Source of the DNA: Ceratodon purpureus
Taxonomy: Eukaryota; Streptophyta; Bryopsida; Pseudoditrichales; Ditrichaceae
Direction: 5' to 3'
DNA length: 64,000 nt
NCBI GenBank assembly: GCA_014871385.1
Contig: CM026421.1
Coordinates: forward strand, 21,504,865-21,568,864
A program made the position numbers and the translations under genes. The notes under the pieces were generated by a model, which saw only the letters and a list, made by a program, of their open reading frames with translations, ran no database searches and was not told the DNA's origin. Positions 1 through 64,000 of this stretch are shown one piece after another. How positions within the stretch are numbered: position 1 is the first letter of the stretch; the number at the start of each line of letters is the position of its first letter.

Positions 1-180
1 AAAGAAAAATTAGCATCCATGAATGATTGTGATTGTGATTCTGCTGTGTTACTGTTTAGCGTTTAATATGAACTTGAATTTTGAATCATCGAATGGTTAA
101 TTGCAGCATTTGCAAAGATATTATCGCAATTTTTGCGCTTGGTGCCTGATCATGAGAATTACATGGTGCGCTTTGTGCAG

Positions 181-1327
181 TTATTCGTTTGAAACCGTTA
201 TGAGTTCTGCAATGTCTCTTGAATTTCGAACGCTAGTAGCTGTTCAGAAGGAGACGCTGCTTCATTCTCAACTCTTACGAAAGGTAGAAGAATTGAGTGA
301 GGAGCACCTACAGGCATATGATGCCATGAAACAAGAGCAACATGATAAAATCTTGAAGGTAATTGAGACTTGTTTCGTATTAGATGTGTTGAACTTTTGC
401 TGGTACAACATAAATGATAGAGGGATAAGTAAATGAGACGAGATGTACAACGTACACCAAGATGGTCCACATTGGGTAGGAAGCGATTTTCTGATTAACA
501 TTCCAGGTTTTTCTCGCTCCATATTGACGTATTTTAGAGTTCTGGAAATGGCGATGAGTATTAATATACTTTGAAATGAAAAGATCTGACCTTTACTTGA
601 TGCAAGGATTAGTGATGACGATATATTTTATTGTCCTGATAATCTATGTTGTTATCGTGAAATCAGTTCTTTCAAACCTGCGAGGAAGAGAAGAAGAGTG
701 CAGTCAGAGGGGTTATATACAGAAAGGAGAAATTCATGGCAAGTGTGAGAAAAGCTGGCATTATCACAGATCCGAGATTGCCTTTGGAGGACATACCTAC
801 TAGGCTCCTCAGAGCAGCTGGGGGAGCTCTTCATGAGGTGAATACACACATTTTTTAAACTCTAAGCCTCAAACTTGTAGGGATGTTTGATTTCTTGATA
901 TTAGGAAATGGATTGAGTGTTATATGTGCACTACTTAATAGCAATGGCACTCAATTAATCGATTGTAACAAACGACGAAAAAAAGTACTAGATAGGATGA
1001 GTCAATTTCTCAGTGCTTCTGGGCACCAATTCCCAGACGTCATATTTCCGACTGTTCCTCAAGCGATTATGACTATCTGATGGTCTGAATCTGATGCAGG
1101 TGACGGGTAAACACAAAGAGAGTTTGGAGAGGTTGCCTAATTCCGACTGTGCGGTCTGTTTCTTGGAGTTCTCTTCGAATCGAAAGCGCGCTTGTTTGGA
1201 TCCCTGTGGCCATGCAGGTTCCTGTATCAAATGTGCCACACGAGAGTGGAAGCGGACAAAAACATGTCCCATGTGTAAATCTGGAATTGACAGACCAGTC
1301 TCTGTTCCATCCAAACTGTTCTTTTGA
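181..1327 (+). CDS. RING-finger (C3HC4) protein, tandem copy 1, 3' part only
   Basis: This is the 3' end of a gene whose start lies upstream of the window. Three exons are visible: 181-358, 667-837 and 1100-1327 (stop TGA). Their lengths and phases match the last three exons of the two full copies (178/184/178, 171/171/171 and 228/228/228 bases). The first exon encodes a helical, probably coiled-coil stretch (EELSEEHLQAYDAMKQEQHD). The second encodes a charged linker. The last encodes a RING finger with the pattern CxxC ... C-x3-C-x-H-x3-C-x2-C ... CPMC and ends in SVPSKLFF. RING fingers of this type recruit E2 enzymes, so a ubiquitin E3 ligase role is likely; substrates are unknown. I see no stop or frameshift in the visible exons, so it may be functional. 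Bases 1-180 look intronic. Confidence 0.8.
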
Positions 1328-1746
1328 GGTTTTGCTCAAGGTTTAGTCGCAGAATTTCCTTAAGGTCCGAACAGTCTGTTCCAGGACTAAGATAGGCGGC
1401 CAATTTTTGGTCTTTGGGCATACTGGGAACACTGATTTAGTATAGGAGCTTCGCCAGCAGTGCTTAATTGTATAATTTGTACATAAGAACCTAATATGGA
1501 AAGTGTTGACTATCGGAGAAGCTCCACCTCCATAGGATTTTACAGGAATTTTTCTGGCACCTTGTAATTAAGAGTGACTACCTCAGTAAATTCTACATCA
1601 CCTGATATGCATTTTGATTCCGATTCAAGCTGGTTCACGGATTTCGTTGTAGACATGGTCGAGAAGAAGTTCCCTGATGTAAGCTATAATAACAGAGCAA
1701 TAGAATTCGTATTCTAGAAAAGTAAGATGCCTGTATCTGGGTCAAA

Positions 1747-1770
1747 TGTCATAGCACCGGTGCTATGACA
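1747..1770. repeat. 24-bp perfect palindrome
   Basis: The half-site TGTCATAGCACC is followed directly by its exact reverse complement, giving a palindrome with no spacer and a CACCGGTG core. It lies about 420 bases after the stop of RING copy 1. It could be a cruciform, a dimeric protein-binding site or the relic of a small foldback element. Confidence 0.7.
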
Positions 1771-3687
1771 AAAACATAAACTAATACTACAAAAATGAAT
1801 TCTTAAAAACACTGGGTTTCAATTCTTAAAAGTCCAAAAATCCTGTTGTCCAGCGACTCATGATTCGCTGGAAGGCAGTTTGTTCCTTGAGTTGTGTTGC
1901 AGTGGGTCAAATTTCTTCTTTGATTCAAAAAAAACTTCAAACTCCTGACTTTATAAACTTTGAAATCCGCACCGTGGTTAAAATGTAGGAAAAAGAACAA
2001 AAACATCCGAGACGAACGGAGGGGGAGGCTGGGTCACCGGCCCCCATGTCAGTGCCACAGGTCCAATGAGCGTGCAGGTGACCAATGTCTGTGCGGTGAC
2101 TCAACATACAGCTGCCAAGTGGAATTGATCTCATTGATTAACTGGAATCCTACCCTAAAACTAATGATTGGGGTTGCCGTCTATTTTAGTCTTGGACAAA
2201 ACTTGCAATCGAAATGAGTGTGAAATTGATTAAACCAATAGTTGAGGCGCCTATCTGGCAGTCATTGCTGAGGCTATCTGGATGTTTATGTATTTGGAGG
2301 TCAATGGAACTTGACTATTCCTATGATTTGTAGAGGTTCGAGAGAGGTGAAGTGCCCTCGCAAATTTGGGTAACAAATGGTGAAGAGTGTGTCCCCGCTT
2401 TACATGTGTGTACCCCGGTTTAACCTAGGACCTATGTCTGTTCCGGAGACAATACTGGCTAATTGTAGTAGATCTTCTTCCCGGAGTGCAGAAAAGGGGG
2501 TGATTGTCGAAATGGATGGCGTGTCTTCTTGCATGTTGCAGTTTGAAGGTTGTCTAGGTTGCGGGATTCCTTCTTGTGGTGGTCGAGATGAGGGAATAAA
2601 CATCGGTTGAGTGGTCCAAGGAGAATACCGCAATGAAGGGCACCCTCTTGGAGTCGGTGTCTTAAATTTTCTGGCGTTACGATCCGCGTAGCTAGCAAAT
2701 ATCCTGAGTTGCTGACGCTAGGTTCATGATCACTAGTGCAAAAAAGGATATGTGGTTCGAGGAGTATTACCATGAGATGTTACCTGGCTATGTGTCTGAG
2801 CTCTCTTTCAAAGATTATGCACGAAAACTGATGCGCAAAATTGGAAGGGAAGGGTGTTGCCTTGCAATCATCCATTGTCTTGGATCGAAGGCATCCGCTT
2901 GAGGTAATTGCGAGTCTTGGATCTAATTCCTTTTATAGGGATTGGGTATTATCTTGTAGCGGATGTGATAAGTCTTTGGCCTCCGACTTCAACTTCAAAA
3001 GTTTCCATTGGTAGCAATTCCAACGTTTTTTATTCCTATTTTGAGCCTCTCTAAAAACAGAGGAGTCACGGGCAATACAATAGACAAAATAAAGTGGGTC
3101 AAAAGCGACAACTTGAGAATAAAAAGCGACAGCTTTGATACTAGTGTTCAATGCTGCGGACGTTAAACGAGGAGTCCAGGTATGTTAAGCAGAGACACAC
3201 TTTGCACCATTTGGAATTTTAATCTTGTGAGGCCTCTCCACCTATCTCGGAGCTCTTTGCAAATTAGAGGGATAGTCAAGTTTGTTTGACTCCGAATATA
3301 GAATCGCTGAGGTAACCTAGGCATTGAGTGCGGTGACTAGTATTGGTTTAAGGAGAGTTCTAAGTCCCGCGAGACTACAAGTTTCGAATTCCAACATTAT
3401 TGCTAGTGAAAAATGCCGTATGTCGGGCGGTAAGGAAGGAGGGGCAGCAAAATGGACGTTCTAAATTGGGAAACTATCTAGTAAGCACACATACAGTTCG
3501 GCTCACAACTATCTGAAAGCGTAGATGTAAGTTAGCACACATTTATCCTATCTTGAATTCTTAAACAGTATAATAAGTAGATGTTGTTGGATCAATACTA
3601 CAGAAGTGAAAGTCCAATTCCAGAATTTGCAAGTTACATTAAGTTTACCAAACGACGACTTGTACTTGAAATCTGGAGAGCTATGTA

Positions 3688-3828
3688 CTAGGTAGTGTAT
3701 TGGACATGGTCCGCTACGGGCTGTAGCGGGATTGTTCATGCTACCTACCGAGTCGCGAAGCGATGAGGTAGGTTGCATGGACAATCTCGCTACAACCCGC
3801 AGCAGACCATGCCCAATACTCTACCTAG
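3688..3828. mobile_element. Foldback MITE-like element, about 141 bp
   Basis: Two arms of about 60 bases are imperfect reverse complements of each other. The left begins CTAGGTAGTGTATTGG and the right ends CCAATACTCTACCTAG, with a short centre around CGCGAAGCG. There is no coding capacity. The structure fits a non-autonomous DNA transposon. I could not define a clear target-site duplication, so the superfamily is open. Confidence 0.6.
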
Positions 3829-4684
3829 CATAGCCTACGACTCAAGATTTGTAGACATGTGTTTTTCATGCATGGAAACTCTTTGTTAATGAACTGTTGT
3901 AATGGAAAGTTGCGATCATAAGTGGGCTCTTGGTCATTGACGTGAGTTTTAACAGGTACTTGCATGTCTTTGTAACTGCTTGCTAAATTCAGAAATCAGG
4001 CAGGCAGTACACTACGGCCAGTAATCTCACTTCTCTGAGCAAACCAGAGTATGCCACGATAGGTCCTATTTTCATGGAGTAGGCTATGAGTTTTGTAAGC
4101 CTGGTCTGGTGTCTCATGGTGCCACTTCATTTTATCTCGATTGTTGTAGTAACCATTTTTTCTTGACTATCAACATGGTACTAAAGCAACCCGACGCTTA
4201 CTCGTGCCCTAAGTTTGAAGGTGGGAGTTTCGGAGCTGTACTAAGTTAGGCCTGCATCAATACAATGCCATAGTGATGGCGGGTTTGAGGTTTCCCAGTT
4301 CTACTCCACAACACCTGCAGTGTAGTCCGATCATACTTGTGCATTGCACACCCTGGTATGTACCTGCATTGCATGGAAGTTGTTGTGCTTCGATGCCTCA
4401 TGTACTCTCGATCATTTGCAACTTGAAAGTTTGTGCTTTCGGCCTTACAGCTTCTCATACTTTTTCTATGGCTTCATTCTAGACGAGCGACGTTTTTCAT
4501 GGTGGGCGTCTTGCTTGGATCGCCATTCGCTTGGGCTGAGGAGGCTGCCAATTTGCGAGGTGTAGAAGACTGGGTAGGGGTAAGGGAGGTGCCTTGAGAT
4601 GGGTGGAGATTTGTAGATTGTGGGTTTTGAAGCAAGTGGCGCCGAGTGAAGGTGGGTGGGGTGGATGTTGGACTGGAGGCCAAT

Positions 4685-7600
4685 ATGGCATTTGCCGAAT
4701 CGACAACCATTGTGAATCCGCTCGGTGTAGGTGATTTTCCGGGCCACATTTCTTCTCTGGCTTTGAGATTTGTTGAGGACTATGCTAAAGAATGCAATTC
4801 TGCAACCACGCCCTCTGTAACGGTGCTGAGCTTTTTCAGCGATGTTCTCCAAGATGCCACGGAGGCGGCAAGGAAAGGAGAGGCCAGCAGTTTGAACGCA
4901 CTGTGCTGCTTTCTTCCCGCTGCCATCAAAAGAACCATGACTGGAGCATTGAGCCGCGAAGAGGAATTCCAGGCGTATCTCTTTGAGGTCTTGTATTGGT
5001 TTTTAGAACTGGTGGAAGCGACGTTCGCCTCCGGAACTGGTGACCTTGCAACTCAAGCTATCAAAATGGGACCAAACATTTCACAGCTCTTGGTAGCTCT
5101 ATGCGATGTCTTGAACTCAAAGAGTAAATTTTACGGTACATTGGGCAGGAAAAGAGGGGTTCTTGTATGTCCATGGAGATTTAAATCACTCTTGCAAGTT
5201 CCAGGAGTATTCGTGAAGGTAAGTGGCGGGCATGAACATGGTCAGGTCTACTATTTCTGCTCTCAGAAAGGAGTGTCATGGTCTGGTAATGATGGTCGTG
5301 AACCGCGCGGTTGCTTATGTTGTGTGCTTCCAGCATGGGCAGATCCAGTACTGTTCAGCCTCACATCAATCTTAAATTCAAAGGTGGCATCTGGAGGCGG
5401 ACACGAGTTGATGTTGAGAATGCTCTGTTACCTTTTCAACTTTTTCGAAACATTTAGCCTTCCAACAATATCACTTCTTCTACGTCCTTTATGTGAGTTG
5501 CTGAATACTGATACTGGTAGCAATAGCTGGAGAGAAGTCATCCCACAGATAGAGACCAATTCCAAAATTGAGTTCAAGGATCTTTGCAGTAAGGCATGTT
5601 CTAAATTGTTTCAGACTCTGGACGACATGATCCCTGTAGAGCTTGTGAATCCTTGTTCTAGCTTGGAAGTTGTCCGTGAAAATCACGAGGCCTTCTCAGA
5701 TATTATCAAGCAACTCCACACAATCACATGCTGGGGAGTGAAACATTATGGTGGTACTCTAGAGCTCATACAAATAAGAGACTCACTCAGCAAGTTGCAA
5801 GAAAGGACATGGGAACGATTCCTTGATTTGAAGTGGCATTCGTCGGCTTGTGAAAGCATCGGAGCTGCAATGGCAGCTACGCTTACACCGACTCGTGGGT
5901 ATGGACTGCTCCGAAATTTTTGTTAAATTTTACCTGCTGGGAACGGAACGAGAAGATCGTCAATATTGAAACCATTTTGTTGTTTTCTTTTACTGCAGAA
6001 AGGAATCTCTGTTTTCACTTAAGTGGCTAGAGGAGAAGAACATAATTAATCGGTTTCTTGATTTCGTCTTCAGAGTCGACTACATCTTTAAGGCAAGTTT
6101 CTAAGTACCTATGGCCTTTTTCTTGACTGGGACTTTCAACTTCTCGTATTGAAGCTCATCTGCACAATTATCTTGTCTGAACACCCAGGTGAAAGATTTT
6201 CTGGCACTTGTAGCCAAGAAGGGAGTGGTGCTAGAAGAGAAGGACTTTTTAGCTCTAATTACTTATAGTGATGACCATTCTGACGACGAGGAGGACTATG
6301 AGTTCTACGCTTCGCCTGACCTGGTAATCAAGAATTTAATGATGGTTCTGCGAGTTTACATGGAAGTCTTTGGAATTATCAAGGTCCTTGCATTTTTATT
6401 AGAGTGGAGGTTTTCTTGTTTCTGCTGCTTGGGATTAGGCTAGCTTGAACTCGACTCACATTCTAATGTTTGATATTAACCAGGTAGGAGAGTTGTGTTG
6501 GATGAATTCGATACTTGGCCTGCTTGTACCTTACTTCCATGTCTTGTTCCTATTTTTTAAAACTCAGATGGCAGCTGTTATGCTGGATGAACTTGATACT
6601 AGTGCATACTCAGCTGGCTTTTTGGAACGGGTTCTCAAATGGTTGGAGAGTCGTCAGGTGCTAATGTCGCATGAAATTCTGCATGAACTGAAGTTTTTTA
6701 ATGTTCAACTCTTGAATGGTAGTCCAGATTTCAAAGCTGAAGTTTCATGCCAAAGATTGCGTTTGGACTTAGTTGCTTATTCACGATTGTGTCATTTCAT
6801 AATCTCGTGATCAGGTCAACTCATAGGCAAAATGAAGTCTTACTAAGCTGGTGTTTTTCACGTTAGCAGGTTGATTCAGTTATTTATGGTTCAAGAATCT
6901 TCTTTATTCTAAGAAAGCTTCTCACTAACGACAAGGAGAGAACTTGGGAAAAAAGGTGCGTGAACATATCTACAAAAGTAGTCAGAAATTGGATTATGTC
7001 CTAGTTCCTATACTCTACAGTAATCTGAGAGTTTGTTTGTATGATAGGTTCTTGACTCTGATGAAGAAGCATTCGGCTGGCGTTCGGGAGAAGGACTTGG
7101 TGGACTGCCTGTGTGATGTTTCTGATCATTACACGTCCCATCATGTAAGCATCTGGTTCTTAAATTGAGATCGGATAGAGGTTGTGCTGCAGTGCATTAC
7201 CATCGCATACATTGAAAGTTATTGTGTTGAAGTTTGTCTGCTATGCCTCATGCAATACAAACTCTTTTCATGGATTAAAAACCCACGCAAAACAAGCACT
7301 TGAATTGCTGTTCATGTTGACACACTGCGAGGTCTACTGGGAATCGTGTATGGAAGGTACCTTCTTTTCTTTGTTAGGACTGGCCGTCTGCTGGTATTTG
7401 TTTGAATTGTGATCACATACTGTATACAGGGAATTGAACCTGTGAAAGACACTCATTTGCAGCCGAGTGACCAGCAAGCAAAACTTCTGCAGGCTTGCTC
7501 CAGTGCAGATATGACATCATGTATTTCCACAGACATGGGTGATGTTCTTAAGAGTTCAAAAGAACACTTTGTAAGTAGAATGTAAACCTTCCTTTGAGGC

Positions 7601-9642
7601 AATTATATTGAGAGTACATATCAGGAACAAAGTGTGTAAGTTTCTGTCTACTTCTTTGGATTCTTGTTACGTGTTCATTGTGGCTTTATTCTATCCATAG
7701 TAGCAGTATTTACAAAGCCCAGGTTGCGAGGTTTTATTTCCAGCTTGTATCATGCACATGCAGGAAAAGGAAGCTGAAACATGGAAGTCTCAGGAGCTGG
7801 ATCTTCATGCAACTACTTCGTCAGAGCTCGCAAAGACTCTGGCAATAGATTTTCCCATGACCAGACATGAGACTGCGAAGAAGTGCCTTGATCGCTTAGT
7901 CTTGGCTAAAAGTTTGAGCATCAATGTTGATGTCTCGTAAGAATGCTGAACACCATCTATTTGTGAGCGCAATAGATACACTAATGAGGTGTAGGTTTAT
8001 TCAGAAATTTAAACTTCAGTCAAGTATTGACTCTGGAATAACGAGTCTGCATTTATTTGATTATCGTAGGTGGATTAGTTGACGGTTGTAACATATGGCG
8101 AAGGCAGTTTCAAAAGCTGAGTGTTCAGATAGTTTAATTTTGGTATTTTTGCAATTCATAACATCTCATAAACATTTATAGGGTTCCAGAACATTTTCTC
8201 ATTTGGGGTTTCGATTTTTATTAGTCGTAGAATTGCTAAACATATAATTTCCTCTGTTTGGTAAGCATTGTTGCTCAAATTTCTCAGATTTTGGGCGTAC
8301 TCCAAATGATTTTATTAAATATATACAAATTTGACTTCTAACTATTGTATTGCTGTTCGAAATGGGTTGTCTGTTCGACATGGTCTGGAATCAGGAGTTT
8401 TTGTGATTTCTCTCATTCCATCTGTGAATAACATCTGATTCCTTTGCTCCAACAGTGAGGTTGTTAGTTTTGCTAATATTAAGAATTGATGATGATGTTG
8501 CCACGCCTTAGCCAGTTGCATATTGTCTTGACTTGTTCGCTAACTTATATAATACACATCATGTTCTCTGGGGTGTGCAGTGAAACCTCTATGGCGCCTA
8601 ATGTAATGGTGGATGCCATGGCAGCTGAATTGCAAGTACTGGAAGCCTTGAAGGAGGAGAGCTTCCTTCATTGCAATGTTATTCGACAGGTAGAAGAGCT
8701 CGGCCAGAAGCATGCAGAGGGTTATGATGCGCTCAGGCAAGAGCAACACACAAGACTCGAGAAAGTAAGACTCGCTTCTTTAATGATCAATATTTTCGGA
8801 AGCTCTGATAGCATTATGTGGGAAGAATGCGTTTTGAATTGCGAATAGTGACTCATCAACATCGGCTGGTTTATAGATGTTTGATCGTAAATTAGAATAA
8901 GAAGTGATGAAATAGATTGGAATGTGCTCCCGCTAATGATGCACTTTTGTGTCCAACAGTACCTGGAAGTATGTCGCAAAGAGAAGGAGGATGTGATTTG
9001 GGAAGCGTTGTATCAGAAGGCGAAAGTGTTAGCAAGCATGAAGAGAGCCAGTCTTGGAACAGATGAGGACTTATCGGCCGAGGACATACTGAAGAGGCTG
9101 TTTCAGAAATCCCAGGATGCTCTGAGGGAGGTGATGCACCAGCTTGTTTGTGATTTTGATTTGCGATTGATGATGCGTTGCTGGTTTTGATCACACTGTG
9201 GTCATTGTGATTTAGTTGGTATTTCTGTTATGCATTGAACTTGTAGTACACTTCTAGCGTGCACTTGCCAATATTTCTGGATACAACGATGCAGAGTATC
9301 TTGTGAACTTGCTATTGCAACCTTGATTGAGCGCTTCTTCACGAGCGGCGCTTCAGATGTTCCTCACGTGCTTTTCATAAAGTCTCATCTACTGAGGCCT
9401 TGATGTTGCCACAGATGGTCGGCAAACAGAGGGAAAGCTTGGAGAGGGTGCCCAACTCCAGCTGTGTTGTATGTTTCGACAAGTTCTCCCAGAAACGGAA
9501 ACGTGCGTGCCTTGAGCCATGCGGGCATGCAAGTGCATGCATTGACTGCACCACACAAGAGTGGAAGAGGACGAAGAAATGCCCTATATGTGTAACTGAC
9601 ATTTCGAAGCCCATCCCTATCCCTTTTAAATTGTTTTTTTGA
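4685..9642 (+). CDS. RING-finger (C3HC4) protein, tandem copy 2, complete
   Basis: Eleven exons give about 870 residues: 4685-5898, 5999-6092, 6189-6323, 6568-6657, 6870-6955, 7048-7144, 7430-7570, 7764-7936, 8581-8764, 8960-9130 and 9415-9642. I chose the first ATG of the long first exon (MAFAEST); the frame is open upstream without an earlier ATG. Exon 1 encodes about 400 residues of a domain I do not recognise. It is shared with copy 3 and includes YYFCSQKGV followed by closely spaced cysteines and DPVL. Exon 3 is acidic (DDHSDDEEDYEF). Exons 9-10 are helical and charged. The last exon is a C3HC4 RING (CVVC ... CGHASAC..C ... CPIC) ending in IPFKLFF. The intron after exon 2 starts with GC instead of GT. 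Predicted role: ubiquitin E3 ligase, inferred from the RING only. Confidence 0.82.
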
Positions 9643-10463
9643 TGTTGGAAATCAAGATCGGTATCTGTTTTGTTGACTGAGGAAGTCTAGGTTGGAACAC
9701 TTTGCCAGTAACCCGAGCTGTTACGAAAAATGAGAAGTTGAGAACTTGATAAATTCTTATTTGATGTCTCTTCTTCTTAAACTTTCAGTGATATTTTTGG
9801 TGAGGCTTGGTCACGACTAGTAATTTTGAGGAGAGTCTGCCCAGTCTTTGAAGGATTACGAGTGCTAGAGTGTGTTATCTGAAGTGAAGATGAAGCCAAA
9901 TTTGTTCACATGATGCAGCCTGTATGGTGCCAAGTTTTGAACTGTTCAAGTTTTGGCCATAAGTTTCTACCAAGGGTCTCAGTTTCACCTGTTGTTTAGG
10001 ATGGGTTGTTTATCCCTGCATTTGCTACTTCAAGCCTTCTCAGACCTCTTGGAAATGTGTGTTCTTGTAAGCTCTCTGCACACAAGTTTGTCCATAGATT
10101 TGAGCACGGAAAAATGTAAGTGCTTGAATAGAAGCGTACGTGGTTAATAGATTTCAAGGAATACGGTTTCTTGCTGAAATAGTGAACTTGGACGGGCTGA
10201 ATCAAATTTGAATGGATTAGCAACGAGTCCATCCAAGTTGGAACTCGTTCACATCATGGAAATCCGCATCCAAAATTGCTGCTGTCATGAATGCAAACAC
10301 TATCAGCACAATTCATGGATTTTAGAGATTCTGACCGAAGGCGTTCTGAAGTGTATACCAGTATATTAGTTGTACACAAACGTGTCAAAAATCTTTTGCA
10401 TTATTCTTTAACGAATGAAGGAGAACCTCACTGGTACCAAGTTGAAAGAAATGATGTGTATTG
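9643..10463. other. 3' flank of RING copy 2, up to the transposon insertion
   Basis: No gene is seen. It should hold the 3' UTR and polyadenylation region of copy 2. It ends at the TTAA (10464-10467) where the large piggyBac element is inserted. Confidence 0.5.
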
Positions 10464-10484
10464 TTAACCCTTTAGTGCCCAGGG
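10464..10484. repeat. piggyBac left end: TTAA target duplication plus 17-bp TIR
   Basis: TTAA at 10464-10467 is followed by CCCTTTAGTGCCCAGGG at 10468-10484, which is repeated exactly in inverse orientation at the right end. The match stops after 17 bases, where the left side runs into a T tract. This is the 3' end of the element relative to the transposase. Confidence 0.9.
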
Positions 10485-11329
10485 TTTTTTTTCCAGCAAC
10501 TCTGTTTTTTAGCGTTTTCTGCGCTATTCTTGGAATTTACAAAAATAGGTTCACATTGTTGGATATCTAACCGTATAGTACTGTAGCCAAGGGTAGTAGA
10601 ATACTATGGGCAAAACATGGACCCAATCCAACCGTGGGAAGTTGAAGTGTATAATCCGTATATGGGGGACAAAAAGTTTGCAGTTTTGTGTATTTTTCCA
10701 GGGGGGGGGTAAGTTTGGAACCCCATAAATCTCGGAATAAATTTCTAAATTTAGTAAAAGAGCTGTTCAGCTATGTCCCATGTTAAAATCTCCAAGATAA
10801 ATCAAAAACATATATGTGCAAAATTACAAAAAGATTTAGAGGAATTTTAAGATTCAGTCATGAAAACAATGTACTGTTTATGGTGTTTTTGGTACATTGG
10901 GTCTCATTCATATGACTCAAATGTAATGCAATCCACAACGGTTGAAAAGTTAGAATGGAGGCATAAAAGAAAAAAAGTAAAAAAAAATCCTCAAATCTAC
11001 TGTATTTTCCTCTAAATACACTATATGTACACTATTATGGCAATACCGTAGAAACAACGCTGTACATCTTTCCAGCAGTCAAACATGAGTCTTCTTTCTA
11101 GACTATCATCCACCTCCGTTACCAAAATCAACTGAAACAGCCACATATATGTCCAAGTGACTCAAATGCAAAACATGGCTCCATTGGGAACGTTCAGAGA
11201 ACAACCATCCCCTGTCCAATGAGAATGAAGGAGCTGCGAATTCCCAATGTCAGCTGAAACCGTTGCAAGGAACCACTGTCAGCTGAAACCAGGGAAAAAA
11301 AAAACGGTTGCATCCTTGAGCTTGAGCCT
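10485..11329. other. Left subterminal region of the piggyBac element
   Basis: About 850 bases between the left terminal repeat and the stop codon of the B3 gene. It is AT-rich, with a G run near 10700 and several A tracts. I see no coding sequence. It probably includes the 3' UTR of the B3 gene and subterminal sequences recognised by the transposase. Confidence 0.4.
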
Positions 11330-13591
11330 CTACTTGGTCACTCGGAAGCTGTAAGTGTCCACTTGGGTAAAGGTCATCTTATCCCCACACTTCACCTTGT
11401 TCCCCTTGCAAAATTCTCTCCAGCCAGCGGTAAAGTGGTACTGCGTCTGAGCTGCATTCGCAGTCACAGCAGAAGAAACTCGAACGGTGGAATTGTCGCC
11501 AATCAATTTATACTTGAATCCATCGAAATTCCCTGACCCCAGCCTGCGCCAGAACTTGGTTGGAATGTCCTACAGCAGGAAATACACGCGTTAGACAGCA
11601 ATCTTCCTCTTCTCTCTTGATCCTACACGCTAAAGGAATCTGTAACTACATTCAAGAATTGTTTCAGAATTGCAATAACAAAAGCAGACTATGATAGTCT
11701 ATTCCAATTCTCCGTCTCCACTGCATCATTCACATCCGAAACCAAGAGCTCACGATTCGAATAAATCAAAATGGACACTAATTCTATACAACACCAACAA
11801 AGAATCAGCCACATGAGCTGAATTGCTCGCCCTTTCACCTACACAACACAGCAGGATTCAAAACACGGTACAAAGACAATCCTCATGAACCCAAGATGCC
11901 GACGATCTGACCTTACACTCGACAAAGTAAGACCATCACTCCCGCAACCGAGAATTCTAAAAAAACCAAGCAAACGCAACACCATCTCACGCTCTACACA
12001 AAAAACAATCCCATCTTAGCAACTGTTTCAGCCACTCCATATAAAACATACTCGAGGCCATGACTCACAACACACTCGTAGATCAGTCCTGTAGAAGTTT
12101 GACCTAAGCCACTCCCCGGATTCACCAACGACCTCCGAATCCTACAACAATCTTCCAACAAAACCCCGAAAGCAATCCCTCACACGAGAACAAACTGACC
12201 CACGAAGCCACACTCATCAAACTAAAACACAAGTGGCGCTAATCAAACAGCAAATGAAGTAGGAATGCGAAGCACACGAACGTAAGCACTTGACAAGCCA
12301 CAGGTCAACAAGCTTCCCAGCAAAACGATGATCGCACACATAATTACCGACCAGAGCTCTCTTCACCTTCGCAACCAGAAACACCCTCCCCTAATCACCA
12401 GCTCAAACCAATACCCATCTCAATGACTTCACACAGAACACTCAACTCTCAAATCCCGAGCACAACAACCAAAGTAGTAATCAATCTCAAAAACCCACCA
12501 AAAATTTCACCCTCTCTCCCACACAGAGTGCAATGAACTTACGAGCTTGTGAATTCGGAGGTGGCTCGGGCGTATAATTTTAACAAAGGCCGGTTGCAGC
12601 CCCGGCGGGTGGTGCACATCCGCCACCAAGGTCCGCTCGTCGACTGCCTCGAAAATGATGAAGTGCCCTACTCCAATTCCCTGCTCCTCGAGGAACTCTC
12701 TCCACTCTGTGCCGATGCTGCGGGCATCACCTCCTTCACCGCGGAGAACCTTCAGAGGCCACTCCCGCTGGCCGGCGATGGAAGTAACGATTGTGCAGTT
12801 CCTCCCCCCTGGCCAGCGGGTTTTGGCGGTGAAGTGGGCTGGAATTTCCTACAAAACAGGGGAAATCACGAACTCAGAGGGAGTCGAGAGAGAATGTCTT
12901 GTCCACTGCAGATTCATGAGTGACTAGCTTCTGCCCTGTCAATAACCCCCTTCTAATCACAGCGCCATACAACTTCTACCTGAGAGTGAAGCACCCGGTC
13001 CGCGACCCAACAAAAACATCCTAAAGCCAACTAGCTTCCACACAACTGCACACACCGGGGATTCAAGCACGCTCCACATACATGAAAATACATAAACTAC
13101 TGTAGTATCGCATCTAAATGCACTGTTTAAGCCACTTCTTGCGAGCTCTGAAAGTGTACTCGAAGAGAACCGAGCTGCTGCGTGCTGCTGCTCCTGTGCG
13201 CGGCATCTAGAGGGAGTCAAGAGAGAAGCTTGCACTAGCCGGGTACCACAGGGACACTAGATTCCCAAAGCAAAGGAGGGGAATGATGACATGTATCCCA
13301 CATTCATTAAGACATCCTGAAGAAGGCTCATCAGGCCCCCTCGTCCTAACGTCCCTTGTGACCCCCTCACCTCAAAGCTCCACACACTCCCCCCTCGGCT
13401 TCAATCCAAACAAAACACTAAGACGAACAGATCGTGATCAGTTCTCTGCAAAACGGAACAAGGAGGAAACACATGGATTGGAACAAGGAGCTCACCAGTA
13501 CGTCAAAGCTCGAACTGCCAGTGATAAGGGTACTGAAGTACGTGACCCCGCTCTCCACATACGGGGTAAGCGCATCTTCGAATGCCTCCAT
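11330..13591 (-). CDS. Double B3-domain (REM-like) DNA-binding protein carried inside the transposon
   Basis: Three exons (13591-13496, 12848-12543, 11569-11330), all joined in phase 0, give 213 residues starting MEAFEDALTPYVESG and ending YSFRVTK. Exon 2 is a B3-type domain (EIPAHFT ... GTEWREFLEEQ ... GHFIIFEA). Exon 3 is a second, shorter B3-type half (DIPTKFWRRL ... AGWREFCKGNKVKCGD ... YSFRV). B3 domains are plant-specific DNA-binding folds; two per protein is common in the REM subfamily. Splice sites are canonical (CTG|GTGAGC, GTAG|GAA, CTC|GTAAGT, GTAG|GAC) and I find no stop or frameshift, so the gene looks intact. It lies between the captured SMC3 fragment and the left transposon end, on the transposase strand. 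Whether it is a captured host gene or a long-standing passenger is not known. Confidence 0.78.
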
Positions 13592-14052
13592 GAGGGATCT
13601 GTGAGAGTGAGAAGAAACTGAAGCTGTGTGAGTGAGAGGAAAATGAGAGAGGAGAAAATGAGAAGTGTGTCAAAAGAGTGAGAGTTCTGAGCATATGAGG
13701 GGAGCAAAGTGCAGGAGAGATCATGGGGCTCAAAATTGATGTCACAATTGGGTTTAGGGCTGAGCAATTACTTACTGAATCTAACGAGATCACAATTGAG
13801 GATCAGTGCGTCGCATCGCCATTAATAACTCATCATGAGATGTGACAATCTAATATATGAGAAGTGACAATCACAAAAATCACCAAACCACAACACAGCA
13901 GTGAGTACCGACAATGTAACATACACAATATTCCATGAACATACACAGTATTCCCTCAATCTACAGCATGTTACATGATGATTCATGCGAAGTCAAATTG
14001 AAACAATGGAGATTCGCTGATCATTAGTTGTGGCGTAATAGAAGTGTTTGGA
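13592..14052. other. Spacer between the B3 gene and the SMC3 fragment
   Basis: About 460 bases with no exon that I can recognise. It should hold the 5' UTR and possible promoter of the B3 gene. A purine-rich stretch occupies about 13600-13690. Confidence 0.4.
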
Positions 14053-14701
14053 ATCACCTGTGTTCGTCATTCTGCTCGCATTCGATCTTCAACATCTCTC
14101 ACACATCCAGTTCCTTCTTTGCATAAAAACTCGAAGCCTCTGTTTTTTGCCGTTCTGCAACTTCTTTCTCTTTCAACAAAGGCTGCAGCTCTTTATTCAA
14201 AGCTTTCAGCTCCTTCTCCAAATTCTTGGACTTTTCATGAGCCTCAACCACAGTGTTGTGCATTTCAGTCGACTTCTCAGAAACTCTTGCTCGAGACTCC
14301 TCAATCTGTACGTGATCACCAAAGTTGTAACCTAGATTCAAAGGTAGCCACAAGAACATACCGTCCATACATGACATAATTCATTCTAAATATAAAACCG
14401 AAACTTCGCAGGCAAGAAGGAACTGTCCTAAGGGCATATGAACATTCCACGTGCGGCGAACTCCCAGCAACAGACTAGGCGAGGGCTTGTAGCACAGATA
14501 TGGATCGAAAGACGGCATGGACAAACCTCCTCAAGTTTTTGCCGAGTGTCGAGAAGTTCTTTTTCGAAGATAGTGTACTGTAAAGATCTCCGTTGCTTGT
14601 CCAGCTGCTGATACTTTTTGAGCTCTTCCTTCTCCTCATCAAGCTCTTTCAGCCTCTCCTCAATGTACTGGACCACCTCAATAATTTGCTTTCTTCTATT
14701 T
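14053..14701 (-). pseudogene. SMC3: Captured fragment of the cohesin gene SMC3 (two exons with intron)
   Basis: Two neighbouring exons of SMC3 are present. The first (about 14701-14526) reads ENRRKQIIEVVQYIEERLKE and continues through EEKEELKKYQQLDKQRRSL and YTIFEKELLDTRQKLEE. The second (about 14310 downward) reads IEESRARVSEKSTEM and on through KELQPLLKEKE. Both match the N-terminal coiled-coil arm of plant SMC3 as I know it. SMC3 is normally a cohesin ATPase of about 1200 residues; only some 130 residues are here and both ATPase halves are missing. After KKELDV the frame is lost: a two-base insertion relative to the expected DVRDVEDR gives a TGA. The intron and splice sites are kept, so capture was at the DNA level. 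It is a transposon-borne gene fragment and cannot make cohesin. Confidence 0.82.
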
Positions 14702-14759
14702 TCTGTAGAGTTGCACATTGAGAGTGTTAGCTTTGATGGGCCAAGACTTTGAGGAGTCA

Positions 14760-15050
14760 AAAGCGCATATTAAAATTCAGTCTGCCATGAGACAAAATAT
14801 ATATATGTTGCTTGAACATTATTTCTTGCTGCTTCCGTGAACATAGCACACTCATCATCTTTCTATCTCTTGAAAAGTCCAGTACAGAGAGCTGTGCACA
14901 CAACAAGCAAATAAAAAGTCACATAAGAGAAAACATAAGCACGTACAGCTAGCAGTTACAACCCTGGATATCCTCTACCCCTTTGAGATACTGCCTGAAT
15001 GAAGGACCATATTTCTAGTTATATAGCGAAATCTTGCAGAGACGTAATCG
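14760..15050. other. Junction between the SMC3 and ECA3 fragments
   Basis: About 300 bases without a recognisable exon. The exact join between the two captured host segments lies somewhere between the last recognisable ECA3 exon (near 15060) and the first SMC3 exon (near 14701), probably inside intron sequence of both donors. Confidence 0.45.
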
Positions 15051-15059
15051 AACTTACCT

Positions 15060-17689
<2,630 letters not shown>

Positions 17690-18446
17690 TAAAAAAGGTT
17701 TGACAAACTTTGTAAACCTTAAAATATCTCCCAAGTATGCAAAAGCGACATAAGAAAACATACTAGGGGTTGATGCACAGAAACATGGTTAGCATAAAAT
17801 CCACATCATATGCCAACCTCTACTTTGAAACAGCACCTACATCGACAGAAAACACAGATCTTCCTAACCATGCGTGTACTTACCAAACACAGAAATTGTG
17901 ATGCCATCATAGTAGATAATGGATCATTGCAAAACGAGACAACACACTGACTTGTGGATACACTTGTTATCAGTAGAACGAAACCCACGCTTCACTGATT
18001 TTATGGGGGAGAACAGGGGGTTTGTACAAAGCAAAATGAGCTCCCCATAGCTGCAAGAAATCACGTATTTTTCCGGAACTCAAGTAGATGAGCACTATCA
18101 CTGCCATGCAAGCAAAAAAGAAATTGGCACATACATCTAAACCATGTGACATTACAGTATACAAGGATTACAGTATCCGAGATTACAAGCACAAGTGCGG
18201 ACTGATTGCATTGAAGTCGGGGAAGTCTCGGGCTCCCTTCACCGAGTCACCGCTCTCAGTTTCAATCTGAGATAGCAACATATACAAACACATGTCAGAA
18301 CATGAAAGTGGATTCACAATTGGGTTAGGCATCAACTAAACATGTTTGAAGTGACGAATCAACATGGCTCACCTCCACCTTTTCAGCATTTTCGGGAAGA
18401 ACTTCAGCGTCCACAGTTTGTCCCACTCTGCAAAACCGCAGTGGTG
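17690..18446. other. Spacer between the ECA3 fragment and the transposase
   Basis: About 750 bases just beyond the transposase stop. I could not match this to ECA3 exons. It may hold ECA3 intron sequence, the transposase 3' UTR, or another piece of captured DNA. A short open stretch near 18190-18270 has no recognisable family. Confidence 0.4.
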
Positions 18447-21254
18447 TCAAATTCGGAGGCCCTCATGGGCAGCCAGAAAACAAACATCTGGACAAACTGC
18501 TTTTCCCCTGCACCGTTTACACGCCCACACCGTTCTACGCCTGCAGATGATACAGAGCCTCCGTTTGCCACTGCGGGAACTGTAGTGAGCGTTCCAGGTG
18601 TGAAGAGCTGCAACTCCCGGTGTAATAGCTGTAGGTAAATGATTTGGACGGCGTCTTCGGAGTAATGGTGTGGAGAGAGGGTCCTCAGGAGATGCGTTCA
18701 GGTTGACAGGGGGAGGATGCATGTCATCAGGGGTGACAAATGTCTCAGCAGGTGGGTTGGGGATCCCACATCCAGGCGCCATGGATGCAACTGATTCTTG
18801 CGATAGAATAAAATCTGCAGTGAGTGCAGATTGCGGCAAATCTCCAGAGGACACACGTCCTGAAGGGGAAGACATGGATGGAGCATGGCCGTCACTTGGA
18901 GAAACGAACCCCTTCTTGCCAAAATCAGCTGGGAGTGGTATCTCCATTAAAGCATGGGCAACTTCAAGCTGGAAATCCCGATGTACCATGGGCCTCAAGC
19001 CGCGTGCTAGGCACAAATGCTTATGCATGATGAAAGCATTCGTGAGTGTGGTATCTAGGCAGAAGAAGTAAACCCGGTGCCACCACTTCTTGGTGTAGAT
19101 TTGGGTAGAGAAACTCCCCCGCAACTGGTCCTGAGTGTCGACTCCCCGCATGTATTTCGAATACATCAGCTGGATCGGTGAAGTTGGTATTCTTCTCTCA
19201 GCACCCCCGGAATTCCTTGTCACAAACATCCCGTACCTCTTCATAGGATCAGCTGCAGTTGATAGGAAGTGAACCCCCTTGGTATCGTGCCAGTGGATGG
19301 GCGACATCTTCAAGTCCTTGTGCATTCGGATCTGTAGCGACCCCCTCACTCCTTTCGAGCCAATCATGTGGAGGCTAGAGGGGTACCCCACCCGCCCCTC
19401 ACGGATTGTTCCAACAGCATAGAAACCACGGGACAGGAGGTCATCAAACAACATGGGACTCAAAAAAAAATTATCCATCACCACAGTGTGATGACGGTTC
19501 TCCCATCCAGATGTTAGTCGAGTGACGACCCCTGCACCGCTCCCACATGCATGCACAGGCAACCCGAGGATGGCTTCGTTTGAGGCACCGACATACACCT
19601 CAAGGTTTAAAACGTACTTGGTAACAGAACAAGCCATGCACCAAAGTTTTATACCATGTGTCACGGGCTTCGCAGGCATGAACTGTTTGAAGCTGCAGTA
19701 ACGACCATTGTATCCCACCATGCACTCGTCCACACAGAGATACTCGGATGCATTCCAACTCTTCTGATAATTGACAATGAGATTCTCAATGAGCCACCGC
19801 ACCTGTCCAATAGGATCGTACCTGGGATCCTGTTTGTTATGCACTAGAGTTGACTTGGGCACCACATGCACATGACGCAGTATGTGAAGGAATCGATTCC
19901 TTGTCATGGTGTTCGCAACCTCACTGCAATGGAGTGCTTCAGCTTGAACGCTCCAGTAATCTCGCAAAGTCGGCTCGTCTCTCACGGCCATGAATGCACA
20001 AATACCTGTGAACTGCCGAAACTCTCTTCGGGTGATGGGCTTCTCCCTCTGATTGCCTGCTGAGGAGCTCGGTGCAGTAGCCTTGAAGATGGCATAATTG
20101 TTTGCCTTCTTTGCAAGCTTCTGCTGAATCTTGTCGTCCCAGAGCTGTAAAAAGCAGTGAACTGGCGAGGGCACATCTTCTCCACTCCACCACGTACAAC
20201 CAGGTGTATGGCCTATGAAGCCATCCCTGGGCAGCATACTCCATGTTCGAGCATGCCAGTTGCAATCGGCATAGTGGGCGTCAAATGTGGATTCCTCCAA
20301 TGTCCGGGGTCCATGCATCCTGTAATCGCCAAGCTCTCCAAGTATGGTGTAGATGGACTCATCAGGGTCAGGATCAAACTCCCCTGTCGACATTCCGAGA
20401 CGCGCGCATCCACCTGCGGCCTCGACATGGCTGGTCGGGTCTGGAAACCACTCAGGATCAGACTCCTCTCGTGGACTCTCCAGGAGCGACCCCTCACCTT
20501 CTACAGCATCAGCCCCCGGCGCACTTGCCCCCGTCATACTTGGTTGGAGAAGAGTAACTCGCACCTGCGAGGTCCGAGCTTGCACACCGAGGCTTGGAGT
20601 AGAGCAATCCATGGTGAAAGTCCGTAACCCCAGCAAATCTCCAAGACAGAACGGGTCAGCAAAGGCATCCACGAGGACGTTCTGAATTGCAACCAGTTCC
20701 AACTCCGTTGACAGTGGAGGCACCCACGGAATGCAGAGGTTGACAGGAACGAGCTGTACTCCAAGATGTCTCCCGAACTCAACCTCAAAGCATACCCTAC
20801 CATCCGGACCATCTAGAACCATCTCTCTAACAATACCAAACACAAACTGACTTGGATTTGAAATGTACTCCCCGCCCCACTCTAAGCAGAGAGCTTGCAC
20901 TTGAATGCGGCGTATGTAGTTCCTACCTTCCTGGCCGAGGTCGCTAAGACTGTCTGTGGAATCCCCTTTGCAGATGTCGGGCATGTCTGCGTTACAATCT
21001 GCCCACCCTCCAACTGATCCATCTTCTTGCGAGGGGGACATTCCTTTGTCATCGCAGGGCCAGACACCGACAGGCTCCACAACTTGCGGTGGACACACCT
21101 GAGTTCGCCCATCGCTTTGACCCTCTGTAACACCAGCCCCTGAAATGTTGTCGAAATTCATTGCTCCAAACTCCTCCGCCCTGTCGTACAACTCCCTCTC
21201 CGACACAAGCAAATCCGTGCCATCAGCTTCGACACTCTGAATTACAGGTGCCAT
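18447..21254 (-). CDS. piggyBac-type transposase (DDE_Tnp_1_7), intact
   Basis: A single open frame of about 935 residues from ATG (MAPVIQSVEADG); in-frame codons further 5' lack an ATG. Residues 1-300 are acidic and low in recognisable domains. The catalytic region runs from about 385 to 770. The piggyBac aspartates are recognisable in LCVDECMVGYNGR (about D509), TVVMDNFFLSP (about D594) and YMRGVDTQDQLRGSF (about D706 and D709). Also typical are ITRREFRQFTGI and YTKKWWHRVYFF. The C-terminus ends in a cysteine-rich finger (CIICRRRTVWACKRC ... VCPDVC), which in piggyBac binds the terminal repeats. It is longer than the roughly 600-residue insect protein because of its N-terminal extension. 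It acts by cut-and-paste at TTAA, in agreement with the element's flanks. No disabling change was seen. Confidence 0.93.
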   Translation of the reverse strand: MAPVIQSVEADGTDLLVSERELYDRAEEFGAMNFDNISGAGVTEGQSDGRTQVCPPQVVEPVGVWPCDDKGMSPSQEDGSVGGWADCNADMPDICKGDSTDSLSDLGQEGRNYIRRIQVQALCLEWGGEYISNPSQFVFGIVREMVLDGPDGRVCFEVEFGRHLGVQLVPVNLCIPWVPPLSTELELVAIQNVLVDAFADPFCLGDLLGLRTFTMDCSTPSLGVQARTSQVRVTLLQPSMTGASAPGADAVEGEGSLLESPREESDPEWFPDPTSHVEAAGGCARLGMSTGEFDPDPDESIYTILGELGDYRMHGPRTLEESTFDAHYADCNWHARTWSMLPRDGFIGHTPGCTWWSGEDVPSPVHCFLQLWDDKIQQKLAKKANNYAIFKATAPSSSAGNQREKPITRREFRQFTGICAFMAVRDEPTLRDYWSVQAEALHCSEVANTMTRNRFLHILRHVHVVPKSTLVHNKQDPRYDPIGQVRWLIENLIVNYQKSWNASEYLCVDECMVGYNGRYCSFKQFMPAKPVTHGIKLWCMACSVTKYVLNLEVYVGASNEAILGLPVHACGSGAGVVTRLTSGWENRHHTVVMDNFFLSPMLFDDLLSRGFYAVGTIREGRVGYPSSLHMIGSKGVRGSLQIRMHKDLKMSPIHWHDTKGVHFLSTAADPMKRYGMFVTRNSGGAERRIPTSPIQLMYSKYMRGVDTQDQLRGSFSTQIYTKKWWHRVYFFCLDTTLTNAFIMHKHLCLARGLRPMVHRDFQLEVAHALMEIPLPADFGKKGFVSPSDGHAPSMSSPSGRVSSGDLPQSALTADFILSQESVASMAPGCGIPNPPAETFVTPDDMHPPPVNLNASPEDPLSTPLLRRRRPNHLPTAITPGVAALHTWNAHYSSRSGKRRLCIICRRRTVWACKRCRGKAVCPDVCFLAAHEGLRI

Positions 21255-21763
21255 ACGTTGCGGGCTGAAGTTCGGCCAGAAATTTGCAGGGACAACCACA
21301 GAACAATGAGTCAGTCAAAACGAAACCAAACAGGAAGACCAAATCATGGAAACCACATCTCGAAACCCATGTTTCATAATCCCAAACAAAAGCCGTATAT
21401 ACACAAATAACGACGCACAATCAGTTTCCACAAATGAACAAACATCATATGGACCATGTTAGAGTAGAAGATACTTGGTTCCTTTTATGTCAATGCAGTC
21501 TAGCACTATGCATTCAGAATTGAATCTAAAATTCTTTTGAGAGAGGCCGAACAGATCTGATGGGGTGACTTGCAGTGGCTCAGCCCATAACTAATTATGT
21601 TCAAGCAAATGTTGTGGCCATTGCACGCCTTACTTCTTTGACTCCAGCATTTAACGGGTTGCACTCTGTTTGATGTACAGCAATTCTACAATTGAGAAAC
21701 AATGGGCCTACATTTCTTACAAGCGAATCTGAATATGTGGAAGTCATTTCATAGTTCTCTTAC

Positions 21764-21770
21764 CTGGGCC
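21764..21770 (-). other. Possible 7-nt microexon linking the accessory exons to the transposase
   Basis: On the minus strand TTTTTTGAG|GGCCCAG|GTAAGA gives an acceptor, seven bases and a strong donor. Joining the phase-1 end of the exon at 21902 through these bases to the acceptor TTCAG just before the transposase ATG would keep the frame open into MAPVIQ. This is an inference from splice signals alone. Confidence 0.25.
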
Positions 21771-21901
21771 CTCAAAAAACATTGGTTCCACCTAATTGTT
21801 TGTTCATTAAATTCACAAACATGAAATCAAACTACCAACCACCTGATGCAATAAGTCAAACTGTTATGAAAAGGCCATGGATTCGTGGAGAAGGGGCGTA
21901 C

Positions 21902-24900
21902 CAGGCAGAATCTGCTCGTCTTGGATTGATACACCCACCCAGCTGTTGTCCTCCTTCGACTGAGACCCCAGCGAGAACAGACTGCGTCTCAGCCGTTTAC
22001 CAGGGGCCCTCATGCACAACACATAGGACCTCCGCTGCGGTGGTGTGAAGTCCTTTGGATCTCGGAGTTCAACGTCGGAGCAGACCTCCTCCTCGACGAC
22101 GATGGGCATCTTCTTACGTGCCGCCCGTTTCCTCATGTGCCCCGAGGCAGAAACCAGAGCTCGTTTTTTCGCTGCTGCGACTCTTATGGCAGGGTCTTCA
22201 AGAATGGGCTGGCCATCATAGCCAACAGCAACGCGTCGAGTAGCTCTCTGCCGAGGCATCCGGGGGGCCCTTGTCTTCTTAGGTGCCTCTGTTTTTTTTT
22301 TTACTGCACAAAATACAACGGCAGATCATTACAACTCTAAGCAATTACATGCTACAGACCATGACTTCCCCCCAAGCAACAGTCCCTCCAAAAAATTGCA
22401 AAACCACCATACTTCATTCTGAACGGATCAAGGCCACATTGAACTCATTTTGGACAGCCAGTACATGGTTGCTTTAGGAAGTTGTTGACAGTAAAAGTAC
22501 CTGGCTTTGATGGCTGACCCTTGGAGCATTCTCCTACCTCCTTCAACTCCGGTGACTTCTTCGAGTTCTTCGAAGCTCTCGGCTTAGCTGGTGTCTTTGT
22601 CCTTGTCTCTGTAAAGAAGGAAGCAAGTGATATGTGACATTCCAAATAGCAACAAAGGTAAGGAACATGCAAAATAGCGAATAGAACTTAAGAGGACAGT
22701 GGAATGTGCACACGCTTACCTGCACTAGTCCTGGCCCTTTTCTCAGTTGGTTTTTTCAGCGTAGCATTTGGTCTCGCAGCGGCCGGTGCAGCAGGTACAT
22801 CAAGGTCGGCATCTGCCACGCACAATGCTCAAAGATTAGCGACGGTCTCACATGCATAGAGCATACCAACAGGTTCAAAGAATTTATAGCATATTCACAT
22901 AGAACTAACTCCCGGATCACTTCACAGATTTACCTGCAGATTGAATGTCCTTCATGTTGGTGCTGATGGCACATGGAGGGTACACTTCATCATCGTCTCG
23001 GTAATCATGGGGCACATTTTCTCTATCTGAAGACAACGCGTAATCTGCAAATTGGTAAATTGGAAAGTCAGATTAAATCAATGCAAACAACTTCCTTAAA
23101 ACAAATCGATCCAAACATATACAGTACATGGAATGATGATGTACCTGTAAGCAAACCGAGGTCAAATTGTTCCAGAGTTGACAGCCATGCATAAGGACAA
23201 CCTGCCAAGAGAGAACACATGCACAGTGAGTACACTGAAGCAATGCACATTTTTTTAATCACTACAAATCCTATGAAGGGTTCACAATCTCTGAATCTCC
23301 CCTTGAATTCACTGGTGCAAGCAACAGCAGACGAGAGTCGAATGAAAGAACCCGCACAGTGCATATAGATTAACAACTGCATGAACAACCTCGAAGCATA
23401 CTCACATCCAGAACTATGAACCCAACGTTTGATCTTATCGGGAGCAATGAACCACACTCCCTTGCAAGTGCTGATGGGGTTGATTTCCTCGACTATTCCT
23501 TTCCCCTTATCGACTGCTCGTTTCTCCTTCTCGACATCTCCTTTCCCCTGTTCATCGTCATGACTGATTACTTTTGCATACCAGTGGGACATGTCCTCAC
23601 CCACAGCTGCTCCTTTTCCCTTGTCGACCTCTCCTTTCTCCGGATGATTGTCACGTTTGCACACAGGTGGGAAGTTAGGTGCACTGTTTTGACCAACAGA
23701 TGCCCTTTCCCCCTTGCCGACATCTCCTTTCTCCTTGTCGATGTCTCCATTCCCATGCTGTTGGTTAGGGTTAGTCACTGCTGGGAAGCGAGGGCCGGTG
23801 TTCTCCCCCACATCAGAATTGACATGCACCGCCGGCTGCACAAGTCTATCGATCAAACCTGTGACACAATCCAACCACCAAGCCTTTAACTCACATTGAA
23901 TCATTTCACAAAACTGCACAGAGTGATGAGTAGCAACAACTTGAAAGCAGAATCAAATCGTTACCTGTGACATAATCCACCAAGGACGTCGACACTGGAA
24001 TCCCTTGTGTAGACCCCGACATGGCCAAATTCTGAATAGCTGTATTCCCCAGCACCGCACTCGTCTTCTCCGACATGGCCAAGCTTTGAGTGACCACGTT
24101 TCCCGTGCCATGACCAAGCCCCGCAGAAGTCTTCCCCTGCACAACCAGGTCTGCCTTACCCCGTCCGAGAACAGCACCTGTCTTCCTCGACATGGCCTTC
24201 CCCTGCCCAACTTTGTTCTCCTTGCCTCGTCCGGACACCGCATCTTTCTTCTCTGCTGCGCAACTACTCTTCCGAGTATACTTCCTAACAGGCTTGTTGG
24301 TGATGGCACTCATTCGAACTGAGCCACCTCCTGCACCTACTTCCCCTTTCTCGATCTTCACGCTTAGTATATGCTGACCTCTTCTGCAAGAGGCACTGAC
24401 GTTTAAATCATCTGTTTGTGCAGCATTCGATGGCATAGATTCCGCATGCTCACGAAGTCCTCCATCTGTCATAGCACGCCCATGGCCACCCTCCTTCACA
24501 GGATCACATGGCAAGAGTTCTTTGTCTCTGTGCAAAATCAAATGTGCGATGGAGTTAGCCAGAACATATGACATCCCGAAAGACCTCTGCAACGATTGGA
24601 ATGATCTATGAAATAAAAAAACCCTGAGTATAAGCAGAAACGCACATTCTCAGTCACAAGAATCTTAATAAACATACAAAACATAGGTAACATGCTGCTA
24701 TCATAGAAAATAGAGTCAGTAGTATCCTCTTGAAGACAGGGTGACAGTTCAACCCTCGCCTAGTTTCGTTGTATATTTCAGAGAAGAAACTTGATGATTT
24801 GCATCGGCTATTCTAATTTTTTCTCTCTCTAATTATCACATCTCTCTAGATTGACTGGCAACATGTTGCACGACTCAACATCCACGTCAAGCAGCCCCAT

Positions 24901-25278
24901 ACCACCTAGAGAATTAAGACCATCATTCAAGAGCACACTGATTCACCTAACTTGTATTCAAAATTCCTCATCTGTCCGAAACCCATGGGTCCTCTAATGA
25001 TTCAAGCTGAAGTGGCCCTCATCAGCACAGGATGGAACAGGTTCTTCACTGGGTATAACGAAACAATGTTTAACCAATTTCTTCCACATCCTCACAACGA
25101 GGACAAAACCAACGAGGACAACTGATACCCTAAGTGCATGACCACTATCTCGACCGTATGACCTAAACGAAAAAGATTGACATGAAACCAGATTGACATG
25201 AAACCAGATTGACATAAAAACGAAAGACCTGCATAAGGACTAGTGCTTACCTTTCGATGTTGCTTGATCTTTCGACAT
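21902..25278 (-). CDS. Transposon-borne eight-exon gene, basic and low complexity, function unknown
   Basis: Start MSKDQATSK at 25278. Exons read as 25278-25251, 24525-23965, 23858-23406, 23201-23145, 23044-22934, 22812-22720, 22608-22501 and 22303-21902. All junctions are phase 1. The protein is rich in K, G, A and E with repeated short units (for example GRGKADLVVQGKTSAGLG and KGDVGKGERASVG). One better-ordered patch is GVWFIAPDKIKRWVHSSG. The end is strongly basic (KKKTEAPKKTRAPRMPRQR), which suggests nuclear targeting or DNA binding. If the last exon is not spliced it ends in MAFS with a stop near 21864. Alternatively it may splice onward into the transposase (see findings). I recognise no family. 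Its place inside the terminal repeats, just upstream of the transposase on the same strand, suggests an element-encoded accessory protein or an N-terminal extension. Confidence 0.6.
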
Positions 25279-26602
25279 GATTCTCGGCCTGTGTGACCTG
25301 CCCTTCGCCTGGATCCCCATCAAACGTTTGCGACATGTCTGCATTCGCAACACCTTCAACTGGCTCCATCAAATTCCAAGCTTGAACGGAAGTCAGTCAC
25401 TCCCTCGCATGTGGATCAACAAAATCCCTCACCAAAAAGCCCTAAAACCCTATCAACTCCTACGATCTTTGCTATCCTACCCCTGTGTCTCTGAATGTGT
25501 TGAGCATCGTCTCCACTTCTGAGCCTCTCCATCCCCCGAGCCATGTCATTGCGTGTTGGAGGTAAGAGCAGGGGCAACTCCTTGGCCCTGTCATGGCCTA
25601 GTTATCTGCGTCCCAAGGCAAGAAATCCAACTACACATGACAACATTATCCCCCCGAATTAGCAGATGAATTTCTAAATGCCATCCCTGTAAACTCTTAT
25701 GCAATGCAGGATCGACACATGCTCATTGACACCGTAGAATCATAGATCTAAAACATAAACAATGCACAGACTCATAATCGATTACCCTAACCATGCAAAA
25801 ACTCGTAGATTAGAACCCTAAACAATGCACACACATGCTTCATTCACCAACATCAACATGGTAATCAAGATTCTGAAACCCCCTCAATCCCCCACATACC
25901 CAACACAAGCTCTCTAAACCTGGCGCTCCCTCATAAACCATAGCCGTCAAACGAGAGAGAGAACTCAATGCAGAGCTCAGATTCCAACCTCCACGACGAC
26001 ATCAAACCTCCAAACCCTCCATCGTGATCCGTGACTAATCCCCTGGAGCCACCTACAGCACCTCAGAAACAGTTGGTAGCACAAGAAAAATCTAAGGATC
26101 CACATGCACAGGCTCATACAGGAATATTTGTGGGCGAGGGAAACCAAGGCAGAGACAACACTAGATGCTGCTTGCACGAACATCGACCTCTCTCGAGGAG
26201 CAGCTTCACGAGCACGATGATCATCATTAGTGACCGTTATCGAGAACTTTTCTGGGAACTAATTGGGAACAAGTTCGAATCACGAGGGGAACGGGCTTCC
26301 CAGATCCCGGAAATTTGCTGCGTGACAGAAGTTCATCCCACCGAGGCCACTCTCTTTTGTACGCTTTTCTCTGTATTCTCTTCTATTCTGCTTATCTTTT
26401 GCTCACAGATTGTCTCCGTATATTGCTACAGTGACGTATTCTTGTCGATTTGAAGCCTCTACACTACTCCGAATTGAGATCTGATTGTTGCATTGTGAGC
26501 CCCTCAGAAGAACGTAAATCTGAACAGGTATAATCGAGATCAAATTCATTTTGGATTTTGAGTTATTCATCTCCAATTGAGTTTCGCAACCACATTATGG
26601 TT
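25279..26602. other. Right subterminal region of the piggyBac element
   Basis: About 1.3 kb between the accessory gene start and the right terminal repeat. It should contain the element's promoter and 5' subterminal recognition sequences. I saw no further exon that I could support. Confidence 0.4.
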
Positions 26603-26623
26603 CCCTGGGCACTAAAGGGTTAA
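26603..26623. repeat. piggyBac right end: 17-bp TIR plus TTAA target duplication
   Basis: CCCTGGGCACTAAAGGG at 26603-26619 is the exact reverse complement of the left terminal repeat and is followed by TTAA at 26620-26623. This is the 5' end of the element relative to its transposase. Confidence 0.9.
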
Positions 26624-28566
26624 CAAAAAGGACCAGAAATCCTTTGAATCAACCAGGTACTTTAGTGTGATATTTTACTGCTCAATCCAGAGCTAAATCT
26701 CACTGACTCATCAATTTCACGGGTTTTTATAAATATAAGATTGAGCTTTATAGTACGACCACCCCTTGCCTTCATCCCATGCAAAAACTGGTTGCAATAT
26801 TACAGCATTCACACCTACAAATTAAGATAAAAGACATCCTCAGGATTTTGAGTCTACACTCCAAGCCATTACTAATATAGAACCAAAATCAAGGAAAAAT
26901 AAGGGTTACGAATGCCGGCCAGTATTACACCATTTTACTTTTGAATCGTGGAAAAGCATGGTTTACCGGCTATTCACATTGCCAGCACATTTTTTAGTTT
27001 TTTTTACAAAAATCTCAATTCGTTTTTAAAAAAAAATTACACATAGGCCTATAAAAACTCCTCACTATCAACTTTGGGCTCCCTCGAGTTTTATTACTTT
27101 CCATCTACCATTTGATTTTGGAATTAATACTACAATTGTAGATTGTTGAATTTCTTTTAAGTTTGCTACAAGAACCTACTATCACCATATGACGTTCACA
27201 AAAATTTCTTTGCACAAAACAATCATACTCGTCCCTAAACCCAAAAATATTTCAAATCTCATCTTTATGCAACCACGATATACTATACAATGTCCTACAT
27301 TGCAAGTGTCATGGATTTGGCACATGACTACATAATGAAAATTAACCATTGCGTCCTAGGAAAGACTACCATTGGTAACATTACCACAATTTAGCTACTA
27401 GACTAAATTGCTTGTTGCCTGTGGATCGTGCCACAACTATAGATAATTTGTCAACTCCTACAAATCTATGAGCTGTATATATCTAATAATAATGTATATT
27501 GGATATATTATATTGTATTTCCAATACAACATAGTGCAAATTCTCCAAGTTTGCAGCCCATCTACAATTGATTAATCAATAAAAACATGACACGATTATC
27601 GGGTCTAGTCAACTAATTTGTTTAATACATGGCTTCTAGTTTCTTGTACAAATTGAAAGGAATTATTGGTTTATAACCTTATATCCATAATTTAAGAAAT
27701 ATTAAAAATTTATCTTGAAAGAAATAATTGATATAACGAGAGGTTTCAAGAACAAATTTCAACAAAATTTGACGTTTAAAATAATTCACATTTTTTTAAT
27801 CTCCTAATAAAATGTTAAGACCCCATATTTGGAGCACTTACCATGAGTTTATTCAAATCAGTATACTCGTGCCACCCATTCTTTACACTTTTACAAATCG
27901 TCTGAAATTGTTTTGTAATTGAATTTTAAAATGATCATACATTTTAATTATCAAAATCCTTCAACTTGGAGGATGAGATTATTGTAAGCCGGATATTTTG
28001 ACCATTTACACAGGAGGCTATGCTATGGCTTAGAAATACACTACCAACTTACCAAGTTACATGGCTAACTACAAGTTACAAGTGGAATTGAAGCTCATGT
28101 GAGCATCTCATGATTTCATATTCTATGGCGCTATGCATGTGAAGAATGCAGTGGAGCCTGTACAGTACTGGAGCATTGCAGTGTGTGCAGGTTTGCAAAC
28201 GTGGGGATTGATGGAGCAGGACGCATCAAATGGTGTATTCATTCTGGTGCCATTACAGAAGACAAATCAGGTTTGAGGATTCCAGGAATCAGGGGTTGGG
28301 GGGAATTGGGTAGCAAATTGTAAGAGTATGAGGATGTGAGTAAGTTACTCCAGGCTGTGCACTGTGCAATGTGGGTCTGAGAGTTGTTAGTATACCGTTG
28401 CTTGTTTGCATTAATTTGTGTTGTTCGATGTAAGGGGGATGTGTTAGATCCGGTTTCTGATGTTTGAGATGGCTATGGTGATGTGGTTTAGGGTTTAAGC
28501 TTCGAAGGGTAAGCGTTTAAGCTTTCGGCACCTCGTGGATCTGTGCAAGTTGGAGCTTGTTTTGAG
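26624..28566. other. AT-rich spacer upstream of RING copy 3
   Basis: No gene is seen. The first 1.4 kb are very AT-rich without recognisable repeats. The last 500 bases are more balanced and should contain the promoter and 5' UTR of copy 3. Confidence 0.5.
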
Positions 28567-31500
28567 ATGGCAGAGGCTGATGGTGCGGATCTCTTGAGGG
28601 GTGATGTTGGATGCAATGATACGGAGGGTGAAGGAAGAGTGAGTCTGCAGGTGGTGGAACAATTGTCACAGCGTAGGGTGCCAGAGTGTGCAGCAGTGGA
28701 CCTGGATACCTTGAGTCCATGGGAACTCGTGCTCGTGATAGCTGCATATAAGAATCTAGGAAGGTCACACTCGACACCGGTGATGTTAAAGAAGCTCAGC
28801 GAGGTTCTCTCGGAAGCAGCAGCTTCGATAAGCAAGCCAGCGGGCAGTAAGGGGTTTGATTTATTCTCCTTTTGCAAGGAGCTTCCGAAAGCCATACGCG
28901 TTTGTTTAGATGATGCGGATATGGCGAAGTCGCACCCTAATCAGGACGAATTTCGTGCTCACGTGTTTGAGGTTCTTTGCAAGCTTGTGGAATTCACCGT
29001 AGCGTTCCTCGCTGATTATGTTGGCAATCTTTCACAACAAGGGGAGGGATCAGATGAATCAGATGAATCAGATGAAGAGGAGGACGGTGAAGAGCTCGAT
29101 TTACCCGCCCTCATACACATTTTGGAGGCAATATCCTTTGCCTTGGATTCCGACATGCGATACTATTCTCTGCTTAGTGAAAAGGGTGACAGAGAAATCC
29201 TCGTGCTACCATCCAGATTGGAATTCGCGTTGCGAGTGCCAGGATACACTGTCAGAGTGTTTGATGCTACTGATAACAAGACGCACTACTTTTGCTCTCA
29301 GAAAGGAGTAAACCAGCTTGGTGTTACCTGTGAATGCTGCAATCCTCCTTCGGAGGCTGTTGATCCAGTTCTTGTGAGTGTCTTCTGGCATCTTGCCAAT
29401 ACGGCTTGTGTAAATGGGTACGAGCTCCTGCTGAAGATTTTGAGAACTGACACGCTTCGGAAGGGTTCGAAGTCATACAAGCCGCGGACATCTGTCCAGG
29501 TCATGGCGCTCATTATACGTCCTCTTGAACAATTACTGAAGCACGACATCGATCATTATTCGTGGAGAATTGTCGTTCAGCACTTGGAGGAAAGCTTTTC
29601 TGCTGGTGATATGATGAGGATCTGTTGCTCCACATTTGACGACGTGTTTCAGAATTTGAAGAAAGATCTTATTGACAAGAGAGAATGCCGTAGTACCGAT
29701 GTATTTGAACGTGCAACACCTTTTGACAACATCTTTTACACGCGCAAAGCCTTCATGAATTTTCTTATCTATTTGCACACAGTTAGGAGCTGGAGTTTGA
29801 AGGCTTATCGACCTGCAGATGGTGTTTTGTCATTTGATGACCCTGGCCAGTTGCTAATATTGTTCTTGGAGCGCATTGATGAGTCGAAGGGTGCTCAACT
29901 CGTCTGTATAATTTTTCGAGAATTCTTAGACGTATGCGCACAAGCTTTGAGGTAAGTTGGTCTTGAACTAGCAATTTCAAAGAATCATGATCGAGTATCA
30001 ACAGTAGCGAAAGACCATCCTGGAAATCGACTTGTCTTGTGTTCAATGCAGATATGAAGTGCCGTTTGCAAAGAATATCTTACATTGGCTGAATGAGGGG
30101 GTGGTTCTTCTGAGGTTCCTGACGTTGAAGTGCTATCCAGAGGTTCGAATCTGCAGACGGCTACCTTCAGTTTTTAAATGTTTTGCAACTTTTACATGGT
30201 ATTCTCATTTTACAAGAGACTGCTTTCTCAACTTTAATGAATAAGTTTTTGTGGCTTCAGATGATCAGACTTTTGGAGTTTGCCGGCAAAGAAGGGCTGA
30301 TTTTGAAAAAGGAGGTGTTTGTGACAATATTTAATGTTAAAACGTTGGACGAGAGGAATGCACACGCCCGGACCCAGGTAATGTACACAGTCCATGCTTA
30401 AGCCACATATTGTTAGTGGAAGGTGGATTCAGTGAAGTGCAAATGATATAATTTTATTGCCGAGGCTCAGAACTTTCGAATGTGAGCACCATTGTTCCAT
30501 GCGTACAACAACAGTCTTACGAGAAAATACTTTTATCGGATCATCAACTAACTAGTTTTGTTGGGTACGTTGCATACAATGAGATTCAGGTTGCAGTCAC
30601 CATACTGAAGGAGTTCAATTTGGCTCCCTATACAACGGAGTTAATGGCGTCTGTTTGCAATTGCCTGATAAGATGGCAGGTATGTAACACCATCTATCAC
30701 TTCAATCATTTGGTAGGACCCTTATGAGGCAGGCTTTGTTTGCAGACGCGAAGATTTATAGCCACTAGATTTGTGTTACAATTGTGCACATTGCAAAGAA
30801 GAGTGAGACTTGTCACTTTGACAGGTCCCAAATCCCATCATTAGTAGTCATACGGTATGCTGCATCTTGGAGAAGCTCATGGCCTGTGACAAAGATAGAA
30901 AATTAGGAGACAGGTTCGTAACACTTCTGAACTTTTTCAGCAGTTTATTTACCGAGGGTTTAAGATATCAGTGAGTGATGTTGCTCCCGATTTGTAGCCA
31001 CCACCAAAGCTAATGGATCTTAGTACCGATAATATCTTTCTCCTAGCCACCTTTGCAAACTTCTACTTCTGAAATTTGAAAGATGTTGGCTGTAACAGTT
31101 TCGTAAGACTACTCTGGAAGTATGCATCCAACCTTCCAGCTAGTGATTTCGTGAGCTGCTTGACAAAGATTGCATGCAATTATACATCCTTTTCTGTAAG
31201 CAGCTCTAGCCTTCCTTCTCAAATTCTCTGTAGTTGGCATCATCCCTTGGCAATCTGTTTCACTCTAGTCCTCTTCAAACACACCTTACTTCTATCATGA
31301 GTGAAAGGACACTTGTTGGAAGAGGAACAAAATGTTGAGAAAATGTCCGAAAATCCCCTCGTACTTTTTCAGTTCATTCGATTTCGATGTTTTGACCTTC
31401 TCTTGTTACGGCATACAGGATCAGCCCAAGATTATTATTCACCCTGGTGAAGAGACAGAAAAGTTCCTGCAAGCCTGCTCGAATGCAGACGTGGAATGCG

Positions 31501-32846
31501 CGGTCTCCCGTCATGTGGACCTCAAATGTGAAGACAACTTGGCCCTTATTGTACGTAAGCAGTCCTCCAGTTCATCTGCTTGGGACAGTTGACATTACAT
31601 TATATAAATGATTCTTTGTGAGGCATGGGGATTTTGCGTGACATCATTAGTCTCATTAACATATTAGTTTAAGGTCTCTTCATGACCAGCTTCTACGCAA
31701 GTTGTCATATGCTGCACATGCAAACTAAATAAAAAATCGTGAAAATCATCTCATAAACTAGAAGGATTGCAGGAACAGAGAGCCAAAATTTACCAAGATA
31801 TGGAGGTCAACTTCATCGTCGAAACTTTTCTTGAGTTGAAGCATGTGTTGGATATCGATGTCCCATTATCCGTTCATCAGACCTCCAACGAATGCCTGAA
31901 GCGTTTGGGGCTAGCTCAGGAGCTAATATCAGGCTTGGAGAGCAGTACACAGTGAGAGCCGAACTGGAAGTCGAATATGGGAGCTCTTTGTCTGCATTGA
32001 TCTGAGTTGGTCTTGTTGACATTCCGGTCAGTATGTAACTCCTAAGGATTATTATGATTGTCTTGCGTGTTGTGCAGGAACAAGATGGTATCTGTCATGA
32101 CTTCTGCCATGGCGCCTGAATTGCGGACACTAGAAGCAATCAAGAAGGAAATCGCATTGCGTCCCGAACTTCATCAGAGGATGCAAAGTGCCCAGGAAAG
32201 GCACCTTAAAGAGTACGATGCTCTGAAACAAGATCAATATAATTCTCTTGAGAAGGTAACTCTAGCTTCTGATCTTTGCAAACTAGGGTTGCAAATTAGA
32301 TCCATAGTAGTATGAGTTAATCTTATAAGTCCCAATGACTGACGCAACTCTTGGTAACAGTTTTTCCGAGATTGCTTCAAAGAGAAGGAGGGCATAGTTA
32401 GAGACGCTCTGTATGCCAAGGCCGAAGTGTTGGCCGCTGTAGAAATGGCCAAGTTGCAGTCAAAGACGGAGTCATCCTCGGATGGCATACGCAAAAGGTT
32501 GTTGCAAAAGGTGGAGAATTCTTTGGAAGAGGTGAGTCTTTCTGCCACGATTGTATTTCAGGTGTTTCAATGTGCTGTGGAAACGGATGCTCTAACACAA
32601 GATAGTGTCATGATACAGGCTGAGAAGAAACAGAGAGAGTGCATGGAGAAACTGCCAAACTTGGAATGTAATGTGTGTTTTGTGCAGTTTTCTGCGAAAA
32701 GGAAACGGGCCTGCTTTGATCCTTGTGGTCATACAGGCAGCTGCATCGACTGTGGAATGCAAGAGTGGAAGCGGAGGAAGATTTGTCCGCTGTGCCAGTG
32801 TAACACTGAGGAGCCAGTAGCTGTCCCCTCCACATTGTTCTTTTGA
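28567..32846 (+). CDS. RING-finger (C3HC4) protein, tandem copy 3, complete
   Basis: Eleven exons give about 918 residues: 28567-29951, 30052-30142, 30261-30377, 30590-30679, 30825-30913, 31099-31195, 31419-31550, 31773-31951, 32078-32255, 32361-32531 and 32619-32846. The start is the first ATG (MAEADGADLL). Exons 4, 6, 10 and 11 have exactly the same length as in copy 2 (90, 97, 171, 228) and junction phases agree throughout. Exon 1 has the shared unknown domain with HYFCSQKGV, CECC and DPVLVSV, plus an acidic tract built on a repeated TCAGATGAA unit (SDESDESDEEEDGEE). Exon 9 is helical. The last exon has the RING (CNVC ... CGHTGSCIDC ... CPLC) and ends TEEPVAVPSTLFF. All introns appear to be GT-AG. 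Likely a ubiquitin E3 ligase; targets unknown. The proteins of copies 2 and 3 have diverged far, so the duplication is old. Confidence 0.83.
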
Positions 32847-35106
32847 TGAGTTATGATGCTCACCTCTTCAGGCTATCACATTCACTCAGCCTCATTGTAC
32901 AGTGGGGTACCAATCGAAATGTCGTTTTCAAATTCGCAGTGAGATTTTTTTTTTAGTTTTGCCAAATTTGAAAGCCTCTCGAGAGCTCAAAATTTATTAT
33001 TTTACCACGAAACATTTAAGAATCATCTTTAAGTTGTTTATACGTGTGCCAAATTTCAAGACCATAACATTTATCAAATGAAAGTTAATCAAAATCTACC
33101 ATTGTAAAAAGTTTTTCTCTGCTGCCAACTTTGACAGCCTCCCAAAAATTGAACTATTTCTTTCTTATGATGAAATTCTTGGAACAAAAACCTCCTTATG
33201 TCAATAACATACAATAAAAATTTCAAGGCCAAAAAAATTAATACAAAAATAGATATTAACAAAATACCAACATGTGTAGTTGTAGGAAATAATGGAGGAA
33301 ACCATTTCCTTGCTATCAACGGTTGAGAAATGATAAAGATCATGTTGTGCCAAAACTACCTATAATGTATTTTACTTACCTATATATATTTTTATAATTT
33401 TATATATATAAATTTTTTTTTTAACAAATTTTTACTTTCTAATGGCTCCTCTTCAAAAAAGAGACCTTTTAATACTTTTCAATATTAACATGGTATACTA
33501 AAGAGTGACAAAGTAGTTGGACCTCAAATTTGTTTCTCGACTAAAAAAGCATGTGCTCCTAGACATAGCCAGTTACAAAGATTTTACAAATCTTTCCGGA
33601 TTCTCAACAGAAAAAGAAGCAAATGAATTGTATCACAATGGTATAGAAAAAAACAAAAATTGATGGATTTTAAAATTTAACTTGCGTCAAAATACTATAT
33701 TAATATTATGTGCCCTTCAACATCATAAAAATATTAATATATAAAATTGAAAAATAGAAAACCATTTGTATTTTGTTTAGACCACTTAGCACTTACAAAT
33801 CACAGCTTTTGTTCAACTTATTTTTGATTCGTAAATGTTCTAAATAGACTTTAATCCCTACTTTTTGGATGGTGTGAGTTGTTTCTTACTTGTCCCTTGG
33901 CATTATGTGTTGCTGAAGTATGTCTTTCAATATTTATTAGAGATATTCATTGGAATTTAAATCCAGTGATTTCTATGGCTTAACAAATGTTTCCATGCCC
34001 TGAGCTTTTTGCCAATTCCCACCTTCTAAGAAACAACTTTGTGAGGTTATGTCCTTGCCCTTCTCCCTTGCCCTTTGCTTCAGAACCCTCTCGCACGTGA
34101 GTCCTCACCCAATTGCATTTCTCTGCACAAAACCCAGTACAAGGCCTTCTAATTAAATCAAGGGTTTCCTCATAGAAGGCCATTTAGGCTAGTGGCTTCC
34201 ACTTGTCTAAAGCTTACTATACCCTACTCTAGTGTTGTTGGTGATAATCTCTAGTTTATTACACCCTACTCCAAGTGTTGCTGGTGCTAGCAGGACTAAA
34301 ATTTAAAAAATTATAACTTCCTTAAAACTTGTTCAAATCAAGCAAACAAGATATTAATCTTATAGCCCTCAACATGTAAATATCAAAGAACAAAAGAACA
34401 ACGTCATAAGTTCAATATTAAAGAAGATATTAGCTTCTAAAATTTTTGAAACTCTAAAAGTCTACATTTTCTTCATGTTATACTTAATTCTTTTGAGTAA
34501 AGTATGCATATTGTAACCCTTGTTCGGTCGTTTTCAGAAAGCCTAAAACCACTTTCATAACACTTAAAACTACCTGGGATTGAAATGAATTCATCCATAA
34601 TGCCCCTTATACAGTAACTATTCTTAGATAGGGTAGGGAAACTCTGGGTTTCGTTTGTTTGCAAAGAATTAGTATTGCAAAAATTATGCCAACATGGAAC
34701 CAGAAACAACAAGATCTACCTCACGCCTACAACGCAGACCCAAAATGAACATCAAAGCTAAATCCGGCAACTTCAAGTCCCCACTAATCCTCCACCTTCC
34801 AAGTCACATCCATTCCACAGCACATGAGCTGGCAGACGCTAAAATCCGACGTGGCACGAAGGCACGCCTCGTCGGACAGCATGCATGCAGATAGAATATC
34901 ACGTAGTGCCATGCAATTAATAGAACCGGAACTCGCCCTTTCGAAGCGCCCTTTCTCTCCCTTTCTCTCACTGCAATCACCTTTCGCATGCACATGCCAC
35001 GAATGAATTGACACAACACCAGTGAGCAGGGAGGATCGATAACAACACAGTCTCATCGCACGTTCTTCACAAGCTGGGTCATAATCGACGTTCAAGCACC
35101 CAGGAG
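32847..35106. other. AT-rich spacer between RING copy 3 and the cystatin gene
   Basis: No gene is seen. Most of 32940-34500 is AT-rich with homopolymer tracts. The final 400 bases are less AT-rich and presumably contain the cystatin promoter and 5' UTR. Confidence 0.5.
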
Positions 35107-35630
35107 ATGAGGATCATGGCGATGCGGCACCAGGTGACTGTGCTCTTTGGGGTTGTGTGTCTGTTGGGCACCTTCCTCTCGGGAGCGGATGCCGCCATGG
35201 GCGCTGTTGGAGCGCCAAAGGACGTCGGGAACTTCGCCAACAGCGTGGAGATTGATGAGTTGGCCAATTTCGCCGTGGATCAATACAAAGCTCGCCTGGT
35301 ACGGTGCTGTGATATGAGTTGATGGTGGTATTTTTGTCTGGAGTTTTTCTAGGGTTTTTTTTTTAGGGTTGATTTGGTTTGGGTTTTGTTGTGCAGAACT
35401 CGCTTGCGGATATATCGTTCTCGAAAGTGGTGTCGGCCAAGGAGCAAGTGGTGCAGGGGACAATGTATTATTTGACTATCGAGGTTGTTGAAGGTGGGGA
35501 GCCGAAGCTGTATGATGCGAAGGTGTGGGTGAAGCCATGGGAGGGGTATAAGCAGCTTGAGTCCTTCTTGCCGTCTGCGTCGTCGCATTTCAACCCTGCT
35601 GTCGATTTGAGCGCTGAATCAGGTGTGTAA
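35107..35630 (+). CDS. Phytocystatin (cysteine protease inhibitor), secreted
   Basis: Two exons (35107-35298 and 35397-35630), intron phase 0, 141 residues. The N-terminus MRIMAMRHQVTVLFGVVCL is a signal peptide, probably cleaved near SGADA. The family hallmarks are all present: a glycine-rich N-terminal trunk (PKDVGNF), the plant signature helix ELANFAVDQYKARL, the papain-binding loop QVVQG (fits QxVxG), and a PW in the second hairpin (VKPWEGYKQLESF). The intron falls right after the plant helix, as in many plant cystatins. It inhibits papain-like cysteine proteases in the secretory or vacuolar system or apoplast, with roles in protease control and defence. The length is normal for a single-domain type with signal peptide. 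The roughly 15-residue tail after FLPSA is not part of the fold. Confidence 0.92.
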
Positions 35631-38142
35631 GGATTTCTTTCTGTGCGTACTTCATTCGCAGTGGGGGATTTTGATTTGCGAAGCAGAGAGGCTATCTCAT
35701 CCCGTAGACGTAGAAGAAGGCAGAACAGAAATTCTGTGTTGAAAGTCCGTTTTAGGGTTTTGCTCTGAATTTTAGGACGCAGTTGGTTTTTCTTTTTTCT
35801 TTTTCAGGTTTCTGTGACTCTTGGTTTCATAACAATTTGCAATCCTCTGGAATCTGGATAGCTGTTCCATTTAGTCCACGAGGCTGACAAGCTTAGCTTT
35901 CGTATTGTCTGGGTGTTTCTGCTCTTTCTTAAGGTTGGCACGATCAACTGACTATGGCTATGTCAAACAGAGCGTTGAAACTTGAAATGGCACCGATTGA
36001 AGGCTTTCTGGGCTACTAGCTAAGTTACACTATCTAAGATGGCGGCCTCTTGTATGAACAGATTTTCAGAAGTAATCACCACCGTTTTGAAATCTTTCTT
36101 TCATATGGTTCATAGTAAGCTTCATGATGTATGATGTTATCCTTACTGCAGTAGAGTAGAAATCACTTTGTCTGCCAAAAATGTAATCAAACCAATACTA
36201 CCCAGATAGCAATTTCAGATGCTCATATCACTATCCCAAAATTTTGTATTTCACAAGCCTGAATTAGTTCAAGTCTTTTTTGTAAAGATTTACCATCGTT
36301 CAGTATACTTCAACCCTCAGACGCCAGACCAAGCCCTCAGGTCTCAATTTTTCCAGTTTTCAAGTCTGCTCGACCATGATTTGTCAATAACAAATAAATA
36401 CTTTTAGAAAGATTCTTTCTCAGGCATGATTTCTCGCCCTCCATGGAAAAACCAAACTGGTTAAAAATAGATTTGGCCTGGTGTGTTGGCAAACCCCTCA
36501 GAAATCAATATCAGTTGAAACTCAAAAGGACCTTTCCTTGTACTTTACTCCTTGTCTCTTCACAATTACATTCAAACGCCTTGATTTGTGGTGGGTCACC
36601 TAAGAGAAATGTTTGAATGCGCCCATCAGAAAGTGTTGGATCCAACATTGCTATTTTCAGGCCAGTTTGGTTTTTCCAGGGAGGGCGAGATTTATGGAAA
36701 AATAGTATTTAAAAGCAATTTAAAAGTTATCTCTAAATTTAGTGGTGAAAACTCAACAATTCTCCAAAGTTGTAAGTTTAAATTTGTCCTTTTTAAGGGT
36801 TAAGATTAAAACATCGTGAGCATGGGGGGCATGTTTCTGTGTCATCTGAGGGTCTGTTCGTTTGGAGAACCGGAGCGGACCTCCAACTGGGGCAAGGGGT
36901 TTGCATGACGAAATTGTGACCCCGATTTCCGATATGGAGCTCTGGTCCCTCCCTGGCTCTTCCATCCTTGAATTTAGGATTTGTAAACCCGCCTTCCTTC
37001 CCATCAACCCGACTTACTAAATTAAACCCATTTATTTGGAGAACCGGTTGACATGCGGAAGCTTGATGTGGCATGGACCCGATCTTCCTGACTCGGCCCA
37101 CGTAGCTCCACCTCCGGTCGGGTCCTCCATGCCAATAGCACCTGATTACCTCAGTCTCATCTAAGATACACCACAGAGAGTTGCTGGCACTGTATGTTAC
37201 TGTTGTGATGTTGATGTTGAGTTCACGAGTGTAGAGTCTGAAATTGTCACGTGAAGGCTACTGCTGCCATGGTTGAATCGGAGTTTGGTCATTTGGTAGA
37301 GCCTACTATTTGGTGAAGCTCTGTTTCTGTGCACAGCTGCTGTGCTTCAGGATGTACTGTGACGGATCTCTCTAGGCCCTAAGATTCCTTGAAGTCCTAG
37401 GATTCACAGAAAACTGCTCTGGAACTGCCATGATTCTGGTCAAAATGAATAAAAATCCGAAATGATTATCTTTTCAAGTGGAAGAGAAACAATACAATTA
37501 TTTTTATAATTTTTGACTATGGGTTGTAACTTTTAATTGATTCAAAGTGAAGCCAGAATTTTTGGGTACCCTGTTTCACGGTTTGACCTACTTTGATTTC
37601 AATGAAATGGAATTTTTGTTCTACCAAGATTGATTTTTTTTTAAATCCTCAAAAATATTTTAAAAGCATGTATGGCTCTTGAATAGTTTTTCTACTTGTA
37701 TGCAGTTCTGACAAGTAATATGCACTAAACTCCAAACTGTGGGAAAATGCTCTGTGCTTGTTCTGGGCAATTTCAAACGCTTTGCTTTGTGCACACAAGA
37801 TCTGTAACAACACCAAAACTTGAATAGTTATGAACTCTAATTAAGACGACCGAGACAGTCGTGTTTTATTTATGATCTCAAAAGGATCGTTATACATTAA
37901 ACACCTGTTCAGCAAGAAGCTGAACAGATTCGTCGCGCCTCACAGTTGAACGTAAGTACTTGTCTATATATATTCACTCCGTATATTATAGTACTCTAGA
38001 AAATCACAAACACGAAGACATGGATATATGAAGACATTGAAGAACACCTGGTCCAGCACCGTAGCAATGCAAAACTTCTACAGCTCATAATGGACTGCGG
38101 TGCTCGGTGCTCCTGAGCTGCAGATGAGGCCGTTCGAGTTGC
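35631..38142. other. Spacer between cystatin and the secreted cysteine-rich gene
   Basis: No convincing gene. A short direct repeat (TTTGGAGAACCGG) occurs near 36864 and 37036 in a more GC-rich patch (36830-37130). I could not assign that patch to a known element. Confidence 0.4.
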
Positions 38143-38763
38143 CTAGAAAATTTCAACCTTCAAGCCTCCATTTTCGTTCATGATCTGAGTTCCTCCTGAA
38201 TGTGAATTGCCATTGATGGTGGATGCGCAGTTGGTGCTCAAAGTATTAACATAGTCGGCGACTGTGGAACAGGGCTGAGAGGCCACATCACCACAAATTG
38301 CAGCAGTACATGTGCCGATTGTCTTCATGTTGGTACATTTGCTTGCAACACCGTTGCCGTTGCCACATGGAGTATCTCCGAGGCTTTTGAGGAAGAATCC
38401 CACATTCGTACAGTCTGAAGTCAGACCACTGGCGGCAGAGGTTTCACAGACTGGGGACGTCAAGGCATTTGTACCTGATCAATGCATACACCCAGAAAGT
38501 AAATTTAATGCAAAGGTCCTTTGAGCCATTGCAAATTTAGTGTGAATCAAAAATAGTGAGGATAAAGGTAGCTTTTGTCAAGCTTATTTTTGAGTCTGCA
38601 AAATATTATCCATAAATCCATCCGGCAATCTTATGGTACTGAAATTGATGTTAACAGATACAGGAGGAGCAGGAGTGTTTTGAGTACCAGGAGTGGGTCC
38701 AAGCAAGAGCAGGAGCACCATGGCAACAGCTCCAGAGAGAATCATATTTCTGACAGTTTCCAT
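38143..38763 (-). CDS. Small secreted protein with eight cysteines, function unknown
   Basis: Two exons (38763-38688 and 38474-38143), 135 residues. Exon 1 starts METVRNMILSGAVAMVLLL, a clear signal peptide. The donor G|GTACTC joins in frame to the acceptor CAG|GTACAAATG, giving GPTPGTNALTSPVCET. The mature part has eight cysteines (VCET, DCTN, PCGN, KCTN, TCTA, ICGD, PCST, NCAS), consistent with four disulfides, and ends GGLKVEIF. If exon 1 is not spliced it reads on to a stop about 50 residues later. The pattern is that of an extracellular, disulfide-stabilised protein. I do not recognise the family, and the cysteine spacing does not fit lipid-transfer proteins, thionins or expansins in any way I can see. 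Confidence 0.6.
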
Positions 38764-41725
38764 GACTTGATGATGCGCGGCTGGTACGGAACCTACGATT
38801 TGAAGATTGCGAAGTCCATCAATGTTTAATCGAAAGGAAATTACCAATGCAACGCATGTCATGAACTATCTAGATAATCAGAGTGCAGGCAAACGTGTTG
38901 TCAATTGTACGTTAAAGACTAGTTTGCGGTGCCATACAAGATACTACAGGGCATAAACATGGGGAGCTAGAAGGTGGAAATATAGTTACACTAAACGATA
39001 GATGCGTATCGCGTACCGAAGAGAAGGTAGATGTTGTCGTCGCTTAGTAGCTAGCTTCAATCGAAAAGGACCGTCCGAAAATGCTGTGTGAAGCATTGGA
39101 GAGATGAGGTCGTTTATATAGCACATTTGAACAATTATAAGGTTACACTACTTTGACTAGAAAGTTTGCACGAAAAAAATTGTGAAACGCCAGAAAAGTC
39201 CTAAACAGGGAAATCCTTGACAACCTCCCAGGTTTTGCTAACATCAGAACAGCAATTGGGACGTACTTCCAATGTGCTGAGCAATTTGATTCGACAACGC
39301 CACTACATTGGTCCTAAGATCACGTCAACGGACTTGTACAGACCAGTAGGTGGAGCTTTGAATATCGAAACGATCAATCTAGGTTGAGCAATTAAATCAA
39401 TGCTTCGCATTATTCAACTGGATTGACAGAGTGGCTTGATAGGTGAGACCCGGAATGACCACAAGTACCTCACTATCAACTTACACAGGTACTGCCGCTT
39501 CTGTGGTATGGTGCCTACCAATATTTGTAATAGCGTCAGCAACCTAACAGGTATTGCTTAGTTTGAAAATCAAGCTCAATTTTACCAGTTCTTTCAAGGT
39601 TTCAGTTCTAAGAATTTACAAGAATCCGGGCCACCAGGTGAGTTAGGGATCACTAGTCTAACAAGTTTCTTCAAATGTGGCATTCATGGAAAGTTTCTAC
39701 CAAGCTATGACGTTCTAGAACCTTAAATAACGTTAACGCACGGCAAGCGACTTTTATATTGAATGATGAAACTTGAGAGGCGCAAGAGCTGCCTGAATTT
39801 TTTCATGGCCCTACCGAGACCATATCCAGCGAAGTGGTCCTAGTGTAACAGGTGCAAGTGCAGATTCAGTCACTGGAGTCATCTAATTTCTACAAAATGA
39901 AATATACATTGTGGCCTTGGTCACGCTTGACCAAACGATAGTCATGTGGCCAGGCCGACTTTTAGCTCTGAAACTGTTTGTCAATTTGAAGCTTGCATTA
40001 TAGTACAATATTGTGCGAGAATCAATGTTTTGGCCCTCTTTTTCCTAAAGAGGTGCTCATGGATTTCTCACGAGCTCCCAGATAGTCGAAGCACTGGATG
40101 GTACTAGTGAGGCACAACAAACATTGAGTTACATAACAGTCTAGCTACGTTGCAAAACAAAAGCAATCTAGAATCTTATGGTACAACATGTAAATCCCCG
40201 GGATCTTGAACTCTTTGATCAAGTCACTATAGAGAGACTAATTTCTGAGTGGCCAGGAATTCCAGGAATTGGACTAGACGATTCAAACTGTGGCACTAGA
40301 AGATTCAAACTGGGGCGTAGTCATGTGCCAATTTTCTGCCCACCGATGCGGCAAGAATGGGGGCATGAGGCATATACGGGATTGTTCAAACATACTAGAG
40401 TTAGCTTTAAAGTCATCTTGAGTTCCAAAAAGATACCACAAATTCTGGCCAATTTTTTCAAGCCAGAATTACTCGTACATCCACAACCTAGTCCCCTCTA
40501 TCTTCAAGATTCTGGTACTTCAAAGCACTAGATTATCATCCTACTATCTCCATAAGATCAACTAATTTTCATGATGATGACATTCAATTTACGCATTAAG
40601 GAGTATGAAATACAGTGCAAGCATGTGGGGGGGGAGAGAATGTCCCCTTGGACAATCCTTTTGGACACCCCAAGGGGACCATCACCCTCCATACTGTATC
40701 AAAACGTACCATAGAAGTGACTCAGTGAGAGATAAAAGGGAGCTTGAGACTCAAAATTAGGACTAAAACACACTCATACATAACTCTTGTTAACTTTATA
40801 AGTGAGAATGACTAGTCTTATCAATATACGGTTTAGAACAAACATTTATATGTAAAAATGTAAAAGAAATTGGTACATTGATCAAGATTGGAAAACTCAA
40901 ATTTAAGGAACAAGAACAAAAAAACAAAATCCAAAAAAATAAAACAAGATAATAATCTTTCAAATACAAAAAAAATCACATTGTACATGTGTTGTGTTTG
41001 TAAAATCACATCTTAGTTATAGGTATTTTGATAGTTGCACTGTGCACAACTCCAAATTGAAAGTTCATTTTTCTAGAAAATTCTCCAACTGTGAACAGAT
41101 GTCAAAATTCAAAATTCATTTCTTTACAGATGTTCTGTTCTTAGCATTTTGGACACCAGAATGTGGTCACCTGAGCGTCAGAAGATTAACAACCCCTAAC
41201 TGCGTAACATATGCAACGGGTGATACCCCAAATTATATCATCCAAGTATCACACAGAGAATAATTGGATAATCGTGGATACGTGAACATTAGAACGAGCA
41301 AGTGTTGTGCCGGGGCATAATTGTTAATGAAGAATCAGTATCGATACAGATATTGTTACAGTGAAGATCTCGGCGAGGTAACTATACCTTGCTCTAATCC
41401 TTGCTTCCCAGTGTCAAAAATGAATCCCCGTCACTAATCTACATCTACTTTCCATGAGTCTGTTGTCGGGGGACACTTGCTGGACCCCAAATGCTTTCCA
41501 TGTACGTGCTTTCAGCTAGAACCCTGTCCTTCAGTTACCTGCAAATGTTCATGGCTTTTGAGGATCACATCGATGCTTAGCTTTTGCAAACTTAGACGTA
41601 CAACGGTGCTCCTTTGCAAGTCTAGAAGCAGCAACAAGTGGAAGTACTGCTGGAGTTATTTCTTCTAGATTGGAACTGCATGGGCGGATTCTGCTAGTGA
41701 CATTGAATCTGCAGTTATTTGATCA
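38764..41725. other. Spacer downstream of the O-fucosyltransferase-like gene
   Basis: No gene could be supported. The stretch is AT-rich with a small inverted motif near 40640-40690 (CCCCTTGG ... CCAAGGGG). The first 350 bases should include the promoter of the minus-strand secreted protein gene. Confidence 0.4.
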
Positions 41726-44431
41726 TCAGAAACATTTGGCCACTTCGCAACGGCCTCCGCGGCCAATGCGTCCCTCGCAAGCTTCGAAGTCCAGCCACCC
41801 GTCCGGGTACTCTTCAGCGTAGGTCTCCTTCGTCTCGTTTACTCGGACGCGGTTCATTTGCCGCAAGTACCGGCAATGAAGTCCTGCTGAATGTTCGTCT
41901 TTGAGGAGGGTGTCAGCGATGAGCTCGTCCACGGCCTTAGATTCCTTCACATATGCACTGCCCTCGAGCTCAGCAGCTTCTACGATCTGCTTGATGCGGC
42001 GCCGTGCTAGTCGCGTTCGGAAGACTGCGAGGCTCAATGTGGATGGCCCACTTCCCAAGAACGAGACTGCTCGAGAGCACAGCTCCTGTTCCACAAGCGC
42101 AATCTGGGCGCCATTGATGTCCTGCAGTAAGGCATAAGCAGGTGAATTATCGTGTTTCAGTACAGTGTACTGTGAAATGATGGGTAATGTAAGCGCGTAA
42201 CTGATTTGTGGCATACCTGGTTGCCCTTTCCGAAGGACGTAACAGGGTCAAAATATTTGCCATCAGCGAAGTTGGGCAATCCAGGTATTTTCCATAGTCC
42301 TACCACGGCGAGCCCGCGCTTCCGCAGGGACTCAACACTCTCCTTCACAAGCGCGATACTGTCTGGACCTCGCATCCAGCCATCTGTTGCGAGGTAGATA
42401 TTGGTGACGCTGTGGTTTGATGCACGTTCCTGAATTACGTCTATTATGTCATTCTTGTTTAACAACACTCCTGGGAAATGCCCATCTTTGTACGCACATG
42501 CCTTACGCCACTCTAAAGCTTCAGGGTGAAGGCCGGAGTTGATGACGGATCCATCGTCACAGCGCACAAAGCAGAGTCCGACATGATGTCCATTACATTC
42601 GGTCTCTTCAAACCTCCAGTGTACTGCAGATTTTCAGAGTACTCTAGTAATCAGTCCCATCACTAGGTCAGGATGTATAATATCAACTGTACGTTTATCA
42701 TGTATCTTGACAAGGCTCCAAGTTATCCTTATGTAAATGAAGGTTTGAGATTTTTTTTATTTTTTTTTGGAGCAATAAAAGAAGATTCATTGCAAGATAA
42801 ATGAAGGTTTGAGATTCACCTGCCAAGTAGCGAGTGCCTTCTCCGAGAGCAATCTCCTGAAGCGTGTCGGCAAGTTTGTTGATTCTAGGAGCGAATTGAA
42901 CAAAAGCAGAGGCGGCTAAAAATGCCCCTCTCCATCGTAGCCCTGGAAACAAGCCCACGACGCCAACGCAACGTGCATCGCGGCTGCCTAGATCTCTAAA
43001 GATATGCTCGGGCGCTGTCCACCTCACAAAATCCCATTTAAGGTTAAACCCTTCCTGCATCATGTCAAGGTAACGTCAATTAAAATTTATCATCATAACA
43101 TATCATTCTTGTGCTCACATTATCTACGAATGATCACAACAGTTGCAGTTGATATCAACAACTGCTTCGAAAATGAAGATTTGAGAAGAGAAGTGTCTGC
43201 AAGAAACTCACATTGTTCCAAGGGTATTTCTTCCACTTTCCCATCTGCGGTTCACGAGAAGGCTTCAAAACCCATTTATCATTAAGGGTGTAGTCGCATT
43301 GTTCCAAGCACTGCTGCAAAGGTGCAACTCGTGTAAATCTGGAGAGTAATGACACATCGTATCGGTCCTCCCATGCCAATCCTGATACCACTCGCCCTGC
43401 CAATTGCGATCACAGTAATCTAAGACAAAGAGCTCGGTGGATGCCTGATCGAATCCTCAAGAAATCGAATGAAAAAAAGTGAGATGAATCGACTAGGTAT
43501 TATAAAGTAGGCACCACATACTCAATTACTAAATCTACATTTCTTTTCTGCTTCCGAATCCATTCAACTGAGTCGAGTAGTTTATAGTTACCTGTGTGTC
43601 TACTTGGTCCTGGAAAAAATGGACTAAGACACAACGTCCGGTTAAGGGATCGGGCCATCACGATAGCCGAAAGGTATTCCATAAACTGATTCCCTGCTCC
43701 TACTTGAAAACTCAGGAGTGGCACCAAGAATTTCTCTGTAGCGCCCGCGACCTAATATAATAACAAGGCGTTATCACGAGTTACAAGCTGCCATATCCAC
43801 AAAATCTTTACAACGTAATTGCACTCGATCAAGGAAAGGAAGCCAAATTTCAATCTTGAAATGGCACCGTGTGATCCTTAATAAATATTTTTGTTGCACA
43901 ACCAATATCCAGGAAGGTTTAGGTTAAATGACTTACGGACACTGGGGCGAGTGATGGCAAGGGTGCAGCTGTCACAGTCCTGGCATCGCTTGTTGTGATT
44001 GCATTTTCTGAGGTCCCAGAGATATTTTCACTTAGGTCGGACGAAACTGGAAGCCAAGAATCCTCAATGATGTGCGGAGGTGGCGCTGCCAAATTGTCAG
44101 AATCTGATATACTCTCGATTTTCGGCGTGACATTCTCAACGTTGATTGGGATTTTTTCGTTGTGGGAGCTCAAATTATATGCAATAGGCGACTGGAGGAA
44201 ATCCTCAGCAGTAGCATAATTTTGAAGGCTTGTGGCTCCTGTAGTGTTCGTTGGGTTCGTGTAAACATAGGTAGAGACTCCCAAGAGCAAGGAGCTGAAG
44301 TTCTCCCCCCAGGTCGTCTCTGGTAACATTTGATAGCTAACAACGGATAGTACTATTACAAGGCTGAATAAGAGGAACGCCGCCTGGAAAGAGACTGGCA
44401 CGCGATCTGAAATCCGCCATTTGAACTTCAT
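41726..44431 (-). CDS. Type II membrane GDP-fucose O-fucosyltransferase-like protein
   Basis: Six exons (44431-43937, 43751-43592, 43396-43212, 43054-42820, 42623-42217, 42121-41726) give about 625 residues. After a short basic cytosolic tail (MKFKWRISDR) a single membrane helix (QAAFLLFSLVIVLSVVSY) anchors it, as in Golgi glycosyltransferases. A serine/threonine-rich stem of about 110 residues follows. The catalytic part has GAGNQFMEYLSAIVMARSLN with RTLCLSPFF, then VHWRFEETEC, and near the end VEQELCSRAVSFLGSGPSTL, which fit the three conserved blocks of O-FucT domains (N-terminal G-x-x-NQ, the HxRxE-like strand, and the late E...CxRA..F.G...S block). The acceptor is unknown; a cell-wall glycan or protein is possible. 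The GxxNQ and S blocks look intact. Confidence 0.78.
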
Positions 44432-47222
44432 TTTCAATAATTTTATGGTGCTTAGCTACAACACGCAATAATAAGATCTGCACACAGCCCAACACCTTCA
44501 CGCTTTATCACCAGTTTCGACAACCGTTTCCAGAGCTAGAGGATGCTCCTAACAGTTTACAAACACAACAACAAATTGGTGACTCATAACAAAGCCGAAA
44601 TAAGGACATGCACGCATGTTGCTAGAACAAGGCTCTCTTTTATCATGAAAATCTCTATGTCGTGTAGTAGCTAGTACAATCATGCTCACAGCGTTCGTGC
44701 CACCAAGCGCGCTACTCAGTGCTTTATATTATCTAGTTCATGAACCAGATTTCAAAGTGGCTATCCTACCGCCATTCTAAGATTAAACAGGTGTAAGTTA
44801 CAAAGCACCTAAGCACAGGGTTTAAAATTTATGATTCAGTTTACCACCTTGAAAATTATAGAACTCGGGAGGAGCGGATTCAAGGACTGGTGTCCACTTG
44901 GATCTCATGAAAGTTGGAAAATTAAGTGCTGAACCAAGAAACTATGGGAGCTGTAAAATCTATATACAAGACTTGCACAGAGAGCAACAGTTTCTCTTGC
45001 TCAAGGATTTCAGAGAGTGTCTAAGAGAAAGTAACATCTCTTAGACACTTTTAACATGAAAAATGATCTACAGGTCAAGAAAAGTACGGAAATTGGAGCG
45101 GAGCAGAGTACCTTGGAAAGAGAAAGTTAGGTTGCTCTTGAAAAGAGCGCCTCTCCTTCACTAGTTCGCTGCGATCGGCGCATGCTCCCTAGCTCCAAGC
45201 TCTGCGATTGCTCATCTAACTTTGGCGAATCCTCCAAGTAGTCTCTAAATAACTTCAAACAACCTTCAAACTATTTCTAAATGGAATAACCACGAAAAGT
45301 AGTTGCAGAGAAGCTCATGCCCGAATCCAAAAGCAAAATTTCGACTTTCTTAAAAAATTGCCGTCCGTCCTGTCTGCCCCCAAATTACAAACAGCAACCC
45401 CCGAATTTTCAATGCCACTCGCTTCTGAATTTTTTTACTGTCATCAAATCTCAATCTTCTCAAACTAGCCAGCTCTCATGCAACTTCCACCTCATCGCAT
45501 CAGGCACTACCCATGCCATCGTCACCAACACTTACACCTAGATTTCAGCTGACGAGCAAGATCCTGGAACTCAAAGCCTGCAACAAACATGTATAGATCT
45601 CCCATGATCAAATGAAAACACCCAACCGATTCAACCCACAGAGCTCACTCAGAAGACTGGGCTGCAGGAACAGCAGCAGCGATCTGCTGTGGTGTCGACA
45701 CAACACCTTTGCCCACTCTGTCCCATGCTCACCAACTCTTCAAAGAGCCTTCAAGTGAGCTTCCAGCAGTGGACCCTGGCAGCACGATCCTAACTTAGGC
45801 TTTGTAGTGACATCCGCCTCCTAGATGCGGAGGAGTCCACCAGTGGGGCCGTCCAGTATGCGCTCCACCATATTTCCGCCAATTCGGAAATCTTTTGCTC
45901 CAGCACGTCTGCCAGATCATGCTTTCTATAACAAAGTTTGTTACGAGCTGATGTTTGTGAGCGGCTCAGCAGTGGCTTTTTACTTAACTTTTTTGACACA
46001 AATAGAATTGATTCGTAATTCACTGTATGAAAAAGTTGATCTAGTGTAGCATGAGAAATACTGCTCACGCTCAATCATGTTTTTTAATGAAATTGTGGAG
46101 GGAAAATAGGTAATCAGATCTGGTACAATTGGCATGTGCCACATGGTGTATGATTGCCGCGGTTTAGTTAAAGGGTTAATTAGTTTATAAACTGTTGTTG
46201 GGGTTCAATTGCTTAGTATGGGCTTCTTGTGGGTGCTGTGTTTAGCTACTGTTTTTTATACTGGTGAGCAAAGGGTGGACAATCCATGGTGTGTGGTTTT
46301 CAAAGGATAGAAGTGGGATCTTTCTTCTTGGAAGCCAGATGCACTCATGCCAAATGAATCTTCATGCAGTTGCAACCAAACTGCCACTTGCAGTTTGAAT
46401 GCTTTAGGATGGTCATTTGTTTGGCAAAGCACAAAGCCAAAAGAGAACCCATTTATGAATTTTCTGGCTGGTGAAGGTGCTTTACAGCAGTAAAAGCCAA
46501 TGATGCAAGTTACCAAATGAAAGTCAAAGAGGCTCAGCTACAGGCAGAGGATTCTAGATTCTGTCAAATCATATGGAACTGGTAGTCTGGTACCCACGAG
46601 GGGTCCCAGCCTCCAGGCCCTCAAGAAACACCTGCAGCTAGGATAAAGTACAGTTCTTTGTATTCTTACTATAGGGCTGGAATATGTGTGCATCAAACTT
46701 TCACAGCAACACTGTGCTTAGGAACTACAGTTTTAATTCTACTTAAACTGGACCACATTACAAAGAACTATTCACATTACATGAAAATGCCTCGTGTAAT
46801 TTTGGGTCACTTCAATTGAAAAACGTACAATATTTGAGCTGTATTCTGACCTACACTATTTCTTTGATAACCCATTGTAACTAGAATTAAAAGTGTTGTA
46901 GCATTAATTAGAATATTGATAGTTGACATGCAGTGCGACACGGAGGCTTTCTTATATTCCCTAGAGTATCCTTTAGAGAAAAGAATTTTCCATCTGGCAT
47001 CAGGAGGAGCACCTTGCCTCATTACCTGCTTGGAAAAGGAAGCTGTACACTGCCTGGGGCCATTCTTGTTTCAAAGCATTGTTGTTGACTCATCATCCAT
47101 CACAACTTTGAACTTTTGACCAGGTTCTTGGTGTGTATTGCTTTGTTTGGTCCACTGTTGGTCAATGGTTGTCTAAGAACTATTCGGGCAAGCAGGCCAA
47201 CATGACACATGAAACTATGATA

Positions 47223-47657
47223 AGGTATAAGCACCCATAACCGATAAGTTCAGCATTTCAGCATATCAGAGCTTGGTTTATCAATAAGGAATTATTTTTT
47301 GTGCGTAGGAACATAAGGATCATGAAGAATGAGGATTTTTTCAAAATTAATTAAGTGAAAATAGAACTACAACATAAAAAATTGTTCAAAAGTTGTTCAG
47401 AGTCCATAACGAACATATAGCTTCACCCATGACCGACAACAAGAAGAGTAGTGAACAAACATAAGACTATCTAATTTTATAAGAGTCATAGACGCATTCT
47501 ATTGGAGACTAGAGGATGCATCCTAAATCTACTGTTCATCAATTATCGGCTACTAGTTTTGTTCATCAATTATCGGCTACTGGTTTTCCATTGTTCTGTA
47601 ACCAAGAAGCTTACTGATCTGTGATGGCTGCGTTATTGGTTATAGGTGCTTATACCT
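47223..47657. mobile_element. Tc1/mariner-like MITE, about 435 bp
   Basis: The left end AGGTATAAGCACCCATAACC and the right end, whose complement reads AGGTATAAGCACCTATAACC, form terminal inverted repeats with one visible mismatch. Both ends are flanked by TA (47221-47222 and 47658-47659), the target of Tc1/mariner transposases. There is no coding capacity. Inside is a 27-base tandem duplication (47534-47560 and 47561-47587). Confidence 0.65.
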
Positions 47658-47886
47658 TAAGCAAGTTACAACTTTTTTTTGTTGTCATTCATGTAATTCT
47701 TTGGGATAACTTGAAACAAAATATGAAGAGTCAAGAAATCAATTAAGAAAATAGAAGAAAAAGTGCACCTACTTGTCAAAAATTAATTACAAATAAAACT
47801 AAAATCTCATTTAAAAGAACATTTTCTTCTACAGAATAACAAAATATTCACTGTTCAATATAAATGAAACTTCATGCACATATATT

Positions 47887-48026
47887 CACTAGTAGAAAAG
47901 GGGTTAACTATGCCGACGATGAACACCAGAAAGTGACTAATTGCACCAAAAAAATTGATTTTTTGGTGTAATTGGTCACTTTTTGGTGTTCATCTTTGGT
48001 GTAGTTGAATTCCTTTTCTACTAATG
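47887..48026. mobile_element. CACTA-like MITE, about 140 bp
   Basis: Starts CACTAGTAGAAAAGG and ends with the complement of CATTAGTAGAAAAGG. Most of the element folds into a hairpin (GATGAACACCA...AAAGTGAC in both arms). Flanking ATT on both sides (47884-47886 and 48027-48029) is a 3-bp target duplication, as made by CACTA (En/Spm) transposases. Confidence 0.7.
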
Positions 48027-49246
48027 ATTATAATAATAAAAATTGTATATTTGATGACATTCATCTTGAAGCTCAATTCGAATTTTGAATTGCCTTGAAG
48101 TGTTACCAAAAGTATGTGATGATAAGGTTTTGATTGAAAGAAGGTATTTAAAGCACTTTATATATGGCGTCACTTACTAAATTAAATAAATTATATAACA
48201 TTCAATAAAATATGATACTTACATCTAAATGCACTTGGGTCTACAACACATAAATTTGTCTTGTTACTTGTTTATGGATGGTCCATACTTACACCACTTG
48301 AAAGTTCTCTCTCCTATATAGATTTTGCCTTGGCATGATTAAAACATGTTAATTATTCATTTTAGGTAACATCTAAGTAACATATATGACAACTAAGAAA
48401 TCTCCAAACTTCAATGATTTTTGCTTCATGAGGTCCAAATTAAAAAATGTTTCTAGATGATTCACTATGAATATCCATTTTATAAAACGCACACATGTGC
48501 ATGTGTACTTTTTTTTAGGACTAAAATGTATTTTTACAAAACTAACAAAGGTAATTTGTTTAACCTTCAAACATTGATTGCTTTTTGTAAATATTTTTTC
48601 TCAAACTTTGTGAACCAACATCTCTTGATGGCACCAATTTCTATATTATTTTAAGTGTCTCCTCATTGACCTACTAATAGTTGAACTCTCATTCTCTTTT
48701 GTGGATGACTAGTGGCAGTCCTCGAGGCTAACCACTCCACGGTGAGGCACCGGCGCCCCACCTACATGAGCCCAAATTTTCCCAAGCAGACCGACCGACC
48801 GTGCCCCTTGTACAAAGCAAGCCCGCCGACCAGGAGAACAAAGTTACTTGTGACCCCTCGCACGTTCCCTTGGTACCCGTACTCGTTTCCAATGTGTTCT
48901 CTTGGTCCCAATCCATGTATAAAACCGGGGACATAGACCCTCCATTCAATTCTCTCATACTATCGCTTTTCTTAGGTTGTGCTAAGTGTTGCACTCCTTG
49001 TTCGTGAGAGACTCTGAGACTTCCTCTCTCTCTCATATTTTTACTAGTCTTTCTCAATTGTATCATTTTTTCTCTTTCACACATGCTCATACCTTATTTT
49101 CATTTTCATTAAATTTCATGAAATGTTGTCTCATTTTCATTTCATGAAAATTCACTTTACATTGTACTTTCCATCATTCTTGTTTGTTGTAATATATATT
49201 CAGGATTTAGAATTTAAAGGTTGGAATTTAAAGGGATTTAGTTAAA

Positions 49247-49379
49247 GGTTGGTTTTCTGGTGCTGATACTTTAGATAAAAATCCCTTCATATTTGCTTTG
49301 GTTGGTTTTCTGGTGCTTATACTTTAGATAAAAATCCCTTCATATGGTGCTGCTACTTTAGATAAAAAAATCCATTCAT
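49247..49379. repeat. Tandem direct repeats, two full units and one partial
   Basis: The unit, about 46 bases, starts GGTTGGTTTTCTGGTGCT and includes ACTTTAGATAAAAATCCCTT. Copies start near 49247 and 49300, with a shortened third from about 49346. Confidence 0.75.
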
Positions 49380-49432
49380 GCCAATCCATGGCTATAGTTA
49401 AGAAGGCATATGTAATGAGATCCGAGATCATA

Positions 49433-49792
49433 GTGTCTCCCAGAGAGATTTCTGCATTAATTAATTAATGCAGAAATCTCACTATGGGACTTTTGCCACA
49501 TGGACTCCCTTGAGGATGTGCCACATGGCAAATTGGGATATTTTTTAATGAACTTCTCCACCCACTCCATCTCTATTGTACTTTTAGGGGGGGGTGAGGA
49601 CGTACAAACATTATGGAATAATGTCGCCCCCCCCCCCTCCCCCCCCCCCCCCCGTCCTAAGAGCCCCCCAAGACCCTCTCCCAAGAGCCCCCAAAGACCC
49701 CCCGACCGTCCTAGCTGTGCCACGTACCCCCGCCTCCCTCCCCACCCCTGCATTAATTAATTAATGCAAACCTTGTGCACAGTGAGATTTTG
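49433..49792. mobile_element. Palindrome-bounded element with long C/G runs
   Basis: A 36-base perfect palindrome (49445-49480, half-site GAGATTTCTGCATTAATT) lies at the left and a 20-base one with the same core (49749-49768) at the right. Outer sequences CTCCCA...AGAT and ATCT...GGGAGA are inverted relative to each other. Between them is a C-rich stretch with two long C runs (about 49628-49653) and repeated CCCCCAAGA-like units. It is probably a non-autonomous DNA transposon; the family is not known. Confidence 0.45.
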
Positions 49793-52700
49793 GGAGATAG
49801 TTAAAAAAGGCAAGTCATTATCTCAATATGATTGAAAAATTCAAATTGATTGTTTTGAAATTATGTCTTGTAAACATAAAGTAGACCAAGTTATCAAAAT
49901 TAATTGTAAGGTTGTCATTCTACAATGTAATAGGTACTAACATGGAATAATTTTTAAGTAAGTTGACCTACTTTATGATCACCTAGACTTCCATAAATTT
50001 AAATCACTTAAAGATGGAATATTTTGAGAGCTTAAATTCTAGCAAAAAATTGATTGAAGAAGATAGTAGATAGTGTTATAAAAGACGATGCAAAGCACAA
50101 TTTCAACTTAAGTACAGAAATGGTTTTTATAAACAATATATCATTTTAAAAAAATAAAAATAAAAACCTTATAGAAAATCAATAGTATATTATCAAACAA
50201 CCGTATCAATGTGTGCAGAGGGATGTATTAATTCACAATAAATAGTAATTTAACTTTTTTATTACAATAGAATATGCGGCATGCCCTCTTTAGAAGGGCA
50301 CAACCCAACAAGAAAGAACAAAACCTGAAGACTTCATGAAGAAATCATAGGTTTACATAATTTTTGCATGTTTTTTATCAACAATAATTAGTCAAACCTC
50401 CTAGAATATGAACAACGCTTGAGGAAGAAGTTAGAACTCCTAGAAATTTTTCTCTCCAATTCCTCCACGCAGTGTAACCTGCCCCGAGAAAAAAACTATG
50501 GCAGCATTAAGTAATAAAAAGAGCTTCTACCCAAGAGTTTTCCATGCTAAATAATCCTTGAAGGTGAGGGTGGCTGCCTAAAGCCAAGGATGATTTCCCA
50601 TCGCCAAAACCTCATGGCTCAAAGCTTTCTACTACATAATTTTGGAGGAAGGTTTCTAGGATTAATCTTTGATGCAAAGGTTCTATATAATTTCCTCCAA
50701 TATGAATTTTCCGTTCTAGAAGTCCTAGAAATTGTACAATTTAGTCCAAGATGAATACAAATAATCTATTTGAACCATTCTATTTTTTTATTGCATAGTA
50801 TAAAAAAATGTTAGAATTTTTGTCTTACATACTAATCATTATATCTTTATGCACTTTTAATCAAGTATTATATATATAATACTATAAATTAATCAAATCA
50901 AAATAATATAAAAATCATAATAATAATAATATCTGATAACACCTAATTCCAGTAAAGCAAAATTGTATTCTTAGTGAATGTTTTTAATCAATCATATCAT
51001 GATTTTACATAATTTTTTATTGCAAACAACTGGTGATGATTTTTTCTAATTCGAATGTATACAGATGTAGGGAACATTCATGTACACAACTTTCATATTA
51101 AGAAATACTCCGTATCTCATTAAGTAAGAAAAATGAGCTCATAGTAAGAACTCAACATAAGGTTTATGTGATCAAACTTTGTGAAATATATCTTTATATT
51201 TTTATCAAATTTTGATAAAGTGATTGTGCCATCATGCTTAAGTGTATGAACTTAGTTACCACATGAAGGAGGAATGAAAAAATAAATATAATTATAATAA
51301 AGGTATATCTATTGTTATAATAACAATTGGGCTTGTCACGTCTACATTAAAATCTTTATAGAAAAGATTGTAACTTTTTAAAAAAAACACTTACCGAAGA
51401 AAAGATGTCTGTATAGGTGTTTTCTATATACATCTACAATCAAAATTTTAAATTCAACATCAATTATTTGGAAAAAATTGTCATATAAAACTATAGAAAT
51501 TGACTCAAAATTCACCAGAAATGGAGTCACTATATGTTTTAAGCTAAATTTTGGCAGGCTTCATCGGGATTGTCTAAAAATGCAAAGATAATTATTTACC
51601 AAAATATACCAAATATATACCACATTGTACACAAAAGTTGAGTTCATCAAATAAGTTGTTTGTAGTAATCTTGGATCCATTGTACACTTGCTCCCCATAG
51701 GAGGACAATACACATGCGCCATTTGGAACCTTTCTGCCTCCACCCCGCAATAGTACCTTTAATAGTACCTTTAGTCCATTAATGTAGCCATTGATAGTAA
51801 TATACTTCCTTTGAGACTCTATCACAAATATCCAAGCTCTTTAGTGATTTAAACTAACAATTTACTAATATGACCATATTCGTTATTTTGAGACAATTTC
51901 AGAACTTTGAGACTTTTTGCCTACAATTTCAGCAATTGTTTTTAGACAATTTGAACTTTTTTTGACTTTCTAATTATAGATTATCCTCAACTCGAGGATA
52001 ATCTTCCCATATATAGTCAAAAAGTTTTTGACAAATATAGAATCAATCAAGAAATCAATGAAAAAGCTATAGTCAAGCATTAAATTGAGACTATGAAAAG
52101 TCTCAATATAACGAATATGGTGTTTAATTCCATTTAAAGATTAACTCAAATTCTATGATATCAATCTAGCTACTCTTAGAAGGCTTGGTGCAGGGTTTGA
52201 GAACCCTATGAAATTGGGTGAGGTTCCAAATATGACAATCTATCCCTTCTCCTTCGTAAAGCTAAACTATAGCATTCTAGACTCCGCCCCTTGACCGGAC
52301 GGAGTGGAGGGTCGGGGCAAAGAACTTGACATCGGGAACGGACAAAAGGCGCCCTATCTCTCATAATTTTTTTCTATATTTATGTATTTATTTGAGACAA
52401 ATGGTCTCATAAAGATATATGAGTGACATAAAGCTTTTCAAATCCATTGAGCGGAGCGAGAAGGGTTTGAAATTTTGAATAAGGGCGACGAGTCTGTTAG
52501 AAAGCGTTGCTCGAACTACGTTTCACGGTTCAGTCATAACAACAATTGCAGGGTATCTAGGGTTGATATCATTGGATTTTGGTTTTTATAGACCATATGT
52601 TAATCCAAATAACTTCAAAAGTAAATAAAAAATCATTTTTTTCAAATTTAGTGGGGTCTGCCCATCCAGTGGGCACCACGTCCCCTGCCCCGACCCTCCC

Positions 52701-53269
52701 TTTCCCCGGGGCCATAGACGGAGGTCCCAAATGTTATAGGTGACCCCTTATAAGTTAGCTCAAATGCGGGAAATGTCGTCCTGGTGGTTGCAACTTGCAA
52801 GACTCAACTCTGCCTTCTTTTTTTACCTAGTACTGTCTATTCAGCTCACCTCCTTTCTGCAGCAACAATTGTTGCAAAATAATATATCAATCCCTTGTGA
52901 ATTTGTGAGTCCAATGGTGAGGTGATACTGGTAGAGGTTAGTGAGATTGAAAGCTGTTACAAACAGATGGGCCCTGGTAAGCTTGCTTCACACTACCACA
53001 TGAACAACTAATTGCGTGGCAAAAGCGTACTGTATCCAGTGTGAAGCAAGACATCAAGTAAATTTTCGCTTAATTCTCCAAGCCTGTATTATGATGCACA
53101 TAAGTGTGGTAAACTTGCAATGAAACTCTTAGAAATATTCTGACACGCCACTAGACGAATGTGCTAATATCTTTGTAATCACTTTAACATAAATCTGGTG
53201 TGTACATAGTCAACTGAAAACTCCAAATCGTCGCCAGCCATAACTGTCAACTTGATCAAGTCTACTTAG

Positions 53270-56067
53270 CTAGCCTTCATTCTCATTTGAAGGAATATCC
53301 CAGAAAGTGACCTTGTTGTCATCTCGTTTGTAGTTTCCACCAAAGCACCAGTTGATGTAGCCGCCGTCACCCAGAAGAGTGAAATCTCCGCGCTTGAAAA
53401 CATAAACCTGAGCGCTGCCGACGAAAAACTTGTTAAGTCTCAGTCCGATGCTGCACTGCGCGCATTCCTCGAAGTTTTGGTGGTGTTTGGGGTACACCAC
53501 CATGGCGTTGTACTTGGGGAATTTGGATCGAAGCATTCTCACAGCATCTATAAATACCTGGCCCCGTTCTTCAGTGCTCGGGATTACACTCAGATTTATC
53601 TGCTTGAGAAACTCTTTACATGCACGTTCAAGAGCCGCGTTGAACTCAGCATCGTCGCCAGGCACCTGAGTTACGATAAATTTCTTCTTGTGGGATGTTA
53701 TCCATTCAAGATTCAGAATTTGAAGGCCGGACGATGCCTGTAGCAAAGAGGATGAAAACACTACCAGTTAATAAAGTGTGTTGTGCATCTAGCGTAAATA
53801 ATAAAGCAAACTGCGCAATCCTCTTTTGATCAACAGCAGTATGTCAACAGAAGACACTACTAGCAACCATGTCGTTTTTCACTTACTATATCAAGCAATT
53901 TCAAAGTTGATGAGTCAATAGAGTCACATAAGACATGAAAAAGTGACCTTTTCCACCTTCTCCGTGAGTGAAGAGCGACACTTTCTGAGTGAAAAACGAC
54001 ATGTCTGCTTGTAGTGTGACTAGTTTGTTAATATGGCTCATCTAGATTCACACTACAAGCAGACATGTCGTTTTTCACTCAGAAAGTGTCGCTCTTCACT
54101 CACGGAGAAGGTGGAAAAGGTCACTTTTTCATGTCTTATGTGACTCTATTGACTCATCAACTTCGAAATTGCTTGATATAGTAAGTGAAAAACGACATGG
54201 TTGCTAGTAGTGTCAGAACATCTTCACAGTTTTTAAAAACATACAAGTTTACTGCAAACATGGTTACCTGATCAAGAGGTTGAGATTCGTCGTCACTTGA
54301 GTTGGCATCAGATTCAAGGTCACCAGGAGTTGAGGCAAAATCCTCATCACAGCCTGTAACAGGAATTCGTAGCTCGGAACGCTTCGCCAGCATCTTGTCA
54401 ATATATGAGTAGCTCGTTGCATGAAATCTATCCAATGTCTGCAGACCTTTCTTGACCACGTTCGGTCCTTTCAGAAGGTCATGTTTGTACTTCTCCAGCC
54501 TTTTGCATATGTCCTCAAACCTGGGTCTGGCTCCTGGGGTTGTAGCCCAACATTCTTCCAAAAGTTCAAACAACACTTTGGGGCAATCAACAGGTTCCAG
54601 CTCCGGCCTCAAGGGTTCCATTTTGTTTACCAACTTCCTGTAGAGCTTAGTACCGGTAACACCTGGATAGGGCTCTTCCCGGGACAAAAGCACTGAACAC
54701 GTAACAGCAAAGCTGTAAACATCCGCCCTGAACCACTTCACCTTCTGCTTTCCTTGTCCAGCATCTGCAGCATCTGGAAATGCCTCTGGCGCTCTGTACT
54801 TTGTTGTGCCGCAGCCCTTTTTAGAAACGGTGTTGGACTTGGACACTTCCAGTTTTGTCTTCGACATTCCGAAATCAACCAGCTTAACACGAAAAAAACC
54901 GTTTCCAACTTCATCAACAACCACGTTGTGTGGTTTTATGTCACGGTGCGCAATCCCTAAGTCATGAAGATACAACATCCCACGCGCCATTTGCAGGATG
55001 ATGTCAAGTGCCACAAGAATTGGAAATGGCTGCCGTTCTTTAGCTTGGCGCTTGATCACTTCGTCCAGGCTCATCTCCAGAAGCTCCATCCCAATGAAAC
55101 ACTGCTTTGACTCTCCTTGACTGATCATGGCGGTACTGCCGCAACAGAAAAACTTGACAATATTTGGATGATTGAGACTTGCCAGAAGTGATGCTTCCTC
55201 CCAAAAAGTCAAATCTCCCTCGTAATGGAGAAAACACTTCTTGGCGCAGGGGATGCCCAGAAATTTGGTGCGAGAAACACAGATTGCACCTGCACCTCCT
55301 CCGATGGGGCTGTTGGCCACGTCCCAACAGCCTCGTTGCTCCTTCTCAGTCATTTGCATTAGTATTGGTGAATTAGTCATGGTCGAACCTTCAATTGTGC
55401 GCCCATCAGATATGCTACTTTTCATCAACCTTCCCAACAAATATCTTGCAAGTATATAGTCATTTGACGATCCCGAATTCTTGGCCAGGTACTTCTCAAG
55501 TCTTCTCCGTAGCGCTTCTTGATCTTCAACAACCTCAGTTTCTGATGTGGGCAAAAATGTTTGACCCAGGCGTAGGTCCTCTACTTCAAAGATAAGCCCA
55601 TCGGATAGGCTCATTTCCTTTGCCTGCTCGTGGATGACATTGTAACACAAGCCCACCTCCAACAAGATCTCTCGAAAAGCCTCTTCATTATGAATCTGTA
55701 ACACAGCTGCTCGAAGCCAATCGGGATTGGAGCAGCTATCAACCAGCAACCTTGACTTCTCCGCGACTCTGTGGAAGTCCTTCAAAGCCGGTACAAAGGC
55801 AACGGTTGAGGATGCCTCGAAATTAAAGACGAGTTCGGTGATATTTCCTATGGTTTTGAGAAGCTTTGAAGAAAGATCCCGGCATTGCTTTTGAGCGAGG
55901 AGGTTCTCTCGACCTCCCGCAACTTGGCTTGAAATGCCTCGCACACACTTGCTGGACAGTGTCAAGTAATCTGCTCCTTCAGCTGCAGACGGGTCCCCGG
56001 AAATGGCCGGAGTACGGCTCCAATCAAGTCCGACGCACTTCAACATCCACACGATCCAGGTATTCAT
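53270..56067 (-). CDS. Soluble protein kinase with an unusual C-terminal domain
   Basis: Two exons (56067-54268 and 53737-53270), intron phase 0, 755 residues from ATG (MNTWIVWMLKC). Residues 1-230 are helical without a recognised enzyme domain and resemble the N-terminal bundles of MLKL-like and bryophyte NLR-associated kinases (inference). The kinase domain spans about 250-545: G-rich loop IGGGAGAI, lysine in IPCAKKCF, catalytic HRDIKPHN, DFG in LVDFGMSK, YRAPEAF, and RPRFEDICKRL near the end. All catalytic residues are present, so it should be active. An acidic linker (NSSDDESQPLDQ) leads through the splice site into exon 2, about 155 residues, with MVVYPKHHQNFEECAQ and FTLLGDGGYINWCFGGN, a domain type I cannot name. 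The intron holds two inverted MITEs. If unspliced, the frame reads into MITE sequence and stops after about 36 residues. Confidence 0.8.
53855..54016. mobile_element. CACTA-like MITE A, 162 bp, in the kinase intron
   Basis: Begins CACTACTAGCAACCATGTCG and ends with the complement of CACTACAAGCAGACATGTCG, so its own ends are imperfect inverted repeats with CACTA termini. It is an inverted copy of the MITE at 54051-54212 with only one visible mismatch. Flanking triplets are AGA and TGA, so a target duplication is at best degraded. Confidence 0.75.
54051..54212. mobile_element. CACTA-like MITE B, 162 bp, inverted relative to MITE A
   Basis: Same length and sequence as MITE A in reverse orientation, separated from it by 34 bases. 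Here TCA flanks both ends (54048-54050 and 54213-54215), a clean 3-bp target duplication. In the kinase gene sense, the outer end supplies the stop codon met if the intron is retained. Confidence 0.78.
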
Positions 56068-57663
56068 TGTTGGTATGATTCTTGAGCTCCAGATCACGGT
56101 TGTGTAGGCAGAAACCTAGCAAATTATCAGCGGCAATGTTGTAGACGTCCACAAATAGCACCAGATAATATTATGGCACATGTAGATCTCGGGATACAAG
56201 TTAGTGTTTCCTAAATTACAGCCTTCTAATACATGGAAAATGCTCTACAGCGAGCTAAGATATATCGAATCGGCAAACTTAAAGAACGCAATGAGCTTAG
56301 CAACTATATAAGACATAATAGTGAAGGTTCTTTAGACTCTTTACGTGAAATGCTTAGAATCTCTATTGGCTTCACCACTCTTCTCGGACCACCCTTCTTC
56401 TTTGTAATATTTTAATGTGAAGTTCGTAGTACTCTACTGTACTCAGAGTTTCCAAAAAACTGTGGGTTTTTCTAAGTCTGCTTTCATACACGTTTCCCAG
56501 AACTAATTTTTCTCCTGGCAAACTTAAGCAACCTCGACCCTGGCTGAAATCAAACGTGCTCGGTACTCTGCACATACCTACGAGAAGATCATTGCAGGGG
56601 TCGATAACCACATTTTCTTTCACACTGTTCAACACACATACGGTAGTAAACCAAGCCTGAGTCATAGTCGAAGTGGAACACATCAAAAGAAATCAGGTCG
56701 CTAAACACTTGAAGAAAGAAAGCGTAAGAAGAAAGGGTTGCAAGATCGTTCATGATGCCACTTAGGCCCGTTTCACTGCAAATGCACCTAGCAGTACAGT
56801 CGATGTCTAAGCTAGTTGCGTACATTGACATACCGTACATCATTTCAAAGAGCAGAAAGAGCTTAGTACTCAAACCTATGTCACACCTGGTACGTGGTGC
56901 TTGGGATGTGGACGCTCGCAAGAGGCTCAGTGTGTGGCTGGCGGAAGTGTCGACTAGACGAGCGGAGAATGCAAGGAGCTGGTCAAATCATCACAAGTCT
57001 ACGATTGTAAAACTATATTTCAATCTGAGCACAATAGTTTGCGCGAGTTCCTTCATGAGCTAGCTTCATCTGTTGCAGTAACGAATCTCTGAAAATCTTA
57101 AACAACAACCGTGAATGCATCCTCCTTTGACAAATCCCTCGATATATATAAGCATCCGAATTTACAGACAACCCTGCTGAATTGACAGACAATTTAAATG
57201 TAACGGTGTCTTTCGGACTCAGTTGAAGCAAGTCTCCACGTGACCGTTCTCAGGCTGCTTCTCAGATCAGAGGCTCTGTCAGCTGTACGTTGCTCGACCG
57301 CATGCATTGCACTTTACTTCGACTACACTAATTTGGTTCAGAAGTGTTGATGAACCAATAATTTAGAAGGAGAATTACTAGCGTAGTATGGTAAAGGTTA
57401 AATAGTGAGAATATAAAATAATCTAAGATATTTTGACGCGGATTTTTTTGGTTATGATCGTGCTAAATATACACATAAGAAAATAGTATGTGTGTGTGTT
57501 AAGAATTAGTGAAGCCTACACTAATGAACCAAATCGATGAAGTTAAAAGTTGAAAATCAAAATGTGGGGTTGCCTCTCAGTTCAGTTGTTGCCTGGGTCG
57601 ATGACTCGATACAAAGTCACAGACATCAATTTTGTCTGTGCGCGACTGTTGACTTTTCCTAGT
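56068..57663. other. Upstream region of the kinase gene
   Basis: It should contain the promoter and 5' UTR of the kinase. Several open stretches on the minus strand between 56372 and 56921 have no ATG-led, family-recognisable product. I therefore call no gene here. Confidence 0.4.
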
Positions 57664-57977
57664 TGCAGATGGCGTGGACAGGACATCCCCAGGCTGGGAC
57701 TACCTAGTGCTACGAGCGTTTTTAGGAGCCACTCCCATTGGTTGGCTTTTTTCTTCCAAAACCCTGAAATTTTCAATTTGGACCCCCCGGAGACCATTTT
57801 TGGTAATTTTGAATTCAAAAATGGGGCCTGTGGTCTGAAATTACTATTGAGAGGCACCTATGGGAATTTTAAAATAAAAAACCAAAAATTAAGGGCTCAT
57901 CAACTCTGCCCCTCCAAAAAATGCTCGTAGCACTTGGTAAGTCCCAGCATGGGGGATGTCCTGTCGAAGTGGTTGCA
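57664..57977. mobile_element. MITE with long terminal inverted repeats, about 314 bp
   Basis: About 60 bases at each end are inverted copies: GACAGGACATCCCC...GCTGGGACT...AGTGCTACGAGC at the left matches the complement at 57915-57977. Both outer ends read TGCA. There is no coding capacity; superfamily not determined. Confidence 0.6.
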
Positions 57978-58492
57978 GATGCAACCCAAACCTTAGTTGA
58001 CATATCCCCCACAAGTTTCTGTCAGGGGTTATCCTCTCTCACTACAAATATCTCGCGTGGTCAACGCTAAACTTGACCAGAAAGTTATTTATATAAGGTA
58101 GACCGTAGACATACCTAAAACCACCAGCCACCCTAGAACCAAGTTCCTGTGTATCTCCCCAGAACCGCAACTTGGCTTTTCAGAATACTCAATTCAAATT
58201 GACCAATCAAAACACTCATAAAGTTGGTGGTTTTGGGTCGGATCATGAGTGAAAATTAGAAATAGATAGGTGTGACAATGGAAAAGTCTACATATCAGTT
58301 TTGGGTCACGAAGTACTTTTGTGTTTAGAAATTTGTATTTATTTCAGGATTGGGAAGAAAATTTTGAAAAAAACTGCATTATGTGAGAAACCTGTTTTTC
58401 TACATGTGAGAATTACACCCCAAAAATAACTTAGACTGCCTATTGGTCAACTTCCACACAAACTTTCTAAGTTGCTTTTCAGCCATTACATT

Positions 58493-58843
58493 AGGGGTGT
58501 TCAGAGCACATTTGAGGACCACTTGAAAGACCACTAGATTTCATCGCCGGGACCACCATACAGAGAGGACCCCACATGAGGGCCCCAAACTCACTTGATT
58601 TTTAATGAGTTGGCAAGATGAGAGTGGATGCTAGAAATAAGTTACTAAAAACTCATCAAGGAGCCCCCCACCCTCCTTGATGAGTTTCTAGTGACTTATT
58701 TCTAGCGTCCACTCTCATCTTGCCAACTCATTAAAAATCAAGTGAGTTTGGGGCCCTCATGTGGGATCCTCTCTGTATGGTGGTCCCGGCGATGAAATCT
58801 AGTGGTCTTTCAAGTGGTCCTCAAATGTGCTCTGAACACCCCT
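58493..58843. mobile_element. Near-perfect foldback element, 351 bp
   Basis: The whole element is an inverted repeat with arms of about 165-170 bases, starting AGGGGTGTTCAGAGC and ending with its complement, around a short C-rich centre near 58668. ATT flanks both sides (58490-58492 and 58844-58846). A GGGTGTTC end with a 3-bp duplication fits PIF/Harbinger (Tourist-like) MITEs; the assignment is tentative. Confidence 0.75.
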
Positions 58844-61800
58844 ATTGAGAATGTCTGCACAAATGGTGTATTCACCCCTAAATGCTCATGCAACTTAATC
58901 CCTCATAGGCAAACTGCATACCTCATTAGGAGCCACTCCTTGAAAACCACCACAATTTACTGATGTAATGAGATAAGCTCACCAATGGCACACCAAGTTT
59001 GAGAAAATGAAGAAGATGATTTTAATGTATTCTAAATTTGTCACGAGTGGAAATTGATACGTGTAGCTTCCTGGCAGCTTGTGTGACTCTTTGGTTACTA
59101 ACTATTAGGAGTATTCTTGAAGAAAAAGATTGAGGAGATTGAAGAATATTATATAAAATTTGGGCTTTCGAAGAATTCAATAAAAATAAGTTAGGCATTT
59201 ATCATCTGCAAATAGTTGATTTAATCTGAAAAGATATTGAATAAATTGCAAAACTAAAAATATATGTATTATCCACAATTATGGTTTGTTTTGCCCTAAA
59301 TATTTTCTCTACTTTTTAAACTTCCGAACTTACCTCAAATATTTTCTTTGTTGTGTATTGTTTGATTCCTTATAATTTGTAAGATGTTGTGACTGAACAA
59401 AGATTAAAATATTAGGACAATCATTTCAAAAAGTGAGATATAGCTTCATAACATTAATAGATACGTTTGGATCCTTGGAAATATCAATGAAATCTTGCAC
59501 TCCACTCACGGCCCGTTCGCACCTGGTCTTTGCAAAGACCATGGATAAAAATTTAACTCTCCACAATTTTGGGAAAAATACCTTCTTTGTAGGAAAGGTG
59601 TCATCAATGAGGTTTGGAAAAGTGAGAGCAATAGTAGGAAAATTACATAATGGCCCATCAAGTTCCACATTAACCCCTAAATTTCCTTGTGTTTTTGAGA
59701 GCTTGAATCCTCAAAACTGCAAATTTTTACCACTATAACCTCCCGAGGATATGAAACAAATTTTTAAACTTTTTTTGGAACTTCAACCGTAAGATCTTGT
59801 ACCTAACCCTACTTGAAAGAACTGATCCAAATTTCAACCGTTGGATGTTATTCATTAGAGAGATCGTAGTGTTCAAAGTTTCAGCAGATATTTTTTTGGG
59901 CCTTGGCCGAGAGGCATGGTGCAAATGGGCCAAAGAGAGACTTGATGATTATTACTTCAAAAAATTTGGTCACATTTTTTTCCATTTAGCTAACTAGGTT
60001 AGGTATGCTCATGCAAAATTTTAGGCCAAAAAACCGCTTTTTAGACCTTCATAAAAATTATTTTCTATAAGAAGGTATAAAATTGACAAAATAGTAAAAC
60101 ATGCATTACAAAAACAATTTGTGAGCTTAAGAAAAAGCGAACGGTGAATAGGTACCTTTATAAATTTTTGATTTTTGGAAAAAATAATTTAAAAAAAATT
60201 CAAAAATCTCGAATTTTGGCAAATTTTTAAAGGAAAAATTCAAAAATTACTAAAAACTGTGAAGCTTGTCTTTGTAAGTTTTGGAGGCTGCCCTTGTAAA
60301 ATTGGTAAACTTTTTGACTTGGGTCACTATGGAATTTGAGTAGTGATTTGGTTATGAATATATTTCAATTTTTGTTTTTGTAAAAAGACCTAATTTTAGA
60401 CTGCCCGTTTTGGACTTGAAACCTAAAATTTCTAGATGAAGGTTCTAAAATTGGAATTTGGCTTCAAAATTTTTACTACATAGACCTTACCATAAAGGGA
60501 GCATCCAGTAAAAATATTGAAAAAAAATATTACTTTTAACCTCCCCATCTAGGCTGCCCGAAATTGCAAAAACCCATTTTGGGTTTTAAGGATAGTTAGG
60601 GGTTAACTAAAACCATTCTTTAGTGTTCAAAACTAGAGAATATTTCCCATTTTGGTATTTCCCATTTTGGTGCTTCCAATTGCCTATTATTGCTCAAATA
60701 TTGTTTGTCCTCCTAAATGTTAGCTAATACCCATCCTTAAAAGTGTGCCATGTGTACATCCATGTAGGATTGGTAATTACTAAAGAACCTAGGTGCAAAC
60801 ACACATTTTTTTAAGGATGTAAAACCCCCTTTTAAGACCACCTCTAAGACCAAGTGCAAACATACCTTCACTCCACCTAGTCTCTTTTGCTTCAACTAAA
60901 TTAAAGCTAAATATTATCTAAAGTGCCCCAAATAAAAGTATGTGATCCTTACAGACCAATGTTCATACAATAAGATTGGATCCTGCCTTATACTCTAATT
61001 GATGTTACACTAATGACATCTGAGTTCCAAAATTCAGCCCCTAAATGTAGAACAAGTTTTAAAGAGTCCCAAACACAACCCCAAATTCAGCCTCAAACTT
61101 CGTTCAATGGTTAACCCATAAAGTTCCTTGACTATGTTTCACCAAAAAATGCTCCAAAACTGCCATTTCTAATGTAAAAAGTATGAATGATTAAAACATC
61201 ATTATTATTCAATTCCAACCGTAAGATCTTTAACTAGAATATTGCAGTAAATAGTTCAAAAAATTTCATCATAATCGACTGTAGGGATTAGAAGATTATA
61301 GCAATTGAAATTTGAAAACAAACTTTTATGGAACATTTTTTAACTAGGTTGGGGGGGAAGCACAATAAAGTGTACCACAAAAGTGGTTAGCTCATTGCCA
61401 TTTTCAGCCATTGTTGTAAACATTGAGAAAAGTGACATATAATTTTATGGTATGTTGGAAGGGGCTTCGGGTATAGAAAGTAGACTCGGTTATCTTGAGT
61501 GTACGAAATTTTGGAACCGTTGTGAGGCTTTTACGATGCCGTACAAGTCGCGGCAAGTGATCCAAAGTGAAAACCGGTATTTGAAGAAGTGGACAAAAAA
61601 GAGTGGAGGAATGTCGGAAACCACTTTTGACTGCACTGTACCCCCCCAATGTGAATTGCGGTTCCCAAAATGGGTTTGAGCGCGTACCTTGGGAGTTTGT
61701 AGAGTTCAAAAGTTTCATTTTGGTGTTTTCGGGGAGCTGTTTAGAACGAAACTTTTCTGTGCTTTAAAGTGAAAATTTGAGGCATTCGAATATTTCTCCC

Positions 61801-62395
61801 CTTATTTAAGAGTGACGTGGAGGGTTCAAAAAAAGAAAAATTCAAAAAAACATAATTTGGAAAATGTAAGTCCACTTCGAAATCACTGTGTGGAAAGTGG
61901 CATTGGAATGGCAGTGCCTCGGGAGAGTGACACGCCTCACCCGGTGGTTGAGCTGTTCTTTGGGAACCTCATTACTAAGGCCTCAAGAATGGCTGCACAC
62001 AGTCCCTTGCCTTAACCGCCTGACAGGACAGTCCTCATAGAAGTTCAGTTTGGCGGAGGAAATGTTCTGTTCACCTCTGAAATGCCACAAGCTCCAATTG
62101 GATCAGTGAATGTGATGGTACGATATTCGAAATGAAGGAGGGGGGGGGGGGGGAGTAAATGCGATAGCACATGCTGGGATTATGCGGAGAAGATGCTGCT
62201 GATCGGAAGAATCGAATTGGAGCTCAGGCCAGGGTTTGAGCTCCGAATTAGGTCTAGACAGCAATTAGGGTTCGGAGGTCGAGAGCGGTGTCGAATTCGG
62301 AGAATTTGGGAACCCGGATGATGGATTCTGCGAAGGCGTGGATTAGCGTTTTCGGTTGTGCAATGAACTGATACCAACCCTGGGGACAGAGCAAC

Positions 62396-62440
62396 GTCAA
62401 CTGACACACTCTAACTAGGTCAACTGACACACTCTAACTT
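62396..62440. repeat. 23-bp tandem duplication
   Basis: The unit GTCAACTGACACACTCTAAC plus TAG occurs twice in direct succession; the second copy is complete except for its last base or two. Confidence 0.7.
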
Positions 62441-63915
62441 TTTACTTTTTTTTCTAGGTTTTTTGCATTATGGATTTTGGGGGTTTTGATGCATGACAAA
62501 GAGACTAAGTTATTAAGCTAATTTTATAAGAAAAGATTACACACATAAGACAAGTGTAGCATGTTGAAAAATCTTATTTGTTAAGTTGAATACACAAGAA
62601 TGCTAATTCATGTTTATTTTCTAAAAATTCCATTATTTAATAAAGTCTCAAATCCAAATGGTCAAAGTAAAGATTGATGTCAATCCTTTAAGATAAAAAA
62701 GAGAAAATCTTTAAAAACAGACTTTCTAATTTGTATGAAGGTAAGAAGAAGTTTTTTTCGTACATTATCCGAAATGGTGAGAAAACTTTGATCTTTTGTA
62801 GAATGATCATTTTGTACTCAAAGAAGTTTTATTTGGGGAAATGTCAAAAATGACGACTTTAAGTATTTATAGGAAAGATTTCCAAGGTAACAAATGTATT
62901 TAGCTTGGCTGCCCTAATTTCCCACCAAACACAAAATTCTACTTTACATATTATAACAATTTTTATAAATGTCTGATTGAAAAATAAAATTAAATTAAAA
63001 AAAATTAAAAAAAAATTAAAAATCAAGTTCCCTCAAAGTTCTTGTAATGGCAAACATTCACAAAAAGTTTCAGTTTTTTTAATCTAAAATTGACATCATA
63101 GGTGCATGCCCGAATTCTAAAAAAGCCCAAATGTGGCAAATTGTTCTTTAGGGGTTAAATATGACTGACTAACAACTTTTGGGAGAATTAATTGACAACA
63201 AAAAATTATTAGACTCATTCTTGTTAAAAATTAAGGACTTTTGTGTTGATTTATTTTTTGTTTTGATTATATTTAATATTTTTTTCTGAGGCATACCTAA
63301 AAGTCAATTTAATACAAGACATTGGCAAAAGAAGGTAGCTTCCATTCTCTTGGCGGTTTACTCCGAGTCTCTTTAATTTCCCCCTACAAGCGTGGCTTGG
63401 TTGCTAGGTTCGGTGGGGGCCAATTTTCTACCCTCCCCGTTTTGGAGCCTTAGGATCTTTTTTTGGAGTTTTTTTTTTTTTTCTAAATTCTGGGATGTAG
63501 TCCCCAAATTACCCCATGGAGAGCCCTTGACATTAGTAGGGCCCCACTCAAGCATAATAACAAGGGCAAATCTCTGCCCCCACCCCTCCCACCCCCTCCC
63601 AAACCTGGCCTCCGAGGCACGCTCATACGGAGTATTTAGACCAACCCGTTTACTCCGGCTCTTACTATGAACCTTTCAACCTAAGGCCCCTCTTTTGGAA
63701 CCATGATTGATGTATTTAGGGCATCCCCAATAGCCTCGCTATGCACTCCCTCTAAATCTAAATCTATCTTTTGACTAAGCTAAAATTAGATGTTGAAATT
63801 ACAATCATTAGAAGCGCATTAAAATAAACGTAAGATATATATATATATCTATATATATATTAAATTGCAAAAACTTGACAAAGGTGAAATGTCCCATTGA
63901 AAAGTTAAAACACCA

Positions 63916-64000
63916 CATATTCAAATTTTAGAGGGAGTGGAGGGGGATCTTTCCATTTTTAAGCAAGATTTGGTGTACTCCCTCTAAAATTTGAATATGT
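63916..64000. repeat. Inverted repeat at the window edge, 24-bp perfect arms
   Basis: The arm beginning ACATATTCAAATTTTAGAGG at 63916-63939 is repeated exactly in inverse orientation at 63977-64000, with a 37-base loop. It may be a complete hairpin or the edge of a larger element that continues beyond the window. Confidence 0.7.

Follow-up and report, generated by a model that had tools for sequence, protein, structure and literature searches.

The locus at positions 10464-26623 of the window (the whole 64-kb stretch of DNA analyzed here) raises the question of whether a piggyBac transposon has taken up host genes in a plant and carries them as a single unit. We consider it probable that the interval is a cut-and-paste piggyBac transposon of 16,152 bp that codes for its transposase and has picked up host DNA as its cargo. 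The terminal repeats, the TTAA flanks, a putative transposase, and host gene fragments that contain introns together give good support to a piggyBac element that carries genes.

The element spans positions 10468-26619. The left 17-bp terminal inverted repeat, CCCTTTAGTGCCCAGGG (10468-10484, plus strand), is preceded by a TTAA at 10464-10467; the right repeat (26603-26619, minus strand), the perfect complement of CCCTTTAGTGCCCAGGG, is followed by a TTAA at 26620-26623. Short inverted repeats starting with CCYT (here CCCT) and a TTAA target-site duplication, unstranded, are therefore present at both termini. Passages of PMC10175614 describe piggyBac ends as 12-19 bp long, with a CCYT start and a TTAA flank, and the CCYT rule for the repeat starts is also given in a passage of PMC2872659. 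When the window was searched for CCCTTTAGTGCCCAGGG with up to 3 mismatches, two places were found, namely the two element ends, both perfect, and there was no further copy. Shuffled sequences (n = 100) gave a mean of 0.07 matches and reached two matches in 1 of 100 cases; this control tolerates 3 mismatches and is laxer than the observation of two perfect matches. The shorter string TTAACCCTTT occurs three times in the window. Its third occurrence, at 46170-46179 on the minus strand, diverges from the repeat past CCCTTTA.

The window contains 307 TTAA sites, which form 46,758 pairs more than 100 bp apart. At least 17 perfectly inverted inner bases were found in two of these pairs, against an expectation of about 5e-6 if bases are assumed to be independent. 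One is the element (17 bases) and the other is the pair 58602/58731 (23 bases), which sits within a palindrome at 58489-58847 with 175-nt arms. The inverted match at the element also extends 3 bases outward beyond the TTAA (TTG/CAA), which was taken as chance. Past base 17, no common match longer than 9 bp was found when 400 bp at each terminus were compared.

The candidate transposase is encoded by an open reading frame at 18447-21314 on the minus strand, which is 955 aa from stop to stop; a start at its first ATG (21254) would give 935 aa. It matched the Pfam family DDE_Tnp_1_7 (PF13843) with an E-value of 1.4e-73 over model positions 1-349 of 349. Among solved structures, it matched piggyBat (E 5.3e-23) and the chain 6x67 (E 6.6e-19), which is labelled 'Transposase' and which we take to be the Trichoplusia ni piggyBac transposase. 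Aspartates 529, 614, and 726, and one in the motif DTQDQ, align with those of piggyBat and 6x67 (VDE, MDN, and VDTQDQ); these are presumably the catalytic residues. The C-terminus carries a Cys-rich motif, CxxC...CxxC...CxxxC, and a Cys-rich tail is a trait of the piggyBac family. The approximately 380 aa preceding the transposase domain hold no Pfam domain. At the base composition of the element, the chance that 935 codons stay open is about 7e-22. The transposase thus appears to be complete, and the element looks autonomous. The reading frame lies about 5.3 kb and 8.0 kb from the two termini, which is an unusual placement. By analogy with the family, the enzyme would be expected to bind the CCCT termini, cut the entire interval out at TTAA, and integrate it into a different TTAA site. 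From the anatomy of this single copy, we infer that the interval may be mobile as one unit.

The surrounding locus carries related RING-finger genes arrayed in tandem on the plus strand, and the element separates unit 2 of this array from unit 3; co-linear translated matches suggest that each unit is a single gene. Units 1 and 2 are spaced 3304 bp apart. From unit 2 to unit 3 the distance is 18,871 bp, which falls to 2715 bp after the element and one TTAA are subtracted. This remainder is ordinary spacing for the array, which is compatible with one insertion and is not proof of it. Each of the five genes recognized inside the element is encoded on the minus strand, opposite to the neighboring plus-strand genes of the array. 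An Rfam search at gathering thresholds gave no structured RNA match.

Two of the inner genes are fragments, and exon boundaries throughout the cargo were placed by hand. A SERCA-type Ca-ATPase fragment at 14811-17680 (minus strand) comprises 10 exons corresponding to SERCA residues 185-501 (E 4.3e-98 after splicing); both gene ends are missing. All nine introns are GT-AG, and the exons form a single frame of 330 codons with one in-frame stop. The top NCBIfam model was the SERCA-type TIGR01116, with 329 bits against a whole-protein cut-off of 703, a shortfall that is expected because the query is a fragment. The source gene may be ECA3. An apparent second stop was dismissed, since with an acceptor 11 bases further the TAG ends the intron and the frame closes. 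An apparently altered TGES motif was likewise dismissed, since the codons concerned lie within a presumed intron. The other fragment, at 14058-14702 (minus strand), corresponds to human-type SMC3 residues 185-311 (E 1.6e-15). Its two exons (14702-14527 and 14305-14058) hold 140 codons with one in-frame stop. The two fragments are 108 bp apart on the same strand. This close joint suggests a mosaic drawn from at least two host places, unless the pieces adjoined beforehand. Because the introns are kept, the cargo was probably captured as DNA, which argues against a route through spliced RNA.

A B3-domain gene at 11330-13591 (minus strand; exons 13591-13496, 12848-12543, and 11569-11330) was modeled by hand as a 213-aa protein that runs from ATG to stop, with both introns GT-AG. 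The protein matched PF02362 (E 1.7e-17) in two B3 stretches and gave a weak match to VRN1 in the PDB (E 0.052). To our knowledge, the B3 domain is plant-specific, and its presence is the chief reason for taking the host to be a plant. The intact B3 frame was not counted as a sign of selection, because two stops in 470 fragment codons predict only about 0.9 stops in 213. The preliminary description had placed a 16,152-base segment between perfect 17-bp terminal inverted repeats with TTAA duplications, and had assigned to it an intact piggyBac-type transposase, fragments of two host genes, and one complete-looking host-type gene, all on one strand. The boundaries proved exact to the base, and the two fragments, the B3 gene, and the common (minus) strand were all recovered; the open frame, the domain match, and the aligned aspartates also agree with an intact transposase.

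One further gene was absent from that description. An eight-exon model at 21864-25369 (minus strand), upstream of the transposase, encodes 673 aa, with all seven introns GT-AG and no internal stops. It was hand-built, and its openness is partly selected by the hand-picking. The product is rich in Lys and Arg with short repeats. It matched no Pfam family at E up to 1, and its one PDB match (E 0.63) was regarded as chance. It may have been captured from the host, or it may be a second gene of the transposon itself.

In the proposed explanation, the cargo would have come in as genomic DNA, namely a Ca-ATPase stretch and an SMC3 stretch with their introns and a B3 gene that was whole or nearly whole. 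The likeliest route of capture would be either filling-in during break repair after excision or a fusion of two neighboring elements that lost their inner ends, the hybrid then transposing. Capture would predict that parent copies of the cargo exist at other genomic sites. A bolder version holds that a plant piggyBac lineage gathers host genes as a matter of routine while remaining autonomous, and that it retains the B3 transcription-factor gene and the Lys/Arg-rich eight-exon gene as working accessory genes, which would make it a multi-gene self-moving carrier; this version appears unlikely.

The ends might instead belong to two separate piggyBac insertions, each without its inner end, and the intervening DNA would then be local host sequence that never moved jointly. 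The TTAA duplication is identical for any piggyBac insertion, so joint arrival of both ends is not demonstrable from the flanks, and matching flanks are not proof of a single event. The position of the transposase, distant from both ends, also fits two insertions, and fusion of neighboring elements is given as one route to Pack-CACTA elements in a passage of PMC13317346. However, the two 17-bp ends are identical, no inner end remains at up to 3 mismatches, the inside genes run opposite to the adjacent array genes, and the array returns to ordinary spacing when the interval is removed. Two insertions are therefore quite improbable. An assembly error that joined unrelated contigs is the least probable alternative, with hardly any weight left to it, since exact TTAA-repeat ends stand on both sides and the spacing of the flanking array is coherent.

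The gene fragments could also have arrived inside a Helitron, MULE, or CACTA element that inserted in the piggyBac element, in which case piggyBac itself captured nothing. Gene carriage by other plant elements is documented in parts of PMC8903248 and PMC2528002, and the recognized cargo fragments do cluster in the interval that separates the left end from the transposase. Against this, none of the inverted exact 11-mer pairs lying 150 bp to 12 kb apart in the element had a flanking duplication (8 bp exact, or 9-11 bp with one mismatch), in a scan that is blind to Helitrons, to imperfect or short repeats, to elements over 12 kb, and to duplications under 8 bp. With the 12-kb limit lifted, there were 57 inverted 11-mer pairs inside the element, its own ends included. 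In a blastn self-comparison, the top-scoring inverted pair was the element's own ends. Three minus-strand frames flanking the transposase showed no other transposase domain at E up to 0.5; this domain scan covered the minus-strand frames only. We regard such a nested carrier as very unlikely and retain the reading as one gene-carrying piggyBac element.

The combination that seems new here is a plant host, a piggyBac element, an autonomous look, and several host genes in one element. The preliminary description had held that large gene-capturing piggyBac elements are an undescribed class in plants, and this is consistent with the portions of one open-access library that were available, in which no such description was found. 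The term 'Pack-piggyBac' was not found in that library. In the text it returned for piggyBac, gene capture, and plant genomes together, piggyBac was mentioned once, inside a reference, and the only such word in the available part of the moss genome paper is 'piggybacking'. The presence of piggyBac in plants has itself been mentioned before: PiggyBac repeats are listed in a table of a fern genome paper (PMC6890710, in part), and piggyBac is stated to have been isolated from plants in a passage of PMC10813416. If the present example holds, gene capture extends to a superfamily that is unmentioned as a carrier in the available portions of the plant capture papers compared. The apparently intact transposase opens capture, mobility, and cargo upkeep to study in one element. 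Since piggyBac is an established laboratory tool, the ends and the transposase are directly testable.

The element resembles piggyBac of Trichoplusia ni and piggyBat of Myotis in its DDE_Tnp_1_7 domain, its aligned aspartates, its short CCCT repeats, and its TTAA target. It differs in being longer (16.2 kb), in carrying host genes, and in the approximately 380 aa before the domain. The longest piggyBac in a survey of small animal genomes measured 9.51 kb, as given in a passage of PMC10813416.

With the Pack-TYPE elements of plants (MULE, CACTA, hAT, PIF, and Mariner), it shares host gene fragments within terminal inverted repeats. Pack-TYPE elements are non-autonomous by definition, as a passage of PMC8903248 states, whereas the present element has an open 955-aa frame with aligned aspartates that may encode a working transposase. 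The name Pack-piggyBac, used in the preliminary description, is thus apt for the host gene fragments inside the repeats and inapt for an element whose transposase is apparently complete. Gene capture is reported for the five superfamilies surveyed in PMC8903248, namely plant MULE, CACTA, hAT, PIF, and Mariner; piggyBac has no occurrence in the main text of that paper, nor in PMC13317346, a 2026 review on gene capture in plants. Grapevine transposons described in part of PMC2528002 combine a transposase-coding region with host exon and intron sequence, which means that carriers with a transposase have precedent; those carriers differ in being CACTA, hAT, Mutator, and PIF elements.

Another close case is Teratorn of the medaka fish, a giant piggyBac element with foreign genes, the activity of which has been shown (passages of PMC5601938 and PMC10175614). 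In the Pfam listing at E up to 0.5, the minus-strand frames adjoining the transposase of the present element showed no viral family. In collections with few or no plants, relatives of the transposase gave two pattern matches in viral contigs with none confirmed, the exact TTAA plus repeat had no occurrence in viral contigs, and the transposase had no match in plasmids; given the scarcity of plants there, these negatives carry little information. Teratorn is about 180 kb long and resides in a fish, and its cargo is, as far as those passages state, largely herpesvirus-derived, in contrast to the plant gene fragments here. Teratorn shows that piggyBac ends are able to carry far larger foreign loads than the present one, a point also made in a passage of PMC6431247, which notes artificial piggyBac cargoes of 100-200 kb.

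The piggyBac-type element is located in an array of three related tandem genes on the plus strand (101-1327, 4631-9642, and 28513-32846), each with a terminal RING finger, and is positioned between the second and third units. The first unit is incomplete, being truncated by the start of the window. In the RING part, units 1 and 2 share 57% and 52% identity with unit 3, respectively.

The B3 gene (11330-13591), a hand-built three-exon model on the minus strand of the element, has a third-position GC of 0.65, whereas the values are 0.46-0.53 for the other four genes of the element and 0.45-0.54 for four ORFs in the flanks; the B3 gene may be of a different origin or age. For the eight-exon, Lys/Arg-rich gene model in the element (21864-25369), no Pfam relative was found.

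Palindromes were also observed elsewhere in the window. The one at 53853-54214 (167-nt arms, 99% complementarity, 28-nt spacer) overlaps a kinase-like ORF (54157-56115) at the ORF's 3' end. Within another, near-perfect palindrome at 58489-58847 (175-nt arms, 97% complementarity, 9-nt spacer) there is a 23-base inverted pair anchored at TTAA; this palindrome is possibly a foldback or miniature element.
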